In this document: positions 1 through 64,000 of the stretch, in pieces
Numbering within the stretch: position 1 is the first letter of the stretch
Layout of the letters: each line of letters opens with the position of its first letter
The notes under the pieces: model-generated
The model's database searches: none
Told to the model about the DNA's origin: nothing
What the model saw: the letters and a program-made list of their open reading frames with translations, nothing else
Assembly: GCA_951802115.1 (NCBI GenBank)
Contig: CATOPL010000001.1
Span: forward strand, 248,001 to 312,000
Direction: 5' to 3'
DNA length: 64,000 nucleotides
Source of the DNA: an uncultured Lachnospiraceae bacterium
Lineage (GTDB): Bacteria; Bacillota; Clostridia; Lachnospirales; Lachnospiraceae
Translations under genes and position numbers: made by a program

Positions 1-1657
1 GTTCCTGTTTGGTCTGCGCGATCTGTTCCTGGTCGTAAGAGTTCAATGCATGTTCAAACTTTCGCAGCACCTGCTCCACCTGCGCGCGTTTATAGCCCAG
101 ACTCTCCTCATAGATCCGTTCACCGCGCAGCAGAAGCACTTTATTTTCTTCTTTGTCCCGGGGATGGATTTTCAGATAGGACAGTGTTTCCAAACGCTCC
201 TCTATCTCTTCCTCACTCATATCCAGATCCCGGTCTTTGAACACCTGACGAATCTTTTTCCCGCTGGAAATCACTTTTACTTCTACTTCCAGAATCGAAT
301 TGATATCATAAGTATAAGTCACATCTACCGCTTCCTCTCCCGCCTTGTTGGCAGGAACGTCAATCAGCAGCTCTCCCAGAGACAGATTATTGACTGCAAA
401 ACGACTCTCTCCCTGCAGAATGTGAATTCTGATTTTTGTTTGGTTGTCGCGAACCGTATACAAACGCTCAGTCCGGCTGGCAGGAATAACGGTATTTCTC
501 TCAATAATCGGAAGAAACACCCCGTTTTCAAACCGGTGCTCTTCATATTCTCTTACCACTTCCGTTCCCAGCGTAAACGGACATACATCTGTCAGAATCA
601 CTTCCCGGATTCCTTCTCTTCGTTCCTTCATCGCCGCCTGAACAGCCGCGCCCAGAGCTACCGTCTCATCCGGGTTCAGGTTGGTATCCGGAATCATATG
701 AAACAGCTTTCCTGCAAATTTCCGGATCACCGGCGACTTGGTCGCGCCGCCTACCAGCACCACTTTATCGATGTCTGACAGCCTGATATGCGCATCCTTT
801 AAACTTCTCTTTACAGGCTGACGAATACGTTCCAGAAGCTCCTCGCACGCTTCTTCATAATCGGCAAGCTCTACGGAAAGCGCATACTCTTCTCCATTGA
901 TATTGCACTGCATCTTCGACGTACGGGCAGAACCAAACCCCATTTTACACAGTTCCGCCTGCTTGCGGATATGTTTAGCCGACTTTTCATTTAAAGTAAA
1001 ACGGTTGATCTGCGAAAATTTATCGTAAAACATCTTTTCCAGCACCGCCGTAAAATCTTCTCCTCCAAGAAAATTATCGCCGGCCACTGCATGAACCTCC
1101 AGAATGGTATCATACAGTTCCAGAATCGAGACGTCAAAGGTCCCTCCTCCCAGGTCAAAGACCAGAAACCTTGCCTGACCTTTCTGCTGCCACAGGCCAT
1201 AGGCAATGGCCGCCGCCGTAGGCTCACTGATAATGCGCTCCACTTTCAGACCCGCCAGTTCTCCCGCACGCTTCGTGGCACGCCTTCTGGCATCATTAAA
1301 ATAAGCCGGTACACTGATGACCGCTTCGGTCACCGGCTCCTGCAGATATGCTTCCGCATCTTCTTTTAAAAACCGAAGAACAAAGGACGAAAGCTCTTCC
1401 GCAGTAAAGGACTTATCTCCCAGAGAAAATTTTTTACTGCTTCCCATACTTCTTTTAAACAGCGATGCCCCGCTGCCCGGACACAGAAGCATCCGTTCCA
1501 TGGCAGATTCTCCCACATAGATCTGCCCTTCTTCGCCAATGCTCACCACCGACGGCGTCATGGATTTTCCCAGCCGGTTCGGTATAATCTTCGGGCCGTC
1601 TTCCGTATAATACGCCACGAGACTGTTCGTGGTCCCAAGATCAATTCCTACTATCAT
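1..1657 (-). CDS. hscC: HscC-like Hsp70 chaperone, 3' end outside window
   Basis: ATP-driven Hsp70-family chaperone of the cytosol. The N-terminus reads MIVGIDLGTTNSLVAYY (phosphate-1 loop), followed by the DLGGGTFDVS phosphate-2 motif and a VLVGGATKSP adenosine motif, then a beta-sheet substrate-binding domain and the start of the helical lid. The continuous N-terminal match (for example FTAEELSSFVLR and VTEAVISVPAYFNDA) resembles HscC more than housekeeping DnaK, and there is no grpE or dnaJ next to it. The ATG at 1657 lies 4 nt after the stop of the upstream J-domain/TPR gene, and its AAGGAGA ribosome site is inside that gene, so the two are probably translationally coupled. About 552 residues are present; the C-terminus runs off the left edge. 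The Hsp70 family is certain; the HscC subfamily is inferred. Confidence 0.88.
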   Translation of the reverse strand, partial: MIVGIDLGTTNSLVAYYTEDGPKIIPNRLGKSMTPSVVSIGEEGQIYVGESAMERMLLCPGSGASLFKRSMGSSKKFSLGDKSFTAEELSSFVLRFLKEDAEAYLQEPVTEAVISVPAYFNDARRRATKRAGELAGLKVERIISEPTAAAIAYGLWQQKGQARFLVFDLGGGTFDVSILELYDTILEVHAVAGDNFLGGEDFTAVLEKMFYDKFSQINRFTLNEKSAKHIRKQAELCKMGFGSARTSKMQCNINGEEYALSVELADYEEACEELLERIRQPVKRSLKDAHIRLSDIDKVVLVGGATKSPVIRKFAGKLFHMIPDTNLNPDETVALGAAVQAAMKERREGIREVILTDVCPFTLGTEVVREYEEHRFENGVFLPIIERNTVIPASRTERLYTVRDNQTKIRIHILQGESRFAVNNLSLGELLIDVPANKAGEEAVDVTYTYDINSILEVEVKVISSGKKIRQVFKDRDLDMSEEEIEERLETLSYLKIHPRDKEENKVLLLRGERIYEESLGYKRAQVEQVLRKFEHALNSYDQEQIAQTKQE

Positions 1658-1661
1658 CTGT

Positions 1662-4600
1662 CTATCTTGTCTCCTTACGAAGTTTTTTTACCATTTCCTC
1701 AAGTTCCAGATCTACAGGACAGAGTTCAAATGCTTTCTCATAGCACTCCAGCGCTTCTTTTTTATAACTTGTTCCCAAACACAGATAATAAAGTCCCATA
1801 TTCCGGTATTTTTCATAACACGCTCCATTCCTGCAGTGCTCGCACCGATATCCTGCGTCCATCAGCTGGAACAGTTCATAGGCTTTATCCGTATTTCCCA
1901 TATACAGACAGCATTCTCCTATCCGTGACAGATGCAGCGCACGTTTTGACGGATAGGCAAGATAGGCCTCTTCTGAAGAGGCATCTGCAAGATACAGGTC
2001 ATAGGCCTTTCTCGCATGTTCTTCTGCTTTTTTATACCGGCGCAGCAGATAATATGCTCTCGCCAGGAACCGCTCATTTCCCGCACGGGAAAGCCTGGAA
2101 GCGTTCCAGCCGCCGTTCTCATAACCTCTGGCTGCCTTTTCCAGAATCCGGACGGCTCCTGCGTAGTCAAAAAAGTAGTTCATCAGGCGCTCCGCATAGT
2201 CTGAATGTCTGATATAAGCATCTTCTTTGATATCAGCCGTCTGGATCGCTTTTTTGTAATAGCTTTTCGCCTTTCTGACCATTCCCTGCACAAACAGGAC
2301 ATCTCCGATCTTCAGAAGATGTTCTTTGTCATTCCACCGTGAACCGGCCGTCTCATAGGCACTGACAGCACGCTCATAATCTTTCAGATAGAAATACAAA
2401 TCGCCGATCTCCTCATAGAACACCGTCCGGTCCGGATACCATTCTAGATCTTTCTGATAACAGACAATCGCCTTCTCATATTCGCCTAAAATCTCATAAC
2501 AGTCTGCCATATTGCTGTAGGGAAGAACTCTTCTTTCTCCGTGTCTATTCAGCATCTCCAGCGACTTTTCATACATCTCGATGCTTTTTTCGTATTCTCC
2601 CATATGCTTATAGCTGTAACCGATATTGTTATATGCCGCCCAGTCTTCCGGCTGGTAAGTTAATGCTTTCTCAAAATCCTTAATTGCTTTCTGAAGACGC
2701 ATCGCCGTCCGGTACATCAGCCCTCTGTGCACCAGAATATAGCAGTTTTCCTGATTTTGCACCTCCAGATCTGCGTAGTGTATTGCCTGTTTATATTCTT
2801 TCACAGCACAGGTTCTCTTGTACCGTTCCATATAGATATCTGCAATCTTTTCATTCACGTCCCGATAGACGGCGTTCCATTTCACTGCCTCCAGAAAATT
2901 TTCCAGAGCCTGATCTTCATTCCCCAGCTCACTGTGACAGCACCCGATCCCATAGTAATATCCGGCTGTCTCATCATACTCTTCTTTCGCAGCTGCATAA
3001 GCTCCCAGCGCTTCCGTAAATTCACCCTTCCCCCGGAGAATCTCCGCTTTCACCATGAAGTGCTGCCCTTTGGACGGATTTTTACGGATCGCCTCGGCCA
3101 GATTTGCCAGGGCGTCATCATATTTGTCGTCATCCCAGTACAGCAGCGCGATCTCAAAGTCAATTTCTGAAAGGTCCTCCATATCGGTTTCATTGGCATT
3201 CGCTGATATGGATGTCTTCAGTTCCTGAAGAATCTGCAGCGGTTTCTGTCTGTCTTTCTCTCCTTCGGACAGATAGCGAAGTGTCTTTGCATGAAAATAC
3301 TTCATTTTATCGCTGAATTCCACCTGATTTTCCAGCGCGCGTTCTATCGTCTGTTTTGCGTCTTCATACTGGTCATAGATCAGAAACACCTGAATTGCCA
3401 GCAGATAGGGCTTGTAATGCCCCGCATAGATTTCCACAGCGTGATGGTAATCGTCAACCACGCCCTGCGCGTTTCGCATTTCAAAATACGCCTCCTGACG
3501 CGTCAGATATGCGGGGTAGTATCCGGCATCTATAGCAAAAATTCGTTCGCATTCATCAACCGCTTTCTCATATTCATTCAAAGAAAGCCATACCTGTGCA
3601 AGATTGCTCATCGCTCCCAGCTTATCATAAAGATCGTCGGTCTCTTCCTCTGCTCTTTTTAAGAACTCTGCAGCTTCTTCATACTTTTTCTCTCTGGACA
3701 GACAGATTCCCAGCATCAGGCACGCGGTTCCTTTTCTGCGCAGTCGTTTTACCGACTCCTCGCTCCCGTCCTCCACTGTCTGCTCAATCATGGACAGCCA
3801 CAGGCGAAGCTCCGGTATCGCCTCTTTATTCCTGTCCAGAGCCGCCAGCACTCTTCCTTTCAGATTATGATAGCTGTAATATACGCTTTCTCCCGGCGTA
3901 ATATCGTCAAGAATGCGTATTGCCTCTTCTGCATGTTTATTCTGATATTCACACCAGGCCATCTCCACGCGGACAGCGTCTTTTTCTTCCTCCTCTGTAA
4001 GCCCGGCAATCTGCTTTTTATATCTTTGAAGTAAAATCTCATTGGCACGTTCTATGTACTCATCCGCCCGCTGCCCGGAACCATCTTCTTCCCAGAGATC
4101 CAGCGCCATTTCCTTCGCTTTTTCTGCCGTCTCCTCACTCTCCAGATAATACCGGATCATTCCGGTCCGGGCCCCATACGCATCCGGAACCTGGCTCCAC
4201 CAGCCAAATGCCGTTTCTTTCTCTCCGGCATTCCATTTTGCTTCTGCAGCCATGGAAACCATATATCCGTTTTCCGGCCAGAAAGAATACATCCAGTCCG
4301 CCAGATCAGACGCTTCCTGCAGCTTTCCCTGAGCCAGCATGATCTTTATCTTCTCCGCTTCCTCCCACGGATACCAGACTCCATACGCAGCCAGCTCCGA
4401 CAGTTTCTTCTTAGCACCGTCGTAATCCTGCTGATCGCACAGCCCTCTTAATTCCATATATCCCCTGATATAAGCATCCACATTGATATCTGCGTTCTGA
4501 GCGGAGTCCTCTCCGCGCACGGTCATTCTGGAAAAATCCACAAAATATTCACATTCCACATAATGTTTTACATAGTCCAGAAAGTCTGCCGGGAACCGCT

Positions 4601-5048
4601 CCTTTAAAGTCTCATAATCTTCGGTAAACTGAAACTCCCGGTCCAGAATCTGCCAGATCTCCCTGGGCAGATAAAAATGCGACAACAAATACACAAGCAT
4701 AGCATCCCTGGCATCCAGCGCAGTGTCCAGACCCTGACATATCTCTGCGTCCAGAAGCTCTTTCCAGGCTTTTACATCTCCCCTGCTTCTAAAATCTCTG
4801 TATATTTCATCTGCCTTCTCGATCCACAGATCCAGCTCAGTCTTCTCTTCCTCCTCTTCCAAAGCGCTCTCTTTTTCTTCCCGCAAAAGTACAAGTGCCT
4901 GTTCATAGGCTTCCCGCAGCCTTCGAAAACCTTCCGGGTCATCTTCCGGATTCGTTGCCTTCAGCTTTTTCATATAAGCGGCCTTGATATCACGCTCATC
5001 TGTCAGTCCGTCAATTTCCAGTATGTGAAATATCAATTCTCTCTCCAT
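1662..5048 (-). CDS. J-domain/TPR protein, putative Hsp70 co-chaperone
   Basis: Protein of about 1128 residues. Residues 1-60 form a J-like domain (AYMKKLKATNPEDDPEGFRR) in which the canonical HPD tripeptide is replaced by NPED. The rest is a long superhelix of TPR-type repeats, clear from about residue 500 onward (for example AAYNNIGYSYKHMGEYEKSI). No signal peptide or membrane segment. The start at 5048 is chosen for the AAAGGGGTGGAC ribosome site just upstream; the same frame stays open to 5336, but the extra 96 residues have no recognisable domain and are spanned by a probable promoter. It is followed 4 nt later by the HscC-like Hsp70, so the inferred role is to recruit clients to that Hsp70 and stimulate its ATPase. 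Whether NPED can replace HPD is not known from the sequence. Confidence 0.85.
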   Translation of the reverse strand: MERELIFHILEIDGLTDERDIKAAYMKKLKATNPEDDPEGFRRLREAYEQALVLLREEKESALEEEEEKTELDLWIEKADEIYRDFRSRGDVKAWKELLDAEICQGLDTALDARDAMLVYLLSHFYLPREIWQILDREFQFTEDYETLKERFPADFLDYVKHYVECEYFVDFSRMTVRGEDSAQNADINVDAYIRGYMELRGLCDQQDYDGAKKKLSELAAYGVWYPWEEAEKIKIMLAQGKLQEASDLADWMYSFWPENGYMVSMAAEAKWNAGEKETAFGWWSQVPDAYGARTGMIRYYLESEETAEKAKEMALDLWEEDGSGQRADEYIERANEILLQRYKKQIAGLTEEEEKDAVRVEMAWCEYQNKHAEEAIRILDDITPGESVYYSYHNLKGRVLAALDRNKEAIPELRLWLSMIEQTVEDGSEESVKRLRRKGTACLMLGICLSREKKYEEAAEFLKRAEEETDDLYDKLGAMSNLAQVWLSLNEYEKAVDECERIFAIDAGYYPAYLTRQEAYFEMRNAQGVVDDYHHAVEIYAGHYKPYLLAIQVFLIYDQYEDAKQTIERALENQVEFSDKMKYFHAKTLRYLSEGEKDRQKPLQILQELKTSISANANETDMEDLSEIDFEIALLYWDDDKYDDALANLAEAIRKNPSKGQHFMVKAEILRGKGEFTEALGAYAAAKEEYDETAGYYYGIGCCHSELGNEDQALENFLEAVKWNAVYRDVNEKIADIYMERYKRTCAVKEYKQAIHYADLEVQNQENCYILVHRGLMYRTAMRLQKAIKDFEKALTYQPEDWAAYNNIGYSYKHMGEYEKSIEMYEKSLEMLNRHGERRVLPYSNMADCYEILGEYEKAIVCYQKDLEWYPDRTVFYEEIGDLYFYLKDYERAVSAYETAGSRWNDKEHLLKIGDVLFVQGMVRKAKSYYKKAIQTADIKEDAYIRHSDYAERLMNYFFDYAGAVRILEKAARGYENGGWNASRLSRAGNERFLARAYYLLRRYKKAEEHARKAYDLYLADASSEEAYLAYPSKRALHLSRIGECCLYMGNTDKAYELFQLMDAGYRCEHCRNGACYEKYRNMGLYYLCLGTSYKKEALECYEKAFELCPVDLELEEMVKKLRKETR

Positions 5049-5092
5049 GCTGTCCACCCCTTTGGTCAAATCCTGTATGATGTTCTTTTGAC

Positions 5093-5098
5093 AGTATA
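5093..5098 (-). promoter_or_regulatory. Probable extended -10 promoter of the J-TPR/hscC operon
   Basis: On the minus strand TGCTATACT gives a TATACT -10 box with a TG extension, about 45 nt upstream of the J-TPR start. No good -35 box is seen. The roughly 250 bases between here and the symporter stop (5344) show no other recognisable feature. Confidence 0.45.
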
Positions 5099-5343
5099 GC
5101 ACTTTTGGGACGTCTTGAGTAGAGAAAATTGGATAATACATCTTCCAAATACAGAATAAATCGCACCTTACGGGCAGTCTGCTCTTCCGGACCTCAAACC
5201 AACCGCCTATATGACGGTATATATAACGGAAAATGCCGCCAAAGATCAGCCATGCCGGAATCGGTGTCGTACAAACGCCGATTTCCAAAGCCGGACTGTC
5301 TTCTGCAGCATTTCCGCACAGACCAAACAGGTCCATATTTTCA

Positions 5344-6708
5344 TCAGTTTCCTTTTGTTCCCTTCACCAGTGACGCCAGCGCCAGAAGCGCCAGAACATT
5401 TGGCAGAACCATCAACTGATTAAATGTGTCTGTAAGCTCCCACACCAGATCATTGGACAGACAGGAGCCCAGGAAAATGAACACGACCGCCAATACAGAG
5501 TAGACCTTCACACCGGTGTCTCCAAAGAGATACTTTACATTAATCCGCCCAAATAAATTCCAGCTGATAATTGTGGAGAAGGCAAAGAAAAGCAGACAAA
5601 CCGCAATAAAAATATTACCTGCGCTGTCGCCGAACACAGAAGCAAATGCCAGCTGCGCCATATTGGTCTTGCTGACACTTTCCGCCGCACCTCCTGCCAA
5701 CACGCCGTTTCCCGCATAAAGCGTGGAAATCACAATCAACGCCGTCATGGTCAGCACAACAAAAGTGTCAATAAATACGCCGAGCATTGCTACAACCCCC
5801 TGGTCATGAGGGTCTTTCACATTCGCCATGGCATGTGCATGAGGCGTAGAACCCATACCGGCCTCGTTGGAAAAAAGTCCCCTCTTCACGCCCTGCGTCA
5901 CTGCAGTCTTCAGCGCATAACCGAAACCTCCTCCTATGATTGCCTGCGGTTCAAACGCATAGCGGAAAATCATGACAAAAGTCTCCGGTACATACTGAAT
6001 TCTGCAGATCAGGAGAACCAGTCCGCCTGCCAGATAGATCACAGCCATAACCGGTACCAGTTTTTCCGTCACTGACGCGATGCGCTGTGCACCTCCGATG
6101 AAAATAAAACCTGCCACAACCGCGACCGGAATACCGACTATCCAGGCAGGAATGCCAAACGCATTGCTGCAGGTCTCGCCGATAGAATTTGACTGCACCA
6201 TGCAGCCCATAAACCCAAGCGCAAGTATAATTGCGACTGCAAAAAATCCTGCCAGAAATCTGCCGAACCCGTTAGGAAATGCTTTCCTGATATAATACAC
6301 AGGACCACCGTGGACAGAACCGTCATTTTCCGTAACTCTTGTTTTCTGTGCAAGCACAGCCTCTGCATAAATTGTTGCCATGCCGAAAAAGGCGATGATC
6401 CACATCCAGAAGATTGCTCCCGGCCCTCCGGTCAGAATCGCTCCGCAGGCTCCGATAATATTACCGGTGCCGACCTGCGCCGCTATGGCGGTTGTCAGAG
6501 CCTGAAATGAAGTCAGGCCGCCTTCCTGTTCGTCTCCTTTCCTGCCAAGTCTGCCAAAAACATGTTTCATTGCCTCTCCAAAACATCTTACCTGAACAAA
6601 CCTGGTCTTGACGCTGAAAAACAGACCGCATCCCACCAATAAAATGACCAGGATGTAATCCGACAGGTACATATTGATCGTCTGTACCACTTTTAATGCT
6701 GTTTCCAT
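5344..6708 (-). CDS. Sodium:alanine/glycine symporter (AGCS family)
   Basis: Inner-membrane Na+-coupled amino acid importer of about 454 residues with some 10-11 hydrophobic segments. Family hallmarks are TAIAAQVGTGNIIGACGAI near residue 90, the GGPGAIFWMW segment and RGLFSNEAGMGSTPHAHA in the central region. The ATG at 6708 is preceded by AGGAGG at good spacing; the longer open frame upstream is leader RNA. The leader holds a glycine riboswitch and an intrinsic terminator, so glycine (and possibly alanine) is the likely substrate and regulator. It has its own TTGACA/TATACT promoter. Confidence 0.93.
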   Translation of the reverse strand: METALKVVQTINMYLSDYILVILLVGCGLFFSVKTRFVQVRCFGEAMKHVFGRLGRKGDEQEGGLTSFQALTTAIAAQVGTGNIIGACGAILTGGPGAIFWMWIIAFFGMATIYAEAVLAQKTRVTENDGSVHGGPVYYIRKAFPNGFGRFLAGFFAVAIILALGFMGCMVQSNSIGETCSNAFGIPAWIVGIPVAVVAGFIFIGGAQRIASVTEKLVPVMAVIYLAGGLVLLICRIQYVPETFVMIFRYAFEPQAIIGGGFGYALKTAVTQGVKRGLFSNEAGMGSTPHAHAMANVKDPHDQGVVAMLGVFIDTFVVLTMTALIVISTLYAGNGVLAGGAAESVSKTNMAQLAFASVFGDSAGNIFIAVCLLFFAFSTIISWNLFGRINVKYLFGDTGVKVYSVLAVVFIFLGSCLSNDLVWELTDTFNQLMVLPNVLALLALASLVKGTKGN

Positions 6709-6784
6709 ATTCCTTTTCCTCCTGTACGAATACGCTGCCCATGAAAAAAGTTCCGCACTCTTTACTCTGCAGAAAAAATTCCGT

Positions 6785-6813
6785 ACAAAAAGCTGCCGAT
6801 TCATTCGGCAGCT
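6785..6813 (-). terminator. Intrinsic terminator in the glycine riboswitch leader
   Basis: A perfect 9-bp stem (AGCTGCCGA / TCGGCAGCT) with a 5-nt loop is followed on the minus strand by TTTTTGT. It lies between the aptamer and the symporter start codon, so it is the probable expression platform. Whether glycine turns it on or off cannot be decided by eye. Confidence 0.8.
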
Positions 6814-6904
6814 CCGGAAAATCAATCACCCCGCAGCAAGCTGTAGGGGCAACTTGCAGCGCAGCAGAACAGTGAGATATTGGCTCTCACGTTCTTCTAT
6901 AAGT

Positions 6905-7045
6905 CTGCTCTGTCCTTTTTGCCTGAGAGATTCAGCATTTTGCCTTGCACCTTCGGCACCCAGTCAATCTCCCCCAACATCAGACGGGCATCTGATTGCC
7001 GCCCGGCCGCCGCAGAGAAGATCATTATGGGATTCTCCAGAGTTT
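6905..7045 (-). ncRNA. Glycine riboswitch (gcvT element) upstream of AGCS symporter
   Basis: On the minus strand the conserved core is present in order: AACTCTGGAGA, a paired arm ATCTTCTC/GGGGAGAT, GGGTGCCGAAGGTGCAA, AATCTCTCAGGCAAAA and GGACAGAG. These match the glycine aptamer consensus, with GGAGA pairing to TCTCT as P1. Only one complete aptamer is recognisable; the upstream bases (to about 7080) contain ACCGGAGG but no convincing second aptamer, so a singlet with a degenerate partner is likely. An AGCS symporter downstream is a known target class. Confidence 0.85.
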
Positions 7046-7136
7046 CCTCGACCTCCGGTCCGACATTCGCCGTTCCGCAGGCTTCTATGGATACTTTCAT
7101 CATGTATATGGTCTATTATAGATTGTACCGTACACT

Positions 7137-7165
7137 AGTATAATTGGATTCTCAGGGAATGTCAA
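7137..7165 (-). promoter_or_regulatory. Sigma-A type promoter of the glycine riboswitch/symporter
   Basis: Minus strand TTGACA (7160-7165), 17-bp spacer, TATACT (7137-7142). It predicts a leader of roughly 420 nt before the symporter start, containing the riboswitch and terminator. Confidence 0.75.
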
Positions 7166-7185
7166 TTCTTTTATCTTCATAACAT

Positions 7186-8715
7186 CTATTTCATAGACGC
7201 CACTCTGTCAAATTCATCTCTGATTTCCTGAGAGGGTTCCCTGGTAGACAGGCTGACCGCCACATTCACTGCCAAAGCCACCAGAAATGCCGGCAGAAGT
7301 TCATAAATACCCAGAACCCCTCCCATGGGGCGAATCAGAAATTTCCACACAAACACCATGATTCCTCCGCTGATCATTCCTGCCAGCGCCCCCTGCAGAT
7401 TAGACCGCTTCCAGAACAGAGCCAGCAGCACCAACGGACCAAAAGACGCCCCGAATCCTGCCCAGGCAAAAGAAACAATCTGAAATACCGAACTGTTGGA
7501 GTCCCTTGCGATAAACATACCGATCACTGCAATGATCAGTACCGTGATACGGGCCACCATCATCCCCGTTTTCTCGTTCATATCCTTTACAAAAACTTCT
7601 TTCAAGATGTTCTGAGATGCGCTGGAAGATGCGGCTAGAAGCTGAGAATCTGCCGTAGACATCGTAGCTGCCAGAATTCCTGCCAGAATCACGCCCGCTA
7701 CCAGAGCCGCCAGAACCCCATGCGTGGAAATCAGATCCGCAATCGTAATAATAATGGTTTCGGAATCTTCCAGAGCCGGAATCGCTCCCACCGCCGTCAT
7801 GGCATTTCCGACCACGCCAATAAAAATAGCTACTGCCATGGAGATCACAACCCATACTGTGGCAACTCTCCTTGAAAGATCCAGTTTTTTCGCATCCTCA
7901 ATCGCCATGAAGCGCAGCAGAACATGAGGCATGCCAAAATATCCAAGTCCCCATGCCAGCATGGAAGCGATATTCAGCGCTCCATATGGCGTTGCCGTCC
8001 CTGCTGCCGGATCATGAATCTGAGTCAGGCTGAAATATCCAGCCATGGTTTTAGCATTGTCCACTACCGCGCCAAAACTTCCCACATTATGAATGCCGAA
8101 ACCAAGGACAACAATAATGGCAATCGTCATAATAATACTCTGCAGGAAATCCGACGTACTTGCCGCCCAGAAACCGCCCAGTGTCGTATAGGCGACGATA
8201 ACAATAGCGCTGACAACCATAGCAGGTACATAATCCCAGCCGAACAGGCTGGAAAAAAGCTTGCCACAGGCTGCAAAGCCAGAGGCCGTATAGGGCACAA
8301 AAAAGATGATAATTAACACAGCGGCAATCACTGACAGAATCTTTTTCTCATCCCGGTAACGATTGGAAAAAAACAGCGGCAGAGTCGTGGAATTGCCGCA
8401 TTCATGGGTGTAGTAACGAAGCCTCCTTGCCACAATCAGCCAGTTTACATACGTTCCAAAAGCGAGACCAATCGCCGTCCAGGCCGCATCGGCGAGGCCG
8501 GTCACATACGCAACACCCGGCAATCCCATTAAAAGCCAGCTGCTCATATCCGATGCCTCTGCACTCATAGCAGTAACAAATGGCCCCAGCTTCCTTCCTC
8601 CCAGATAAAAGTCTTCAGTTGTATGGTTTCTTTTGGCAAGAACTGCGCCCATTCCCACAACCACCGCCAGATAGACGACAATCGCCAAAAGCATCAGTAA
8701 GTTTGCAGATGTCAT
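7186..8715 (-). CDS. putP: Sodium/proline symporter (SSS family, PutP-like)
   Basis: Na+:solute symporter of about 509 residues with roughly 13 hydrophobic segments. The N-terminus has the family pattern DFYLGGRKLGPFVTAMSAEA and SSWLLMGLPG, as in PutP proline carriers, and the length fits PutP. The ATG at 8715 is preceded by GGGAGA. The gene has its own TTGCAT-17-TAGAAT promoter, with a 10-bp-arm palindrome just upstream, next to a TetR gene on the same strand. Proline is the best-guess substrate from similarity to PutP; other SSS substrates are not excluded. Confidence 0.9.
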   Translation of the reverse strand: MTSANLLMLLAIVVYLAVVVGMGAVLAKRNHTTEDFYLGGRKLGPFVTAMSAEASDMSSWLLMGLPGVAYVTGLADAAWTAIGLAFGTYVNWLIVARRLRYYTHECGNSTTLPLFFSNRYRDEKKILSVIAAVLIIIFFVPYTASGFAACGKLFSSLFGWDYVPAMVVSAIVIVAYTTLGGFWAASTSDFLQSIIMTIAIIVVLGFGIHNVGSFGAVVDNAKTMAGYFSLTQIHDPAAGTATPYGALNIASMLAWGLGYFGMPHVLLRFMAIEDAKKLDLSRRVATVWVVISMAVAIFIGVVGNAMTAVGAIPALEDSETIIITIADLISTHGVLAALVAGVILAGILAATMSTADSQLLAASSSASQNILKEVFVKDMNEKTGMMVARITVLIIAVIGMFIARDSNSSVFQIVSFAWAGFGASFGPLVLLALFWKRSNLQGALAGMISGGIMVFVWKFLIRPMGGVLGIYELLPAFLVALAVNVAVSLSTREPSQEIRDEFDRVASMK

Positions 8716-8785
8716 AACTTTATTCTCCCTCTCATTCTGTTTTTGTTCTGCTTGAAAAAGTGCTGATTTTTCGCACTGTTTCTGC

Positions 8786-8814
8786 ATTCTAACACAAGAC
8801 AGAACAGGATGCAA
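8786..8814 (-). promoter_or_regulatory. Promoter of putP
   Basis: Minus strand TTGCAT (8809-8814), 17-bp spacer, TAGAAT (8786-8791). It sits about 70 nt upstream of the putP start codon, immediately downstream of a palindrome. Confidence 0.6.
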
Positions 8815-8817
8815 TAC

Positions 8818-8841
8818 AGAATAAAGTACAGACTTTATTCT
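8818..8841. promoter_or_regulatory. Palindrome at putP promoter, candidate TetR operator
   Basis: AGAATAAAGT and ACTTTATTCT are perfect 10-base inverted arms with a 4-base spacer. The palindrome lies 3 bp upstream of the putP -35 box and 4 bp after the tetR stop. There is no T-tract on either strand, so an operator is more likely than a terminator. Confidence 0.55.
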
Positions 8842-8845
8842 AATT

Positions 8846-9430
8846 CTATGCTTTCAGACTTTGAAGCATCAGCGGCAGCTTTTTTTCCGCCTCCTCCGAA
8901 AGGGAATATTCCCCTTTACGCAGGCACCATTCATAAAGCAGCGCCCGTTCACACATGGCGTAATAACGAACCATCTCACTGACGCCAAGCTCTCTGGTCA
9001 GTTGTTCGTTCTCTCTGCCTCTGCTTATAATTTTTCTCAGAAGCCGATAGTAAGTACGGTCGTGATCCAGAAGAGGCTTTTCTCCCCTGGTTGTAAGCTG
9101 AGTAGAATAAAGCTCTGTCAGCAGTTCGCGATTAATCGATTCCTCAATCATGATCATCAGTTCACGATTCAGATGCAACAACACTTCATAGCAATCTGAA
9201 TCTTCTGATATCCCCGGCTCCAGTTCTTCATATTTTTCATCCATCATATAGGCCAGTGAGCCAAGAAGCGCGTCTTTTCCTTCAAAATAATGGTAGAAGG
9301 AGCCTTTTGATGTTCCGGATGCTTCTATGATTTCTTCTATCGTTGTATCCTCATACCCCTGTTCATAAAACAGCTTCCATGCCGCTGACACGATCCTGCT
9401 CTTTGTTTTTCTCTGATTCCTTTTCGCCAT
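8846..9430 (-). CDS. TetR/AcrR family transcriptional regulator
   Basis: Regulator of 194 residues with the typical N-terminal TetR helix-turn-helix: SRIVSAAWKLFYEQGYEDT, then TIEEIIEASGTSKGSFYHYF. The remaining roughly 140 residues form a helical ligand-binding domain without diagnostic motifs. It lies directly upstream of putP on the same strand, with a palindrome and a putP promoter between them, so control of putP is the simplest inference. The ligand is unknown. Confidence 0.9.
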   Translation of the reverse strand: MAKRNQRKTKSRIVSAAWKLFYEQGYEDTTIEEIIEASGTSKGSFYHYFEGKDALLGSLAYMMDEKYEELEPGISEDSDCYEVLLHLNRELMIMIEESINRELLTELYSTQLTTRGEKPLLDHDRTYYRLLRKIISRGRENEQLTRELGVSEMVRYYAMCERALLYEWCLRKGEYSLSEEAEKKLPLMLQSLKA

Positions 9431-9477
9431 AATCCAATTCCTGCTTTCTGCTGTATAAAATAGTTTTGCTGTTTTTA

Positions 9478-10680
9478 TTAATCTGAAAATTCTGCCAGCA
9501 AATGCGGAAACATGGAAATACTCCTCCTCAGGATCCCATGAATATGTGCGATCGCCACTCCATAATTCGTCATGGGAACTCCCTGGTCAGAGGCACATTT
9601 CATCCGATAGCGGACCTCTCTCTCATTCAGCATACAGCCTCCGCAGTGCAGTACCACAGCATAAAGAGAAAGTTCCTCCGGAAACTCTGTGCCGGAGCAA
9701 AACGAAAAAGAAAGATTTTTTTTCGTATATTCTTGTATCCATCTGGGCAGCTTCACTGTTCCAATATCTTCACACTGCCTGTGATGCGTGCAGCCCTCTG
9801 CTATCAGAATCTGGTCACCATCCTCAAGACGGTCAAGTGCGGCAGCTCCTGGCACTGTGTAATCCAGAATTCCTTTGTAGCGTGCCATCAGGATGGAAAA
9901 AGAAGTCAGAGGAACAGAAACCGGCGTATCCTCCGACACCCGCCCAAACGCCTGGCTGTCAGTGACCACAAGGGAAGGAGTCTTTCCCAAATCGGCAAGC
10001 GTTTCCTTCAGTTCTGTTTCTTTTACGACCACCGCCACAGCTCCCGCGTCGATCACATCCCGGATCACCTGCTGCTGTGGAAGAATCATCCGTCCCTTTG
10101 GAGCGGCCGAATCAATCGGCGTCACCAAAACCACAAAATCCCCCTCAGAAATCAGATCGGCAACCAGGCGGTTCTCTCCTTCCTTCGGAGACAGAGAGCC
10201 AAGTCGTTCTTTCAATTCGCGAATCCCTGTTCCTTCTACTGCGCTGACATATAGTTTTTCTGACTCATGTGCCGGATATTTTTCCAGAAGATCTGATTTA
10301 TTCAAAACTACCAGATAAGGAATGTCCTTTTCCTGAAACAAAGATAAAAGTTCTTCTTCACAGACACCAATCCCTTCCTGTGCATCCACTACAAGAACCG
10401 CAATATCCGTTTTATTCAATACCTGCCTGGTCTTTTTCACGCGCAGCGCTCCAAGACTTCCCTCATCATCATATCCGGGCGTATCGATCATAACTACCGG
10501 CCCCAGCGGAAGGAGTTCCATAGATTTTAAAACCGGATCCGTGGTTGTCCCCTTTGTATCTGACACCACCGCCAGTTCCTGCCCTGTCACTGCATTGACA
10601 ACGCTCGATTTCCCCGCATTTCTCCTGCCGAAAAAGCCAATGTGCACCCGATTTGAACCTGGTGTATCATTCAGACTCAT
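9478..10680 (-). CDS. hydF: [FeFe]-hydrogenase H-cluster maturation GTPase HydF
   Basis: Scaffold GTPase of about 400 residues that carries and delivers the 2Fe subcluster to HydA. The N-terminal Era-like GTPase domain shows GRRNAGKSS (Walker A), a DTPG motif and NKSD. The C-terminal FeS-binding domain has the HydF signature: CTHHRQCEDIG and, about 50 residues later, HCGGC. The ATG at 10680 is preceded by GAGGAGAGG; the longer open frame upstream is discarded. HydE, HydG and the hydrogenase are not in the window, so this is an isolated maturation gene. It implies hydrogen metabolism in an anaerobe. Confidence 0.95.
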   Translation of the reverse strand: MSLNDTPGSNRVHIGFFGRRNAGKSSVVNAVTGQELAVVSDTKGTTTDPVLKSMELLPLGPVVMIDTPGYDDEGSLGALRVKKTRQVLNKTDIAVLVVDAQEGIGVCEEELLSLFQEKDIPYLVVLNKSDLLEKYPAHESEKLYVSAVEGTGIRELKERLGSLSPKEGENRLVADLISEGDFVVLVTPIDSAAPKGRMILPQQQVIRDVIDAGAVAVVVKETELKETLADLGKTPSLVVTDSQAFGRVSEDTPVSVPLTSFSILMARYKGILDYTVPGAAALDRLEDGDQILIAEGCTHHRQCEDIGTVKLPRWIQEYTKKNLSFSFCSGTEFPEELSLYAVVLHCGGCMLNEREVRYRMKCASDQGVPMTNYGVAIAHIHGILRRSISMFPHLLAEFSD

Positions 10681-10968
10681 AATCCTCTCCTCTCTGTACT
10701 GCTCCGCGCATGATTGTTCTTTGTCGAATCCCCCCTGGAGCATATACATTCTTCTCATATGAGTATTATAAAAAATTTTTATACACAATACAACCCTTGA
10801 ATTTTCCGGCTTCCTCCTCTCGTGCGGACCTGCTGCAGTTCCGAAATCTGTAATGCAAATCAAAAAGTATACTTATTGAACTACGGATGCTTGTTCTAAT
10901 TACTAACATTAAATATTTTATTATTATTTGTTATGTGTTAAAATTCAGTCAGACAGGGAGGAAGTTAT

Positions 10969-11529
10969 ATGTATCAGATCACAGACTGGTGTCATCACTT
11001 TATGAAGCTGCAGGTAGCTCCCGGCGATTTATGCATCGACGCAACGATGGGAAACGGACATGACACTGAACTGCTGTGCCGGCTGGCAGACAGACAGGGA
11101 ACGGTTCTGGCTTTTGACATACAGGAAAAAGCGCTGAAAGCTACTAAAAAAAGACTGTCGGAAGCCGGTGTACCGGATAATTACCGGCTCATCCTGGATT
11201 CCCACAGTCATATCAGTCGCTATGCCAGCGCGGACAGTGTCAGCTGTATCGTATTTAATTTTGGTTATCTGCCCGGCGCGGACCACTCGCTTGCCACCAA
11301 ACCAAAGACCAGCCTTGAAGCAGTGCAGCAGGGGTTGAAGCTTTTGAAAAAAGACGGGCTTATGAGTCTGTGCATCTACAGCGGCGGCGATACCGGCTTT
11401 CAGGAACGCGATACACTGTTGTCGTTTCTGAAAGAACTGAATCCCAGACATTATCTGGTTATTCTCTCTTCTTATTACAACAGGCCCAACCACCCTCCGG
11501 TCCCTGTACTGATTCGAAAGCTGATATAA
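10969..11529 (+). CDS. mnmM: tRNA methyltransferase MnmM (YtqB family)
   Basis: Class I SAM-dependent methyltransferase of 186 residues. Seen: the SAM-binding region DATMGNGHDTELLCRL, the acidic end of strand 2 (FDIQ), and the family segment VFNFGYLPGADHSLATKP. This family (B. subtilis YtqB, renamed MnmM) methylates 5-aminomethyluridine at the tRNA wobble position; the assignment here is by family resemblance. The ATG follows GGGAGGAAGTTAT. It is convergent with mscL, the two stops being only 4 nt apart. Confidence 0.85.
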   Translation: MYQITDWCHHFMKLQVAPGDLCIDATMGNGHDTELLCRLADRQGTVLAFDIQEKALKATKKRLSEAGVPDNYRLILDSHSHISRYASADSVSCIVFNFGYLPGADHSLATKPKTSLEAVQQGLKLLKKDGLMSLCIYSGGDTGFQERDTLLSFLKELNPRHYLVILSSYYNRPNHPPVPVLIRKLI

Positions 11530-11533
11530 CTCT

Positions 11534-11965
11534 TTATACTTCCAGCTCTGAAGTGCAGTGCGGGCATCTGCTTGCTTTCATATCAATCTCCGACATACAG
11601 TACGGACACGTTTTGGTAGTCGGAGCTGCCGGAGTTTCCTCTGTTTTTTTAATCACCTTGTCCTTTGCCGCATTCAGCAGTTTTACAATGCAGAAAACAA
11701 CCAGTGCAATCAGCAGAAAATTGATAACCGCCGACATGAAAGAACCATATTTCAGTTCAGCCGCATTTTCTCCGATTCCAAAAGAAACCGACATTCCGGC
11801 AATATCAAGCCCTCCGGTGACGATCGAAAGCAGCGGCATGAAAATGTCATTGACCAGTGAGTTTACAATCGCTGTAAATGCGCCGCCGATGATCACACCA
11901 ACTGCCATATCCATTACATTTCCTCTGGATATAAACTTTTTAAACTCGTTAAAAAAATTCTTCAT
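11534..11965 (-). CDS. mscL: Large-conductance mechanosensitive channel MscL with zinc ribbon
   Basis: Osmotic safety valve of the cell membrane, 143 residues. The N-terminal amphipathic helix and TM1 read FKKFISRGNVMDMAVGVIIG, TM2 is near residues 78-98, and the C-terminal helix is present. After it comes CPYCMSEIDMKASRCPHC, a two-CxxC zinc ribbon that most MscL proteins lack. The zinc ribbon may be a regulatory or oligomer-stabilising add-on (inference). Confidence 0.95.
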   Translation of the reverse strand: MKNFFNEFKKFISRGNVMDMAVGVIIGGAFTAIVNSLVNDIFMPLLSIVTGGLDIAGMSVSFGIGENAAELKYGSFMSAVINFLLIALVVFCIVKLLNAAKDKVIKKTEETPAAPTTKTCPYCMSEIDMKASRCPHCTSELEV

Positions 11966-12043
11966 CTGTATTTAACCTTTTGATCCTTCCCATATCAGAG
12001 CATATTTGAAAATTGCTTCCCGCCGGTTGTATGTCGCAATTTG

Positions 12044-12274
12044 TATGTTTTTTGATAAATACAACCGTCAACCAGGACGCCTGCCATGGTCAACTATTTC
12101 TTCCAGCCCCCGCTTACGCTTAGTGAAGGGACACAGCGGTACTAAGGGCGCAAAACACGCGCCCTAAGGACCGGTGCCCTTCAAATGAGGCTTAAAGAAA
12201 TAGTTGACCATGACAAGCTGTATGTTGGCAAATTTACAAGACAATTTACTTATAAATGAAAGTCAATAAGTATA
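12044..12274 (+). repeat. Structured intergenic repeat, copy A
   Basis: This 231-base element is closely matched at 21044-21302 and, inverted, at 12285-12546. It begins TATGTTTTTTGATAAATAC and ends AAGTCAATAAGTATA. Inside, 18-base perfect inverted arms (12085-12102 and 12195-12212, core GGTCAACTATTTCTT) enclose nested stems, including AGGGCGC/GCGCCCT and AAGGG...CCCTT. No open frame or transposase is present. Compared with copy C it lacks a segment of about 44 bases containing a small CCCAC/GTGGG hairpin. It lies between mscL and copy C. Confidence 0.85.
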
Positions 12275-12284
12275 GGTTTTAATT

Positions 12285-12546
12285 TATACTTACTAAAAAT
12301 ATTATTTTATAAATTACCAATGTACAGCCAGCATGGACAGTTGTTCCTTTTAGACCTATTTGAAGGGCGCTGGTCCTTAGGACGCGTACTTTTGCGTCCT
12401 TAGTACCACTGCGTCCCTTGTAATGAGGAGGGGCCCACGAAGTGGGAGGAGTCCTGATTGCCTTCACTAAGCACAAGCGGGGTCTGGAAGGAACAACTGT
12501 CCATAGCAGGCGTCCAAACGGGCGAATGTTTTTATCAAAACCTATA
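12285..12546 (-). repeat. Structured intergenic repeat, copy C (inverted)
   Basis: Read on the minus strand it begins TATAGGTTTTGATAAAAAC and ends TTTTTAGTAAGTATA. The outer arms ATGGACAGTTGTTCCTT are 17-base perfect inverted repeats (12488-12504 and 12333-12349). Their sequence differs from copies A and B, yet pairing is kept. The inner stem AGGACGC/GCGTCCT differs from A by paired changes. It contains both optional modules that A and B each lack one of. It is tail-to-tail with copy A, 10 bases apart. Bases 12547-12646 beyond it show nothing recognisable. Confidence 0.85.
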
Positions 12547-12646
12547 AGATCTGGTCCAAATAAATGCGGCGCGGCGGGCTACGTCAAATGAATTCGGAGC
12601 AAATATAACCGCAAATCGGGACATGAAGACGGCAACAAATAAATCT

Positions 12647-12835
12647 TCAGACACGCTCTAATGCATCTTTATAGATCAGACACGCGGCATTATTCGGGCA
12701 TTTTTCATAATTGCAGTCAAATTCCATCATCTTCAGAGTTCCGTCCTCCTGCCGTTCGTACTCACATGCCACGGTTCTTGTTTCATTATTGCTCCGGCAG
12801 AATCCGCTGATAAATGCTTCTATGATCTCTCCCAT
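12647..12835 (-). CDS. Small cysteine-containing protein, function unknown
   Basis: Predicted protein of 62 residues. Visible features are five cysteines (GFCR, VACEY, FDCNYEKCP, AACLIY) and an acidic overall character; there is no signal peptide or membrane segment. The AGAGGAATTAAG ribosome site before the ATG supports a real gene. It follows glyA on the same strand by about 105 bases. The cysteine spacing could bind a metal, but no family is recognised. Confidence 0.6.
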   Translation of the reverse strand: MGEIIEAFISGFCRSNNETRTVACEYERQEDGTLKMMEFDCNYEKCPNNAACLIYKDALERV

Positions 12836-12940
12836 CTTAATTCCTCTTTTTATCTGTTTTCACTGTCTGCCGTCAATACAAGCCAGCGTTTTTCAGAGCA
12901 TCAGTCTCTGTACGCAGAGACTGATTTACCCTTTTATTTC

Positions 12941-14182
12941 CTACATGCTAAGCGGATATTTTTCCGTCAGGCCGCGGATCAGCTCTTTCGCTTTTGGCGC
13001 GGCGGACTCTCCTTCTTTCAGCATCATGGCAATCGCCTCCGCGATCGTCTCCATGTCTGTTTCATTTAATCCTCTGCTTGTTACGGCTGCCGTTCCAAGA
13101 CGTACGCCGCTGGTCACAAAGGCAGAACGCGGATCATTGGGAATCGTGTTTTTATTCGCCGTAATATTCGCCATATCCAGCAGATTTTCCGCATCCTTAC
13201 CCGAAATATTAAGATTTGTCAGATCCATCAGCATCAGATGATTATCTGTTCCCCCTGATACAATCTTAATCCCGCGGTCCATAAGATTTTTACAGAGCGC
13301 TTTCGAATTTTTCACAATACCGCGCTGATATTCCTTGTAAGCATCTGTCTGGCACTCTTTCAGACATACGGCTTTTGCCGCAATCACATGCATCAGCGGA
13401 CCGCCCTGAATACCGGGGAATACTGCCTTATTAAAGTTAAACTTCGCTGCCGTCTCTGCATCTGACATGATCATGCCGCCTCTCGGTCCGCGCAAGGTTT
13501 TGTGCGTAGTGGTCGTCGTCACATGAGCATACGGAATCGGGCTGGGATGTACTCCCGCCGCCACCAGTCCTGCTATATGCGCAATGTCCACCATCAGATA
13601 TGCGCCTGACTCATCGGCAATTTCCCGGAATTTTTTAAAATCGATCGTTCGTGCATAGGCGCTTGCTCCCGCCACAATCAGCTTCGGACGGCATTCCAGC
13701 GCAATACGGCGCACCTCTTCATAATCAATAACTCCATCGGCATTGACGCCATACTGATGCACTTCAAAATATTTTCCCGACATATTTGCAGGACTTCCAT
13801 GGGACAGATGGCCTCCATGCGCCAGATTCATACCCAGAACCCGCTCCCCTGGCTCAAGCATGGCAAAAAAGACCGCCATATTCGCCTGCGCGCCGGAATG
13901 AGGCTGCACATTCACGTATTCGCAGCCAAACACTTCCTTTGCTCTTTTGATCGCGAGATCCTCTACCACATCAACGCATTCACATCCGCCGTAATATCTC
14001 TTTCCGGAATATCCTTCTGCGTACTTATTCGTTAAAGGACTGCCCATGGCAGCCATTACTGCTTTACTTACCCAGTTCTCTGACGCAATCAGTTCAATAT
14101 GGCTGTTCTGTCTCGCCATCTCATCGTTAATGGCCGCTGCAACCTCTGGGTCGGCTGCTTTCACTTCATCCAATGAATACAT
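12941..14182 (-). CDS. glyA: Serine hydroxymethyltransferase
   Basis: PLP enzyme that interconverts serine and glycine with tetrahydrofolate, supplying one-carbon units in the cytosol. Length 413 residues, as usual. Motifs seen: [10 protein letters not shown], the [12 protein letters not shown] segment, and [17 protein letters not shown] with the PLP-binding lysine. The ATG at 14182 is preceded by AGGAGGAACTT. It appears to be monocistronic or co-transcribed with the small downstream gene. Confidence 0.97.
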
Positions 14183-14244
14183 AAGTTCCTCCTGTCATCG
14201 TCATCTGTTTTTCTCTCAAAGACATTTGTTTTTTCACAACCATC

Positions 14245-14273
14245 ACTTTAACATGGTTACTTATATTTTTCAA
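14245..14273 (-). promoter_or_regulatory. Probable glyA promoter
   Basis: Minus strand TTGAAA (14268-14273), 17-bp spacer, TAAAGT (14245-14250), about 60 nt upstream of the glyA start. An AACCAT...ATGGTT inverted repeat overlaps it. No riboswitch was recognised in the leader. Confidence 0.4.
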
Positions 14274-14418
14274 CCTTTTTTCAGCCTTTCCCAAAACTAT
14301 TATTTTTAAACCTTCTTTTTGCGGCTATTTTTTTAAATTCCTTTCCATCCTCCCCGGTTTCTGTTATGATAAAGAAGGTTTATGACGTCTGACTGCAATC
14401 TTCAGAAAGGAGTGGTCT

Positions 14419-14706
14419 ATGTTGACACTGCAAAATATGATTCTGCTTTATCTGACCGTGATCAACTTCACAGGTTTTGCGTTTATGGGCATCGATAAGC
14501 AAAAAGCCAGGAAACATCTGTGGCGAATTCCCGAAAAAACGTTGTTTCTCATCGCTGTCCTGGGAGGTTCCGCGGGTACGATTGCCGGAATGTATGCATT
14601 TCATCACAAGACCAGACACTGGTATTTTGTCATCGGCATGCCGCTCATCTTTTTTCTTCATACAGGATCCGCCGTATATTTTTTTCTGATCGCACCCCGT
14701 CTCTGA
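14419..14706 (+). CDS. DUF1294 family small membrane protein
   Basis: Membrane protein of 95 residues with three hydrophobic segments (about residues 5-23, 44-59 and 70-90). The family pattern is clear: FMGIDKQKA, WRIPEKTLFL, GGSAGTIAGM and FHHKTRH. The function of DUF1294 is unknown. The start follows AAAGGAGTGGTCT. A LysR gene begins 39 nt after its stop on the same strand. Confidence 0.9.
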   Translation: MLTLQNMILLYLTVINFTGFAFMGIDKQKARKHLWRIPEKTLFLIAVLGGSAGTIAGMYAFHHKTRHWYFVIGMPLIFFLHTGSAVYFFLIAPRL

Positions 14707-14745
14707 AACCTCTGCTCACTGTTTTCTGAAAGGAGTGTCTGCACC

Positions 14746-15624
14746 ATGGATATCAACTATGAACTGTACAAAGTATTTTATCATGTCGCCGTATCCCTGA
14801 GCTTTTCAGAAGCTTCCAAAAAACTTTATATTTCTCAGTCGGCGGTCAGTCAGTCTATTAAAGTTCTGGAAAAGAAGTTAAACCAGACGCTTTTTTTCCG
14901 CAGCACCAAAAAAGTACAGCTCACACCGGAAGGAGAGATTCTGCTCAGACATGTGGAACCCGCCATGAACCTGATCCGGCGCGGAGAAGCGCAGGTCCTT
15001 GAAGCCAATACCTTAAACGGCGGTCAGATCCATATCGGGGCAAGCGATACCATCTGCCGGTATTTTCTTGTACCTTATCTGAGCCGTTTTCATAAAGAAT
15101 ACCCGAATATACACATTAAAGTCACCAACCAGACCTCCATCAAATGCGTGGATCTTCTAAAAAGCGGCTCTGTAGACCTGATCTTTACAAATTATCCCAA
15201 TTCCCGCCTCGAACACGGCTTTCATATCCGAAATATCAAAAAATTTCATGACTGCTTTATCGCCAGCCGAAAACATTATGGAGAACTGGAACACAGAGCC
15301 CTGTCTCTGAAAGAGCTTCTCGATTATCCAATCCTGATGCTTGGCCGAAACAGCACTACCAGTGAATTTGTTCATTCCATGTTTCAGCAACATCAGTTGG
15401 ATCTGGTGCCGGAGATTGAACTTAGCTCCAACGATCTTCTTCTTGATCTAGCCAATATTGGACTGGGAATCGCCTTTGTACCGGACTTTTGCGTAACTCA
15501 GAGGCTTCACGAGCTGTTTGCCATTGAACTGAAATCCGAGCTTCCTTCCAGGCAGCTTGCCGTAGTGCACAGCGATCAGATGCCTGTGAGCAACGCCGCC
15601 CGTCAATTTATGAATTATTTCTAA
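14746..15624 (+). CDS. LysR family transcriptional regulator
   Basis: Regulator of 292 residues. The N-terminal winged helix-turn-helix is FYHVAVSLSFSEASKKLY then ISQSAVSQSIKVLEKKL, and the C-terminal periplasmic-binding-like effector domain starts near residue 90. The start is supported by AAAGGAGTGTCTGCACC. No divergently transcribed gene gives away its target. Its TAA stop overlaps the TAG stop of the convergent helicase gene (shared bases 15621-15624). Confidence 0.92.
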   Translation: MDINYELYKVFYHVAVSLSFSEASKKLYISQSAVSQSIKVLEKKLNQTLFFRSTKKVQLTPEGEILLRHVEPAMNLIRRGEAQVLEANTLNGGQIHIGASDTICRYFLVPYLSRFHKEYPNIHIKVTNQTSIKCVDLLKSGSVDLIFTNYPNSRLEHGFHIRNIKKFHDCFIASRKHYGELEHRALSLKELLDYPILMLGRNSTTSEFVHSMFQQHQLDLVPEIELSSNDLLLDLANIGLGIAFVPDFCVTQRLHELFAIELKSELPSRQLAVVHSDQMPVSNAARQFMNYF

Positions 15625-17984
15625 TCAGATTCCCCCCGCCCGTTCCAGAAATTGTGTAAATGTCCGGAAAGAGAATCGATTCTGCAACATGTATGCTGTT
15701 CCCATTCTCTTGGGAACAGCTTTTGATAGGCAGGTTTTAAAAAACGCTCATCCAGCAGCACAATTACGCCCTGATCTTCATCTGTTCTTATCACGCGTCC
15801 TGCAGCCTGCAATACCTTGTTCATCCCCGGATACTGATACGCATATGCAAACCCGTCCATTCCCTTGCGGTCAAAAAAATCTTTCACAATTTCTCTCTCC
15901 CGGCACACCTGAGGAAGACCTGTTCCGATCACCAGCGCACCGATCAGTTTGTCATTCGTCAAGTCGATTCCTTCAGAAAAAATACCTCCCATAACGCAAA
16001 AGGCCGCCATGCTCTCTTCTCTTTCCTCCTCAAATCGCCTCAGAAACCGCTCTCTCTCCTCCTCCTCCATACCGGAGTCCTGCCGAATACACAGCATCTG
16101 CTCCTGGCCGGCACATCTTTGATACACTTCCTCAAGCATTTGATAGGATGGAAAAAAAATCAGGTAATTCCCTCTGTGACTCTGTACCGTCCGGCAAATA
16201 TATTCTGCCATTTTTCTGTATTCTCCATCACCCCGTCTTGTATAGCGGCTGCTTACATCCATACCCACCAGGAGCAGGCGTTTTTCTGTATCAAAAGGAG
16301 AGCGTACATAAACGGCATAATCTTCCATATCTCCGGTCAGCAGATCCTTGTAATAATTTACCGGCAGTAAAGTTGCCGAAAAAAAGACTGTGCTCACCCC
16401 CTTGTCCAGGCACAGACGAAGATTAGCCGACGGGCGGACGCAGTACAAATGGATCAGAAAATTTCCATCTCGATTCAGTTCTGTATAAATTTCATAATTT
16501 TCATCAACCCGCTCACTGATCTCCAGAAAATTACGCACTTCAAAATAAAAATCTGTGAGCTTCTCTCTCAGTCCCTCCTGTACCGGTTTTTCAAAAAATC
16601 GTTCCATCTCGGAAAGCAAATGTGTTAAGTGAATGGTAAATCCTCCCGCCTGTGAAAGCCTCTGAAAGCCTCCCTCACAGTTTCTTTTCAGCGCAAGCAG
16701 ACAGCGATTGCACCGTTCCAGCGCCTGGGTGAGCGTATCGCTTCTGCCTCTTATCAGACGCCTGATCTCCAGGAATTCTTCTTTTACCAGCGCGGCGCTG
16801 TACATATTCCTTCCGCGTTCCACCAGATTGTGCGCTTCATCCACCAGAAATAAATATTCTCCTTTTACATTCTCTGCAAAAAACCGTTTCAGATAGACAT
16901 TAGGATCAAAGACATAATTGTAATCGCAGACGAGTACATCCATCCACAGAGCCAGATCCAGATTCAGTTCAAAAGGGCAGACCCGATATTTATTAGCCTG
17001 AGCAAGAATCACCTCCCGGGTCAGAGAATCCGGTCCCTGAGTCCACAGATCAAAAACAGCTTCGTTGATACGGTCAAAATGTCCTTTCGCATAAGGACAG
17101 TGATCTGGATTGCATTTCACCTCTTCACAAATGCACAGCTTTTCTTTCGCTGTAAGAATAAGGGATTTCACACTGATTTCCTGCCTGCGCAGCAGATCAA
17201 GCGCATCCCTGGCCACCGTCCTGGTAATCGTCCGCGCAGTAAGATAAAAGATCTTGTCGCTGATACCTTCGCCCATCGCCTTTAAAGATGGGAACAATAC
17301 AGCCAGTGTTTTTCCGACTCCGGTCGGCGCCTGGATAAAAAGACGTTTTCCGCGCATAACAGTCCGATACACACTTACAGCCAGCTCTCTCTGTCCTTCC
17401 CGGTACGCATACGGAAAAACAAGCTTCTGCAGCGACTGTTCCCTTTTTTCTTTCCACTGATGTTCAAAAACAACCCATTTTTCATATTCTTTCATTAGAG
17501 CGGCAAACCATTCTTTCAGTTCTTCATAACTGTGATCTGAAATAAAATACTTCAACTCCTCCGTATCCAGATCTGCATAGATCATCCGCGTGCGCACAGC
17601 ATCCAGATGATTCTGTTCTGCATAAATCCACGCGTAACACATCGCCTGGGCCAGATGAGCCGGAACCGCCTCCTCCATCAAAGAAATATCCCGATAGGTT
17701 CCCTTAATCTCATCAACCGTTGCATTGCCGTCCTCATCATTCCAGATACCATCTGCACGCCCTTCCACGCTGACGATAACCTCTTCCAGCCTGACCTGAC
17801 ATTTCAGAGACACTTCAGCCCGATACCCGGAACCCATCCTTTTTTGAATCTTCCGATGCAGTCTGCTCCCCGCCTGCATCGCCTCGGCTTCTTTTCGTCC
17901 CCCATACCGGTCATCCAGGTCTCCGCTCCGGAGTAAAAATTCTACCAGATTACGCACTGATATACGAAGCATGGTCTGTTTCAT
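15621..17984 (-). CDS. DinG/XPD-type DNA helicase with N-terminal nuclease domain
   Basis: Protein of about 787 residues. The N-terminal region (to about residue 190) has PD-(D/E)XK nuclease features: GRADGIW, then VDEIKGT, then AQAMCYAWIY. The helicase follows with Walker A QAPTGVGKTLA, four cysteines of an XPD-type FeS cluster (LCICEEVKC, DHCPY, and later VCPFE), DEAH in LVDEAHNL, and motif VI QAAGRVIRTDEDQG near the C-terminus. It is likely a 5'-3' superfamily 2 helicase in DNA repair. The start at 17984 is chosen for GGGAGAGG just upstream; the 99 residues of open frame before it look non-coding. The nuclease assignment is by motif pattern only. Confidence 0.9.
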   Translation of the reverse strand: MKQTMLRISVRNLVEFLLRSGDLDDRYGGRKEAEAMQAGSRLHRKIQKRMGSGYRAEVSLKCQVRLEEVIVSVEGRADGIWNDEDGNATVDEIKGTYRDISLMEEAVPAHLAQAMCYAWIYAEQNHLDAVRTRMIYADLDTEELKYFISDHSYEELKEWFAALMKEYEKWVVFEHQWKEKREQSLQKLVFPYAYREGQRELAVSVYRTVMRGKRLFIQAPTGVGKTLAVLFPSLKAMGEGISDKIFYLTARTITRTVARDALDLLRRQEISVKSLILTAKEKLCICEEVKCNPDHCPYAKGHFDRINEAVFDLWTQGPDSLTREVILAQANKYRVCPFELNLDLALWMDVLVCDYNYVFDPNVYLKRFFAENVKGEYLFLVDEAHNLVERGRNMYSAALVKEEFLEIRRLIRGRSDTLTQALERCNRCLLALKRNCEGGFQRLSQAGGFTIHLTHLLSEMERFFEKPVQEGLREKLTDFYFEVRNFLEISERVDENYEIYTELNRDGNFLIHLYCVRPSANLRLCLDKGVSTVFFSATLLPVNYYKDLLTGDMEDYAVYVRSPFDTEKRLLLVGMDVSSRYTRRGDGEYRKMAEYICRTVQSHRGNYLIFFPSYQMLEEVYQRCAGQEQMLCIRQDSGMEEEERERFLRRFEEEREESMAAFCVMGGIFSEGIDLTNDKLIGALVIGTGLPQVCREREIVKDFFDRKGMDGFAYAYQYPGMNKVLQAAGRVIRTDEDQGVIVLLDERFLKPAYQKLFPREWEQHTCCRIDSLSGHLHNFWNGRGESD

Positions 17985-18170
17985 GGCCTCTCCCTTCCCA
18001 ATCTGATCGTTACTGTCATCGTCTGCATTGCAGTATACGCCTGTGTACGTGTCCTTTTCAAAAGAATTCGGGCAATCTGGTCGTATACTGCTCTTCTCTC
18101 CCATCCGACACAGACTGCCGCCGCTATAAGATCTGCCGACATTATAGCACGTCTCCTTTTCTTTTGTATA

Positions 18171-18203
18171 TGGAAAAAGACAGCTCCGTCTGGAACTGTC
18201 TTT
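18171..18203 (-). terminator. Intrinsic terminator after the HPr-like gene
   Basis: Minus strand AAAGACAGTTCC / GGAGCTGTCTTT forms a strong hairpin (one mismatch) followed by TTTTTCC. It lies about 45 bases after the HPr-like stop. Confidence 0.75.
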
Positions 18204-18246
18204 AAAGGGGGTATTTATAGGGTACAAAACATAGAAACTGGCTGAT

Positions 18247-18471
18247 TTAAGCAACTGCGTACTTCTGCAAAAAACTCTCAAATTCCGGACTCTCGCCGTA
18301 GCATTTTACAGTCAGTACATTGTTCAGATCCATACTCATAACACCGAGGATGGATTTCGCATCGATCAAGATTCTGTTGTAGTTCAAATCAATGTCAAAC
18401 TCACATTCCGCCGCCGCTTTTACAAAGTCACTTACATCACTTACACTGAGCTTAATCTTTGTCTCACGCAT
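18247..18471 (-). CDS. HPr-like protein lacking the phospho-histidine loop
   Basis: Protein of 74 residues that aligns with the PTS carrier HPr from strand 1 to the last helix. The serine-site segment DAKSILGVMSMDL is intact, but the loop with the active histidine (GxHARPA in HPr) is missing and replaced by SVSDVSDFV. It therefore cannot act as a PEP-dependent phosphocarrier and may be regulatory (inference). It is monocistronic, with a near-consensus promoter and its own terminator. Confidence 0.8.
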   Translation of the reverse strand: MRETKIKLSVSDVSDFVKAAAECEFDIDLNYNRILIDAKSILGVMSMDLNNVLTVKCYGESPEFESFLQKYAVA

Positions 18472-18546
18472 GGTGTCTACGCTCCTCCATAAACATAAAA
18501 ATGTCGGTTACAAATTGTGTCTGTTCTTTATTTGATTATGTCATTT

Positions 18547-18574
18547 ATTATACTCAGCTTTTATGATCTGTCAA
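18547..18574 (-). promoter_or_regulatory. Near-consensus sigma-A promoter of the HPr-like gene
   Basis: Minus strand TTGACA (18569-18574), 16-bp spacer, TATAAT (18547-18552), about 75 nt upstream of the start codon. Both boxes match consensus, so strong expression is expected. Confidence 0.85.
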
Positions 18575-18784
18575 ATTCCCGCCTGATGCTTTTAACCGCT
18601 CTTTTCTGTATAATATGCATAATTTCCCACAAACCGTTCTCCTTTGTTTTTATCCAATAAGCCAAGTCACACAAAAAACATATATTTTCTCTTTACATCC
18701 TCTCCATTTTCGAGCCGTCTTCACCATTTTTCTTTTTGTCATTTTCTACAAATTTTCAAGAATTTGTCATATTTTTTACAGCTT
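18575..18784. other. AT-rich intergenic stretch with no recognised gene
   Basis: Part of the 313-base gap between the HPr-like gene and the downstream DNA-repair gene. It is T-rich on the plus strand; apart from the HPr-like promoter no hairpin with a T-tract, RNA gene or open frame with a ribosome site was found. Confidence 0.5.
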
Positions 18785-19549
18785 TTACAGATCGACAAAT
18801 TCATTCATAAACTGGCGGAATTTTCGGGGAAGCTGGGACATCTGAAGGCCTGCGTTACGTCGGGAAGCAATCCCGATCGCCCGGTGAAACACCTTCCACA
18901 GACTTTCATAATAAGCTTCTTCATCAGAATTTCCCAAGTCCGCAAATGCTTCTGCCTCTTCCAGTATCATCCAGCTCTTCTGTGCCGGATGAACAACTGC
19001 TTTCTTGCGGCGCCTGTCATAGACAACCCAGTTCTCCAGCGGAAGCCTGTCTGCAAAATGTGGTGCAATCAGTGCCAAAATATCAGCTTCTGCATCAATT
19101 TCAGAAAACAGAACCCCGTTTTTAAGCTCCCGGAATCTCACAAAACCCATATAGCGGTGCGCAATATGCCATGCCTTACGCCGTAATTCAAACACCAGCT
19201 GTACATCCGGCTGTGTCAGCATCCTGCTGATCTCTCTTCCGTCAGGCAGAGAGAGCCCGATAACAATCATCCTGTATATGGCATCCGCTTTTCCAGAGTG
19301 AGGACAGACCGCAGCATAAGCGATCATCTCGTATGCTTCTTCTCCAAGCTTTTTGTATATGGTACGCAGTACCTTTTCCGCCTTTTCAAGATCAGGCACG
19401 GTTTGCTCATATTCACAAAACAGCTCCATATTTTCATTGTCCCCGGTCTGAAGCCGTACATTCCTGTGTCCCAGACGACTGGACCATGCATCATAAACAC
19501 CGGACAAAATACCGGTCAGCGTATCTTCACATTGAAAAACGCGGATCAT
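18785..19549 (-). CDS. Putative DNA metabolism protein (TIGR03915/DUF4130 type)
   Basis: Protein of about 254 residues. The N-terminal MIRVFQCEDTLTGILSGVYD and a later GFVRFRELKNGVLFSEID match the family that is almost always encoded next to the radical SAM protein TIGR03916. Those pairs are annotated as putative DNA modification or repair; no reaction is established. Start 19549 matches family N-termini, although an ATG at 19570 has the better-spaced GAGGAG ribosome site. The gene overlaps the upstream radical SAM gene by 23 bases, so the two form an operon driven by a LexA-box promoter. Confidence 0.85.
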   Translation of the reverse strand: MIRVFQCEDTLTGILSGVYDAWSSRLGHRNVRLQTGDNENMELFCEYEQTVPDLEKAEKVLRTIYKKLGEEAYEMIAYAAVCPHSGKADAIYRMIVIGLSLPDGREISRMLTQPDVQLVFELRRKAWHIAHRYMGFVRFRELKNGVLFSEIDAEADILALIAPHFADRLPLENWVVYDRRRKKAVVHPAQKSWMILEEAEAFADLGNSDEEAYYESLWKVFHRAIGIASRRNAGLQMSQLPRKFRQFMNEFVDL

Positions 19550-20834
19550 CAAACAATGACAACTGCTCATACACCGGCTGCTCCTCTGCCGCCGTCCGCA
19601 GTCTTCCTCCTCCGTCAAGAATATTCCGGAGAATAAAATTCTCCTCCAGTTTTACCGGATACATCTGCTTTCCACCACAGGTAATAAAATAAATGGCTCT
19701 TTTCAGCACCACTCCCATTTTCTTAAGATTCGCATAATCCAGTGTTCCCAGCCTCCTTGCTTTGATTATTCGTCCGGCAGACCGGTAACCGATGCCCGGA
19801 ACCCGCAGAAGCATCGCATAGTCCGCCTTCATAACCTCTACCGGAAACTGTTCCAGATGTCGCAGCGCCCAGTCACATTTTGGATCCAGCAGAAGATTGA
19901 AATCCGGTTTTTCCTCCGATAAAAGTTCGTCTGTCCCGAACCCATAAAAACGAAGCAGCCAGTCTGCCTGATAGAGCCGATGCTCTCTCAGAAGCGGCGG
20001 GCCGCCGGGAATCACCGGCAGCAGACTGTCATCATTGACGCGTAGAAAAGCAGAATAGAATACTCTTTTCATTTCGTATTTTTTATACATATGCTCGGCC
20101 ACTTTCATGATCTGCCAGTCGCTTTCTCCGGTTGCCCCAATAATCATCTGTGTAGACTGTCCGGCAGGTACAAATCTCGGCGCATGCCGGTAGACCGCCA
20201 GCTCGTTTTTGTTTTGTATCCGCATCCGGCGCACCTGCTGAATCGGCGCCAGAAGTTTCGGACGGTTTTTCTGCGGCGCCAGCGCTTTAAGTCCCTCTGC
20301 CGTAGGCAGCTCCAGATTGATGCTCATCCGGTCCGCCAGATACCCGGTTCTTTCAATCAGCTCCGGATCCGCCCCCGGTATTGCCTTCACATGGATATAA
20401 CCCTGGAAATGATATTCTGTACGCAGCTTATATAATGTCTGATACAGCAGATCCATCGTCAAATCCGGACTTCCCAAAATACCCGAGCTGAGAAACAGCC
20501 CTTCAATATAATTTCTCCGGTAAAATCCGATCGTCAGATCACATACCTCCTGCGGTGTAAAAGACGCCCGCGGCACATCATTGCTCCTGCGGTTAATACA
20601 ATATCGGCAGTCAAAAATACATTCGTTTGTAAACAGAATCTTCAGCAGAGAAATACACCTGCCGTCCGCGCTGAAACTGTGACAGATACCCGGCTTAATA
20701 CAGTTCCCGATTCCTTTACCGGAATTGTTCCGCTCTACTCCGCTGGAGGTACAGGCCACATCATATTTGGCTGCGTCCGCCAGAATTTCCAGTTTCTGTG
20801 ATAAATCTATCTGCTGCTCTATCCGATAATCCAT
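19527..20834 (-). CDS. Putative DNA modification/repair radical SAM protein (TIGR03916)
   Basis: Protein of about 435 residues. The FeS-binding CxxxCxxC motif is in NECIFDCRYCINRR, followed by a radical SAM barrel. Near the C-terminus LRVPGIGYRSAGRIIKARR is a helix-hairpin-helix DNA-binding motif. ATG at 20834 is chosen because GGAGG lies 5 nt before it; the frame also opens with a TTG 12 nt earlier, inside the ribosome site. The HhH motif, the neighbouring TIGR03915 gene and two LexA boxes in the promoter all point to a DNA damage function. The substrate is unknown. Confidence 0.92.
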   Translation of the reverse strand: MDYRIEQQIDLSQKLEILADAAKYDVACTSSGVERNNSGKGIGNCIKPGICHSFSADGRCISLLKILFTNECIFDCRYCINRRSNDVPRASFTPQEVCDLTIGFYRRNYIEGLFLSSGILGSPDLTMDLLYQTLYKLRTEYHFQGYIHVKAIPGADPELIERTGYLADRMSINLELPTAEGLKALAPQKNRPKLLAPIQQVRRMRIQNKNELAVYRHAPRFVPAGQSTQMIIGATGESDWQIMKVAEHMYKKYEMKRVFYSAFLRVNDDSLLPVIPGGPPLLREHRLYQADWLLRFYGFGTDELLSEEKPDFNLLLDPKCDWALRHLEQFPVEVMKADYAMLLRVPGIGYRSAGRIIKARRLGTLDYANLKKMGVVLKRAIYFITCGGKQMYPVKLEENFILRNILDGGGRLRTAAEEQPVYEQLSLFDDPRFSM

Positions 20835-20848
20835 ATCTTCCTCCAAAA

Positions 20849-20895
20849 GAACATTTGTTCTTTATCATTATACCAAACATACGTTCTTCTGTAAA
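20849..20895 (-). promoter_or_regulatory. SOS promoter with two LexA boxes
   Basis: Minus strand -35 TTTACA (20890-20895), 17-bp spacer, -10 TATAAT (20867-20872). One box, GAACGTATGTTT (20875-20886), lies in the spacer; a perfect box, GAACAAATGTTC (20849-20860), lies just downstream of the -10. Both fit the Gram-positive LexA/DinR core GAAC-N4-GTTC (one mismatch in the first). Confidence 0.85.
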
Positions 20896-21043
20896 GAGTC
20901 TTTTTACTGTCAATTATTTTATTTTCATATACTGCATATTCTGGCAGCCAATGAGGGAATATATACGCACTTAACAGTCCTGAAACCGGGAAGCAGTTCC
21001 CCTAGCAACTCCATTTCATCGTTCATTTTTACAAATCAGAAAC

Positions 21044-21302
21044 TATGTTTTTTGATAAATACAACCGTCAACCAGGACGCCCGCCATGGCTAACTATTTC
21101 TTCCAGCCAGGCAATCAGGACTCCTCCCACTTCGTGGACCCCTCCTCATTACAAGGGACGCAGCGCTACTAAGGGCGCAAAACACGCGCCCTAAGAACCG
21201 GTGCCCTTCAAATGAGGCTAGAAGAAATAGTTAGCCGTGACAGGGCTGTATGTTGGCAAATTTACAAGGTAACTTACTTATAAATGAAAGTCAATAAGTA
21301 TA
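21044..21302 (+). repeat. Structured intergenic repeat, copy B
   Basis: A 259-base element, same orientation as copy A at 12044. The first 38 bases are nearly identical to A, as are the last 60. The outer arms (21085-21102 and 21222-21239, core GGCTAACTATTTCTT) differ from A at two adjacent positions, with matching changes in the opposite arm. It has the CCCAC/GTGG module that A lacks, but lacks the CCCCGCTT module of A. It fills most of the gap between the SOS promoter and the alcohol dehydrogenase. Bases 20900-21043 and 21303-21406 show nothing else recognisable. Confidence 0.85.
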
Positions 21303-21406
21303 AAATGCGAAATTTTTCTCTGTAATCAGCATTCCACGTATCGCTTACAAATACTGATTCCAAAGATCAATTCCGCATTCTACAGTGTTTTTGTCTTTTT
21401 TAGTCT

Positions 21407-22513
21407 TCAGTTTCCCTGCATCATCTCCTGATACAGTTCCTTTAATTTTTCTTCCGTCAGCAGAACCGGATTGTTTTTCAATCTGTCCGGATTCACAGAC
21501 CCTTTCAGTATATCCAGTTCTTTTGCATCCTTCAGCCGCGGCTTTTCCAGACAAAGTTCTGCCAGCAGCTCCCGGTATTTTTTTATCGATTCATCCACGC
21601 TGCCGCAGTACATTTCCCGTGCAAGGTCTCGAAATGTTTCTTTCAGATATGCTTCTCCCCGCGGATCAATACAGTCTTCTGTGTGAGAAGCCATATACGG
21701 CCAGAGCACTGCTATGCAGAGAGCCGCCGCATGCCCATGGGCCAGACCGTACAGACTGGTCAGTTTATAACACATGGCATGTCCTGCCGTTGTCTGGGTT
21801 ATATTGATCGCACACCCGGCTGTATTGGCAGCCTTAAGCATCCCCTCGTTGCCGGTCTTGTCATTCTCAAGATATGATTTCCGATATTTTAAGATTTCCC
21901 TGACTGCCTCTGCTGCATATTTCTTACTTTCTTCCGTAGAATTTACAGACCAGTAAGACTCTATCGCATGACAAAGTGCATCCAGCATTGTCGCTTTTTT
22001 CTGGTATTCCGGAAGCGATTCTAAAAGAGACGCATCCAAAAGCACATACTCCGGAATACAGCTCGGATGCCCGACTGACTGTTTATTCCCTTCATAGTAA
22101 ATCACTGCAAAACGCGTAGCCTCGCTTCCTGTGCCCGCTGTAGTCGGAATCGCCAGGATCGGCGTCCCGTTCTCCACAATATCCTGTTCAAGATAATTTC
22201 GGTCTTTCTCCATATTCCAGAACAGCTTAATACACTTTGCCACGTCCATTGCACTGCCGCCGCCTGCCGCAATAATAAAATCGCATTGATTTTTCAGGAA
22301 CAGCTCAACCCCTTTTACAACAGACTCATATCTGGGGTTCGGTTCAAAATCCGAGAACTCTGTCAGTCCCGCCCCCACAGATTTTATGACACCGCAAAGC
22401 TGTCCGTAAAGCTTCTGACGGCGAAAAGAATTACCGCAGACCAACAGGATCGAACGACTCCCTTCTTTCTGAAGAATTTTGCTCACTTCCAATTTTGCAT
22501 TATGAATCAGCAT
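21407..22513 (-). CDS. Iron-containing alcohol dehydrogenase family protein
   Basis: NAD(P)-dependent oxidoreductase of 368 residues. Seen: the nucleotide-binding GGGSAMDVAK, PTTAGTGSEATRFAV, and metal ligands in DALCHAIESYWS and TAGHAMCYKLTSLYGLAHGHA. Length and motifs fit group III (iron-type) alcohol dehydrogenases; the substrate cannot be named from the sequence. Start at 22513 follows CAGGAGGAGAAACAGT. It lies about 95 bases downstream of the response regulator/synthetase gene on the same strand, so co-transcription is possible. Confidence 0.92.
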   Translation of the reverse strand: MLIHNAKLEVSKILQKEGSRSILLVCGNSFRRQKLYGQLCGVIKSVGAGLTEFSDFEPNPRYESVVKGVELFLKNQCDFIIAAGGGSAMDVAKCIKLFWNMEKDRNYLEQDIVENGTPILAIPTTAGTGSEATRFAVIYYEGNKQSVGHPSCIPEYVLLDASLLESLPEYQKKATMLDALCHAIESYWSVNSTEESKKYAAEAVREILKYRKSYLENDKTGNEGMLKAANTAGCAINITQTTAGHAMCYKLTSLYGLAHGHAAALCIAVLWPYMASHTEDCIDPRGEAYLKETFRDLAREMYCGSVDESIKKYRELLAELCLEKPRLKDAKELDILKGSVNPDRLKNNPVLLTEEKLKELYQEMMQGN

Positions 22514-22607
22514 ACTGTTTCTCCTCCTGATGAACGTACTAGATCAGGCCCTTCTTATGTTATCAGGCAAAGAAGATTTCTCCGTCGCTCTGCGGGCCTT
22601 TTTCATT

Positions 22608-23657
22608 TTATACTTTTGAACGGTCAATCTTATTCCGGATCTCCTGCATCTGGTAATCCAGCAATTCAATAGAATCTGCGCAGGCTCTTAACTGTCCGAC
22701 AATCTCATCCGTATTATCTACACTTTTTTTATATTTAAGCTTATGCTCAAGACTTGCCCAAAAATCCATGGCAATCGTGCGAAACTGTACTTCGGCCTTG
22801 ATATATTTTTTCTCACTGGACAGAAAAATCGGCACATTCAGTATCAGATGAAGGCTCCTGTAGCCATTTTTTTTTGGATGTTTAATATAATCCTTCTCCC
22901 GCAGTAGAATCATGCCTTCCTGCCCTGTAAGCAGCTTTGCCAGACGATAGATATCATCCGGGAAAGAACAAATCACGCGTACTCCCGCCACATCATTCAG
23001 ATTCTCTCTTATGCTTTCCACCGTGACAGGATAACCTTTGCGTTCCAGTTTTTCGTAAATACTCGCTGCTGATTTCAGCCTGCTTTTGATTGATTCAAAC
23101 GGATTTCTGTTATATTCTTGGGAAAACTCCGCATTCAGGATCTTGAGCCTGGTCTCAATCTCCATAATGGCAGAATTATATTCCATCATCAATTTGTTAA
23201 AAGGCTTCGCCTCTCTAAGCTTCTCCGCCTGCATCTGGATGATCCGGTATTGCTCCTCCACCTTTTCTTCCAGCTGATTTTTGCAGGCAAACAGCTCCAT
23301 CGTATTCCTGATCCGGTTTTTAACAATCGAACTTTCAAACGGCCTGTGAATAAAGTCTGAAACTCCCAGTTCAAAACACTGATTTTCAACTTCCGCCGTC
23401 TGCTCGCTGCTTATGACCAGCACCGGGATCTTTTTCAGCCAGCCATTCTCCTTCATGGCCGCGATTACCGCAAATCCGTCCATGCCCGGCATATGGAGAT
23501 CCAGAAGGAGCGCCGCCGCCTGTCTCCCCGGTTCGTTCAGCTTCTGCAGCGCCTGTTCCCCGTCAGCTGCCATCTCAACTGTATATTCATCCTCCAGCAT
23601 GTCACGCAGCAGCTCACGATTGATTTCCGCATCGTCTACTACAAGTATCTTTTGCAT
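22608..23657 (-). CDS. Response regulator fused to a RelQ-type ppGpp synthetase
   Basis: Protein of 349 residues. Residues 1-120 form a receiver domain: acidic pair DD at 8-9, phospho-acceptor Asp53 in LLLDLHMPGMDG, Ser83; the usual conserved lysine is Arg105. A helical linker leads to a small alarmone synthetase (about 180-345) with NDVAGVRVICSFPDD, KDYIKHPKKNGYRSLHL and VQFRTIAMDFWASLEHKLKY. Asp222 and Glu289 occupy the positions of catalytic acidic residues in RelQ/YjbM, so it is probably active, making (p)ppGpp from GTP/GDP and ATP. No hydrolase domain is present. No histidine kinase is adjacent. Phosphorylation-gated alarmone synthesis is an inference from the fusion. Confidence 0.9.
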   Translation of the reverse strand: MQKILVVDDAEINRELLRDMLEDEYTVEMAADGEQALQKLNEPGRQAAALLLDLHMPGMDGFAVIAAMKENGWLKKIPVLVISSEQTAEVENQCFELGVSDFIHRPFESSIVKNRIRNTMELFACKNQLEEKVEEQYRIIQMQAEKLREAKPFNKLMMEYNSAIMEIETRLKILNAEFSQEYNRNPFESIKSRLKSAASIYEKLERKGYPVTVESIRENLNDVAGVRVICSFPDDIYRLAKLLTGQEGMILLREKDYIKHPKKNGYRSLHLILNVPIFLSSEKKYIKAEVQFRTIAMDFWASLEHKLKYKKSVDNTDEIVGQLRACADSIELLDYQMQEIRNKIDRSKV

Positions 23658-23934
23658 CTTAAACCCCGATTTTCCCCATGTACTCCCGAAGTCTCTCTGT
23701 GCCTGATTCTAAAAACAAATATTTGTAAAATATGCACAAATTTCAGAGACATACATCCTGATATTCCTCAATCTTATATATCGGACAAAATATAACTTTC
23801 ATAATCCTGTAAAGATCTGATATCCTTTCGATTTCCCCTCAAACGCAGAACTAAAAGCAGCGCACGAAAACTTGCTAAAAACAATGATACATGATACGAT
23901 AAAGAAAAATTTTGATTGAAGAAAGGAATCCACC

Positions 23935-24672
23935 ATGCCTTTCATCTGTACGACCGCCGGCATCCTTTGTCTTATTTATTTTATACTGTTGCTTCTGTAC
24001 AACGGTTTTACTTCCGCGTTCTATTTTGTATGGCTTTTATTGTCTGCAGGACTTTTTCTGCTTGGATGGCTGTTCCGGATCCGCTTTTTCCGTCATCTTC
24101 CCTTTCCGGCGCGGGCAGGGATCCTTTTGACTTTCTCAGTCTGCCTGATCTTTTTCCTGAGTGTGGAAGGAATGATTCTAAAAGCCTCACTTACCATGCC
24201 AAAAGAGGCGCAGGACTACGTCATTGTACTGGGCGCCCATGTGCGTTCCTCCGGCCCCAGCCGCGCTCTTGCTCTGCGACTTGATAAGGCATATGAATAC
24301 TACAGCGAATATCCAAATACCATAATAATTGTCTCCGGCGGAAAGGGCAGCAACGAACCCTGCACCGAAAGCTCTGCCATGAAACAGTATCTGCTGGAAA
24401 AAGGAATCCCTCCAGAGCATATTCTGGAAGAAGATAAATCCACAAATACCCGCGAAAATCTGCTTTTTTCCAGAAAAATGATACCGGAGAATGCCTCTGT
24501 AGGAATCATCAGTAACGGCTTTCATATATGCCGTGCCCTTCATCTGGCAGAAGTCCTGGGCTATGAACATGCAAGCGGCATCCCTGCCAGAAGCGATCTT
24601 GCCTCACAGCCTTCCAATCTGCTGCGGGAATTTTTCGCGGTCGTAAAAGACTTCTGGCTCATCCGTTCCTGA
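23935..24672 (+). CDS. YdcF family membrane protein (DUF218)
   Basis: Protein of 245 residues with N-terminal hydrophobic segments (about 5-22, 25-45 and 60-77) and a C-terminal DUF218 domain: DYVIVLGAHV, the acidic/serine region TIIIVSGGKG, and STNTRENLLFSRKM. Related SanA/YdcF/ElyC proteins act in cell-envelope processes, but the reaction is not defined. Start follows AAAGGAATCCACC. It is convergent with the Mrp gene, with a long hairpin between them. Confidence 0.9.
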   Translation: MPFICTTAGILCLIYFILLLLYNGFTSAFYFVWLLLSAGLFLLGWLFRIRFFRHLPFPARAGILLTFSVCLIFFLSVEGMILKASLTMPKEAQDYVIVLGAHVRSSGPSRALALRLDKAYEYYSEYPNTIIIVSGGKGSNEPCTESSAMKQYLLEKGIPPEHILEEDKSTNTRENLLFSRKMIPENASVGIISNGFHICRALHLAEVLGYEHASGIPARSDLASQPSNLLREFFAVVKDFWLIRS

Positions 24673-24696
24673 AATAGTCAATCTTCTGATTCATTT

Positions 24697-24796
24697 GAAA
24701 GGGGCGGCGGCAAAAAAGCCTGCTCCCTGTGTTCAACTATATGTCTCCAAATACTGAACACAGGGAAAAGCACATGTTTGCAGCCACCCCTTTTTC
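24697..24796. terminator. Bidirectional terminator hairpin between convergent genes
   Basis: Outer arms AAAGGGGCGGC and GCAGCCACCCCTTT and inner arms TCCCTGTGTTCA and TGAACACAGGGA form a long two-part hairpin. T-rich (plus) and A-rich (minus T-tract) flanks allow termination from both sides. It separates ydcF and the Mrp gene. Confidence 0.7.
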
Positions 24797-24800
24797 ATCT

Positions 24801-25637
24801 TTACAAAAACATCAGCCTGTTCTCTGCCGAAAGCAGATATTCGTTTTCCGCCTCAGAAAACGATCCGTTCGCAAGTTCTGCCAGTTTTGAATCAATCGGC
24901 ATTTTGCCAAGCACCGGCAGATTCAGTTCCTCTGATAAAGCATCAATACCGCTTTCTCCAAAAATCTTATATTCTTTCCCGCAGTCAGGACAAACTACAT
25001 AACTGTAATTCTCCACCAGACCGAGAACCGGAATTTTCATGGCTTCCGCCATATTAAGCGCCTTTTTTACGATCAGACGTACCAGGTCCTGCGGCGAGGT
25101 TACAACAATAATTCCCTCCACCGGAATAGACTGGAAGACTGTCAGCGGCACATCGCCGGTTCCCGGCGGCATATCCACAAATAAATAATCGAGCTCTCCC
25201 CATGCCACGTCCGTCCAGAACTGCTTGACCATATTGGCAAGAATCGGTCCCCTCCAGATCACAGGCGCTTCTTCTTCAGGTAGAAGCAGGTTGATAGACA
25301 TGACCTTGATCCCGTTCTTTGTAAATACCGGTTGAATGCATTCATCCGCCATCTGCGCCGGACCGTGAAGCCCGTACATTTTGGGAATGGAGGGACCTGT
25401 GATATCCGCGTCCAGAACTCCTACGCTGTAACCCTGCGCCGCCATCATATTGGCCAGGGAAGCAGTCACAAGTGATTTCCCCACACCGCCTTTTCCGCTC
25501 ACTACTCCTACCACATGTTTGATGTTGGAAAAAGCATTCTGCTCCTCCAGCATGCTCTGAGGAGCCTGCTGCCTGCTTGGACAGCCTTCGCAGCTTTCTT
25601 TTGTACAGCCCGTACTGCTGCATTCTCTTTCTGCCAT
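24801..25637 (-). CDS. Mrp/NBP35-type FeS carrier ATPase
   Basis: P-loop ATPase of about 278 residues that binds and transfers iron-sulfur clusters. The deviant Walker A GKGGVGKSLV is near residue 48. The motifs LDADITGPSIPK and FVDMPPGTGDV are typical of the family, and CPDC near residue 216 supplies the conserved cysteines. The N-terminus also carries a cysteine cluster (CSSTGCTKESCEGC). The ATG at 25637 is chosen because the protein begins there with the family-like MAEREC; the 22 upstream residues are discarded. Confidence 0.92.
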   Translation of the reverse strand: MAERECSSTGCTKESCEGCPSRQQAPQSMLEEQNAFSNIKHVVGVVSGKGGVGKSLVTASLANMMAAQGYSVGVLDADITGPSIPKMYGLHGPAQMADECIQPVFTKNGIKVMSINLLLPEEEAPVIWRGPILANMVKQFWTDVAWGELDYLFVDMPPGTGDVPLTVFQSIPVEGIIVVTSPQDLVRLIVKKALNMAEAMKIPVLGLVENYSYVVCPDCGKEYKIFGESGIDALSEELNLPVLGKMPIDSKLAELANGSFSEAENEYLLSAENRLMFL

Positions 25638-25723
25638 TTTATAAACCTCTCTTTTTGTTTTTATTCCTGCAGACGGCAAAACCCGGACGAAATACGGCCG
25701 CACGCCTTTGTCAGGATGTTAAG

Positions 25724-26320
25724 CTATCTGAGTCGATTACATTCAAACCTTTCCATCATGGACAGACAGTTCAGAATTTCATCGTATTTTTCTTCTGTAC
25801 TTTTTTCTTCCACTACCAGATCCAGCGAAATCGCAATGCTATTCAGAAGATTATCGTCCATCTGATTCCTGCCAAAAATCATAATATGCATCTTGTCTTC
25901 GAGCGTATCTGCATCCAGAAAGTCCAGTAAAAGCGGATTTACACTGCCATCCTCTGCCGGAAGATCTGCATTTTCTTTTTTCTTTTCCTCCAGCCTCTGT
26001 TCTGCTTTGTCAACCTCTAAAATTTGTGCAGTTTTTTTCTCAAACTCCGCGCTTTGTACCGTCCTGCCGCAGTTCTCATTTCCTTCAGCCGGCTGTTCTA
26101 CCAGCTCAAAACGATATTTCTGAACCACCTGCGGATATTTTTCATGATCCACCTCACTCACAAACATCTCATAAGGCCTTACATACACGCGATACTCTCC
26201 GTAAAGTGCCTGGTAAACTACCATACGTTCTCCGGTTTCTGAATGTTCTGCTACCGCCATAATCTGATAGAGGCGGTTTTTAAAATGTCTGTAAAACTGT
26301 CCTTGTCGAACCTCACGCAT
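25724..26320 (-). CDS. DUF1653 domain protein
   Basis: Protein of about 198 residues. Residues 1-70 are a DUF1653 domain (GQFYRHFKNRLYQIMAVAEH, then VVYQALYGEYRVYVRPYEMF). The C-terminal 120 residues are a charged, partly coiled region without a known domain. The second ATG (26320) is preferred: GGGAG sits about 9 nt before it and the family starts there. The gene is 86 bases upstream of the Mrp gene on the same strand. The function is unknown. Confidence 0.85.
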   Translation of the reverse strand: MREVRQGQFYRHFKNRLYQIMAVAEHSETGERMVVYQALYGEYRVYVRPYEMFVSEVDHEKYPQVVQKYRFELVEQPAEGNENCGRTVQSAEFEKKTAQILEVDKAEQRLEEKKKENADLPAEDGSVNPLLLDFLDADTLEDKMHIMIFGRNQMDDNLLNSIAISLDLVVEEKSTEEKYDEILNCLSMMERFECNRLR

Positions 26321-26394
26321 ACTCATTCACTCCCTTATCTTATATATTATATCATGCTTTTCCCTTCTATGCCATGAAATCATCAAAAATAATC

Positions 26395-26545
26395 TGGCGC
26401 ACGCCTTGCGAGTGTACATCCCATTTACCAATATACAACCCGGTGCAGAACTCTGTTTCTTTCAGATCTATTAAAAGGGCTCCTGTCTTTTAAACATGTA
26501 TCTTCCCCCCTCGCAGCGTTGTGTTCCCTGTCATGAGGTGTAAAG
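26395..26545 (-). repeat. Truncated copy D of the structured repeat
   Basis: On the minus strand the right-hand part matches copies A-C: GCCCTTTTAATAGATCTGA, AAGAAACAGAGTTCTGCACC (would-be 3' arm) and TTGTATATTGGTAAAT. The 5' arm and left end are missing, so this looks like a decayed 3' fragment. It lies between the DUF1653 gene and lrgB. Confidence 0.5.
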
Positions 26546-26555
26546 TAGACATTTT

Positions 26556-27248
26556 TTATATAAAACTCGCAAACGCACATGCTCCGGCCACTGTCAGTAA
26601 TCCCGCCACCGCAATAGACAGGCTGCTCATGGCTCCCTCAATCTCTCCGATCTCCATCGCTTTTACAGTCCCGATAGCATGACTTGCCGAGCCGATGGCG
26701 ACGCCTTTGGCAACCGGCTCTTCAATATGAAACAGTTTCAAAACTGCTTCTGCCGTCATATTTCCCAGCACTCCGGTAATAATGATAACCGCCACTGTAA
26801 TTGTCACCATACCGCCCAGTTCTTCAGAAATCCCCATACCGATGGCTGTTGTAATGGACTTGGGAAGCAGTGTTACATACTGCTCATGAGTAAAATGAAA
26901 AACAAACGCACATGCGAGAATACTCACCAGACTTGTAGCCACACCTGCTGAGATGCCTCCCAGAACTGCCCCGCCATATCGTTTCAGAAGATGTATTTTC
27001 TCATAGAGCGGTACCGCAAGACATATGGTTGCCGGCGTCAGAAAATAACTCAGATATTTTGCTCCGTTATAATAAACAGCATAATCTATTTCAAACACCG
27101 TCAAAAGAGCCATCACAGACAAAACCGAAAGAAAAAGGGGATTGAAAACTGCCAGTTTCCACTTTTGTTTCAGCCAGACACCTCCTTCATAGGTCACAAT
27201 GCTGACCAGAACTCCGAAAAATACTGAATTGAAGAAAATTTCTCTCAC
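26556..27248 (-). CDS. lrgB: LrgB family protein
   Basis: Membrane protein of 230 residues, 6-7 hydrophobic segments. The pattern LPKSITTAIGMGISEELGG and GSASHAIGTVKAMEIGE is diagnostic of LrgB/CidB/YohK. With LrgA it forms a complex linked to murein hydrolase control and, in several bacteria, to pyruvate or glycolate export. It overlaps lrgA by 4 bases, indicating coupled translation. Confidence 0.95.
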   Translation of the reverse strand: MREIFFNSVFFGVLVSIVTYEGGVWLKQKWKLAVFNPLFLSVLSVMALLTVFEIDYAVYYNGAKYLSYFLTPATICLAVPLYEKIHLLKRYGGAVLGGISAGVATSLVSILACAFVFHFTHEQYVTLLPKSITTAIGMGISEELGGMVTITVAVIIITGVLGNMTAEAVLKLFHIEEPVAKGVAIGSASHAIGTVKAMEIGEIEGAMSSLSIAVAGLLTVAGACAFASFI

Positions 27249-27604
27249 GTTTTCTTTCCTCCCTGTCTCCGAATCAATGCCTGCGTGACAATGCCGCTCA
27301 CGCCCATAACCAGGATGGTAGACACTGCTGTGGCAATAAGCACCTGCACAAGAATCCCGCTTAAAGCACCCCAGGATTCCATAAGCCCGACGGCAGCAGG
27401 AATAAACATTAAAGGCATGATTTCAATCAGAAAATCAGACGTTTCTTTCACAGACTCCAGCGAAAGAGCACCTGTCAGAAGCGCAGTCAAAAGAAGAAGA
27501 AAGCCATAAATTGACGCCGGAACCGGCAGCGGAATCCAACACTTCAAAATTTCTCCTGAAAAAGAAAACAACAAGATCCACATAAACTGTCGTAAATATT
27601 TCAT
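27245..27604 (-). CDS. lrgA: CidA/LrgA family protein
   Basis: Small membrane protein of about 119 residues with four hydrophobic segments. The family segment IPLPVPASIYGFLLLL is near residue 24, and IMPLMFIPAAVGLMESW near 62. The ATG at 27604 follows AAAGGAAATT; the longer open frame upstream overlaps the divergent deacetylase gene and is rejected. Holin-like partner of lrgB. Confidence 0.92.
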   Translation of the reverse strand: MKYLRQFMWILLFSFSGEILKCWIPLPVPASIYGFLLLLTALLTGALSLESVKETSDFLIEIMPLMFIPAAVGLMESWGALSGILVQVLIATAVSTILVMGVSGIVTQALIRRQGGKKT

Positions 27605-27773
27605 AATTTCCTTTCCATACAATATCCACAGGACAGATGTTTCTATTTGCACTGCTGCCCATGTTAGCATATTTTTATATTTCTGGCAACCAGTTCTTCT
27701 TAATAGCTTTCCCATGAATCTTCCCTTCAGACGATTCATATGATAAAAACAAGAAATCATTTTCGGAGTCTTT

Positions 27774-28541
27774 ATGAACAGACAATCTTTACAGAATATC
27801 GGCACACTAGGTCTGTGCCTGCTTCTTGCCATCGCCGGCGTTGGAGCGTTTCAGAAAAAAGGCATGCCTGTTTCTGCCCGGATTGAACACCGAAAGCTCC
27901 CCATTTACTGTGTACAGACAGATTCCCCCAAAGTCGCCATCAGCTTTGATGCGGCCTGGGGGAATGAGGATACCGCCGATCTTTTATCCACACTCGATCA
28001 GTACCAGGTGAAGACCACGTTCTTCATGACCGGCGGATGGGTGGAATCCTATCCTGAGGATGTAAAAGCTATCGCCGAAGCCGGACACGATCTGGGCAAT
28101 CACAGCGAAAACCACAAACAGATGTCTCAGATCAGTGCGTCAGAATGTAAAGAAGAAATTCAGAAAGTCCACGACAAAGTAAAAGAGCTGACCGGTCAGG
28201 ACATGATTTTGTTCCGGCCTCCTTATGGAGATTACAACGACACCGTCATTGATGCCGCAAATGAACTCGGATACCACGTAATCCAGTGGGACGTAGACAG
28301 TCTGGACTGGAAAGACTATGGTACTGACTCTATTGTATCCAAGGTTCTTGACCATGAACATCTCGGCAACGGTTCCATTATCCTTATGCATAACGGAGCA
28401 AAATACACTAAAGATGCCCTGCCCCGTGTCATCTCCGGATTACAGGAGCAGGGTTTTGAAATTGTTCCGCTTTCCCGGCTCATCTATAAAGACAATTACC
28501 AGATGGATCACGAAGGACGGCAGTCTGTGACTGAAAACTGA
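27774..28541 (+). CDS. PdaB-like polysaccharide deacetylase
   Basis: Exported or membrane-anchored protein of 255 residues. Residues about 8-26 are hydrophobic (signal/anchor). The NodB domain has the catalytic-Asp region VAISFDAAWGNEDT, metal ligands in LGNHSENHKQM, FRPPYGDYN, and IILMHNG near the end. FDAAWGN instead of FDDG is typical of the sporulation family PdaB rather than general chitin or peptidoglycan deacetylases. Start is preceded by CGGAGTCTTT. It is divergent from lrgA and convergent with the DUF6020 gene. A role in spore wall formation is inferred. Confidence 0.88.
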   Translation: MNRQSLQNIGTLGLCLLLAIAGVGAFQKKGMPVSARIEHRKLPIYCVQTDSPKVAISFDAAWGNEDTADLLSTLDQYQVKTTFFMTGGWVESYPEDVKAIAEAGHDLGNHSENHKQMSQISASECKEEIQKVHDKVKELTGQDMILFRPPYGDYNDTVIDAANELGYHVIQWDVDSLDWKDYGTDSIVSKVLDHEHLGNGSIILMHNGAKYTKDALPRVISGLQEQGFEIVPLSRLIYKDNYQMDHEGRQSVTEN

Positions 28542-28552
28542 ACGAAAACCGG

Positions 28553-30430
28553 TCAGTCCTCAAGGCTCTTAAGCACCATCGGCAGATAGTAGGGAACACT
28601 GAACACCACTGGCATGATATATCTCATCTGACAGTTAAACGTGGGCGCTGCAACACAGACCAGCAGCGCCATAATCAGCGGAACAACTGACAGAATCCAG
28701 TGTTTTTTTCCGGCGCCTGCCCAGAAAGCAGTCAGAAAAATTGTCAGCCAGGAAACAAATCCCGCATTTTCAAACCAGTTGACAACCGGCACTCTGGACA
28801 AAAGCTTTGCAACTCGCTCCATGAGCTGCCGGACTCCTGCCAGTTTGGGCGGCTGTACGATCTCCCAGCGCACGTCATGGCCTTCTATCCGCGAAGACAT
28901 CATATAGTTGTGCGCATAACCTTCCCGATAGAACCAGCCATAGGCGTTATTCATCGTTGCCTGCACGGCATTGCCCGGGTGTCTCAGCAGCTGCCGGAAC
29001 CAGAGGCCAAAATAATCCGTCAGATCCTGTACGGTTTCTGCACGATACGTATATTTTACCGGATCTGAGGTGATCGGATCGTATAGCTCGGCCAGATTCT
29101 CTGCGTCCAGGACACGCGAAATAATCTCTTCCTCTTCCTCAGTCATCTCATAACCATAATCTCTGACATAACGGGCAGTCTGCTGGAATGGAATGGAAAG
29201 CGCTTCTTTGGGACCGTTGTCCGCTACCCCACAGAGAGGAAGCAAAAGCCTCTGATATCCTGCAAACAGGACAAGCGGAAGCAGCATTGCTGTAAAGATT
29301 CTCATACATCCAAAACGATCTTTTTGCCAAAGCTTCCGATATGCATAAACGACCATGCAGATTCCTGAAGCCACCACCAGATAGAAGCCTTCGTTTCGGA
29401 AACAGGCCGTTCCCATGGCAGACAACACAAACCCTGCTGTCTGTCCCATGGTCAGCCGGGTCCCGGGCCCCAGGGTACGTATTATCTCATAAAGCTGCAA
29501 TACAAGAAAAATCACACAGGCCGTATAAGGCACATCCTTTTCCACCACCGTCGCCTCCATCGGAAAGAACTGCACCAAGCAGATTATCAGAAGGGCAAAC
29601 CAGCGGAAACTGTACGGTGTCTTCCACCGTCTCATCAGCACAAATCCATAAGAAAACGCTGACAGCAGCAACGCAAGTTGCACGGCCAAATTTAAAAAGA
29701 ATCCGAATGTATAAGAATTAAGAAAATTTCCCAGCTCCATCAACAGACCGAGCATAACTGTATGGAGCGGCGGATAATAGTTATTGAATGCATTCCAGTA
29801 GTACTGTCGCATCTCTGCCAGCGTCTCCGGCATGGCAGCTCCTGGATATTTGGCAAGAATATAAGGAGACCAAAACAGCAATATTAATAAAAACGGTCCC
29901 CAGAAAGCATGCTTTTCCAGGATCCAGTCAGAAATCTTTTGCGGATACGGCTTCTGAAATTCTCCACATGTACAAATCCATTGTGCAAACGCCTGATAAA
30001 TGCGGGCCGACAGTATATAAAAACCGGCCAGCATGACCAAAGCTATCAGCCGATGGAACGCATCCATAAAAATAAGATTCCAGGAATTTGTATGATAAAA
30101 ACTGTATCCGAATACAAGAAAAAACGAAGTCAGGCAGGCGGGAATCCGATATGTATATCGCGAAAGTCCACAATTCCATACCCCGTCTGTTTTATGAAAA
30201 AAACAGATAACCAAAAAGACAAGCAACGCATCCCGGTAAGTAAATACAGGAAGCATATACTCCAGATTTTTTAATTGAGACGACAGAAAATCCCACATTC
30301 CGGACTCTGCTGTCACGTAACTGCTGCCGGACTCTGCATCTGGAATAAGAATAAGCGCCACACAGGCAAAAATAGCATAAAACCAGTTTTTCTTAGATCT
30401 CAGCCACACAAAAACAGTTTTTCGATTCAT
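28553..30430 (-). CDS. DUF6020 family multi-spanning membrane protein
   Basis: Integral membrane protein of 625 residues with about 12 hydrophobic segments and a large loop in the C-terminal half (about residues 420-560). The segment NYYPPLHTVMLGLLMELG and VVEKDVPYTACVIFLVL fit DUF6020, found in surface-polysaccharide loci and thought to be related to GT-C-type glycosyltransferases. It ends the polysaccharide block after three GT2 genes. A role in decorating or polymerising the glycan is inferred. Confidence 0.8.
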   Translation of the reverse strand: MNRKTVFVWLRSKKNWFYAIFACVALILIPDAESGSSYVTAESGMWDFLSSQLKNLEYMLPVFTYRDALLVFLVICFFHKTDGVWNCGLSRYTYRIPACLTSFFLVFGYSFYHTNSWNLIFMDAFHRLIALVMLAGFYILSARIYQAFAQWICTCGEFQKPYPQKISDWILEKHAFWGPFLLILLFWSPYILAKYPGAAMPETLAEMRQYYWNAFNNYYPPLHTVMLGLLMELGNFLNSYTFGFFLNLAVQLALLLSAFSYGFVLMRRWKTPYSFRWFALLIICLVQFFPMEATVVEKDVPYTACVIFLVLQLYEIIRTLGPGTRLTMGQTAGFVLSAMGTACFRNEGFYLVVASGICMVVYAYRKLWQKDRFGCMRIFTAMLLPLVLFAGYQRLLLPLCGVADNGPKEALSIPFQQTARYVRDYGYEMTEEEEEIISRVLDAENLAELYDPITSDPVKYTYRAETVQDLTDYFGLWFRQLLRHPGNAVQATMNNAYGWFYREGYAHNYMMSSRIEGHDVRWEIVQPPKLAGVRQLMERVAKLLSRVPVVNWFENAGFVSWLTIFLTAFWAGAGKKHWILSVVPLIMALLVCVAAPTFNCQMRYIMPVVFSVPYYLPMVLKSLED

Positions 30431-30632
30431 ATTTTGCTCACACCTTTTTGAAATAAAATATTTTTACATTTTATCTTTTATATGTAAACTCTGTATAAAC
30501 AAATGTGAACATTGGTCATTTCTAATTTTTTTGTATCACTTTTCTCTTTCAGCACAAATTTTGACTCCCCTGCTTAACTGCCGCTTCCTATGCCCGATCC
30601 GGCACCTGATTGTCTGTGGAACTCCCCCAGCC

Positions 30633-31691
30633 TCAAAAGCATTTCCATGCACCTCTGTAATACCAGGTGAAAAATATCTTTGTCAGCACATAACACGGCA
30701 CATACCATCCATGTTTCATCATATAAATATACAATTTCACAGACAGGCCGATCCGGTCCATCGTATGGTTTTGCAATGCTTCCTGAACCACCTTATCTTC
30801 GCACATCTGCTTTATATTCTGAAGAACCTGCCGGAAAGAATCTGTATGATTCCTCCAGATCTCATTTTTGACCGCCATAATGGCAAGACTCAGAAAATCA
30901 TTGCAGATCTGCGGACGAAAGTCATAAACCGCTTTTTCATCTGAAATGAATTCCAGACGTTTTCGAAGCAGTTTGATTTTTTCCAGGTATTTCGGATCAT
31001 GCCCACCGGTCATCGACGTCATATTATACCAATAATGATACGGATAATAATCCGAGACAATACAGACTCTGCCGGCATCCAGTATCGCTGCGAATACCAT
31101 CTGAAGGTCTTCTCCAACCGTAACCTGATCATTCCAGAGTTCCAGATTTCTTTCCACCAGCTCTTTTCTGAACAGTTTTGTCACACGGGAAGGCTGAACC
31201 GTGCGCCCGATAAAGCTTCCGTCGTTTAGGAGAACCGGATACAGCTTTGCCAGCTCCTGTCGGTCATAGACAGCTTGCTCCATCCGGTTGCCCTCCCTGC
31301 GGGAAGGATAGCCCGGATCCTGATAATCAAACACAAGTCCTGTCATGGCAATATCCGCTTCCTGCCTGGTAAGCGCCTCTTCCAGACGTTCATACATATC
31401 TGCTTCGATCCAGTCATCACTGTCTACAAAGCCGATCAATTCTGCCGATGCATGCCGGACCCCTTCTTTCCAGGCCGAAGTCAGACCTCCATTTTCTTTG
31501 TGGACAGACACAATATTTGAATACTTTTCTGCATACTCATCGCAAAGGCGCGGACATGCATCCGGCGATCCATCATCTACCAGAATAATTTCCAGATTCT
31601 CATAGGTCTGTGCAAGAATGCTGTCCACGCAGCGCCCCAGCACTTTTTCCACGCCATACACAGGCACAATCACACTGATTTTCTCTTTCAT
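30633..31691 (-). CDS. Family 2 glycosyltransferase
   Basis: Cytosolic GT-A glycosyltransferase of 352 residues. The N-terminus ISVIVPVYGVEKVLGRCVDS, VDDGSPDACP and the metal-binding GFVDSDDWIEADMYE are typical of GT2. The sugar donor and acceptor cannot be told. The third GT2 in the cluster, it starts only 6 nt after the previous GT2 stop. Confidence 0.93.
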   Translation of the reverse strand: MKEKISVIVPVYGVEKVLGRCVDSILAQTYENLEIILVDDGSPDACPRLCDEYAEKYSNIVSVHKENGGLTSAWKEGVRHASAELIGFVDSDDWIEADMYERLEEALTRQEADIAMTGLVFDYQDPGYPSRREGNRMEQAVYDRQELAKLYPVLLNDGSFIGRTVQPSRVTKLFRKELVERNLELWNDQVTVGEDLQMVFAAILDAGRVCIVSDYYPYHYWYNMTSMTGGHDPKYLEKIKLLRKRLEFISDEKAVYDFRPQICNDFLSLAIMAVKNEIWRNHTDSFRQVLQNIKQMCEDKVVQEALQNHTMDRIGLSVKLYIYMMKHGWYVPCYVLTKIFFTWYYRGAWKCF

Positions 31692-31697
31692 ACTGAT

Positions 31698-32666
31698 CTA
31701 CTGTATCCTTTTCAACACTTTTGCATAAAGAAACGGGCTCATACAAAACAAACGGTAACCTATACGCGTACGCAAAGGAAGTTTCCGGATCCAGGATTTG
31801 CCCTGTACACAATACTTTTTCATACTGTTCATGAGATCTTTCTGTAAAGCCGCTTTCTCATCCACGCCTTTTGTACAACGCAAATAGAAGGTAATACATG
31901 CGTCACACAACTTGCGGTAAGCAGCCGGAAGCAGCCTGTCATAGCCATTCTCTTTAAAAAAGACAATTCTTTCTTCCTGTGCAGTCAGCCACTGAAGTCT
32001 CTTTCTGGAAAAAACTGCCGTAATACTGCCCGCATTTTCCGTATAATATCCATACAATGCCCGTTCTGTAAACACCAGTTTTTTTGCTTCATGAAACAAA
32101 CGATACGTCGTCGCTTCATCCTCATGGATACGTCCTTTCGGATATCTGATATATGCAAATAACTCCCGTTTATACAGCTTGTTCCAGGCCACGACAAAAC
32201 AGGTGGCTTCTTCTTCCGGGCCATACAGCTGTTCCAGCAGACTTTCTCCGCGGTAAAGATGATATCCCCTTTCCCGGCTGCTTTTCAAAGCTTCTCCCTG
32301 CACATAGGAAAAGCGGCACTGACTGATTGCGCACCCGGTTTCCTCCAGCAGTTCATACAGTACGCGCACAAAATCCTTTGATATATAATCATCAGAATCC
32401 ACAAACGCCAGGTATGCTCCTTCGGCGGCTTCAATCCCGGCATTACGCGCTCCGGAGAGTCCTGTATTCTCCTGATGAATCACACGAACGCGTTTGTCTT
32501 TTTCTGCATAAGCGTCACAGATCGCAGGACATCCGTCCAAAGATCCATCATCCACCAGAAGAACCTCCAGATTCTGATATGTCTGTGACAGAATACTGTC
32601 TATACACCTGCTAAGATACGCTTCTACCTGATAAACCGGTACGATCACACTGATCAAAGGCTCCAT
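31698..32666 (-). CDS. Family 2 glycosyltransferase
   Basis: GT2 enzyme of about 322 residues: LISVIVPVYQVEAYLSRC, VDDGSLDGCP, NAGIEAAEGAYLAFVDSDDY. The ATG at 32666 follows GGAGAAAGTTCAT and lies inside the end of the preceding GT2 gene (13-base overlap), so the pair is translationally coupled. It shares the N-terminal layout with its two neighbours and may have arisen by duplication. Confidence 0.93.
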   Translation of the reverse strand: MEPLISVIVPVYQVEAYLSRCIDSILSQTYQNLEVLLVDDGSLDGCPAICDAYAEKDKRVRVIHQENTGLSGARNAGIEAAEGAYLAFVDSDDYISKDFVRVLYELLEETGCAISQCRFSYVQGEALKSSRERGYHLYRGESLLEQLYGPEEEATCFVVAWNKLYKRELFAYIRYPKGRIHEDEATTYRLFHEAKKLVFTERALYGYYTENAGSITAVFSRKRLQWLTAQEERIVFFKENGYDRLLPAAYRKLCDACITFYLRCTKGVDEKAALQKDLMNSMKKYCVQGKSWIRKLPLRTRIGYRLFCMSPFLYAKVLKRIQ

Positions 32667-33703
32667 ATGAACTTTCTCCTTTTCCTTCTGATGCCATGCA
32701 CAATCCGAACAGCCATAAACCGCAGCACACACAGCAGATAGACGGTCACTGCCATCCTGCGATGCAGAAAAAACCACAAAATTTTATAATCTGGGTACAG
32801 AAAAATTGCCTCGCTCCCCCGCTCCCGCACCCAGATATCGTTGGCATACGACCGGATGATCTGTATCTTTTTCCTTCTTGTAATCGTCTTGTCCGCCGGC
32901 ATTTTTTCACATTCATCCATCACTTCGTTCATATATCTGGTAAAAATCCGTCTGTATCCGTCGCTTCTGCCTGCTTCATCTTTTTCCTGGCATATCCGGC
33001 CGTAAAAACGTTCTGTCTCTTCACATATTTTTCTGGCCAGTTCCAGACGATCCTGACGCTTTCTGGAAGAAAGCGTCGTCTTTTGTTCTTCCTGTATATA
33101 ATAACAGAGAGGTTCCGCCAACACCGCGATCTCCCTGCACCTTTTTAAATACTCCAGATTAAAAAGCAGATCTTCTCCCAGGCTTAATGAAATATCAAAT
33201 CTGCCTGCCAGCTTTCTTTTGTACAGTTTATTCCAGGGCATATTCAGAAAACCCTGTTCATATAAAGCAAGAAACTGTTCCGCGTGATCCGATAAACCGA
33301 ACGCCCCCGACACTTGCGGAAGCTTGAGAATATCTGCGCCGTCATAGTAATGATGAAATCCGCACAGAACGAGATCCGCCCCTGATTCTTGCCGGAACTG
33401 CGCCATTTTTTTTAGATAATCAATTTCTACATAATCATCGCTGTCTGTAAACAGAAGATATTCTCCCTTCGCCGCCTCGATTCCGGTATTGCGCGCCGCA
33501 GACACTCCGGCGTTCTTTTGATGAAGGACATGAACTCTCTGATCTTTTTTGGCATATTCATCACAGATTTTACCGCTTTTGTCCTCAGATCCGTCATCCA
33601 CCAGAATAATTTCCAGATTTTTCTCTGTCTGTGCCAGCCAGGAATCCACACAGCGTCTGATCGATGCTTCGGCTTCATAGACCGGTATCACCACACTATA
33701 CAT
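32654..33703 (-). CDS. Family 2 glycosyltransferase
   Basis: GT2 enzyme of 349 residues: YSVVIPVYEAEASIRRC, VDDGSEDKSG, NTGIEAAKGEYLLFTDSDDY. A basic, hydrophobic C-terminus (RMAVTVYLLCVLRFMAVR) may tether it to the membrane. Overlaps the flippase gene by 8 bases and the next GT2 gene by 13 bases. Confidence 0.93.
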   Translation of the reverse strand: MYSVVIPVYEAEASIRRCVDSWLAQTEKNLEIILVDDGSEDKSGKICDEYAKKDQRVHVLHQKNAGVSAARNTGIEAAKGEYLLFTDSDDYVEIDYLKKMAQFRQESGADLVLCGFHHYYDGADILKLPQVSGAFGLSDHAEQFLALYEQGFLNMPWNKLYKRKLAGRFDISLSLGEDLLFNLEYLKRCREIAVLAEPLCYYIQEEQKTTLSSRKRQDRLELARKICEETERFYGRICQEKDEAGRSDGYRRIFTRYMNEVMDECEKMPADKTITRRKKIQIIRSYANDIWVRERGSEAIFLYPDYKILWFFLHRRMAVTVYLLCVLRFMAVRIVHGIRRKRRKFIWSL

Positions 33704-35243
33704 CCTGCGCCGCTCCTTTCAGCCGGGAACGAACCATCCGGATCACTGTATCCCGCTCTCCCCTGCGCAGAATAATAAAAAAGTTCACCAGCAAAGACAA
33801 CGGCCCCATCACAAAACCTGTCAGGATCAGTCTTCCCCAAGAGTCGACAGGAAAGACAGTTCTGGACAAAAGCCCCAGAAGTGTTATAGTCCCGATCGAA
33901 AAGCATCCCAGCATAATGTCGCTGTAAAACCGATTCCAGCGAACTTCAAGACATCTCGCCGCATAAACAGGAGTAAAAATAAAATTTCTCAGAAGTCCTG
34001 TCGTCATACTGGAAAGTGGAAAACAGGCTGCCCCCAGACTCGTCGTTTTCAACAGAATCAGCGACATGACAGAGGATGCCACCCCGGAACCAAGAAGTAC
34101 CAGAGAGTTCCATTTTACCTTTTTGGTAATGATAAACACATGATAAAGCACCTGAATACTCATGCTGATATAAAGTACGCCGACCGCCAGAACAGAAAGC
34201 TTCTGCAGCTCCCAAGGATCTTTTGACGGCTGCCATAATCTGTAGAAATCAAGCCCGTACGCCGTCAAAAACGCAATCGGGATACTCATAAGAAAGATCA
34301 GAATGCGATTGCTGCTCTTGATGATATCTATCAGCTTCTCCTTATCTCCCTCGGCATAGGCGATTGTGATCTGCGGGTTGAACACTCCAACCACGGTGCC
34401 CATCAGGTTTGTAATCGCTGTCGGAACCTGTGTTGCAAGCGCCAAAAGCGTCATGGAGGCGTTTCCATCCAGAATCAACGCCCCTGAAAGAAGCACACCC
34501 AGCCCGTCCAACAGCTGCTGCCCCAGTCTGGTCAGAGAATTCCATGCCCCCAAAGACACAAGCTCCCACACTTTCTTCCAGCGGAAATTAAACACAGACA
34601 TCCGGATATCCGGCAAAAGCTGCCTCGTAAACCGCCGGTTCCAGAACGCAATATAGGCTGTACTGATCAAAGAAGCCGCACCGATATACCAGAGCGTCGG
34701 CTTCCATATAAAGAATGTCACAAACAGAAAAGCAATCCGGATGATATCTGCAATCATCGTCCGGATAGACGTCAGATCCAGACGGTTCATCGCATAAGTA
34801 GACACCCCGTATACAGAAGTAATAATACTCAAAAAGAAATTTCCAAATACGAACGCCCACAACAGCTGTACATCCCGAAGAACGGATGCCGGCACATTCA
34901 AAAACGGCATATATCCCATAAACAGCACAATCACCAGCGCGGGAATCAGAAAGATACCCGCCATAATAACATTTCCAAAAAACACAGAAGAAAAATATTC
35001 GCTTGCCGTCTGCTTTTCACCACGATGGATGTGAATGGTTACAAACCGGCTCGCCATTGTATTCAGCGCCGACACCGCAATCTGTGCATACAGCACAAAC
35101 TGATTGGCAAGCGCTACAAACCCATACGTATTCTCTCCAATCTGCTCCTCTATAATACGGGCGAGAAAAAAACTGATTCCCATATTGACGGCAAATGCCA
35201 GAAGCTGCGCCGTCATATTCACGGCCAGTCTTTTTTTATCCAT
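33696..35243 (-). CDS. Polysaccharide flippase (Wzx/MATE-like)
   Basis: Membrane protein of 515 residues with about 12-14 hydrophobic segments and an N-terminus (TAQLLAFAVNMGISFFLARI) typical of the MOP superfamily polysaccharide exporters. It probably flips lipid-linked glycan units across the membrane. The ATG follows AGAGGAGTTCTCT. It lies between the DUF2142 gene and the first GT2, consistent with a Wzx/Wzy-type locus, although no Wzy polymerase or priming transferase was recognised in the window. Confidence 0.9.
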   Translation of the reverse strand: MDKKRLAVNMTAQLLAFAVNMGISFFLARIIEEQIGENTYGFVALANQFVLYAQIAVSALNTMASRFVTIHIHRGEKQTASEYFSSVFFGNVIMAGIFLIPALVIVLFMGYMPFLNVPASVLRDVQLLWAFVFGNFFLSIITSVYGVSTYAMNRLDLTSIRTMIADIIRIAFLFVTFFIWKPTLWYIGAASLISTAYIAFWNRRFTRQLLPDIRMSVFNFRWKKVWELVSLGAWNSLTRLGQQLLDGLGVLLSGALILDGNASMTLLALATQVPTAITNLMGTVVGVFNPQITIAYAEGDKEKLIDIIKSSNRILIFLMSIPIAFLTAYGLDFYRLWQPSKDPWELQKLSVLAVGVLYISMSIQVLYHVFIITKKVKWNSLVLLGSGVASSVMSLILLKTTSLGAACFPLSSMTTGLLRNFIFTPVYAARCLEVRWNRFYSDIMLGCFSIGTITLLGLLSRTVFPVDSWGRLILTGFVMGPLSLLVNFFIILRRGERDTVIRMVRSRLKGAAQDV

Positions 35244-35265
35244 AGAGAACTCCTCTCTGTCTGCT

Positions 35266-37884
35266 TTACACCATCGTCACCTGACGAATGATATAGACAA
35301 GCGTCAGCAGTTGCCCCAATACTGCTGCTGCTGCAATTTTCCTGTCTATCCGCCGTTCCAAAACGATACTGCCGTTTTTACAGGCTGTCAAAAGAATCAA
35401 CATAAACGGCAGGAAATATCTTCCCTGAACTCCTTCAACAGAAACATGTCCCAGCGGCGTCCACTGAAGCAGCATGCCCAGAAGAATCAGCCCTGTGCAG
35501 CCCAGACATAAAAATACCATCCAGAACCTCTGAAACCTTTGGATCTTCACCACTTCTCCCCGGCTGTCACAAATTGACAGAAACAGAAGAAACCAGAACA
35601 GCACAACGATGGCCATGGACGTCTCAATCTCCACCCAGCCAAGTTTGTAACCGACTAACGATTCCAGATAAAAACCCGTCTTATCCAGAACCGTATTAAC
35701 TATCATATAGACAAATTCCAGGGGTTCTTTGAGGAAATATCCAATCGTATAGCCGCTCAGATATTCCGCTCCTCCTCCCGTACCGACTACACTGGTAGCT
35801 TCCGTTGTATTCACAATTCCCGTCACCATCTGTAAATGCTTCATCGCAAAAGCAAGCACAGGAATCCCAAGAAGTGCAAAAACTGCCGTATATTTTTCTT
35901 TTTTTCCTGCAAACCGTACAGACGGAATCAAAACCGGCAGAAAACACAGTGGCAGATAGCTGCCGTTTTTACAATATACAAGAAACAGCGCCATAAGCTC
36001 CAGAAGTATCATACGCTGGCCGCTCAGCGGCTTTTCTTCGTAGATGGTCTGCAGACACAGGCAACAGTAAAAAAACAGAATTCCATGTACCATCGCATCA
36101 TGTGAAAAGGAAGTACACTGCTGGATATTGACCGGCAGAAGAGCCAACACAAACATTGTCATCCTACCGAAAGGAAGACGTTTCATTCCTTCTCTTGCCA
36201 ATAGTGCAAATACAAACAGATTCAGATATCTTGCCAGCAGAAGCATCGGAACCGTTCCCCACCCTGCAAGCCTGGCGAAACTCATCCCGAGGACTGCGGG
36301 TGCGTACAGCAGAAAGCTTCCTTCTATATTGCTGTTGATTTCTGTCTCTGTCATTCCTTCATCCCGAATTTTGGAAAACAGGCCATAATATATATTTCTG
36401 TAATTTCCGAACGACGGAGACGATGTGAACTCCATTTCTGCGTCCTGTGCACGCATCAGGCATCTCGTATCTCCCAGACTTTCATACCCCAGAAGTTCAT
36501 TGCTGTATCGATATGCCATATCAATATGTTTGGCCTCGTCCGGAACCATCTGCGGAGTCAGCAGTACATTGTAGACAAGACCGCAGAACAAAAGCGCTGC
36601 CAGAAGAACATTTTCCATTCGTGCTCTTTTTACGATCAGCAGATACCAGAACAGGCAGACAAAACCTTCTACGCCAAGAAACAGAAAGAAAAAAAATCTT
36701 TTTAAGAATATATTAAAATACAGGTACGCATTGACACAGATTCCTTCTTCCCCTGTTATGATCTCCAGACCGCTGTTCCAAAGCTCTGGCGAAAATACCA
36801 GGTCAATTCTGTATTCATGATCCCGGACCCCTGTCTGCGAATCATGAAACAAAAGTCCTGTATATTCGCCCGAGATGAACTGAGCAGCCGGAATATCCGT
36901 CTCACACAGTACCTGATCCAGTGTCAAATCTGTTACCGATGCATGCATGCTGCCTTCTGTCGGCCCTGCTCCGTATTCCGGCTCAATATAAAACCGTACC
37001 CCCAGCCCTGTCAGCCTGTCCTGTCCGGGTTTCACAATCTGGCTGATTTCCCGGTTTTCTTCATTCACAGGCAAGGTTTCACCATCCGCCGGAATCACCG
37101 CTGCTTTTTCCGTTGTATTCTGCGCAATTCGAATCTGTGTGTCATAAAGATACAAAAAAACCGCCGCCACTGCCGCTCCCGCTGCGGCCAGCCCCAGAAT
37201 CTCCCGTCTGGACGGCATGACAAACGAAAACTTTCTGCTTCTGCCACACTTTTTATCCGTGCCATGAAAACCTCCGGCGCTACAGACTCCTGCCCCGCAA
37301 AGCAGGAGAATCAGTCCAGTCAGAAACGGTTTCCGGTACTGATGTATCTTTGTCGTATAGACCAGATTATAGACCAGACTTTTCTTTAGAAGGATACCAT
37401 CCAAAGATGCGCTTCCCGGCGTCTGTGTCGTCTCATTCAGCCAGGCGCAGGGACCATATCCCACTGTATCGCTGTATATGCGCACTTTTATCTCTTCCGG
37501 TATCCGCTCCAGCTCTGCAAAAGGAATCTTCACTGACAGAAACTGTTGATCCGACAGCTCGTTCAACGTAAATTCCTGCCCGCCGATCAGAACCTCTCTG
37601 TCATCTGCCACAAGGATCTTCAAACTACCCTGTTCAAATTCATGTCCGTTGGCTGTAAAGAAAAATCCAATCTGCTGTACTGTATCCGCAGGAGGCGTCA
37701 GGACAAATTCCAATACTTTTTCCGCCGTCAGTTCTTCTGTCTTCGAACGCAGATTTGCCTGGTTTGCGCCTTCGAGCCCCTGAGAACATATCTGCTCCAC
37801 AGGTATCAGTATGCCTGCAGCGGCAACCAGCATACATACAACTGCCCAGATCAGCAGATATTTTTTCTTCTTTTCCAATCTCAT
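35266..37884 (-). CDS. DUF2142 family membrane protein
   Basis: Protein of about 872 residues. An N-terminal anchor (about 8-24) is followed by an extracytoplasmic region, a second anchor near 225-245, another soluble region and then a multi-spanning C-terminal half beginning near 415. The latter contains the DUF2142 hallmark LTPQMVPDEAKHIDMAYRYS. The family resembles GT-C glycosyltransferases and occurs in cell-surface glycan loci. The ATG at 37884 follows GAGGACGGGGAA. The two soluble N-terminal regions are unusually large for DUF2142 proteins. Confidence 0.85.
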   Translation of the reverse strand: MRLEKKKKYLLIWAVVCMLVAAAGILIPVEQICSQGLEGANQANLRSKTEELTAEKVLEFVLTPPADTVQQIGFFFTANGHEFEQGSLKILVADDREVLIGGQEFTLNELSDQQFLSVKIPFAELERIPEEIKVRIYSDTVGYGPCAWLNETTQTPGSASLDGILLKKSLVYNLVYTTKIHQYRKPFLTGLILLLCGAGVCSAGGFHGTDKKCGRSRKFSFVMPSRREILGLAAAGAAVAAVFLYLYDTQIRIAQNTTEKAAVIPADGETLPVNEENREISQIVKPGQDRLTGLGVRFYIEPEYGAGPTEGSMHASVTDLTLDQVLCETDIPAAQFISGEYTGLLFHDSQTGVRDHEYRIDLVFSPELWNSGLEIITGEEGICVNAYLYFNIFLKRFFFFLFLGVEGFVCLFWYLLIVKRARMENVLLAALLFCGLVYNVLLTPQMVPDEAKHIDMAYRYSNELLGYESLGDTRCLMRAQDAEMEFTSSPSFGNYRNIYYGLFSKIRDEGMTETEINSNIEGSFLLYAPAVLGMSFARLAGWGTVPMLLLARYLNLFVFALLAREGMKRLPFGRMTMFVLALLPVNIQQCTSFSHDAMVHGILFFYCCLCLQTIYEEKPLSGQRMILLELMALFLVYCKNGSYLPLCFLPVLIPSVRFAGKKEKYTAVFALLGIPVLAFAMKHLQMVTGIVNTTEATSVVGTGGGAEYLSGYTIGYFLKEPLEFVYMIVNTVLDKTGFYLESLVGYKLGWVEIETSMAIVVLFWFLLFLSICDSRGEVVKIQRFQRFWMVFLCLGCTGLILLGMLLQWTPLGHVSVEGVQGRYFLPFMLILLTACKNGSIVLERRIDRKIAAAAVLGQLLTLVYIIRQVTMV

Positions 37885-38048
37885 TTCCCCGTCCTCACAG
37901 TCATCTGTCTGCAGGCAGTCTGTCCGGCACTGCAGTTCCTGTGATACACGACTGCCGCAGGATCGTTCTCCCACGCGCAAACCTTTGTATTGTTTGTCAT
38001 GAAAGAACAGATCCTGCGACAGCTCCCTGTACCTGTTTACTTTACTGT

Positions 38049-39296
38049 TTAGTTATTTTCTGCTTTCGCCAGCGTAACCGTCAGCTCCAGCCCCTCCGGT
38101 ACCCGCAGAGTCTCAGGTACGGTCACGGTTACCGGGAGCGTATAGCTTCCCGGGCGTCTGCATTCTGACAGATCCACACTGGCCGTTATGCCATCCAGTG
38201 TCAAAGCTGCCAGATCTGCTCCCATTCCGCTGACAGCAATCTCCAGCGGACCGGCTTCTGACACTTCCAGATCACTTAACAGATTCAGATACTGAATCTG
38301 TGCTCCTGTAAGTGTATATCTTGTAGTTTCATGAGGCATAATCTCCATCGTAACTACAATCTCATGCTCATCTTCGTCCGGTATCAGAAGACCTTCATCC
38401 AGATATTGACTGATATCGACTGACTGTTCAAATTTTCCGACTTTTCTCTCCGGATTCAACGCCTCGGCCGGAATATTCAGATTGCTGATCGGCCGGATCT
38501 GAGAGGATGAGCCTGCAATCGTCACCGTCTCCGGTGTATAGGCAATCGTGCTCAGACTATAGCCCTCCGGCGCAGCTTCACTGATATCAAAACTGATACC
38601 GACGGTCTTTTTATTCAACGTTGTCACAGTCACATTGAAATCTGTATCTTTCCCATAATAGTCCAGATAAGTACCGTCAATCGCATTCCTGTCACTGTCC
38701 ATCAGCGTCAGTTTGCCGGGACGTACAACCGTTCCGGTAATACCGGCAATATTGACTTCAACTTCTACCTGTTTAATACGTTCCACTACGGACGCAGGAC
38801 CAGTGACCTCCAGAAGTGTCTGTTCCGGAACTGTAGACCCTGTAACCATTCCATTGCCCGGTTCTCCTTTTGTCCTCACGACCACCTTAAACTGCTCTGT
38901 TACCGACTCTTCAATACTGACCAGTACATTTTCCCGGTTCTGCTCTACCCGCTCAATCGTGGAATCTCCCACATAGTTTACCTCTATTTTCACCATACTG
39001 CCATACTGAAGATCTTTCTGCATATCAGCAGTCACTACAAAATCTGATGACTTCAGATTGCTCAGCACGCTCCGCCTTGCATAAACCGTCAAATCCACGA
39101 CGTCTGTACCTTCCTCAATCCGGCACATCTGTCCCTGAGAGGTCAGAGTCTCCATATTCACCATACTGACTTTTACATTTCGAATCGGCCGGCTGCCAAC
39201 TGCATCATCAATATTGACAACTATCAGCCAAAGCACAACCGCAGCAACCACAGAAAGGATTTTCAGAAGCAGATTGTCAAGCACCTTTGTTTTCAT
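38049..39296 (-). CDS. cdaR: CdaR, YbbR-domain regulator of CdaA
   Basis: Membrane-anchored extracytoplasmic protein of 415 residues: one N-terminal transmembrane helix (ILSVVAAVVLWLIVV), then about four YbbR repeats. It partners with and modulates the diadenylate cyclase CdaA in Firmicutes. It overlaps cdaA by 20 bases. Confidence 0.93.
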   Translation of the reverse strand: MKTKVLDNLLLKILSVVAAVVLWLIVVNIDDAVGSRPIRNVKVSMVNMETLTSQGQMCRIEEGTDVVDLTVYARRSVLSNLKSSDFVVTADMQKDLQYGSMVKIEVNYVGDSTIERVEQNRENVLVSIEESVTEQFKVVVRTKGEPGNGMVTGSTVPEQTLLEVTGPASVVERIKQVEVEVNIAGITGTVVRPGKLTLMDSDRNAIDGTYLDYYGKDTDFNVTVTTLNKKTVGISFDISEAAPEGYSLSTIAYTPETVTIAGSSSQIRPISNLNIPAEALNPERKVGKFEQSVDISQYLDEGLLIPDEDEHEIVVTMEIMPHETTRYTLTGAQIQYLNLLSDLEVSEAGPLEIAVSGMGADLAALTLDGITASVDLSECRRPGSYTLPVTVTVPETLRVPEGLELTVTLAKAENN

Positions 39297-40146
39297 TCTT
39301 GCCCCGTCCCTTCCACAATTTGATCTTTCTTCCTTCCTCCGGCTTCGGCTGCAGACTCTGCAGCTGTTCTTTTAACTGATCCTGATTCAGGTTGCGCAAC
39401 AGACGGCCGCTTTTCGCCAGAGAGACAGCCCCTGTTTCTTCAGAAACTATGATGGTCAGAGAATCACTGACCTCGCTGATGCCCACTGCTGCGCGGTGCC
39501 TTGTGCCAAGCGCCTTGCTGAGCTTCATATTGTCCGACAAGGGCAGATAACAGGTAGCTGACCGGATTCTGTTCCCGGCAAGTATCACTGCTCCGTCATG
39601 CAGCGGCGTGTTTTTTTCAAAGATATTCAAAAGCAGCTGACTGGATACAAGCGAATCAATGGATATTCCGGTACGGTCATATTCCTGCAGGCTTACGCCC
39701 TGTTCAATCACAATCAGCGCGCCGGTCCGCGCTTTTCCCATCTCAAAACAGGCTCTTACCAGCTCTGCAGCCGTCCGGTCCGATATCTCCTCTTCCTCTT
39801 TTTTGGAGCTGTCAAAAGGAACAATCGATGTGAGAATATTCTTCTCCCCAAGCTGTTCCAGAGCTCGCCGAAGTTCCGGCTGAAATACAATAATAACCGC
39901 TGTGATTCCCAGACTGAAAAAATTCTCCGCAATCCACAGAATCGTACTCATACGGAAAAGTGCCGCAACGGCCAGAAGGACCAGCACAACAGAAAAACCT
40001 TTCAGAAGATTCCAGGCCCGTGTTGATTTTATCCAGTTCATAATCTGATAAATGATAAAGGATAAAATGACGATCTCCGCCACATCAGTCTTCGTGATAT
40101 TAAGTGCATCCAACGAGATATACTGATTCAGCTGTTCAAGACTCAT
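39277..40146 (-). CDS. cdaA: Diadenylate cyclase CdaA
   Basis: Makes c-di-AMP from two ATP at the membrane. Length about 289 residues: three N-terminal transmembrane helices, then the DAC domain with the catalytic LHDGAVILAGNRI and GTRHRAAVGISE motifs. The ATG at 40146 follows AAGGAAGGACG; the 7-residue extension in the same frame is less likely. It is cotranscribed with cdaR; glmM, the usual third partner, is not in the window. Confidence 0.96.
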   Translation of the reverse strand: MSLEQLNQYISLDALNITKTDVAEIVILSFIIYQIMNWIKSTRAWNLLKGFSVVLVLLAVAALFRMSTILWIAENFFSLGITAVIIVFQPELRRALEQLGEKNILTSIVPFDSSKKEEEEISDRTAAELVRACFEMGKARTGALIVIEQGVSLQEYDRTGISIDSLVSSQLLLNIFEKNTPLHDGAVILAGNRIRSATCYLPLSDNMKLSKALGTRHRAAVGISEVSDSLTIIVSEETGAVSLAKSGRLLRNLNQDQLKEQLQSLQPKPEEGRKIKLWKGRGKNENKGA

Positions 40147-40182
40147 TCTCACACGTCCTTCCTTCACATGATCTTTTCCTTG

Positions 40183-41133
40183 TCAGTGTCTTTTTCTTCC
40201 GGCTCTGCTGCGGGAATTGATTTTCTTGACCTTTTTATCCGCCACAGCAACTGACATTTTTGGCACTGCTTTTACATAGTAATAATATTCATCGTCCTCA
40301 AACTGTGTATACTCTGTCCGGGAATAATCCACGCTCAATACAAAAAACTCTACTGCAAGCGCAATCAAGACTCCTCCCACGGTTCCCAGCACAACGGAGC
40401 CAATCGATACGCTGACTCCCATAACCAGCCCTCCGATCAGATAAAGAACCACGTTCATAACCGCTCCTGCACAGATGGCTATATACCAGGAATAATCAAT
40501 TCTCATTCTGCGGATCATATACACCACTACCAGTGTGACCGCAAACACCAGAATTGTCAAAAGCATGTTTTTATTATTCAGCACATTCTCCACCAGATAC
40601 ATCAGCTTTACCGATATCTGTTCTGCTTCTGAACTTGCCAACATTTTCTCGTTATTCTTTATATAATACATCAGATAATAACAGAGCGTTCCGCATGCAA
40701 GCGGCACTGCACAGACGGGCCCTCCGATCAGTCCCAAGACCAGCGGCATCGCATAAGGAACTTTTAAAAGGAAGGCCACCGGAGTCAGCACCAGAACATA
40801 ACCATGCTTTGGAGCAACCCGAAAATAAATGGCATACATAATAAATAATATTCCCGCTGTCACCGCGAAAGTCTCCAGAGACAGCGCATAAGCATGAATA
40901 CAAACCAGTATCGCGCCGAAAACCGCCATCAGATTGGCCGGCAGAAGAGAACATAAAAGCGCCAGCAGCAGCGATATTGCAGGGCTTGATACCCTTTCCA
41001 TAAATCCGATCTGCCCATTGATCATCAAAAATACAAAAAAAGCCAGTAAAAATTTTATTGCAGGTATCAGATAAATGTCATACCTGGAATAAAAAATTTT
41101 CAGATGCTGTTTCATCTCAAGTAAAGTCGTCAT
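40183..41133 (-). CDS. Uncharacterised multi-spanning membrane protein upstream of cdaA
   Basis: Protein of 316 residues with eight or more hydrophobic segments and a soluble C-terminal tail of about 60 residues, which is acidic/tyrosine-rich (FEDDEYYYYVKAVPKM) then strongly basic (KKINSRSRAGRKRH). No known family is recognised. It overlaps the upstream membrane protein by 17 bases and lies 36 bases before cdaA, so it belongs to the c-di-AMP operon. Confidence 0.8.
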   Translation of the reverse strand: MTTLLEMKQHLKIFYSRYDIYLIPAIKFLLAFFVFLMINGQIGFMERVSSPAISLLLALLCSLLPANLMAVFGAILVCIHAYALSLETFAVTAGILFIMYAIYFRVAPKHGYVLVLTPVAFLLKVPYAMPLVLGLIGGPVCAVPLACGTLCYYLMYYIKNNEKMLASSEAEQISVKLMYLVENVLNNKNMLLTILVFAVTLVVVYMIRRMRIDYSWYIAICAGAVMNVVLYLIGGLVMGVSVSIGSVVLGTVGGVLIALAVEFFVLSVDYSRTEYTQFEDDEYYYYVKAVPKMSVAVADKKVKKINSRSRAGRKRH

Positions 41134-41560
41134 GTTTATCCTCCATCACGGAACCTGATGCTGCACGCTTCCTTTCGTGCGTATAAATATCCGAGATTTT
41201 TCGCAGTGCCTGTGCATAAGAATTCACACTTTTCTTGGCCACATAATAGCGGTAGGAACAGACACCATACAGTATGCAGACATAAACTGCCACCAGCAGC
41301 ACATAATAAAACAGTACTGTCATACCAAAACTTTTCAAATCCATTTTATGAAGATTGTCCAGAAGATATTCCATATGGCAGGCTCCCCACAATGCTGCAC
41401 ACAGTGCAAAACAGATCGTGGCAAAAAACCATCCGTACAGAATCTGCAGGCTGATATAGTCATGCCGAAAATACCTTGAAATCTTCAGCTGCTCTTTTCC
41501 CGACTTTTCTTCATAAAGAGAAGCCCTGGTCATTAAGATCACTTTTTCTTCATTTATCAT
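41117..41560 (-). CDS. Uncharacterised membrane protein in the cdaA operon
   Basis: Protein of about 147 residues with two long hydrophobic segments (about 38-58 and 75-97), charged ends and no recognised family. The start MINEEK at 41560 follows GGTGGAG; the longer frame to 41671 overlaps comF and is rejected. Overlapping translation with the next gene suggests that the two proteins work together. Confidence 0.75.
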   Translation of the reverse strand: MINEEKVILMTRASLYEEKSGKEQLKISRYFRHDYISLQILYGWFFATICFALCAALWGACHMEYLLDNLHKMDLKSFGMTVLFYYVLLVAVYVCILYGVCSYRYYVAKKSVNSYAQALRKISDIYTHERKRAASGSVMEDKHDDFT

Positions 41561-41639
41561 ATACGCAGTCTCCACCTCATATACACCATAGTATAACACA
41601 AATGTCCGGAAATTCAACCAGAAAGCTTTCGCATAAAAA

Positions 41640-42380
41640 TCAGTTTCCCGATCCAACACAGATGCAGACAAAATATACGTTCTGCGCGCCGTGTTCTTTT
41701 AACACTCTTGCTGCTGAATCAATGGTGCTTCCCGTTGTGTAGATATCATCTACCAATATAATGTTTTTTCTGGGAATCTTCCCTTTCCGAACGGAAAAGG
41801 CATCTTTCAGATTTGTCAGCCGTTCCTGATCGTTTAGTTCCTTCTGAGTATGCGTCTTTTTCACACGCCTCAAAAGCCCTGTATCCATTGGAATATCCAC
41901 GCGCTTTGACAATTCTTTTGCCAGAAGCTCTGCCTGATTAAACCCTCGCTTCTTCTTTCGGGACGAATGCAGCGGAATCGGAACCAGCACCTCTCCTCCC
42001 CAGTGCTTTATCTCCCTGCCGCATCTTGCATAAATCTCTTCTGCATAAAAAGCCGCGTACTCTCTCCGTCCAGCATATTTAAAACCAGCTATCGAGTTTC
42101 TCATAATCTTATCATAGAGAAACGGAGCGCCTCCGCAGTCCGACCATCTCCTTTTTTTCATACAGTCTTGACAGTACTCTCTCTCCTCTAAATGCAACGG
42201 TTTCCCGCATTTCAGGCAAACAGGGCCACTTATGTACGGCAGCTTTATTCTGCAGATCCTGCAGACACGCCCGTTTCTTTCTTCTACCACTTCCTGACAG
42301 ACCGGACATCTGCGCGGGAATAAAAGCCCGGCCAAATCCGGAAAATCTTTTTTCTTTTGTCCTCCTTTTCTATTGATCAT
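41640..42380 (-). CDS. comF: ComF family phosphoribosyltransferase-like protein
   Basis: Protein of about 246 residues. The N-terminal zinc-binding part has CPVC, CRIC, CLKCG and CQDC pairs; the C-terminal phosphoribosyltransferase fold has RGFNQAELLAKEL and the PRPP loop NIILVDDIYTTGST. ComF acts in natural DNA uptake in competent bacteria. Start 42380 lies inside the end of recD2 (11-base overlap), as part of the same operon. Confidence 0.93.
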   Translation of the reverse strand: MINRKGGQKKKDFPDLAGLLFPRRCPVCQEVVEERNGRVCRICRIKLPYISGPVCLKCGKPLHLEEREYCQDCMKKRRWSDCGGAPFLYDKIMRNSIAGFKYAGRREYAAFYAEEIYARCGREIKHWGGEVLVPIPLHSSRKKKRGFNQAELLAKELSKRVDIPMDTGLLRRVKKTHTQKELNDQERLTNLKDAFSVRKGKIPRKNIILVDDIYTTGSTIDSAARVLKEHGAQNVYFVCICVGSGN

Positions 42381-44601
42381 TATCAAATCCTTCCACTTCC
42401 AGAATACGCTCCAAAAGACCGCTGTAACGTGTCTGTTCAGAAACATTCTGGATCATCATATCAAAAGTTCTGTCGCTCCCTACCAGGGTCACACAGGAAC
42501 GGGCACGCGTGACTGCCGTATAAAGCAGGTTGCGGTTCATCAGCATCCTGGGGCCGGTCAGCAGAGGAATGACAACCGCCGGATATTCACTTCCCTGAGA
42601 CTTATGAATCGTGACTGCATAGGCAAGCTCCAACTCCTCCAGCTGAGAAAAGCTGTATGTCACCGTACGGTATTCATCAAACAGCACTTCTACCGTCTCT
42701 GCCATCTCACTGATCTGCGTGATAATTCCCATATCCCCGTTAAATATTCCCATTCCTTTATCTACCGCGATTCCGTAACGATTTTTTGCCTCCCATTCAA
42801 TTTGATAATTGTTTTTAATCTGCATCACTTTATCGCCTTCACGCAGCAGGCCTTTACCGGTTTCTTTTTCTGATTTTTCTGCAGAGGGAGGATTCAGATA
42901 ACGCTGCAACATCTCATTGAGTTTTTCCACCCCCAATGTTCCTTTTCTCATGGGAGTCAGCACCTGAATATCAAAAGGCTTGGCATTTACATACCGCGGC
43001 AGCTTATCCTGCACAAGCGCCAGTACCACCCGCAGAATCATATTCGGATCTTCCCTTTTCAGAAAAAAGAAATCCTGGCTCCTGTTGTCCGGCACCACCG
43101 GTTCTCCCCGGTTAATCCTGTGTGCATTTACAATAATATCGCTCTGACTTGCCTGTCGGAATATCTTTTCCAGCATCACCACATGATATGCCCCGGAAGT
43201 AATCATGTCCTTTAAAACACATCCCGGCCCCACACTCGGAAGCTGATTGATATCTCCCACCAGAATCAGACGCGTGCCTACGCTGACTGCACGCAGCAGG
43301 GCATGCATCAGAAAAATATCCACCATGGACATTTCGTCGATAATGATCAGGTCGGCTTCCAGCGGATTGTCTTCATTTCTTTCAAACGAAGCCTGCTCCC
43401 GGTCTTCTGCGGGCGCACCTGATAATTCCAGAAGTCTGTGAATCGTCAAAGCTTCATATCCGGTCGCCTCCGTCATTCTCTTTGCTGCCCGTCCTGTTGG
43501 TGCAGCTAGAAGAATCTCCATATCTTCTGTTTCAAAATAGCGGATGATCGCATTGATTGTCGTTGTCTTCCCGGTTCCGGGTCCGCCGGTAATAATCAGA
43601 AGTCCGTTTTTCACAGACTCTACTACCGCACGTCTCTGCATTTGATCCAGATTAATCTGAAACTGTTTTTCCACCTTCTGAAGTTTCCGGATGATTTGTT
43701 TTTCTTCCATCTCACATTCCAGATCCAGATCGTGAAGCATTTTCGCGGTATTCAGTTCCAGAAAATAATTCCTGCTGTAAAACACCATCGTCCCATCTGC
43801 ATTATCTTTTATAATCAGCTTCCGGTCTATACACAGATTCATCATCTGCACTTCAACTTCTGAAGTTTCCACTCCCAGAAGCTCACCCGCCCGATAAAGC
43901 AGAAGTTCCCTGGGAAGACAGGTATGTCCCTCCATTGACGCCTGCTGAAGCACATACAAAAGGCCGCTTCGAATCCGGTAATCAGAGTTTGTATGGATGC
44001 CGATCCGTGCTGCAATCTCGTCCGCAGTCTTAAAACCGACGCCTGAAATGTCATCTGCCAGACGATACGGATTTTCCTGCATAATCTGACAGGTTTGCTG
44101 TCCATATTTCTGATAAATCTTTGCCGCCAGTGATACTGTAACTCCGTACTGGGTCAAGAACATCATGACCTGACGCAGCTCCCGCCTTCCTTCCATCTGC
44201 TCTGCGATCTCCATCGCTTTGCGTTCACTGATCCCTTTAATCTCCGCCAGACGTTCTGGTTCCTCTTCCATAATACGGAGCGTATCCCCTTTAAATCTTC
44301 TGACAATTCTCGCCGCCAGTGCGGCTCCGATTCCTTTGACAGCACCGCTGCCCAGATAGCGCTCGATCGCAATCTCATCCTCCGGCGCCAGAACTTCGTA
44401 CTGTTCTGCCTGAAGCTGTTCCCCATACAGCGGATGTTCTTTCATAAAACCGCCCACCTGAATCAGCTCTCCCTCTGACAGAACCGGAAAATTACCCACA
44501 CAGGTCAGTTCTTCCTCGTCCGATACAAGCTGGAACACCGAATAACCGTTTTCATGGTTCCGGAATACAATATGTTCCACATATCCTCTGCGTACTTCCA
44601 T
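42370..44601 (-). CDS. recD2: RecD2-type ATP-dependent DNA helicase
   Basis: 5'-3' superfamily 1B helicase of about 743 residues acting in DNA repair and mismatch processing. N-terminal OB-like region and helix-hairpin-helix repeats (GSGAVKGIGAALAARIV, ISGVGFKTADEIA), then Walker A ITGGPGTGKTTTINAI, Walker B IIIDEMSMVD and AVTIHKSQGSEYPAVVIPLL near the end. ATG at 44601 is used; the frame also has a TTG just before it. No RecBC partners are adjacent, as expected for RecD2. Confidence 0.95.
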   Translation of the reverse strand: MEVRRGYVEHIVFRNHENGYSVFQLVSDEEELTCVGNFPVLSEGELIQVGGFMKEHPLYGEQLQAEQYEVLAPEDEIAIERYLGSGAVKGIGAALAARIVRRFKGDTLRIMEEEPERLAEIKGISERKAMEIAEQMEGRRELRQVMMFLTQYGVTVSLAAKIYQKYGQQTCQIMQENPYRLADDISGVGFKTADEIAARIGIHTNSDYRIRSGLLYVLQQASMEGHTCLPRELLLYRAGELLGVETSEVEVQMMNLCIDRKLIIKDNADGTMVFYSRNYFLELNTAKMLHDLDLECEMEEKQIIRKLQKVEKQFQINLDQMQRRAVVESVKNGLLIITGGPGTGKTTTINAIIRYFETEDMEILLAAPTGRAAKRMTEATGYEALTIHRLLELSGAPAEDREQASFERNEDNPLEADLIIIDEMSMVDIFLMHALLRAVSVGTRLILVGDINQLPSVGPGCVLKDMITSGAYHVVMLEKIFRQASQSDIIVNAHRINRGEPVVPDNRSQDFFFLKREDPNMILRVVLALVQDKLPRYVNAKPFDIQVLTPMRKGTLGVEKLNEMLQRYLNPPSAEKSEKETGKGLLREGDKVMQIKNNYQIEWEAKNRYGIAVDKGMGIFNGDMGIITQISEMAETVEVLFDEYRTVTYSFSQLEELELAYAVTIHKSQGSEYPAVVIPLLTGPRMLMNRNLLYTAVTRARSCVTLVGSDRTFDMMIQNVSEQTRYSGLLERILEVEGFDNDQ

Positions 44602-44618
44602 CAACTACCTCTTGCAAA

Positions 44619-44651
44619 CAAAAGAAGCTGCCGCAAAAGTTTCGCAGCAGC
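44619..44651 (-). terminator. Intrinsic terminator after mreB
   Basis: Minus strand GCTGCTGCGAA, ACTT loop, TTGCGGCAGC, followed by TTCTTTTG. It lies 13 bases after the mreB stop and before recD2. Confidence 0.75.
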
Positions 44652-44663
44652 CCGCCTCTCACT

Positions 44664-45674
44664 TTACATTTTCTTGCTCTCCGCATCGTAATAATTTCCG
44701 GACAGCGCTTCTACATATTTGCCTGTCCCAATCGCAACGCACTTCATGGGATCTTCTGCCGTCATGGTATTGATACCTGTCTTCGACTCCAGAAGTTCTT
44801 CCAGGCCACGCAGCAGTGCTCCTCCTCCGGTCAGCACAATACCCCGATCTGCAATATCAGCCGTAAGCTCCGGTGGAGTACGCTCCAAAACACTGTGAAC
44901 GGCCTCAACAATCTGCGCTGTAGATTCTCTCAGTGCCTCTTCCGTCTCCTCAGAAGTTACGGTCACTGTCTTCGGCAGGCCTGTCACCAGATTACGTCCG
45001 CGAACGTCCAGGCTGCTTACTTCCGCCTGCGGGAAACAGCTGCCTACCTTGATTTTAATATCTTCCGCCGTTCTCTCACCGATCAGAAGATTATGTTTTT
45101 TACGCATATAACGCACGATAGCCTCGTCAAAATCATCCCCGGCGATCTTTACGGAAGTGCTTACAACCGTACCGCTTAAAGAAATGACCGCGATATCCGT
45201 TGTCCCTCCTCCGATATCTACAATCATATTACCGCAGGGTCTTGATATATCAATTCCTGCGCCGATCGCCGCCGCGATCGGTTCTTCAATAATATATACT
45301 TCTCTCGCTCCTGCCTGGTAAGTAGCATCCTCCACTGCTTTTTTCTCTACTTCTGTAACGCCGCTTGGCACACAGACTGCAATCTTGGGCTTGCGGAAAG
45401 TCTTTTTGCCGATTGCCTTCTGAATAAAAAACTTCAGCATTTTCTCAGTAACTGTATAGTCAGAAATCACTCCCTGACGAAGAGGACGAACCGCAACAAT
45501 ATTACCCGGCGTACGACCAAGCATCAGACGCGCTTCCTCACCAATTGCCTTGATCTTGCTTGTATCTCTGTCAAAAGCCACAACTGACGGCTCTTTTAAT
45601 ACAACACCCTTACCTTTGATATATACAAGAATGCTGGCTGTACCCAAATCAATTCCAACATCTGTTCCTGCCAT
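44664..45674 (-). CDS. mreB: Rod-shape actin homologue MreB/Mbl
   Basis: Bacterial actin of 336 residues that organises lateral wall synthesis. Motifs: VGIDLGTASILVYIKGKGVV (phosphate 1), MIVDIGGGTTDIAVISL (phosphate 2) and GIVLTGGGALLRGL (adenosine). The ATG follows AAAGGAGAACTACT. It stands alone, without mreC/mreD, with its own promoter and terminator, so it could be Mbl or MreBH rather than the mreBCD copy. Confidence 0.95.
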   Translation of the reverse strand: MAGTDVGIDLGTASILVYIKGKGVVLKEPSVVAFDRDTSKIKAIGEEARLMLGRTPGNIVAVRPLRQGVISDYTVTEKMLKFFIQKAIGKKTFRKPKIAVCVPSGVTEVEKKAVEDATYQAGAREVYIIEEPIAAAIGAGIDISRPCGNMIVDIGGGTTDIAVISLSGTVVSTSVKIAGDDFDEAIVRYMRKKHNLLIGERTAEDIKIKVGSCFPQAEVSSLDVRGRNLVTGLPKTVTVTSEETEEALRESTAQIVEAVHSVLERTPPELTADIADRGIVLTGGGALLRGLEELLESKTGINTMTAEDPMKCVAIGTGKYVEALSGNYYDAESKKM

Positions 45675-45751
45675 AGTAGTTCTCCTTTCGTTCCTTCCAT
45701 CTATCTAAATGATGCATGTTATTTACCTGTTCTTATCATAATTCTGTCGTT

Positions 45752-45795
45752 AATACACGGAAAGCGTGCCGGCGCTTTCCATGTATTACATTATA
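45752..45795 (-). promoter_or_regulatory. mreB promoter with 5'-terminal hairpin
   Basis: A TATAAT -10 box (minus strand, 45790-45795) is followed at once by a 15-bp inverted repeat: AATACATGGAAAGCG (45773-45787) and CGCTTTCCGTGTATT (45752-45766), one wobble. Transcription would begin within the first arm, so the mreB mRNA could start with a strong stem-loop. No T-tract follows, so it is not a terminator. Confidence 0.5.
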
Positions 45796-45826
45796 CCCAA
45801 TCTTTTCCAAAAAGAAAAGACTTTAT

Positions 45827-47092
45827 TTAACTTAATTCTGCGATTCTGGACACCCCTACATAAATCTCAGATATTTTATACCAGGTCTGATAATTGACAA
45901 TACCTGTGGCAGGAAGCCCGAAAATGGACTGAAATTTTTGTACAGCGGCTCTGGTCGCCGGACCATAGATCCCGTCCGCCGCGATTCTGGGAAGAGCCGG
46001 ATAAGCGCCGGCAATCACGTTTAACTGTTCCTGCATCTGCTGCACTTTAGCGCCTCTGGCTCCTTCTGCCAGTTCATATCCCGGCCAGGACGACGGCACA
46101 CCGGATATCTCCACTGCGGTATTAATATAAATGCTGTCTCCGTAGTAATAACGCAGAATCTCTATGGCGGAATACCCGCGTTCTCCAAGGCTCTGCGCGC
46201 CCCACTGGCTCATCCAGTTCGGACAGGTCACCCGTCTCCCGTCACAGTACTGCGTCAGTATCGGCTGTTTTACATTCGGACGCGACAGGTAATTTCCATA
46301 CATCTCGTCTACCACATTCGAAATACTTTGAAAAATATTCCGCCCGTAAATCCATTTCTGGTCAAAGGCAGTCGAAGAAGTAATGGTAAAATCATACCCT
46401 TTGTTCCGATACCACTCCGTATATACACGGTTCAGCACAAAGGACATGATCGCAAGTACATTGGCCCGTATGGCGGCGTCTGTCCAAGTGGCATAGATCT
46501 CACTGGACGCCACATTTTTGATGTAGTCTTTAAAACGCACCCAGTAATTCTGTGCACTGCCGTCAGTCGGAACCCCGTCATGTACAATGACATACTCCGG
46601 AATCACCACCCGGCTGAGCACAATCTCTCCAGTCTCCGTAGTTGGTTTAATCTCTTCCTCCGCAATCTTTGGCGGATAAGTGCCAAACAGCGTATGCGGT
46701 CCTATGACAATCCTTTCAAATTCCTCTTCCAAAGCGGCTGCCTGCATCCGAATCTCCTGTATTGCCGTAACTCCCGGGAGGATTTCTGTACCTGCCACCT
46801 CAACGTTCTCATATCCTGCTGCCTGAGCGCGGATGGTATATTCCGCATAAGGCTGCTCCTCTGAAAACTGCGTACTGTACTGCTCTGCCGGTGCAGGAAG
46901 CGTAATGATCTCCGTCATTCCAGATTCATCTGTTACAAACCGGCGAATCTCGCTGCCCGGATCTCCTTCGTAGGAAATCTCTATCTCCGCTCCCTGTATC
47001 GGTTTCATGGTCCGTTCTTCTGTAAGACGCACCTGAAGCTGTCCTTCCTCTGCCGGAAGGCGCGGTGTATTTGCAAATTCATTTTCTGGCAT
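45827..47092 (-). CDS. SpoIID-like protein with C-terminal peptidoglycan-binding domain
   Basis: Protein of 421 residues in three parts. Residues about 18-115 look like a carboxypeptidase-regulatory beta-sandwich (IQGAEIEISYEGDPGSEI). Residues about 180-330 resemble SpoIID/LytB amidase-enhancer domains (YIKNVASSEIYATW, then NWMSQWGAQSLGERG). Residues about 345-415 form a PG-binding-1 domain (ARGAKVQQMQEQLN, DGIYGPATRAAVQKFQ). No N-terminal signal peptide or anchor is visible, which is unexpected for a wall enzyme. The ATG follows ATGAGGTCTTTTT. It probably acts on spore or vegetative peptidoglycan (inference). Confidence 0.8.
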   Translation of the reverse strand: MPENEFANTPRLPAEEGQLQVRLTEERTMKPIQGAEIEISYEGDPGSEIRRFVTDESGMTEIITLPAPAEQYSTQFSEEQPYAEYTIRAQAAGYENVEVAGTEILPGVTAIQEIRMQAAALEEEFERIVIGPHTLFGTYPPKIAEEEIKPTTETGEIVLSRVVIPEYVIVHDGVPTDGSAQNYWVRFKDYIKNVASSEIYATWTDAAIRANVLAIMSFVLNRVYTEWYRNKGYDFTITSSTAFDQKWIYGRNIFQSISNVVDEMYGNYLSRPNVKQPILTQYCDGRRVTCPNWMSQWGAQSLGERGYSAIEILRYYYGDSIYINTAVEISGVPSSWPGYELAEGARGAKVQQMQEQLNVIAGAYPALPRIAADGIYGPATRAAVQKFQSIFGLPATGIVNYQTWYKISEIYVGVSRIAELS

Positions 47093-47177
47093 AAAAAGAC
47101 CTCATATAAATCATTATTTCTATAATATATGAATAAGGTCTCTTTTCATTACACATTCTGTCCGTTTTACTCCGACT

Positions 47178-49094
47178 CTATACAAGATTTTCCAGACAAT
47201 CCAGCCAAAGTGCCGCGCTGGCATCGCTGGGCATCCGCAGATCGCCTCTTGGTGAAACTGCGACTGTTCCAACCTTTGGTCCATCCGGCAGACAGGAACG
47301 TTTAAACTGCTGGCCGAAGAAACGTCTTATAAATATTTTCAGCCATTTCAGAACGACTGCATCCTCATACTCCCCTTTGAAAGCATTTCTGGCCAGATAG
47401 TAAATTTTATCCGGTGCAAATCCAAAGCGAAGCATATAATACAGATAAAAGTCATGAAGCTCATATGGGCCTACCAGGTCTTCGGTCTTCTGTGCAATCA
47501 TGCCGTCCCTGGGCGGCAGCAGCTCCGGACTGACCGGCGTATCCAAAATATCAAGAAGTACTGCTGACAAACTTTTATCTTCACAGGTACCTGCATAATA
47601 TCGAACCAGATGACGCACCAGCGTCTTGGGCACCGATGCATTTACTCCGTACATAGACATATGATCCCCATTATAAGTCGCCCATCCAAGCGCCAGCTCT
47701 GACATATCTCCGGTACCGACGACCATGCCTCCCGTCTGATTGGCAATATCCATCAGCACCTGTGTACGTTCTCTGGCCTGGGAATTTTCATAAGTCACAT
47801 CATGTGAGTCCTGACTGTGCCCGATATCCCGAAAATGAACGGTTACCGCTTCCTTAATATCTACCTCGCGAAGCTTCGCTCCAAGTCTTTTTGTCAGCTC
47901 GCAGGCATTTCTGTAAGTCCGGTTCGTGGTTCCAAAACATGGCATGGTCACCGCCCGGATACAATCCCTGGAAAGTCCGAGAAGGTCGCACGCCTTTGCA
48001 GATACAAGAAGAGCCAGTGTAGAATCCAGCCCCCCGGATATCCCGATGACCACACTTCTACAGTTTGTATGTTCCAGCCGTTTTTTAAGCCCCATCGCCT
48101 GAATCATCAGAATTTCTTCACAGCGTTTTTCACGCTCCTCCTTCCGAACCGGAACAAACGGAGCTTTGTCAACATAACGCTCCAGCGGCATGTCCAAAGC
48201 TTTCATGCTGTACGGCATGATCACATAATCTGGTACATCCACCGCCACATCAAAAGTAGAGACGCGCCTGCGCTCTCCGACTAAACGTTCAATATCCAGT
48301 TCTCCATAAATCGTCTCGTTCTGAAAACGACGGGATTCTTTTAGCAAAGCCCCGTTCTCGCAGATCAGATGATGTCCTCCAAACACCAGATCCGTAGAAG
48401 ACTCGCCCTCTCCGGCACTGGCATAGATATAACCGCATACCAGCTTTCCCGACTGAATACGTAAAAGATCTCTTCTGTAAGCATCCTTTCCGGTTACTTC
48501 ATCGCTGGCAGACAGGTTTACAATTACCGTCGCTCCATGCAGGGCATGACGGACACTGGGAGGCTCCGGTGACCACACATCCTCACAGATCTCGGCAGCC
48601 GTCAGTAGTCCCGGCATCTCCCGACAGGAAAAAAGGATATTCGTTCCGAAAGCTACCTTATATCCTTCCCAGTCAATAAATGTATACTCTTCAGGCGCCT
48701 TTGTAAAATAACGCGCCTCATAAAATTCACCGTAATTCGGAATACAGGTTTTAGGTACCAGCCCCAGAAGCTTTCCATCTGAAAAACCAGCAGCTGCATT
48801 GTAAAGCTTTCCTCTGACTTCCAGCGGCAGCCCGACAAAAAACAGCCCGTCCATCCCTTTGCTGGCTTCTATCACCTGCTTCAGCGCCTGATCCGCCTTT
48901 CTTAACAGAAGCTCCTGTAAAAACAGTTCTCCGCAAGTATATCCGGTAATGCAAAGCTCTGGAAATACCAGAATCCTGGCTCCATTCTCCCAGCCCTCTT
49001 TCATCAGCCGCACGATCTCCCGCGCATTGTGTTCCGTATCCGCCACTTTCACCTTCGGCGCCATCGCCGCAGTTTTTATAAACCCGTACCCCAT
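47178..49094 (-). CDS. nadE: Glutamine-dependent NAD+ synthase
   Basis: Final step of NAD synthesis: deamido-NAD + Gln + ATP. About 638 residues. The N-terminal nitrilase-type glutaminase has the catalytic Glu in VFPELCITGYTCGELF and the nucleophile region AEICEDVWSPEPPS. The C-terminal synthetase has the PP-loop VIGISGGLDSTLALLV and GTGDMSELALGWATYNGDHM. ATG at 49094 is chosen for the AAAGGAG 8 nt before it, located in the end of hslO; an in-frame GTG at 49103 is unlikely. Confidence 0.97.
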   Translation of the reverse strand: MGYGFIKTAAMAPKVKVADTEHNAREIVRLMKEGWENGARILVFPELCITGYTCGELFLQELLLRKADQALKQVIEASKGMDGLFFVGLPLEVRGKLYNAAAGFSDGKLLGLVPKTCIPNYGEFYEARYFTKAPEEYTFIDWEGYKVAFGTNILFSCREMPGLLTAAEICEDVWSPEPPSVRHALHGATVIVNLSASDEVTGKDAYRRDLLRIQSGKLVCGYIYASAGEGESSTDLVFGGHHLICENGALLKESRRFQNETIYGELDIERLVGERRRVSTFDVAVDVPDYVIMPYSMKALDMPLERYVDKAPFVPVRKEEREKRCEEILMIQAMGLKKRLEHTNCRSVVIGISGGLDSTLALLVSAKACDLLGLSRDCIRAVTMPCFGTTNRTYRNACELTKRLGAKLREVDIKEAVTVHFRDIGHSQDSHDVTYENSQARERTQVLMDIANQTGGMVVGTGDMSELALGWATYNGDHMSMYGVNASVPKTLVRHLVRYYAGTCEDKSLSAVLLDILDTPVSPELLPPRDGMIAQKTEDLVGPYELHDFYLYYMLRFGFAPDKIYYLARNAFKGEYEDAVVLKWLKIFIRRFFGQQFKRSCLPDGPKVGTVAVSPRGDLRMPSDASAALWLDCLENLV

Positions 49095-49095
49095 A

Positions 49096-49974
49096 TTACT
49101 CACTCCTTTTTATAATTTTTTTCAGTTCTTCAACTGTAAATTCATACGGCGTATTACAGAAATGACATTTCACTTCAATGCTCCTGCCTTCCTGTATCAT
49201 CTCACTCAGTTCTTTCCTGCCGATACTGATAATTGCCTTTTCCACCCGCTCCTTCCCGCAGTTGCAGGAAAAAGAAATATCTGTCCGTTCCAGAAACTCT
49301 GTCCCAAACGCTCCCAGCAGTTCTTCCAGAAGCTGTTCCGGCGTAACCCCCCTGTCCAGATAATCAGTGACCGACTGCATTTCTGTCAGCTTTTTTTCCA
49401 GACCGTGAATAATCTCTTCTGACGCAAAAGGCATCAGCTGGATTATAAATCCGCCTGCCTGTCTGACCGTATTATTTCTTTCCATAAGAACGCCCAGCCC
49501 CACAGAAGACGGAGTCTGTTCAGAATTTGCAAAATACCAGGTCAGATCGTCGCCGATTTCACCCGTCTTTAATTCTGTCTGTCCCACATACGGCTCTTTC
49601 ATGCCAAGATCTTTTATCACACTTAAAACTCCCAGATCCAGCGCTCCGCCCACATCCAGTTTCCCTTCTGCATTTGGCCCCAGCATTACCTGCGGTACAT
49701 TGGCAAACCCTTTTACATTCCCCCGGGAATCCGCCGTCACAGTCAGACCTTTTACCGGCCCGCTGCACCTGATCTGAAGAGTCAGAAGATCTTTCTCACC
49801 TTTCATCATCACGCCCATCATGGCTCCGGCAGTCAAAAGCCGTCCCAGCGCCGCCGTCACCACCGGACTGGTATTATGCCTGAAGCGCGCCTCTTCCACG
49901 GTATCTCTTGATGTTGCGGCAAACGCACGAATCTGTCCGTCCGCCGCAGTCGCCCTCACAATATAATCTTTCAT
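49096..49974 (-). CDS. hslO: Redox-regulated chaperone Hsp33
   Basis: Holdase activated by oxidation, 292 residues. The C-terminal zinc site shows CNC near residue 238 and CHFC about 33 residues later, as in the family. The core contains GRLLTAGAMMGVMMKGEKD. It is followed directly by nadE, whose ribosome site overlaps its stop codon. Confidence 0.96.
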   Translation of the reverse strand: MKDYIVRATAADGQIRAFAATSRDTVEEARFRHNTSPVVTAALGRLLTAGAMMGVMMKGEKDLLTLQIRCSGPVKGLTVTADSRGNVKGFANVPQVMLGPNAEGKLDVGGALDLGVLSVIKDLGMKEPYVGQTELKTGEIGDDLTWYFANSEQTPSSVGLGVLMERNNTVRQAGGFIIQLMPFASEEIIHGLEKKLTEMQSVTDYLDRGVTPEQLLEELLGAFGTEFLERTDISFSCNCGKERVEKAIISIGRKELSEMIQEGRSIEVKCHFCNTPYEFTVEELKKIIKRSE

Positions 49975-49986
49975 ATCTGATCTCCT

Positions 49987-50775
49987 TTATCCATTTTCCG
50001 TCTTTTTCTGTATTTCGGTATCCGGCGTCTTCCTCTGGCAGACTACATGGATTCGCTCCGAGTCCGCCCTTACCGGATCACGTGTAAATGCATCATACAC
50101 ATGCAGCAGCAAAAGCCCGGACTGCTCCACCAGTTTTTGCACTGTATCCAGTCTATATGCACGCTGGTAATGAATTTCTTCCTGTTTTCTATAATAACCC
50201 GAATTCTCCCGTATGAAAAGTGTCAGATGATATTCGTTGATCATTTCCTCTTCATCATAATAATTTTCCCATATAAAGCTGCCTTCCTCCCTGTTTTCTG
50301 CTATGGTCTGTTCTCCCAGAAGCTCCCGGTATTTATATTCCGTATTAAGATCAAAAATAAAAAGTCCCCCGTAATCCAGATAATTATGAGCAGCAGAACG
50401 CAGGATACCAAGAAATTCATCTTCCTCCAGAATATAATTCATAGAGTCGCAGCTGCACACGATTGCACGTACCGTACCATAAAGCTCAAATTCCCGCATA
50501 TCCTGGCACAAATACAGGATATCATGCCCGGATTTTTCCTTTCTTCCGGCAGCAATTTCCAGCATTTCCTCTGACTGGTCAATACCTGTCATATCATATC
50601 CTGCCTCCGCCAGAAGCTCTGTCATGACACCTGTCCCGCATCCAAGATCAAGAACCAGACCGTCTTTGATCCCGTATTCTCTTAAAATCTCTTTTAAATA
50701 ATTACTCCAATCTTCATATGGTACATCTTCCATAAATAAATCATATACTTCTGCAAATCCCGTATATGCATCCAT
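49987..50775 (-). CDS. Class I SAM-dependent methyltransferase
   Basis: Cytosolic methyltransferase of about 262 residues. Motif I is VLDLGCGTGVMTELLAEAGY, the acidic end of strand 2 is GIDQSEEML, and motif II is IVCSCDSMNY. The N-terminus AEVYDLFMEDVPYEDWSNYL is common in Firmicute proteins of unknown substrate. The ATG at 50775 follows GGAGGGAGGACATGCG. It is 12 bases upstream of hslO. Confidence 0.9.
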   Translation of the reverse strand: MDAYTGFAEVYDLFMEDVPYEDWSNYLKEILREYGIKDGLVLDLGCGTGVMTELLAEAGYDMTGIDQSEEMLEIAAGRKEKSGHDILYLCQDMREFELYGTVRAIVCSCDSMNYILEEDEFLGILRSAAHNYLDYGGLFIFDLNTEYKYRELLGEQTIAENREEGSFIWENYYDEEEMINEYHLTLFIRENSGYYRKQEEIHYQRAYRLDTVQKLVEQSGLLLLHVYDAFTRDPVRADSERIHVVCQRKTPDTEIQKKTENG

Positions 50776-50874
50776 CGCATGTCCTCCCTCCGGCAGATAC
50801 CGATTTTCTGCCTGCAATAAGGGGTGCTGCAAAATGCAACACCCCATCTATCGTATCAGCCCATATGCACATAT

Positions 50875-51135
50875 TTACTGGTTATTACTGCTCAGATATT
50901 TTTCAATATTCTCGATTGCATCCATCTCGTCATTGCCTTCTGCAGACACTACCACAGATTCACCGGCAGACAGTCCAAGCGTCATCATCCCCATGATGCT
51001 TTTCGCATTGACCTTCTTGTCTCCAATCTCCACATAGATCCTGCTGTCATACTGGCTGGCTACCTGTACCAGCAGCGCCGTCGGCCTCGCTTCCAGTCCG
51101 TCAGCAATCTGAATGGTGATAGGTTTTTTAATCAT
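50875..51135 (-). CDS. crh: Crh-like HPr paralogue without active-site histidine
   Basis: HPr-fold protein of 86 residues. The site that is GLHARPA in HPr reads GLEARPTALLVQ, with Glu replacing the phospho-histidine, while the regulatory serine segment NAKSIMGMMTLGL is intact. B. subtilis Crh, next to whiA, similarly has Gln there. It is therefore probably a regulatory cofactor phosphorylated by HPr kinase and not a PTS carrier. The ATG follows the whiA stop by one base. Confidence 0.88.
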   Translation of the reverse strand: MIKKPITIQIADGLEARPTALLVQVASQYDSRIYVEIGDKKVNAKSIMGMMTLGLSAGESVVVSAEGNDEMDAIENIEKYLSSNNQ

Positions 51136-51136
51136 T

Positions 51137-52084
51137 TTACTCCTCCTCGCCCTTACGCAATTGTTCTGCAATAAGACTCAGCTTACGCAGACGATGATTC
51201 ACCCCGGATTTTCCAACCTGCGGAGACAGCATATCTCCTAATTCTTTCAGACTGGCGTCCGGATGTTCAAGTCTCAGTCTGGCGATCTCCTCCAGACCTT
51301 CTGTCAGTTCGTGCAGTCCTTTATGAACTTCTATATATCGGATGTCTTCCACCTGCCGGACCGCTGCAGAAACTGTCTTGTTCAGATTTGCTGTCTCACA
51401 GTTTACCTTCCGGTTCACAGAATTACGCATCTCTTTCACAATCCGAACATTCTCGAACTGCATAAGCGATACATGCGCCCCCATAAGTCCTAAAAGCTCC
51501 ACAATCTGCGATCCTTCTTTGACATAAACCACATAGTGGCGCTTCCTCAATACGGTCTTGGCATCTATCCGATACAATGCTAAAAGCTCCTGCAACTGCC
51601 TGGCCTTCTTCTGCGATGAACATACAATCTCGAAATGATAAGATTTCTCCGGATCACTGACCGACCCGGCCGCCAGAAAGGCCCCGCGAATGAAAGCCCG
51701 TCTGCAGCAGTTTTGCCTCAGCAGCCGATTATGTATCAGCGACATGCACTCATGAATGTTTCCATCCGCGTCGAACAGACACGTTTCTTTTAAAAGTCTT
51801 CGGGCTTCCCAATCCTTTCGGACCACCACAGAATAGGAACGTACCTCCCGGCTTTTTCGGACTGCGACTTCCGCTTTAATATTAAATGCTTTTCTCAATA
51901 ATGTAAAGTACTTTCTTGCAACTGGAAGATTTTCCGTCTGTATTTTTACACAAAAATGATCATTTTCAGTAATGATTATCTTTCCGCATAGGCTTAAAAT
52001 AGCAGCAGTTTCTGCCAGCCTGCAATGACGTCCCATGGACGCAGGGCGTGAAAGTTCTTCTTTGATGTCTGCAGAAAACGACAT
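51137..52084 (-). CDS. whiA: Sporulation/cell-division regulator WhiA
   Basis: DNA-binding protein of 315 residues. An N-terminal LAGLIDADG-like region (SFSADIKEELSRP; RRAFIRGAFLAAGSVSDPEK) precedes a C-terminal helix-turn-helix (HPDASLKELGDMLSP, SGVNHRLRKLSLIAEQLR). It controls cell division and chromosome segregation genes in Gram-positives. Part of murB-rapZ-whiA-crh. Confidence 0.96.
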   Translation of the reverse strand: MSFSADIKEELSRPASMGRHCRLAETAAILSLCGKIIITENDHFCVKIQTENLPVARKYFTLLRKAFNIKAEVAVRKSREVRSYSVVVRKDWEARRLLKETCLFDADGNIHECMSLIHNRLLRQNCCRRAFIRGAFLAAGSVSDPEKSYHFEIVCSSQKKARQLQELLALYRIDAKTVLRKRHYVVYVKEGSQIVELLGLMGAHVSLMQFENVRIVKEMRNSVNRKVNCETANLNKTVSAAVRQVEDIRYIEVHKGLHELTEGLEEIARLRLEHPDASLKELGDMLSPQVGKSGVNHRLRKLSLIAEQLRKGEEE

Positions 52085-52095
52085 GGGACCTCCTT

Positions 52096-52971
52096 TTATT
52101 TTCCCTGAGCGGCATCTTTGCCGATATCCCGATGCTCCAGCTTGACACCGTAATCATTCTGATTCTGAAGACGTTCATACAGTTTATTAGAGAGCGTGAC
52201 CGAACGATGTTTACCACCGGTACATCCAATCGCAATCACCAACTGGTTTTTACCTTCCAGAACGTAATTAGGGACCAGAAAACGAACCATATCGTCCAGC
52301 TTGTCCAGAAAAACATGCGCCATATCAAACCCCATAACAAAATTCTGAATGGCCGGATCATTGCCGGTCAGTTTTCTCAGTTCCTCATAATAATATGGAT
52401 TGGGAAGAAATCTGACGTCAAACACCAGATCGGCGTCGCTGGGAATTCCATATTTAAAACCAAACGAAAGAACTGTAATCATCAGATTTTTGAACTCTCT
52501 GTTCTGAATAAAAATCTTGTCCAGTTCCTGCTTCAGCTCCCGCACAAGCAGCTGACTGGTATCAATAATATAATCGGCATGCTTTTTCAGAAATATCAAC
52601 CGTTCCCGTTCCAGCACAATCCCCTGTTCAATTCGTCCGGATTCTGCAAGCGGATGTATTCTCCTGGTCTCTTTATAACGTTTTACCAGAATCTCGCTGC
52701 CGGCATCCAGAAACAAAATTTCATAAGAGATTCCCTGAACAGCCATATGCTCCAGAATCTGCTCCATTTTTTCCAGTGCCTTGCCGCTTCTGATGTCCAG
52801 CCCAATCGCAACTTTTGTAATCTCACTGTTTCCGGAGGCGGTCAGTTCCGCAAACTTGTCCACAAAAGGCACCGGCAGATTATCTACACAAAAATAGCCC
52901 GCATCTTCCAGAATTTTAAGCGCTGTCGCTTTTCCAGCACCGGACATGCCGGTTACGATTACCAGTCTCAT
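52096..52971 (-). CDS. rapZ: RapZ/YvcJ nucleotide-binding protein
   Basis: P-loop protein of 291 residues: Walker A IVTGMSGAGKATALKIL and the C-terminal domain with FDVRFLPNPYYYEELR and VIAIGCTGGKHRSVTLSNKL. In E. coli RapZ is an RNA-binding adaptor; in B. subtilis YvcJ influences competence. It lies 11 bases upstream of whiA; yvcK, often between these two genes, is absent here. Confidence 0.96.
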   Translation of the reverse strand: MRLVIVTGMSGAGKATALKILEDAGYFCVDNLPVPFVDKFAELTASGNSEITKVAIGLDIRSGKALEKMEQILEHMAVQGISYEILFLDAGSEILVKRYKETRRIHPLAESGRIEQGIVLERERLIFLKKHADYIIDTSQLLVRELKQELDKIFIQNREFKNLMITVLSFGFKYGIPSDADLVFDVRFLPNPYYYEELRKLTGNDPAIQNFVMGFDMAHVFLDKLDDMVRFLVPNYVLEGKNQLVIAIGCTGGKHRSVTLSNKLYERLQNQNDYGVKLEHRDIGKDAAQGK

Positions 52972-53058
52972 ACCTTTTGTTCCTCCTGGTTTTTCCTGTG
53001 TTTTTCACTGTCATTTCTCAGATGAATCTTGCCCGGACGGACAGCCGCATATGACAGC

Positions 53059-53970
53059 CTACCATCCCAGATATTTCACTTCTGTCTGCAGCCGAATACC
53101 GGAATGTCTGTATACTTTATCCTGGACCTGACGGATGACCTCCGCAATCTCCGCCGCTGTGGCACCTCCGCGGTTTATGATAAAACCGCAGTGTTTTTCA
53201 GACACCTGCGCATCCCCGATCCGAAATCCGCGAAGTCCGGCATCCTGAATGAGCTTTCCGGCGAAATATCCTTCCGGACGTTTAAACGTGCTTCCGGCAC
53301 TGGCATATTCCAGCGGCTGCTTTAAAAGCCTCTGTTCCCTGAGTTCATTCATTCTCGCCCGAATTGTTTCTGTTTCCCCCCGGCGAAGCGTTAATACCGC
53401 TTCAAGTACTATGCTTTTTTCTTCTGCAATCCGGCTTCTGCGATATCCGAACTGCATCTGTTCTTTTGTATATTCCAGCATCTTTCCATCTGCAGCCAGT
53501 ACCTTCACCCGACTGACCACATCCTTCATCTCTCCGCCGTATGCGCCCGCATTCATCACCACAGCTCCGCCGACCGTACCCGGAATACCGGAAGCAAACT
53601 CAAATCCCGACAGCCCCTCTCTGCATGCAATCCCTGCCGCGCGCATAAGAAGAGCCCCTGCCTGAAGATACACAGATTCTCCCTCCGTCCGGATCTGAGA
53701 CATGTTTTTGAACAGATGGATGATCACTCCGTCATAACCTTCATCACTTACCAGAAGATTACTGCCGTTTCCTACAATATAATAAGGCAATCCCTCTTCC
53801 CGGCATGCACGGATAACCGACGACAGCTCCGCCGCATCCTTTGGCTCTACAAGATAACGCGCACAGCCTCCTACCCGAAACGTCGTATGTTCTTTCATGG
53901 GCTCATTTGCCCACACACAATCCGTTCCCACCAGCTTTTGCAAAATATTCAACATTCCAGATTCCACCAT
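53059..53970 (-). CDS. murB: UDP-N-acetylenolpyruvoylglucosamine reductase
   Basis: FAD enzyme of peptidoglycan precursor synthesis, about 303 residues. The FAD-binding part has TTFRVGGCARYLVEP and VGNGSNLLVSDEGYDGV; GIPGTVGGAVVMNAGAYGGE and the catalytic serine region YASAGSTFKRPEGYFAGKLI complete the type II-like MurB pattern. ATG at 53970 has a weak ribosome site; ATG at 53955 (preceded by GGTGGAATCTGGA) is an equally good start. It follows uvrA by 28 bases. Confidence 0.96.
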   Translation of the reverse strand: MVESGMLNILQKLVGTDCVWANEPMKEHTTFRVGGCARYLVEPKDAAELSSVIRACREEGLPYYIVGNGSNLLVSDEGYDGVIIHLFKNMSQIRTEGESVYLQAGALLMRAAGIACREGLSGFEFASGIPGTVGGAVVMNAGAYGGEMKDVVSRVKVLAADGKMLEYTKEQMQFGYRRSRIAEEKSIVLEAVLTLRRGETETIRARMNELREQRLLKQPLEYASAGSTFKRPEGYFAGKLIQDAGLRGFRIGDAQVSEKHCGFIINRGGATAAEIAEVIRQVQDKVYRHSGIRLQTEVKYLGW

Positions 53971-53998
53971 TGTTTTTCTTTCTATAGATTATAATTTC

Positions 53999-56854
53999 TT
54001 ATGATACAACAGTTTTTTCTTTTTGCAAATACTTTTTCACATAATGTCCTGTATAGGAAGCTGAAACCTCCGCCACTTCTTCCGGGGTGCCCTGAGCTAT
54101 GACCATACCACCGCCGTCGCCGCCTTCCGGTCCCATATCAATGATATAATCAGCCGTCTTGATCACATCCAGATTGTGTTCAATAACAATCACTGTATTT
54201 CCTCCTTCCACCAGGCGGTCAAGGATCTCTGTCAGCTTATGCACATCTGCAAAATGAAGCCCGGTTGTCGGTTCGTCCAGGATATAGACAGTCTTTCCTG
54301 TACTTCTGCGGCTCAGTTCCGTAGCCAGCTTGATCCTCTGTGCTTCTCCGCCGGACAGTGTCGTGGACGGCTGTCCAAGCTTGATGTAAGAAAGCCCCAC
54401 ATCATAAAGTGTCTCAATTTTTCTGCGGATAAACGGTACATGTTCAAAGAACGGCAGCGCCTCCTCCACCGTCATATCCAGTATATCATAAATATTCTTG
54501 CCTTTATATTTTACTTCGAGAGTCTCCCGATTATACCTTTTCCCGTGACAAACTTCACAGGGTACATATACATCCGGCAGAAAATGCATCTCAATCTTCA
54601 GAATCCCGTCTCCGGAGCATGCTTCGCAGCGGCCTCCCTTTACATTGAAGCTGAACCGTCCCTTCTTGTATCCTTTCGCCTTCGCGTCAGAGGTGGAGGC
54701 AAACAGATCTCTGATCATATCAAATACACCCGTGTAAGTGGCCGGATTCGACCTGGGCGTCCGTCCAATCGGAGACTGATCGATACAGATCACCTTATCC
54801 AGCTGATCTGTCCCATCAATAGAACGGTGTTTTCCGGGTATCGTTCTGGCACGGTTCAGCTTTTTCGCCAGACTTTTATAAAGAATCTCATTAACCAGAG
54901 AGCTCTTGCCCGAACCCGAGACTCCTGTCACGCAGGTAAGTACACCCAGCGGGAATTTCACTTCTATATTTCTGAGATTGTTTTCCTTTGCTCCTTTTAC
55001 TGTCAGCCAGCCGGCCGCGGCTCTCCGGGTATCCGGTACGGGAATCCGAATCCGGCCGCTTAAATATGCTCCTGTCACAGACTGCGGATTTTCCATCAGT
55101 TCCTGCGCCGTGCCGGCTGCGACTACCTGTCCGCCGTGTTCTCCGGCTCCTGGTCCGATATCCACCACATAATCTGCCGCCCGCATGGTATCTTCATCGT
55201 GCTCTACCACAATAACCGTATTGCCCAGATCCCGGAGATGACACAATGTGTTTAACAGTTTGTCATTATCTCTCTGATGCAGACCAATGCTCGGCTCATC
55301 CAGAATGTATGCCACGCCAACCAGTCCGGAACCGATCTGCGTTGCCAGCCGGATTCTCTGCGCCTCTCCGCCGGACAGCGTCCCGGTAGCCCGGGTCAGC
55401 GACAGATAATCAAGCCCTACATCCATCAGAAAGTTGATGCGTGCTCTGATCTCTTTTAAAATCTGATCTCCTATCAGAAGCTGCTGCCTGGTCAATGTCA
55501 TTTCTTTTAAAAACGTTTGCAGATCCCGCACGGACTGGTTTGTCACTTCATAAATGTTTTTGTCCGAAACCGTCACCGCCAGCGAACCTGGTTTCAGTCT
55601 CTGCCCTTTGCAGGACCGACACGGCGTAATGCGCATAAACGTCTCATATTCCTGCTTCATAGTATCGGAACCCGTTTCCCGGTAACGGCGTTCGCAGTTT
55701 TTAATCAGTCCTTCAAAAGTTACCGCATAAACTCCTTCTCCTCTCTGCCCTTTATAATGCACCTGCACTTCCCTGCCTCCGGTCCCATGAAGCAGAACAT
55801 TCTGTATATCCTCCGGCAGATTTTCATAGGGAGTTGTCAGATCAAAACAGTATTCTTCAGAAAGAGCCTTCAGAATGCCGTAAGTAAAGCTCGACGGATC
55901 TGTACAGGACTGCCAGCCCATAACCTGGATCGCTCCCTCCGCCAGACTGAGACTTCTGTCCGGTATCATCAGCTCCGCATCAAATTCCATCTTGTAACCC
56001 AGACCAAAACAATCCGGGCAGGCTCCGAAAGGATTGTTAAAAGAAAAACTCCTTGGTTCAATTTCTTCCACGCTGATTCCGCAGTCCGGACAGGCATAGC
56101 TGGAGCTGAACGTCAGAAGTTCACCCCCGATAACTTCCACCACCAACAGTCCTTCCGACAGTCCCAGCACTGTCTCAATGGAATCTGCCAGTCGTTTTTC
56201 GATTCCCGGTTTCACTGCCAGGCGGTCTACAACAATTTCAATTAAATGTTTGATATTTTTTTCCAGTTTGATCTCTTCAGACAGATCGTATATGCTGCCG
56301 TCAATTTTCGCACGTACAAAACCGCTTCTTCTGGCTTTCTCAAGAAGCTTGGCGTGCTCTCCTTTTCGTCCTTTGACCACCGGCGCCAGCAGCTGAATCC
56401 TGGTTTTTTCCGGCAGACACATAATCTGGTCCACCATCTGATCCACTGTCTGCTTTTTAATTTCCCGCCCGCATTTCGGGCAGTGAGGAATACCGATCCT
56501 TGCATAGAGCAGGCGGAAATAATCATAGATTTCAGTGACCGTTCCCACAGTGGAACGGGGATTGCGGTTCGTGGATTTCTGATCGATGGAGATAGCCGGA
56601 GACAGTCCCTCGATGCTTTCCACATCCGGCTTTTCCATCTGGCCCAGAAACTGTCTTGCATAAGAAGACAGCGACTCCATATAGCGCCTTTGCCCCTCGG
56701 CATAAATTGTGTCAAAAGCAAGAGAAGACTTGCCTGATCCGCTCAACCCCGTCATGACAACCAGTTCGTTGCGTGGAATCTCCAGATCAATGTTTTTTAA
56801 ATTATGCTCATTTGCTCCCCTGATCCTGATATATTTTCTTCGTTCTTCTGTCAT
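53999..56854 (-). CDS. uvrA: Excinuclease ABC subunit A
   Basis: Damage-recognition ATPase of nucleotide excision repair, about 951 residues. Two ABC modules: Walker [21 protein letters not shown] and [18 protein letters not shown], signature motifs [15 protein letters not shown] and [15 protein letters not shown], and zinc-finger pairs CPKCG, CPDC/CPDCFG and CEACSGDG. Start at ATG 56854; a TTG directly before it is better spaced from AGGAG and may be used. A LexA box lies at its promoter. uvrB and uvrC are not in the window. Confidence 0.97.
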
Positions 56855-56965
56855 CAATCGTTCACTCCTGCATTCTGTTTTATTCCCGCGGGCAATAGGC
56901 CGGCGGCTGTGAAACTGTCACCGGACAAGCGCCCATAGTCCTGTATGATTACCCAATCCGGTCAC

Positions 56966-57015
56966 ATTATAGCACAGATAGACAAAAAAACGCAACAGAA
57001 AGTGAACATTCGTTC
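56966..57015 (-). promoter_or_regulatory. uvrA promoter with LexA box
   Basis: A perfect GAAC-N4-GTTC box (57004-57015; minus strand GAACGAATGTTC) lies 8 bp upstream of a -35-like TTGCGT (56990-56995). An 18-bp spacer separates that from TATAAT (56966-56971). It predicts a leader of about 105 nt. Confidence 0.75.
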
Positions 57016-57096
57016 CCCCTCTGCTGCTTCTGCTCAATATGCGGAATTCCTCAAGGTTGTCAAACCGGTCGGAGAATCACTTTGAGCTCTGTTTTA

Positions 57097-58947
57097 CTAT
57101 CGTATTTCGATCGGAAGCAGTGACTGCACGGAGATTTCGATCTCCACCACTGCTCCTCCCTGACTGTATTGTTTCATTTTTCCATTCATTTCATCCACAA
57201 TCACAGATTCGATTACCATCATCCCAATACCTGTATTCTGTGAGTTCTGACAGGTCTTATTCATAAACCCTTTCCCGTTATCTCTGTATTGAATTCTGAC
57301 AAACCGGTCCTCCAATGCCCTGCTGACCTGAATCCTGATCTCCAGATTTCTTTTATGCTCATTATGCTTGATGCTGTTGTTGATCAGTTCATTAATAACC
57401 ATCGCAATCGATATCACTTTTGAATACGGGATCAAAATTTCATCAAGTGTCAGATAAAGTTTCGCACGGCTCTGATAAAAATCATTGATTTTATGAATGA
57501 TACGGGAAAGACTGTAAATGCCTGTATTTCCGGCAGGATTTGTCAAAAGCTTGTGAATTCCCGCAATACAGCTGATCCTGCTGATATTACTGGAAAAGAT
57601 CGCATCAATTTCTTTCATGGTTTCTTCATCCAGATCCTTGTTGCAGATAACCAGCTTTTCCATTTCCAGAAGACTTACAATAATCTGCAGATTATTCATA
57701 ATCCTGTGATGCCCTTCCTGCAGAAGAAGCGAATTTTCCCGCTGCTGCATCCTTTCCATAGACAGCACCATTTCATCCGCAATCCACCTGGTCATTATGG
57801 TAATATACTCCATATCCGCATCTGCCTTCTGAAAATCAATCTGCAGTACCAAAAGATTATCATCTCCTACCTGCACTGCATAACACGCAGACAGTTCATG
57901 ATCTGCATATCCGTCAAAATACCTGTTAAAGTCAGGATCGCTCTTTTTAAAAAAAGACACCGCATCCTTCTGGCTGTCCGCACACTTCAGAAGCATCTTC
58001 TTGTTCAGCAACGTAATCCGTTCTCTTTCTTCCGCCTCCATACCGCTGACTGCCACAACATCCGTCACCGTTTTCTGCGCTGCGCTGACCAGAACCGCCG
58101 CCACCGCTTTGGCCTGTAACTCCATTTTTAAATATTCAGAAAACATTCCGACCGCTTTTTTATAGTTGTGATTGCTGGATACCATTTTGACGCTGTGTTT
58201 TATGTTCTGCAAAGCAATCAGCCCTTTTTTGAATCTCCGGTTGTCCAAAAGACTCTGATGCGAACTCACACACAGATCATATATCCGCCCCGGATCGTTG
58301 CTGACTTCCTGTGCCGTGAACGTTTTTATATAATTTCCTTCAAGCACCACGCTGACATCGCTGTTTAAACGAACTGCCTCTTCCCATTGATTTGTCAAAT
58401 ACACCACCGTGGTTCCCTGCTCATTCAAGATCTGCAGAACCTCTACAAGTTTATAGAACAACGGCGCAGACAGAATGCTGTTTAATTCTCTGATCACAAG
58501 CAGCTTTGGCCTCTGATATACCGCTCTTAAGATTTCCACAACCTTACACTGTTCCACCGTCAGTTCCCTGACGGAAGCATCCAGATCAATTTCAAATTTG
58601 GTCTCCTGCAGAAGGCTTCTGAACATTTTTTTTCTTTTCCCGCGTGTCGCTTTATGACGACATGAATCTGTAAAAATATTTTCCCCGACATTCATATTGG
58701 GAAACACATTGTTGGCGGCCGTAATAAAACAACAGTACCGACGTACAAATTTTTTGTCAAGCTTCACTCCGTCATATTCGATGGTCCCTTCTGTCAGACG
58801 TCTTTTCTGCATAAACACTTCTGTCAATTCATCAAAAAATGTGCTGTTCGTGCATAGTATGACTCTTCTTGTACAGGCGTCCTGCTCAAACTGAAAATGA
58901 CGGATGATATCTCCAGATTCACTCGAAATTTTATTGATCGTAAACAC
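57097..58947 (-). CDS. Soluble histidine kinase with pseudo-ABC (RbsA-like) N-terminus
   Basis: Protein of 616 residues, no membrane segment. Residues 1-225 align with a sugar-importer ATPase (RbsA type): NVFPNMNVGENIF, ELTVEQCKVVEIL (signature-like), LLVIRELNSILS (Walker B-like), VVYLTNQWEEAV. All catalytic points are degenerate: no Walker A glycines/lysine, no Q-loop Gln, Asp of Walker B is Arg, H-loop His is Asn. Residues about 260-395 look like a GAF-type module. A HisKA_2 phospho-acceptor region (EGHHRIMNNLQIIVSLLEME, His413/414) and a HATPase domain follow (NELINNSIKH, RDNGKGF, TGIGM). The start is GTG at 58947 after AGGACC. It is 9 bases after the ANTAR regulator gene, its evident partner. 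Its likely input is the state of a sugar ABC transporter (inference). Confidence 0.85.
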   Translation of the reverse strand: MFTINKISSESGDIIRHFQFEQDACTRRVILCTNSTFFDELTEVFMQKRRLTEGTIEYDGVKLDKKFVRRYCCFITAANNVFPNMNVGENIFTDSCRHKATRGKRKKMFRSLLQETKFEIDLDASVRELTVEQCKVVEILRAVYQRPKLLVIRELNSILSAPLFYKLVEVLQILNEQGTTVVYLTNQWEEAVRLNSDVSVVLEGNYIKTFTAQEVSNDPGRIYDLCVSSHQSLLDNRRFKKGLIALQNIKHSVKMVSSNHNYKKAVGMFSEYLKMELQAKAVAAVLVSAAQKTVTDVVAVSGMEAEERERITLLNKKMLLKCADSQKDAVSFFKKSDPDFNRYFDGYADHELSACYAVQVGDDNLLVLQIDFQKADADMEYITIMTRWIADEMVLSMERMQQRENSLLLQEGHHRIMNNLQIIVSLLEMEKLVICNKDLDEETMKEIDAIFSSNISRISCIAGIHKLLTNPAGNTGIYSLSRIIHKINDFYQSRAKLYLTLDEILIPYSKVISIAMVINELINNSIKHNEHKRNLEIRIQVSRALEDRFVRIQYRDNGKGFMNKTCQNSQNTGIGMMVIESVIVDEMNGKMKQYSQGGAVVEIEISVQSLLPIEIR

Positions 58948-58956
58948 GCTTTGGTC

Positions 58957-59541
58957 CTACCCTCCAAATTTATTGTTCGCACTGATAATTTCCTGTGCAA
59001 CAATCTCTATTTTTTCTCTCCTTTTTTTAGCCATATTCTGCAGCCGTTTCATCGCCTCGCTTTCCTTTACTCCAAATTCGTCCATCAAAATTCCCTTTGC
59101 ACGCTCGATATCCTTCCTGTTTTTAAGAGCCATTTCGCTCTTTTCTGCTCTCTGGCATTCCTCGATATAAGCCTCCGCCCGGCTCCATGCAATGTTGATC
59201 CCTGCCGCAAGAGCCTCTCTTGTAACCGGCTTCATCATATAACCGAATACACACTGACAGTTTGCCTTCACAATCAGATCGTCATCAAAATATCCAGTAA
59301 TCACAATAGTAGGAATCATTTTTTCCAGACAGGCCTCTCTGACGACAGTCAAACCGTCTTTGCCAGGAATATTGATATCAACCAGTACCATATCCGGGAC
59401 TGTTTTCCTGATTCTGTCCACAGCAGACAATCCCTCGACTGCTTTTCCCGCCACCTCGTTCCCCATTGCCTCAATAAACAAACAAATGCTCCGAAGAATA
59501 ATGGCTTCATCTTCAACAACGAAAATTCTCAGCTTTTTCAT
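58957..59541 (-). CDS. ANTAR-domain response regulator (antiterminator)
   Basis: Regulator of 194 residues. The receiver domain (1-120) has VVEDEA, phospho-acceptor Asp in MVLVDINIPGKDG, Thr in VITGYF and Lys in MMKPVT. A short coiled segment leads to an ANTAR RNA-binding domain (NRKDIERAKGILMDEFG, SEAMKRLQNMAKKRREKI). Such proteins (EutV, AmiR, NasR) bind paired hairpins in nascent RNA and prevent termination. The start follows AGGAGGATTTTC. Probable partner: the HisKA_2 kinase encoded next. Target hairpins are probably in the operon leader, outside the window. Confidence 0.94.
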   Translation of the reverse strand: MKKLRIFVVEDEAIILRSICLFIEAMGNEVAGKAVEGLSAVDRIRKTVPDMVLVDINIPGKDGLTVVREACLEKMIPTIVITGYFDDDLIVKANCQCVFGYMMKPVTREALAAGINIAWSRAEAYIEECQRAEKSEMALKNRKDIERAKGILMDEFGVKESEAMKRLQNMAKKRREKIEIVAQEIISANNKFGG

Positions 59542-59569
59542 GAAAATCCTCCTGGCCTCTGTCTACCCT

Positions 59570-59606
59570 GTAAACTATTATACCACATCTTCGCTTGATA
59601 GTTTAC
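59570..59606 (-). promoter_or_regulatory. Internal promoter and inverted repeat before the two-component pair
   Basis: Minus strand TGGTATAAT is an extended -10 (TATAAT) about 35 nt upstream of the regulator start. It is flanked by perfect 9-base inverted arms GTAAACTAT (59598-59606) and ATAGTTTAC (59570-59578), the first overlapping the stop codon of the upstream isomerase gene. No convincing -35 box. Confidence 0.5.
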
Positions 59607-60394
59607 TGCTTCTTTTCCCATATCGGCAAAACGCTGCGTATCATTGAGTCGAAGCGTGACGCTTCCCAGGCGCTTCTTCCAATAAACAGGCCATCAATAT
59701 TTTTCATTCTGATCAGCTCCGGCGCGTTATCAGGATTCACGCTGCCTCCATAAAGAATCGGAATCCGGTCTCCGTTTTCTTTACCGAACAGCTCTGTCAG
59801 ACACGCGCGGATCACCCCATGCTTTTCCTGAGCATATTCCTTTGATGCCGGCACTCCGTCAACGCCGATCGCCCACACAGGTTCGTAGGCGATCCACAGC
59901 CTTTTGCTCTTCTCCCCGGACACGCCCCGCAGACCAAGCTTTAACTGGCTGCGAAGTATTTCATCAGAAATCCCTGTTTCTTTTTCCTTCCTGGTCTCAC
60001 CGATACAAAGCAACGGCGTAAACCCATGGAGAAGCGCACAGAGCACCTTCCTGTTTTCCATATCGTCTGTCTCACCGAGAACATGACGGCGCTCTGAATG
60101 ACCAATCATTACGATCTCTGCGCCCACTTCTTTCAGCATCAGAGGTGAAATCTCACCGCTGAACTGTCCTTCCTCTTCCCAACCCATATTCTGCGCACCC
60201 AAACGGATCCGACCTGAAGCAACGCACTTTTTTGCTTCCTGCAGCGTTGTAAATGAAGGAAGCACAAATAATTCCAGATTCTCTCTGCCGATATCTTTTG
60301 TGTGCCTGTCCAATTCTGTCAGAAAGGTTCTCGTATCTGCGATTGTCTTGTACATTTTGGTATTCGTTCCAAGATACAGTTTTTTCAGCTTCAT
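59603..60394 (-). CDS. Triosephosphate-isomerase-like tetrulose-phosphate isomerase (EryH type)
   Basis: TIM-barrel protein of 263 residues. Catalytic parts are present: the N-terminal lysine in LGTNTKMYKT, MIGHSERRHVLGE, AYEPVWAIGVDG and LYGGSVNP. GTNTKMYKT (not GNWKMN), GAQNMGWEEEGQFSGEISP and the ending IDGLFIGRSAW resemble EryH (L-erythrulose-1-phosphate isomerase) more than glycolytic TpiA. It is next to an EryI-like RpiB, the same pair as in erythritol catabolism. The subfamily call is by remembered motif resemblance. Confidence 0.85.
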   Translation of the reverse strand: MKLKKLYLGTNTKMYKTIADTRTFLTELDRHTKDIGRENLELFVLPSFTTLQEAKKCVASGRIRLGAQNMGWEEEGQFSGEISPLMLKEVGAEIVMIGHSERRHVLGETDDMENRKVLCALLHGFTPLLCIGETRKEKETGISDEILRSQLKLGLRGVSGEKSKRLWIAYEPVWAIGVDGVPASKEYAQEKHGVIRACLTELFGKENGDRIPILYGGSVNPDNAPELIRMKNIDGLFIGRSAWEASRFDSMIRSVLPIWEKKQ

Positions 60395-60411
60395 AAATAG
60401 TTTCCTTCCTT

Positions 60412-60849
60412 TCAGCGGGCCAGATCATACTCATGATAGCGGGCGAATTTGGGAGCAGAAGAGGACTCGGGATCAAAAGTACACGCCAACCATACTTTCA
60501 ATAATTCTTCTGCCAGCTTTTCCCCGATCGTAAATGCTCCTATACAGGCAATATTGGCATTATTGCTAAGCGCTGCGCGCTGTGCAGAATAAACATCTGT
60601 CAGCAGTGCGGCATATGCGCCTTTTACTTTATTTGCCGCAATGCTCATGCCCAGGCCTGTTCCGCAGACGAGTACGCCGCGGTCTCCCTTTCCCGCCGCA
60701 ACCGCCTCCGATACTTTAATCGCAACATTTGCATAAACCGGATCGCTGCTTCCCATGTCAATCACTTCATGTCCAAGAGTTTCAACTGCCTTTATCAGCT
60801 TATATTTTAATTCATCCGCATTGGGATCGCACCCAAAAAGTAATTTCAT
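60412..60849 (-). CDS. RpiB/LacAB-type sugar-phosphate isomerase (EryI-like)
   Basis: Isomerase of 145 residues. RpiB-fold motifs: VLVCGTGLGMSIAANKVKG (active-site Cys and phosphate loop) and SAQRAALSNNANIACIGAF. Asp-Pro at the N-terminal CDPNAD replaces the RpiB CDHAG pattern; VYANVAIKVSEAV and TFDPESSSA are like EryI/DerI, which convert D-erythrulose-4-phosphate to erythrose-4-phosphate. It is 17 bases upstream of the EryH-like gene; the ribosome site is TGGAGG. Confidence 0.87.
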   Translation of the reverse strand: MKLLFGCDPNADELKYKLIKAVETLGHEVIDMGSSDPVYANVAIKVSEAVAAGKGDRGVLVCGTGLGMSIAANKVKGAYAALLTDVYSAQRAALSNNANIACIGAFTIGEKLAEELLKVWLACTFDPESSSAPKFARYHEYDLAR

Positions 60850-60929
60850 AAAACCTCCATTTCTCTGTCAGAAAGCAGTTCACAAACACACTTTAACCTG
60901 ACAGTACAAACAATAAAATTCTTCCCGTC

Positions 60930-62168
60930 TCAATGTTTCCTTTTTTTATCTTCCAACAGAATATTCGCCAAAACCATCGCCAGCGCATACAGCATGGCAA
61001 GCATCATGATTACACTCTGATAACTGCCGGTGGAATCATAGATAAATCCAAAAACAGTACCGGCTGTTCCTGCTATGATCCCTCCCAGCAAAACAACATT
61101 TGCATTGATTCTCTCGTAATCCTCTGAATCCCCAAATACCTCGTAACACATGGCAGTTGTTTCAATCAGCCCGCATTTCAGAGCAATACCAAACAAAAAT
61201 CCAAGCATATAAATCATTTCCAGCGGCGGATGTTCTATAAATCTCAGGCAAAGCGATGCCGCAATCCCTATACCGGTACACAGAAACGTCGAATTTCTGA
61301 CCCCGATTTTTTCATTCAAAAAGCTCAGTCCAACTCTTGACACAAGACCTCCGAAATGACACACTGAGGCAAATACTGCTCCCAGCGCAGCTGAAAGTCC
61401 CAGGGTTTTTCCATAATTTCCCAGATGATTCTGCATTCCCACACAATACTGAATGGCAATCAGATAAAGTACTGCCAGATAAAACTTCTTCGCACGCCAT
61501 GCTGATTTCACAGTAAGGTCGCAACCGCCGGCTGCATGTTTTTTCTCTGCTGCAGTCCATCCGCAGCCAGTGTTTTCATAAGGCTGCAGACCGATTGATT
61601 CAGGCCCTTCTTTCATAATTAGCACCGTACCGACAGCTCCGGCTGCAAGGACATACACTGCCAGACATCTGTATGCCGCACGCCACCCTGCAGAATATGT
61701 AATCGCGCCTGCCATGGGAGTAAACAGCACTCCCCCCAGCATGGAAGCTGTAATAAATATCCCCAAAACAAATTCTCCTTTGTCCCGGAACCATCTTTTT
61801 ACGATAACCGTAGGAAGTACATAGATAAAACATGCTACTCCAAAACTCTCCATAAATCCTGCCCCGATCATCATATAAATATTCTCCGACAGAGAATACA
61901 GCAGCAGCCCGCACGCCTGGATAAGTAGAAATATGCAAAGCAGCTTCCTGACTGAATATTTTTGAAAAAGTCCTGCGCAAAGAGGCGTGACGAACATCGC
62001 TGCAAACGGCCCGATAGAATACATAAAGGAAACTGTTGTAACACTTACTCCCAGGCTCTCCGCTACCGGCAGTAAAAATACGCTGGGCACCGTTAACTGC
62101 GCTCCTATTCCAACTGTCATCAGACACGAAAAAAACGCAACGATCCACGCATAATGTATTCTCTTCAA
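60930..62168 (-). CDS. MFS transporter
   Basis: Major facilitator of 412 residues with 12 hydrophobic segments in the classical 6+6 layout. The start codon is TTG (62168), supported by AAGGAACCGGAT. The N-terminus HYAWIVAFFSCLMTVGIG is like oxalate/formate antiporter-type MFS members. It probably takes up or exchanges the substrate or an acid product of this operon; specificity is not visible. Confidence 0.88.
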   Translation of the reverse strand: MKRIHYAWIVAFFSCLMTVGIGAQLTVPSVFLLPVAESLGVSVTTVSFMYSIGPFAAMFVTPLCAGLFQKYSVRKLLCIFLLIQACGLLLYSLSENIYMMIGAGFMESFGVACFIYVLPTVIVKRWFRDKGEFVLGIFITASMLGGVLFTPMAGAITYSAGWRAAYRCLAVYVLAAGAVGTVLIMKEGPESIGLQPYENTGCGWTAAEKKHAAGGCDLTVKSAWRAKKFYLAVLYLIAIQYCVGMQNHLGNYGKTLGLSAALGAVFASVCHFGGLVSRVGLSFLNEKIGVRNSTFLCTGIGIAASLCLRFIEHPPLEMIYMLGFLFGIALKCGLIETTAMCYEVFGDSEDYERINANVVLLGGIIAGTAGTVFGFIYDSTGSYQSVIMMLAMLYALAMVLANILLEDKKRKH

Positions 62169-62220
62169 ATCCGGTTCCTTCTTTCCGTAAATTTATAATC
62201 TCCCCTTCAATCCGCCCGAG

Positions 62221-62255
62221 CATCAAAAGGAGCTGCATTTTCCGACAGCCCCTTT
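62221..62255 (-). terminator. Hairpin attenuator between dehydrogenase and MFS genes
   Basis: Minus strand AAAGGGGCTG / CAGCTCCTTT is a 10-bp stem with one wobble and a roughly 10-base loop, followed by TTTTGATG. It lies inside the operon and could be a partial terminator lowering MFS expression or a site of antitermination. Confidence 0.6.
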
Positions 62256-62270
62256 CCATCCGTTTCCGAT

Positions 62271-63407
62271 TCAGATTTTAACCCAGGCTCTCTTTTTTTT
62301 GGATTCTCTTACTGCATCGCATACTTTGATGACTTCCAGTGCATCACAGAAATCCGGTGTATACTTGGTGCCGTTTACACATGCATTAACTGCCTCGTAA
62401 GCCTGGAACGACATGCAGTCCACCACACCAACGCCAAATCCCGCCAGAGGCGGAACTGCTTGTCCATAAGGATGAGCCGGTCCCATCAGAATCGATTTTG
62501 TTCCGTCTGTCTCCGGATCTTTGGTATTCAAAGCCAGCTGGAATACAGACGGATTTGCTCCGGACCAGCGCACCATACCTTTGGTTCCGCAAACTTCAAA
62601 GGAGATATCCTCGCCGGCTCCGGCATATGCACTGGACTGATACAACGTCGCGGTGACGCCGGATTTCATCCTGGCAATGATCATGGACATATCTTCCGCA
62701 TCCCGTTCATGCCGGACCGGTTCCCCGCCGTCTTTGGAAGCCTCAAAAGCTTCATTCCAGAATACTTCCGTTGTTCCGACTACTTCGTCATACTGATCAT
62801 CCAGAATAAACCTGCACATGTCGACAATATGACTGCAGGAATCCGCGAATCCGCCGCCGGTCAGGATATTGCTTCTGAAAGTATAATATTTTGCAAATTC
62901 ATCGCCGCCTCCCTGAAGATATCTTCCATTGTAGGTCAGTGGAGTTCCGATCACTCCGTCTTTGATCAGTTTTCTGGCAAAATTCACGGCCGGCCAGCGC
63001 CTCTTGTTGAAAGCCACCGCAGAACGTCCATGATATTCTTTTGTGGCTGCAACCAGTTTTTCACAGTCTTCCACGGTTGTGGTCAGCGGTTTTTCAGACA
63101 TTACAAATTTTCCCGCTTTCATGGCTTCAATGGCAATCTCCGAATGCAGATTGGGCGGCACACAGATATCAACGATATCAATATCATCTCTTGCGATTAC
63201 TTCTTTCCAGTCTGTACACCACTCTTCATATCCCCACTGTTCCGCGTTTTTCCGGACCGCCGTTTCATTGATGTCACAGATCAGTTTTTTTACGGGAACC
63301 GCCGCGATATCCGGAAAAATCACCGGCGCCAGCGAGTACGCTTTAGAATGCTCGCTGCCCATAAAACCCACACCAATCAAAGCTACATTAACTGTTTTTC
63401 TGCCCAT
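62271..63407 (-). CDS. Gfo/Idh/MocA family oxidoreductase
   Basis: NAD(P)-dependent sugar or polyol dehydrogenase of 378 residues. Rossmann motif VALIGVGFMGSEHSKAY at the N-terminus, the conserved MSEKPLTTT (EKP) near residue 100 and GGGFADSCSHIVDMCRFI with the catalytic histidine. The operon context (sugar-binding protein, EryH- and EryI-like isomerases) points to oxidation of a polyol or sugar entering the pathway. The exact substrate is unknown. Confidence 0.92.
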   Translation of the reverse strand: MGRKTVNVALIGVGFMGSEHSKAYSLAPVIFPDIAAVPVKKLICDINETAVRKNAEQWGYEEWCTDWKEVIARDDIDIVDICVPPNLHSEIAIEAMKAGKFVMSEKPLTTTVEDCEKLVAATKEYHGRSAVAFNKRRWPAVNFARKLIKDGVIGTPLTYNGRYLQGGGDEFAKYYTFRSNILTGGGFADSCSHIVDMCRFILDDQYDEVVGTTEVFWNEAFEASKDGGEPVRHERDAEDMSMIIARMKSGVTATLYQSSAYAGAGEDISFEVCGTKGMVRWSGANPSVFQLALNTKDPETDGTKSILMGPAHPYGQAVPPLAGFGVGVVDCMSFQAYEAVNACVNGTKYTPDFCDALEVIKVCDAVRESKKKRAWVKI

Positions 63408-63438
63408 TTTATTTCACTCCTTTAACATTAGATTTCTG

Positions 63439-64000
63439 TTAATCCGACATTCCGATCGATTCGAAATATGCGAGTAATTCTTCTGCTCTTTTAAGGTCAA
63501 CTGTCTCTGCGTCAAATTCAATTTTCTCCGTATAGTTTACCAGGTCCAGCTCTCCGTCCGCATAAGGAGAGAGCAGATCGTCAAAGATGATGTCTGCGAA
63601 TGTTATCGCCGACTGCAGCACGGTACCGGCCAGCTCTCCGTCGATAACGGCCTGACAGCCTTCAGCCAGGCCGTTGATGCCGTAAATCTTAATCTTGGAA
63701 GTGTCTTTTCCATTGGTGACAAGAGACTCATATGCCCCCAGTGCCATACCGTCATCTTCCGCCATCACACCGTCAATCTGATCATAAGCCTGAATCCAGT
63801 CATCCATCAGAGCCATTGCTTTGGCTTTATCAAAGTCGGCATAAGAATCTGCAAGGACCTCAATGTCCGGACGCTCAGCCAGAAGTCCGTCCTCATAGCC
63901 GGCCCTGCGACCGGTTGAAGCGTCAATGCCCGCCATGCCCTGAAGAATTACGATCTTCGCATTCTCAGGAAGTTCTTTTGCCGCCTGCTGACCGGAAGCA
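63439..64000 (-). CDS. Sugar ABC transporter substrate-binding protein, 5' part outside window
   Basis: C-terminal 187 residues of a Peripla_BP_4-type (RbsB-like) binding protein: ILQGMAGIDASTGRRAGYED, IDGVMAEDDGMALGAYESL and GINGLAEGCQAVIDGELAGT. The signal peptide and N-lobe lie beyond the right edge. The ATG at 63936 is internal and not the start. It is the first visible gene of the operon; the cognate permease and true ATPase are expected upstream, outside the window. RbsB-type binding proteins pair with RbsA-type ATPases, the same family that gave rise to the N-terminus of the kinase at 57097. Confidence 0.88.
   Translation of the reverse strand, partial: ASGQQAAKELPENAKIVILQGMAGIDASTGRRAGYEDGLLAERPDIEVLADSYADFDKAKAMALMDDWIQAYDQIDGVMAEDDGMALGAYESLVTNGKDTSKIKIYGINGLAEGCQAVIDGELAGTVLQSAITFADIIFDDLLSPYADGELDLVNYTEKIEFDAETVDLKRAEELLAYFESIGMSD

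Follow-up and report, generated by a model that had tools for sequence, protein, structure and literature searches.

Gene organisation of the locus

We analysed a window of 64,000 nucleotides from an uncultured Lachnospiraceae bacterium (assembly GCA_951802115.1, contig CATOPL010000001.1, positions 248,001 to 312,000, forward strand). It carries a sensor kinase, whose open reading frame starts with GTG, in a row of genes on the minus strand:

57097..58947, minus strand: sensor kinase of 616 aa (RbsA-type ABC domain, GAF-like linker, HisKA_2 and HATPase_c)
58264..58947, minus strand: kinase residues 1-228, degenerate RbsA-NBD1-like domain (Pfam, NCBIfam, residue alignment and trees)
57733..58263, minus strand: kinase residues 229-405, linker and GAF-like module (GAF seen in relatives)
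57100..57732, minus strand: kinase residues 406-616, HisKA_2 dimerisation and phosphoacceptor domain (His414) and HATPase_c
58957..59541, minus strand: response regulator, REC and ANTAR, adjoining the kinase gene (Pfam Response_reg and ANTAR)
59603..60394, minus strand: triosephosphate-isomerase family enzyme (PF00121)
60412..60849, minus strand: RpiB/LacAB-type isomerase (PF02502)
60930..62168, minus strand: MFS transporter (PF07690)
62271..63407, minus strand: Gfo/Idh/MocA-type oxidoreductase (PF01408, PF22725, PF02894)
63439..64000, minus strand: RbsB-type solute-binding protein, truncated at the window edge (complete gene L009:6940-8001)

The complete RbsB gene runs from 63439 to the equivalent of 64500, L009 coordinate p corresponding to window position p + 56499. 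Upstream of it, beyond the window, lie six further genes:

L009:8058-9110: RbsC
L009:9040-10536: RbsA
L009:10568-11206: Dak2
L009:11196-12209: Dak1
L009:12227-13183: AP_endonuc_2 family protein
L009:13164-14345: Beta-lactamase-family serine hydrolase

The operon does not begin with the RbsB-type gene, as the initial annotation had it; that is only where the window ends, and the first gene starts some 6.3 kb upstream of the RbsB gene start. Since the operon encodes an RbsABC importer together with Dak1/Dak2, RpiB and TIM-like enzymes, the sugar that it senses is probably a tetrose, a tetrulose or a tetritol.

Domains of the kinase

The kinase N-terminus had been described as an RbsA-type ABC domain, and four kinds of search point to homology with NBD1 of RbsA. 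The Pfam profile ABC_tran (PF00005) matched residues 41-152 with 30.3 bits, above its cut-off of 25, and scored 77, 63, 33, 27 and 17 bits in five relatives, of which only the last is under the cut-off. The best NCBIfam matches were a putative B6 importer ATPase, AraG, and the ATPases of xylose and galactose importers, all through NBD1; these alignments covered residues ~75-218 of the query, and every score was far under the whole-protein cut-off. A sequence search of the PDB with the kinase returned importer ATPases (best E 2e-7), and a profile of three fusion sequences, run against RbsA-type ATPases of the genus, aligned with them over residues 12-220 (up to 105 bits).

The signalling domains agree with the first description. 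Pfam called HisKA_2 (residues 411-473) and HATPase_c (513-606), with the phosphoacceptor histidine and the N- and G-box residues intact: H414, N418, N519, E520, N524, D556, G558, G560 and G575 are kept in all 17 kinase sequences. The partner (58957-59541) is indeed an ANTAR protein, matched by Response_reg and ANTAR, and its REC phosphoacceptor Asp55 is kept in all 22 aligned partner regulators. The kinase is predicted to be soluble, as had been claimed: 19-residue hydropathy gave no clear transmembrane segment, the top value (1.65) falling within the HATPase region. The label of the GAF-like module is right but weak, as Pfam made no GAF call in the window's kinase and, among five relatives scanned, GAF passed the cut-off in one (L051) and fell short of it in three.

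Graded loss of nucleotide-handling residues

Every nucleotide-handling residue was thought to be lost from the window's protein. This holds for Walker A, the Q-loop Gln, the Walker-B Asp and the H-loop His, but not for the Walker-B Glu (E154), which is kept here and altogether in 21 of 23 fusions. The same 23 fusions retain the Walker-A Lys in seven cases, the Walker-B Asp in six and the H-loop His in one. Taken singly, the Lys, Thr, signature-region Gln, Asp and His are each almost gone, and a large share of the Walker-A half is absent from one fusion (L027). Preferential loss of catalytic residues was set aside, the excess being modest (all Walker-A columns, 24% vs 40% retention, p 0.047).

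A "dead" ATPase does not define the family. L154 retains Walker A, Walker B and the H-loop His, L157, L158 and L067 retain Walker A and B, and L156 retains Walker A. Read from the aligned residues, decay across the family is graded, with an apparently intact ATPase at one end and a pseudo-ATPase at the other.

A family of fusions and its origin

We found 25 further fusion loci, i.e., 26 with that of the window and 24 once near-copies were removed, all confined to the window's phylum or to genomes named as Bacillota. An earlier scan of genome contigs with one protein as the query gave no matches, and neither did a plasmid search for the fusion. The recurrence of the full-length fusion in many genomes rules out a chance resemblance or an assembly artefact.

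From these comparisons, the N-terminal domain descends from NBD1 of an RbsA-type ATPase or of a near relative. It did not arise by recent copying of the adjacent RbsA, as the NBD1s of RbsA split off (97/100) without any fusion domain. In a 20-row tree, the fusion domains all lie on one side of a branch (99/97), which supports a single origin in this set; after five additions, which include ATP-competent forms, a single origin appears in 12% of the bootstrap trees. The window's protein falls inside a clade of 19 members (100/98), and L154, L157, L158 and L067 branch outside it. Several fusion ABC domains have very long branches.

Importer genes and ANTAR regulators around the fusions

The initial annotation had suggested looking for the fusion beside ANTAR genes in other genomes. 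An ANTAR regulator adjoins the kinase in 25 of the 26 loci, the window's included; the exception is at a contig end. The initial annotation had also named, as a refuting case, homologues lying mostly away from ABC sugar loci, and this case did not arise: RbsA and/or RbsC genes were found near all 24 fusion loci with readable flanks (22 of 22 without near-copies). Both genes were near 21 of these 24 informative loci, and 22 of the 24 had an RbsA gene. Importer genes were also near all six loci that had been chosen by protein profile before their surroundings were inspected. As a control, 66 other HisKA_2 kinase loci, 50 of which adjoin an ANTAR gene, had RbsA in one case and neither RbsC nor RbsB in any. 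Less favourable to importer docking is L068, where the nearest ABC importer is of the amino-acid type and RbsC-like genes are 7.7-8.7 kb off.

We also compared distances by tree similarity. ABC-domain distances track those of RbsA, RbsB and RbsC no better than kinase distances do (n = 12 loci), and co-variation specific to the ABC domain was not found in this set, where power is weak (partial r 0.05, 0.06 and -0.08, respectively).

An antiterminator-like RNA element

A dual hairpin followed by a U-tract occurs at 18 sites in 15 of the 21 fusion loci scanned (12 of 18 loci without near-copies), against a single site in the 66 control loci and 0-2 sites (mean 0.3) in each dinucleotide-shuffled set. 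Eleven of 14 pairs were changed on both sides. Judged by eye, the second hairpin overlaps the terminator arm in the leaders of relatives. We read the loops as seven nucleotides long, N-A-Y-G-R-N-N with U-G or C-G closing them, A being at position 2 and G at position 4. This differs from the published hexaloop, which has A1 and G4; a single bulged U could also give a hexaloop reading in which A is at 1 and a purine is at 4. A one-strand scan of 16 stretches, drawn from 16 fusion loci, found no strict A..G.. hexaloop, and Rfam gave no relevant match in seven loci.

We built a model, R1, from the dual-hairpin sites of the fusion loci. It matched 14 of 19 loci, 13 of which are training loci or near-copies and so not independent evidence, and missed L057, L061, L067 and L068, the first three being short contigs. 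R1 also found untrained sites, just upstream of RbsA in L064 and just upstream of the kinase in L053 (L053:9039). In all six later loci it placed a site between the regulator and the importer genes (E 8e-5 to 0.07, two of them weak), and among 14 Bacillota control loci it matched none. In the window's own operon the sole antiterminator candidate is weak: R1 gave no site at E 1 across the genome, and the proposed leader scored 9 bits (E 0.24 in 2.5 kb), with another place there reaching 9.8.

The transporter-to-antitermination circuit proposed in the initial annotation is well supported by the sequences, with this RNA lying between regulator and importer genes in relatives. The ANTAR partner probably switches the importer genes on.

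What the ABC domain may sense

We hold with moderate confidence that the fusion is an importer-coupled sensor kinase, its ABC domain docked on the importer, that drives antitermination of the importer operon. The docking is the step that we infer: the domain would contact its cognate importer, most likely at the coupling loops of RbsC, where an ATPase domain normally docks, and less likely at RbsA. Loading of the importer by sugar-bound RbsB would alter this contact, and the change would pass through the GAF-like linker to the HisKA_2/HATPase kinase. The kinase would then, as expected for its family, phosphorylate the neighbouring REC-ANTAR regulator, which would stabilise the dual hairpin before the importer genes and so prevent the intrinsic terminator from forming. 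More tentatively, and in our opinion with a greater chance of being wrong than right, the domain may be an ATPase mimic, the two RbsA-like domains of a kinase dimer replacing the motor on the RbsC dimer.

Gene adjacency and the RNA element identify a probable regulated target and not a physical contact partner. This leaves room for an ordinary soluble kinase-ANTAR pair that regulates the adjacent importer operon, with the GAF-like module as the real sensor of a cytoplasmic sugar or sugar phosphate and the ABC domain as a leftover aiding dimerisation or folding. Such regulation without docking fully explains the adjacency and the RNA element, and GAF is recognisable in four of the five relatives scanned (once above the cut-off, three times below). 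Across the family, moreover, conservation is lowest in the Walker-A half of the ABC domain (23% mean identity), and several ABC domains have very long branches. The presence of an ABC domain in all 26 loci is no argument against a GAF sensor, because the searches began from the full fusion. We nevertheless think this reading rather unlikely, since the class of the ABC domain (RbsA) is that of an importer encoded nearby in every informative locus. In the window's protein, furthermore, the linker and GAF-like part is the most diverged, with a mean identity to 16 relatives of 13% against a family mean of 31%, whereas the later ABC half (residues 61-228) stands at 24%; being better kept than the GAF-like part, it is not simply a relic.

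It is less probable still that the domain was at first a sensor of nucleotides or energy, an ATP-binding ABC domain reporting charge to the kinase, and that binding was later lost in most lineages, the window's protein among them. The members that retain Walker motifs favour such a beginning, and four of them (L154, L157, L158 and L067) lie outside the clade of the window's protein. However, 16 of 23 fusions have lost the Walker-A Lys and 22 the H-loop His, yet both the importer neighbourhood and the RNA element remain, so that a function common to the whole family cannot lie in ATP handling.

Within the preferred reading, docking on the importer, the domain could also pair with an NBD of RbsA and not with the permease, sensing an idle or engaged ATPase. 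RbsA NBD1 normally pairs with an NBD2, and Walker A and the signature-region Gln form the NBD-NBD sandwich. This variant is very unlikely: it fits an NBD1-like domain and the RbsA gene in 22 of 24 informative loci, but it shows no co-variation specific to RbsA (partial r 0.05) and the lost Walker A and signature-region Gln are the very residues of the sandwich. For importer docking of any kind, the window's genome has at least five other RbsA-type places, so that a domain docked on a generic interface would require some additional source of specificity.

Relation to known systems

The nearest relative of the fusion's input domain is NBD1 of the RbsA-type (CUT2) importer ATPase, homologous over residues ~12-220 and encoded close by with RbsB and RbsC. 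Unlike that ATPase, the fusion has a single such domain, mostly without catalytic residues and joined to a kinase. To our knowledge, bacterial transporter-derived sensors come mainly from binding proteins or whole permeases. In AmiC-AmiR, an ANTAR regulator is under the control of AmiC, which derives from a binding protein and holds the regulator directly. In NasS-NasT, too, the sensor that controls the ANTAR regulator is related to part of an ABC importer: NasS is homologous to ATP-dependent nitrate transport proteins and has no signal peptide (PMC5424462). NasS derives from a binding protein and holds its regulator directly, whereas the fusion is a co-opted ATPase subunit on a histidine kinase.

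EutW-EutV also combines a kinase with a REC-ANTAR regulator, EutV targeting paired hairpins whose second member overlaps a terminator (PMC3369931, PMC8934654). The fusion differs in its input domain, an ABC-ATPase homologue. The clostridial two-component sugar-uptake systems XylFII-LytS and CuaD-CuaSR use a binding protein as co-sensor, which touches the extracellular domain of the kinase; the parts of that account available to us mention no ATPase-derived domain (PMC10384115). In the open-access journal literature that we searched, we found no description of a histidine kinase with a fused ABC-ATPase domain.

The fusion adds an importer-derived sensor to the ANTAR systems, beside NasS, and the dual hairpin offers a marker of its regulon. 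With members that range from an apparently intact ATPase down to a pseudo-ATPase, the family offers a graded series in which to study how an enzyme becomes a sensor. If the ATPase mimic is true, one permease would have two roles, pumping when joined to RbsA and acting as a sugar receptor when joined to the kinase, with a direct signal to the control of its own operon at the RNA level. These sequences suggest that the cell may listen directly to its importer, and the fusion family makes such direct importer-to-RNA signalling testable in laboratory Bacillota.

The kinase and its partner regulator

The two-component pair comprises the following features.

57097-58947, minus strand: kinase, 616 aa (ORF reading)
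kinase residues 41-152: ABC_tran (Pfam; 30.3 bits, cut-off 25)
kinase residues 411-473: HisKA_2 (Pfam)
kinase residues 513-606: HATPase_c (Pfam)
58957-59541: response regulator with ANTAR, in the ORF adjoining the kinase (Pfam)

The initial annotation proposed a fusion of an ABC domain with a HisKA_2 kinase. This fusion is real, as seen from Pfam, NCBIfam and PDB sequence matches and from its recurrence in relatives. The best NCBIfam matches were the first nucleotide-binding domains (NBD1s) of sugar-importer ATPases, with scores below the whole-protein cut-offs, and importer ATPases were also the top PDB sequence matches. A profile of three family members aligned residues 12-220 to ATPases of the RbsA type, with scores reaching 105 bits. 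The N-terminal part matched 20 other places in the window's own genome (20-29% identity), mostly frames about 500 aa long, the length of RbsA. A GAF domain was scanned for in five relatives, passing the Pfam cut-off in one and falling below it in three. Leaving aside near-copies and the truncated L067, all 17 kinase sequences compared share His414, the N-box and the G-boxes, and Asp55 is conserved in all 22 partner regulators aligned.

Distribution of the fusion

The window's kinase belongs to a family scattered sparsely across Bacillota. Beyond the window's own genome, full-length fusions turned up in 2 of 396 genomes of its taxonomic family, 3 of 391 of its order, 1 of 244 of its class and 7 of 397 of its phylum. 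These samples overlap, and in the large ones the top 3-5 candidates per genome were scored. Two families containing members gave 3 of 22 and 2 of 18 genomes, and none of 16 other genomes of the same genus encoded the fusion. Among named genomes, which alone cover other phyla, at least 14 fusions occurred in the best 80 loci of at least 548 relatives. The 14 listed were all from Bacillota (by title or taxonomy), and the matches listed include Christensenella intestinihominis, Butyricicoccus faecihominis (two copies), Mesobacillus campisalis, Halalkalibacter urbisdiaboli, Halanaerobium congolense, Gracilibacillus halophilus, Claveliimonas bilis and Faecalicatena orotica.

We used 26 fusion loci in total. 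L026 and L065 (identical kinase), L055 and L056, and L146 and L057 (the same locus) were each counted once; L051/L052 and L054/L056 are near-copies (one and three residues differ). The two B. faecihominis kinase-regulator pairs (L058, L068) have diverged, lie about 28-29 kb apart on one contig, and are each surrounded by apparent sugar-metabolism genes. The L155 kinase frame (genome G1176, 9066-10919) is split by one TAG into pieces 9066-9515 and 9552-10919, so the gene may be broken or its stop recoded, or the TAG may be a sequencing error.

Gene neighbourhood

Of the 26 fusion loci, 25 show the pairing with an adjacent ANTAR regulator that was also proposed initially; in the remaining one the contig ends. 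The expected tie of homologues to ABC sugar loci was borne out as well: using HMMs built from six loci, we found RbsA and/or RbsC genes near the kinase in all 24 loci with judgeable flanks (18 of the first set, six of the second; L061 and L067 were too short), and both in 21. In L057 and L064 one of the two is visible, at a contig edge. In L068 the kinase lies 7.7-8.7 kb from a pair of RbsC-like genes. No RbsA falls within range there: the apparent match is a single ABC ATPase of 240 aa, next to apparent amino-acid-importer genes. The second set (L154-L159) was picked by the fusion profile alone and its surroundings examined afterwards; all six loci had RbsA, RbsC and a binding-protein match, at a threshold looser than that of the first set and with low binding-protein scores in L159 (36 bits) and L154 (60). 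L059, L063 and L066 have a kinase gene that diverges from the row of regulator and importer genes; in the other loci with a complete set of these genes, kinase and row are collinear.

As controls we took the 66 other HisKA_2 kinase loci among the best 80 of the named-genome scan, of which 50 adjoin an ANTAR gene and 31 are flanked by over 5 kb on each side. They contained one RbsA, no RbsC and no RbsB. Most are non-Bacillota; the 14 taken as Bacillota by title (12 adjoining an ANTAR gene) had none of the three.

Two loci have further features. In L063 (G. halophilus) the RbsA gene may be frameshifted, since it is split over two adjoining ORFs (6390-6953 and 6989-7912). L026 carries a ZMP/ZTP riboswitch (Rfam RF01750) at 11929-12007 (+), upstream of and on the same strand as an apparent pyruvate formate-lyase gene (12121-14373).

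Decay of the nucleotide site

We compared 18 fusions without near-copies with 44 RbsA NBD1 sequences. Retention was 24% over 14 nucleotide-site columns versus 40% over 31 other conserved columns (p 0.047). The table gives single residues, with totals for a set enlarged by five fusions from the phylum search (the broken L155 excluded).

Table. Residues kept in the fusions (18-fusion set; 23-fusion set where counted)
Walker-A Lys: 2/18; 7/23
Walker-A Thr: 0/18
Q-loop Gln: 8/18
Signature-region Gln: 0/18
Walker-B Asp: 3/18; 6/23
Walker-B Glu: 16/18; 21/23
H-loop His: 0/18; 1/23
Fold positions Gly61 and Asn101: 17/18 each

A fusion with the full ATPase motif set does exist, judging by its motifs: L154 alone has Walker A, Walker B and the H-loop His. 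Walker A and B are kept in L157, L158 and L067, and Walker A in L156. In the tree, the window's protein falls in a 19-member, mostly degenerate clade (100/98), and the RbsA NBD1s lie on a separate side (97/100); the tree gives no resolution on a single origin for all fusion domains. Because the motif-keeping L154, L157, L158 and L067 branch outside the degenerate clade, the pseudo-ATPase state is most simply read as a derived condition.

An RNA element in relatives

Tandem stem-loops precede the importer genes in the ten leaders that we read. A strict scan of the fusion-locus stretches for the published A1/G4 hexaloop gave no site. A pattern composed after inspecting these leaders (loop Y-N-A-N-G-R-N-N-R, first stem of at least 5 pairs, then another hairpin of this kind and a U-tract) matched at 18 places, spread over 15 of the 21 fusion loci scanned (12 of 18 without near-copies). 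The sites in L054/L056, L058, L051:11251 and L053:7928 lie outside the ten source leaders. The 66 control loci had one such site, and ten dinucleotide-shuffled sets had 0 to 2 (mean 0.3). In a set of 14 sites, 92% of the cells are paired, and both partners have changed in 11 of the 14 pairs; this support overstates independence because sites were picked partly by first-stem pairing.

R1, the RNA model built from these sites, matched 14 of 19 fusion loci, 13 of them training loci or near-copies, and none of 14 Bacillota control loci. Its new sites lie directly upstream of RbsA (L064:2367) and of the kinase (L053:9039). In all six later loci the best match fell between the regulator and importer genes (E values 8e-5, 3e-4, 1e-3, 3.5e-3, 0.04 and 0.07, the last two weak). 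Seven whole genomes were searched at E 1, each with 150 first-look candidates scored out of a total between 943 and 9484. The fusion locus alone matched in five; G965 gave the fusion locus and one weak place (E 0.3), and G000 gave no match among its 150.

L053 has three antiterminator-like sites (7926-7976, 9039-9089 and 11645-11695). The first precedes a gene that by eye resembles an aldolase, the second the kinase and the third RbsB, making a small local regulon with probable autoregulation. The kinase of L058 is encoded on the other strand from the site found there (9122-9179, -), which precedes a divergent ORF (8226-9062); this suggests that the regulon extends to a gene beyond the importer row.

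The window's own probable operon

We infer one operon from the same-strand row of serine hydrolase (Beta-lactamase family), AP_endonuc_2, Dak1, Dak2, RbsA, RbsC, RbsB, Gfo/Idh/MocA, MFS, RpiB, TIM, regulator and kinase. Its coordinates beyond the window edge are given in L009, a contig stretch that reaches past this edge (L009 position p is window position p + 56499). Ahead of the row, a promoter-like sequence was seen by eye at L009:~14530-14500 (-), and is absent from the computed list. No terminator-like stem in the 18-kb stretch is longer than the one in the leader (16 pairs, L009:14421-14385). Directly before it stand two hairpins carrying CAAUGGUUG and CUAUGAGAG (fold z -4.4), the second of which overlaps the terminator 5' arm. 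With filters off, R1 aligned exactly at these hairpins (L009:14475-14422), but its score of 9 bits (E 0.24 over 2.5 kb) was below the 9.8 of a different position in that stretch. The hairpins, found by eye, are a candidate antiterminator site.

The row (window 59603-63407 and L009:10568-13183) encodes Dak1/Dak2 kinase halves, RpiB, TIM, AP_endonuc_2 and Gfo/Idh/MocA enzymes, together with the RbsABC importer and an MFS transporter. It probably serves tetrose or tetritol catabolism. A tetrose-type substrate is a guess from the Dak1/Dak2, RpiB and TIM-like genes that share the row and from erythrulose pathways.

Known relatives and mechanism

AmiC-AmiR is one known relative. EutV is related by its dual hexaloops (PMC3369931, PMC8934654), NasS is an importer-related sensor controlling an ANTAR regulator (PMC5424462), and CuaD and XylFII-LytS are further relatives (PMC10384115). 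We found no description of an ATPase-derived histidine kinase in the open-access literature.

Sequence comparison establishes that the domain has ABC ancestry, that kinase and regulator are intact, that RbsA/RbsC genes are constant neighbours and that relatives carry the RNA element. The ABC-derived domain would touch the importer. The main reason to think so is that its class is that of an importer encoded close by in every informative locus, a match scored for RbsA, RbsC and RbsB; it persists in loci whose domain lacks nucleotide handling. Regulation alone, without docking, would also explain the adjacency. Against docking stand the null result of a co-variation test of the ABC domain with importer components, the fact that the window's genome encodes several proteins of the RbsA type, and the poor fit of L068. 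Docking of the domain on the importer is a plausible prediction, and the kinase-regulator-RNA circuit is, at the level of sequence, well supported in relatives.

What the first reader, a model, noticed from the sequence alone, without database searches (positions are those of the whole stretch)
57097..59541. Two-component system whose kinase is built on a dead sugar-importer ATPase
The kinase N-terminus follows an RbsA-type ABC domain along its length (GENIF, LTVEQ, Walker-B- and H-loop-like segments), yet every nucleotide-handling residue is lost. It is soluble and fused through a GAF-like module to a HisKA_2/HATPase kinase. The partner is an ANTAR antiterminator, and the operon begins with an RbsB-type binding protein. 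Inference: the pseudo-ATPase docks on the permease (or on the real ATPase) and reports transport to the RNA-binding regulator, a direct transporter-to-antitermination circuit.
Basis: partly seen in the sequence, partly recalled or inferred. Interest (0 to 1): 0.88.

Follow-up and report, generated by a model that had tools for sequence, protein, structure and literature searches.

The report
Sugar-importer ATPase turned kinase sensor
A bacterium and its relatives have fused a broken copy of a sugar-importer motor protein to a signalling kinase that, with a partner RNA-binding protein, probably switches on the genes of the sugar importer itself, which suggests that cells can use a dead transporter part as a sensor.

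The parts
57097..58947 (-). Fusion kinase, 616 aa: pseudo-ABC ATPase, GAF-like region, HisKA_2, HATPase_c
58255..58947 (-). Residues 1-231: ABC nucleotide-binding-domain fold without Walker-A Lys, Walker-B Asp, Q-loop Gln, H-loop His
57748..58170 (-). GAF-like region, about residues 260-400 (placed from the model and from GAF hits in relatives)
57529..57717 (-). HisKA_2 phosphoacceptor domain, residues 411-473
57130..57411 (-). HATPase_c kinase domain, residues 513-606
58957..59541 (-). Response regulator with receiver and ANTAR RNA-binding domain, 194 aa, 9 nt upstream of the fusion
58984..59136 (-). ANTAR domain, residues 136-186
59603..60394 (-). Triosephosphate-isomerase family gene, same directon
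60412..60849 (-). RpiB-family sugar-phosphate isomerase
60930..62168 (-). MFS transporter
62271..63407 (-). Gfo/Idh-type oxidoreductase (nearest NCBIfam: levoglucosan dehydrogenase, below cut-off)
63439..63999 (-). 3' part of the RbsB-type binding protein; RbsC, RbsA, DhaL, DhaK, two more genes and the leader RNA continue beyond the window (L106 6539-14080)

Best explanation
A two-component antitermination system whose kinase is driven by a pseudo-ATPase taken from an importer of the kind that it controls. SHOWN by sequence: an ATPase domain of the RbsA N-terminal type, in most members stripped of catalytic residues, is fused through a GAF-type linker to a HisKA_2 kinase; an ANTAR regulator lies next to it; an RbsABC-type importer is in the locus; most loci hold a dual-hairpin/terminator RNA, as a rule upstream of importer genes. 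FROM KNOWN FAMILIES: the kinase phosphorylates the ANTAR regulator, which binds the hairpins and stops terminator formation, as EutW/EutV does. INFERRED: the pseudo-ATPase, in a kinase homodimer a pair of them, docks on the importer (on the permease, or on the real ATPase), and the state of the importer (engaged or moving substrate) sets kinase activity, so the importer reports to its own operon. In this genome the operon carries DhaK/DhaL, a TIM-type and an RpiB-type isomerase, which fits a four-carbon polyol or ketose as substrate (inference from gene content).
For: ABC fold and RbsA-N kinship. ANTAR regulator next to 40 of 40 full-length fusions (38 in the ORF table, L032 by tblastn, the window's own); RbsA or RbsC in 38 of 40 loci (the window's own, source of the query proteins, among them) against 0 of 8 control kinases that have HisKA_2, no ABC hit and an ANTAR regulator in the locus. 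Lys, Asp, Glu and His intact together in 1 of 40 fusions against 31 of 32 RbsA N-halves, while post-Q-loop [ED]N is kept in 37 of 40 fusions (28 of 32 in RbsA): the ATP-handling residues decay, another conserved stretch does not. RNA: 24 sequences, 90.7% of cells paired, 56 double-change cells against 15.2 in shuffles, 0 of 500 as high; a model of these finds 8 of 16 fusion loci not used for it at E <= 0.006; in whole genomes, E <= 1e-3 in 5 of 9 fusion genomes, each at the fusion locus (4 of the 5 hold training loci), and in 0 of 27 others. In 31 of 32 loci with a hit, an importer gene follows on the same strand, in 18 with no ORF of 150 aa or more between. Own operon head: two hairpins plus terminator, fold z -6.0. 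Second design with a standalone dead RbsA in 10 of 10 loci.
Against: No direct evidence of contact with permease or ATPase, and no complex could be predicted. The distance test favours the ATPase over the permease and loses its contrast with rank distances. The RNA model does not reach significance in the window's own genome (best E 1.6): the leader there was found by eye after seeing the pattern, and its hairpin part alone folds no better than many shuffles (z -1.0, 33 of 200). 8 of 16 loci outside the model gave no significant hit, 3 of these weak (E 0.3-0.8), 5 none, and I had already looked at seven of the eight that did. Four genomes without the fusion have weak hits, E 0.04-0.07. One member keeps all four ATPase residues (L139), so ATP may still matter in part of the family.
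Confidence: 0.55

Rival explanations
1. The kinase senses a cytoplasmic ligand (imported sugar, a sugar phosphate) through the GAF domain; the pseudo-ATPase only localises the kinase at the importer or is a structural relic.
For: GAF domains are recognisable in 3 of 3 relatives scanned and are classic ligand modules (established knowledge); most members of the family have lost catalytic residues of the ABC half.
Against: The ABC fold keeps high predicted confidence and has conserved residues of its own, such as Trp at the place of W188 in 29 of 40 fusions, where RbsA N-halves have Leu or Met; the domain is kept in 40 members with importer genes in 38 loci (the set was chosen as full-length, so this does not measure loss).
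Confidence: 0.25
2. ATPase-only version of the best reading (a share of it, not additional): the pseudo-ATPase pairs with the real importer ATPase and not with the permease, and reports or competes with ATPase engagement.
For: Distances of the ABC half and of RbsA stay correlated after control for regulator, kinase half, GC and RbsC (r 0.24, P 0.004); RbsC does not after control for RbsA (r -0.03, P 0.63).
Against: Homologous domains in one genome may share compositional bias that a GC covariate does not remove; with rank distances the kinase half also correlates with RbsA (r 0.22, P 0.024).
Confidence: 0.15
3. The ABC domain is a plain nucleotide sensor: it binds ATP without hydrolysis and reports energy state.
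For: Walker-A Gly-Lys is kept in 11 of 40 and all four residues in one member.
Against: 29 of 40, the window's protein among them, lack the Walker-A Gly-Lys and 35 of 40 the Walker-B Asp.
Confidence: 0.05

Closest known systems
EutW/EutV ethanolamine system (histidine kinase plus ANTAR antiterminator)
   Same: Kinase with ANTAR response regulator; leader with two hairpins, the second overlapping an intrinsic terminator (PMC3369931 and PMC8934654, passages read).
   Different: Input domain is a pseudo-ABC ATPase plus GAF; importer genes are the likely targets; loops here are UAYGRSU within a Y-G pair, so the conserved A sits at position 2 where EutV targets have it at position 1 of a hexaloop.
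PdtaS/PdtaR-type kinases with ANTAR regulators (name from Pfam GAF_PdtaS; system recalled)
   Same: HisKA_2 kinase with ANTAR regulator in the locus; 7 of the 8 control kinases carry GAF_PdtaS.
   Different: No ABC domain in the controls and no RbsA, RbsB or RbsC in their loci.
BceAB-BceS flux sensing
   Same: An ABC transporter passes its state to a histidine kinase that controls the transporter genes (PMC6978683, passages read).
   Different: Separate proteins, membrane kinase (recalled), a bacitracin-resistance transporter, DNA-binding regulator.
PstSCAB-PhoU-PhoR
   Same: Importer state reported to a kinase, with contact to the ATPase PstB (PMC6978683, passages read).
   Different: An adaptor (PhoU) bridges; no pseudo-ATPase.
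XylFII-LytS and similar repurposed binding proteins
   Same: A binding protein of the kind used by sugar importers serves as kinase input (PMC6321045, passages read).
   Different: There the extracellular binding protein, here the cytoplasmic ATPase.

Membership tests
HisKA_2 histidine kinases | HisKA_2 phosphoacceptor plus HATPase_c above Pfam cut-off | tested here: met
   38.4 and 39.7 bits against 22.3 and 26.4; H413 H414 R415, N519 E520 N524 and D556 G558 G560 invariant in the alignment of 46
ANTAR response regulators | Receiver plus ANTAR domain | tested here: met
   61.6 and 52.4 bits against 30.2 and 27.3
ABC ATPases by fold | ABC nucleotide-binding-domain fold | tested here: met
Active ABC ATPases | Walker-A Lys, Walker-B Asp-Glu, Q-loop Gln, H-loop His | tested here: not met
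   Window protein keeps only the Glu
EutV-type ANTAR antitermination | Dual hairpin upstream of, and overlapping, a terminator | tested here: met
   Dual hairpins in 32 of 40 loci with covariation; overlap with a terminator passed a strict test in 7 loci and is seen by eye in others; window's own operon by eye and fold
EutV-type ANTAR antitermination | Hexaloops with A1 and G4 | tested here: inconclusive
   One A and one G in each loop are invariant in 24 of 24, but the loop is read as 7 nt with A at position 2 and G at position 4
EutV-type ANTAR antitermination | Binding of the regulator to the RNA | not testable with these tools
   Needs a bench test
Transporter-coupled kinases (Bce, Pst type) | Physical complex with the transporter | not testable with these tools
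   No complex prediction on hand

The most novel reading that the evidence does not exclude
Dead ATPases of sugar importers form a general input class of bacterial two-component systems, used in at least two designs: fused to a HisKA_2 kinase that controls ANTAR antitermination, and as a separate two-domain protein beside a kinase with no recognised sensor domain and an AraC-type regulator. In the fused form the kinase homodimer presents two mock nucleotide-binding domains to the two-fold symmetric permease and reads the importer's conformation directly.
Probability: 0.4. Interest if true: 0.92.

Novelty: new variant of a known kind. Interest (0 to 1): 0.8.

Why it matters
Bacteria must decide which sugar importer to make, and how a cytoplasmic kinase without a membrane sensor would learn this is open. 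If the importer's own dead ATPase relative is the sensor, the transporter is both pump and receptor, and the graded series from intact to dead gives a natural experiment on how an enzyme becomes a signalling part. The leader RNA gives a ready reporter and lets new ANTAR regulons be sought by model search. Titles place full-length fusions in Bacillus relatives, Clostridia, Halanaerobium and its kin and a Fusobacteriales bin.

Tried and rejected
Considered and rejected: chance similarity to ABC ATPases (fold, Pfam score and tree agree). A broken or misassembled gene: 39 other full-length relatives have the same domain order. Fusions away from sugar loci: 38 of 40 have importer genes.

Led nowhere or against me: viral contigs hold no relative that the tool confirmed. 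Rfam at gathering scores names no leader in 7 loci. A first hairpin scan with strict AxxGxx loops found one pair in the intergenic stretches listed; the loop was then read off the sequences, so the later scan pattern and model come from these same loci. A regex scan was misled by a greedy pattern and redone. The RNA model finds nothing significant in the window's own genome. In L065 the hit lies on the strand away from the regulator and no importer gene follows it. Distance-correlation tests are suggestive only. Nine paper searches (open-licence PMC full text only, titles and abstracts of the listings seen) showed no description of either design; sought XylFII-LytS only.

Rows dropped: of 74 loci, 35 entered the set of 40 full-length fusions; L044 and L064 (broken frames), L069 and L070 (no N-terminal part) and L071-L105 (kinase half only) did not. 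L108 duplicates L033. L110-L113 and L142-L144 repeat loci. Added: the window's own (L106), L109, L139, L140, L141. The 8 control kinases are the rows that match the kinase half without the ABC part.

Full report

The family. A protein search gave 25 hits, of which 21 align over 72-100% of the query. In the window's own family 3 of 299 sampled genera have a match over the kinase and ABC parts (at most four candidates per genome were scored, and the other listed hits are ABC ATPases); across the phylum it is 8 of 398 genomes, the window's own included and one (G499) with a broken frame (three candidates scored per genome). A scan of named genomes gave 74 loci, of which 35 are full-length fusions used here; titles name Claveliimonas, Faecalicatena, Christensenella, Butyricicoccus, Mesobacillus, Halalkalibacter, Gracilibacillus, Evansella, Psychrobacillus, Halanaerobium, Orenia and others. 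The set analysed is 40.

Context. An ANTAR regulator is next to all 40: 38 in the ORF table, L032 by tblastn (45% identity over 188 aa), the window's. With RbsA over 150 bits or RbsC over 55 bits as the rule, importer genes are in 38 of 40 loci (RbsA 34, RbsC 37, RbsB 26); the queries come from the window's own operon. The two misses, L036 and L054, have contigs that end 0.9 and 0.8 kb downstream; L036 shows nothing in the 9.8 kb on its other side, and L054 has a partial RbsA. As a control, 8 HisKA_2 kinases found have no ABC hit in Pfam, 8 of 8 have an ANTAR regulator in the locus, and 0 of 8 have an RbsA, RbsB or RbsC hit in 14-20 kb. So importer genes go with the ABC domain, not with ANTAR-linked kinases as such.

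Origin and decay of the ATPase domain. In a FastTree tree of 40 fusion domains, 32 RbsA N-halves and 32 RbsA C-halves, each set is one group; for L139 and L140 the nearest rows outside the fusions are RbsA N-halves. Support for the fusion group is only 70 and several end branches are long, the window's among them. Lys, Asp, Glu and His of the catalytic motifs are intact together in 1 of 40 fusions (L139) and in 31 of 32 RbsA N-halves from the same loci. The H-loop His is lost in 39 of 40, the Walker-B Asp in 35, the Walker-A Gly-Lys in 29; the Walker-B Glu stays in 35 of 40, the Q-loop Gln in 16. Kept or gained features are the post-Q-loop [ED]N (37 of 40; 28 of 32 in RbsA) and a Trp after the H-loop position (29 of 40; RbsA N-halves have Leu or Met). 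In known ABC importers the region after the Q-loop lies near the permease's coupling helix (recalled knowledge), which is why I favour docking.

The RNA. In many loci the stretch between the regulator and the transporter genes holds two hairpins with loop consensus Y-UAYGRSU-G, the second sharing its 3' arm with an intrinsic terminator. A simple scan, its pattern taken from these loci, found 13 tandem pairs, 7 with terminator, in 0.87 Mb of real sequence against 11 and 0 in 4.35 Mb of Markov-shuffled sequence. In 24 aligned leaders 90.7% of pair cells are standard pairs, 11 of 14 pairs show changes on both sides, and no shuffle of 500 reaches any of the five measures; slid controls pair 39-51%. 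A covariance model from these 24 finds 8 of the 16 fusion loci not used for it at E <= 0.006; three more are weak (E 0.3-0.8) and five have none, the window's own among these. I had looked at seven of the eight before building the model, and L053 is close to a training locus. Over all 40, 32 have a hit at E <= 0.02, 24 of them training loci. In 31 of the 32 an importer gene follows on the same strand, directly in 18 and after one to three ORFs of 150 aa or more in 13; in L065 none follows. In 36 whole genomes, hits at E <= 1e-3 fall in 5 of 9 fusion genomes, each at the fusion locus, and in 0 of 27 others; between 0.03 and 0.07 there is one more fusion locus (G299) and four other genomes. Four of the five fusion genomes hold training loci, so this tests specificity rather than reach. 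The second hairpin and the terminator exclude each other, as in the EutV model (PMC3369931, PMC8934654, passages read). L041 and L070 have a second model hit upstream.

The window's own operon. Genes run on the minus strand from L106 13944 to 197: serine hydrolase, isomerase/epimerase, DhaK, DhaL, RbsA, RbsC, RbsB, Gfo/Idh oxidoreductase, MFS, RpiB, TIM, regulator, fusion (the first four names, RbsA and RbsC are from my reading of the sequence, the rest). Just before the first gene, L106 14080-13960(-), two hairpins and a terminator-like stem of 16 pairs followed by seven T are seen; the stretch folds at z -6.0, 0 of 200 shuffles as low, but the hairpin part alone only at z -1.0, 33 of 200. 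I found this one by eye after knowing the pattern, and the model does not report it.

A second design. In the same genome L107 4883-6319(-) encodes a 478-aa protein with two degenerate ABC halves, next to a kinase with His_kinase and HATPase_c but no recognised sensor domain and an AraC-type regulator, beside TIM, RpiB and DhaL genes. Relatives at E <= 1e-40 occur in 9 of 299 genera of the family, 10 loci with this one; in 10 of 10 the dead ATPase lies directly by a related kinase of 333-355 aa, and the regulator is seen in 9 (not in L158, whose stretch ends 485 bases past the kinase). In the N-halves of these 10 the Walker-A glycines, the Walker-B Asp-Glu and the H-loop His of RbsA are lost in 10 of 10, while 7 of 10 still have Lys in the Walker-A Lys column. 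That a second kind of two-component system carries a dead sugar ATPase supports a role as input.

Co-divergence. On 31 loci, distances of the ABC half correlate with RbsC (partial r 0.24, P 0.005) and RbsA (0.33, P 0.001) after control for regulator, kinase half and GC; the kinase half does not (0.03, -0.01). With rank distances the ABC-RbsC link is 0.10 (P 0.15), ABC-RbsA 0.20 (P 0.016), and the kinase half correlates with RbsA too (0.22, P 0.024). Removing near-duplicates leaves ABC-RbsC at P 0.067 and ABC-RbsA at P 0.008. I count this as a hint only.

Verdict. The chain kinase, ANTAR regulator, RNA, importer operon is well supported by comparison. That the importer itself is what the pseudo-ATPase reads is the best explanation, not shown.

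Noticed in passing
L107 4883-8961 (G000:C5, same genome): Standalone two-domain dead RbsA beside a kinase with no recognised sensor domain and an AraC-type regulator; 10 of 10 related loci keep the dead ATPase next to such a kinase.
   Followed up: partly
L139 9173-11107, L140 9109-11151, L141 9130-11073: Fusions with nearly intact ATPase motifs (L139 has all four residues), the early end of a decay series.
   Followed up: partly
L041 8584-8709, L070 1755-1879; L045-L047 leaders: Leaders that seem to hold three hairpins of the ANTAR type rather than two; two model hits each in L041 and L070.
   Followed up: no
window 59603-63407 and L106 10167-11808: DhaK, DhaL, TIM-type and RpiB-type isomerases in one operon, like known erythritol/erythrulose pathways (recalled); substrate may be a four-carbon polyol.
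   Followed up: no
L147 8614-11538: A kinase without ABC domain flanked by two regulators that both match the ANTAR regulator.
   Followed up: no
L034 9782-9828: A further hairpin pair of the same model upstream of the fusion gene itself, as if the kinase gene were also a target.
   Followed up: no
L055 1195-1384: Cobalamin riboswitch, unrelated to the fusion.
   Followed up: no
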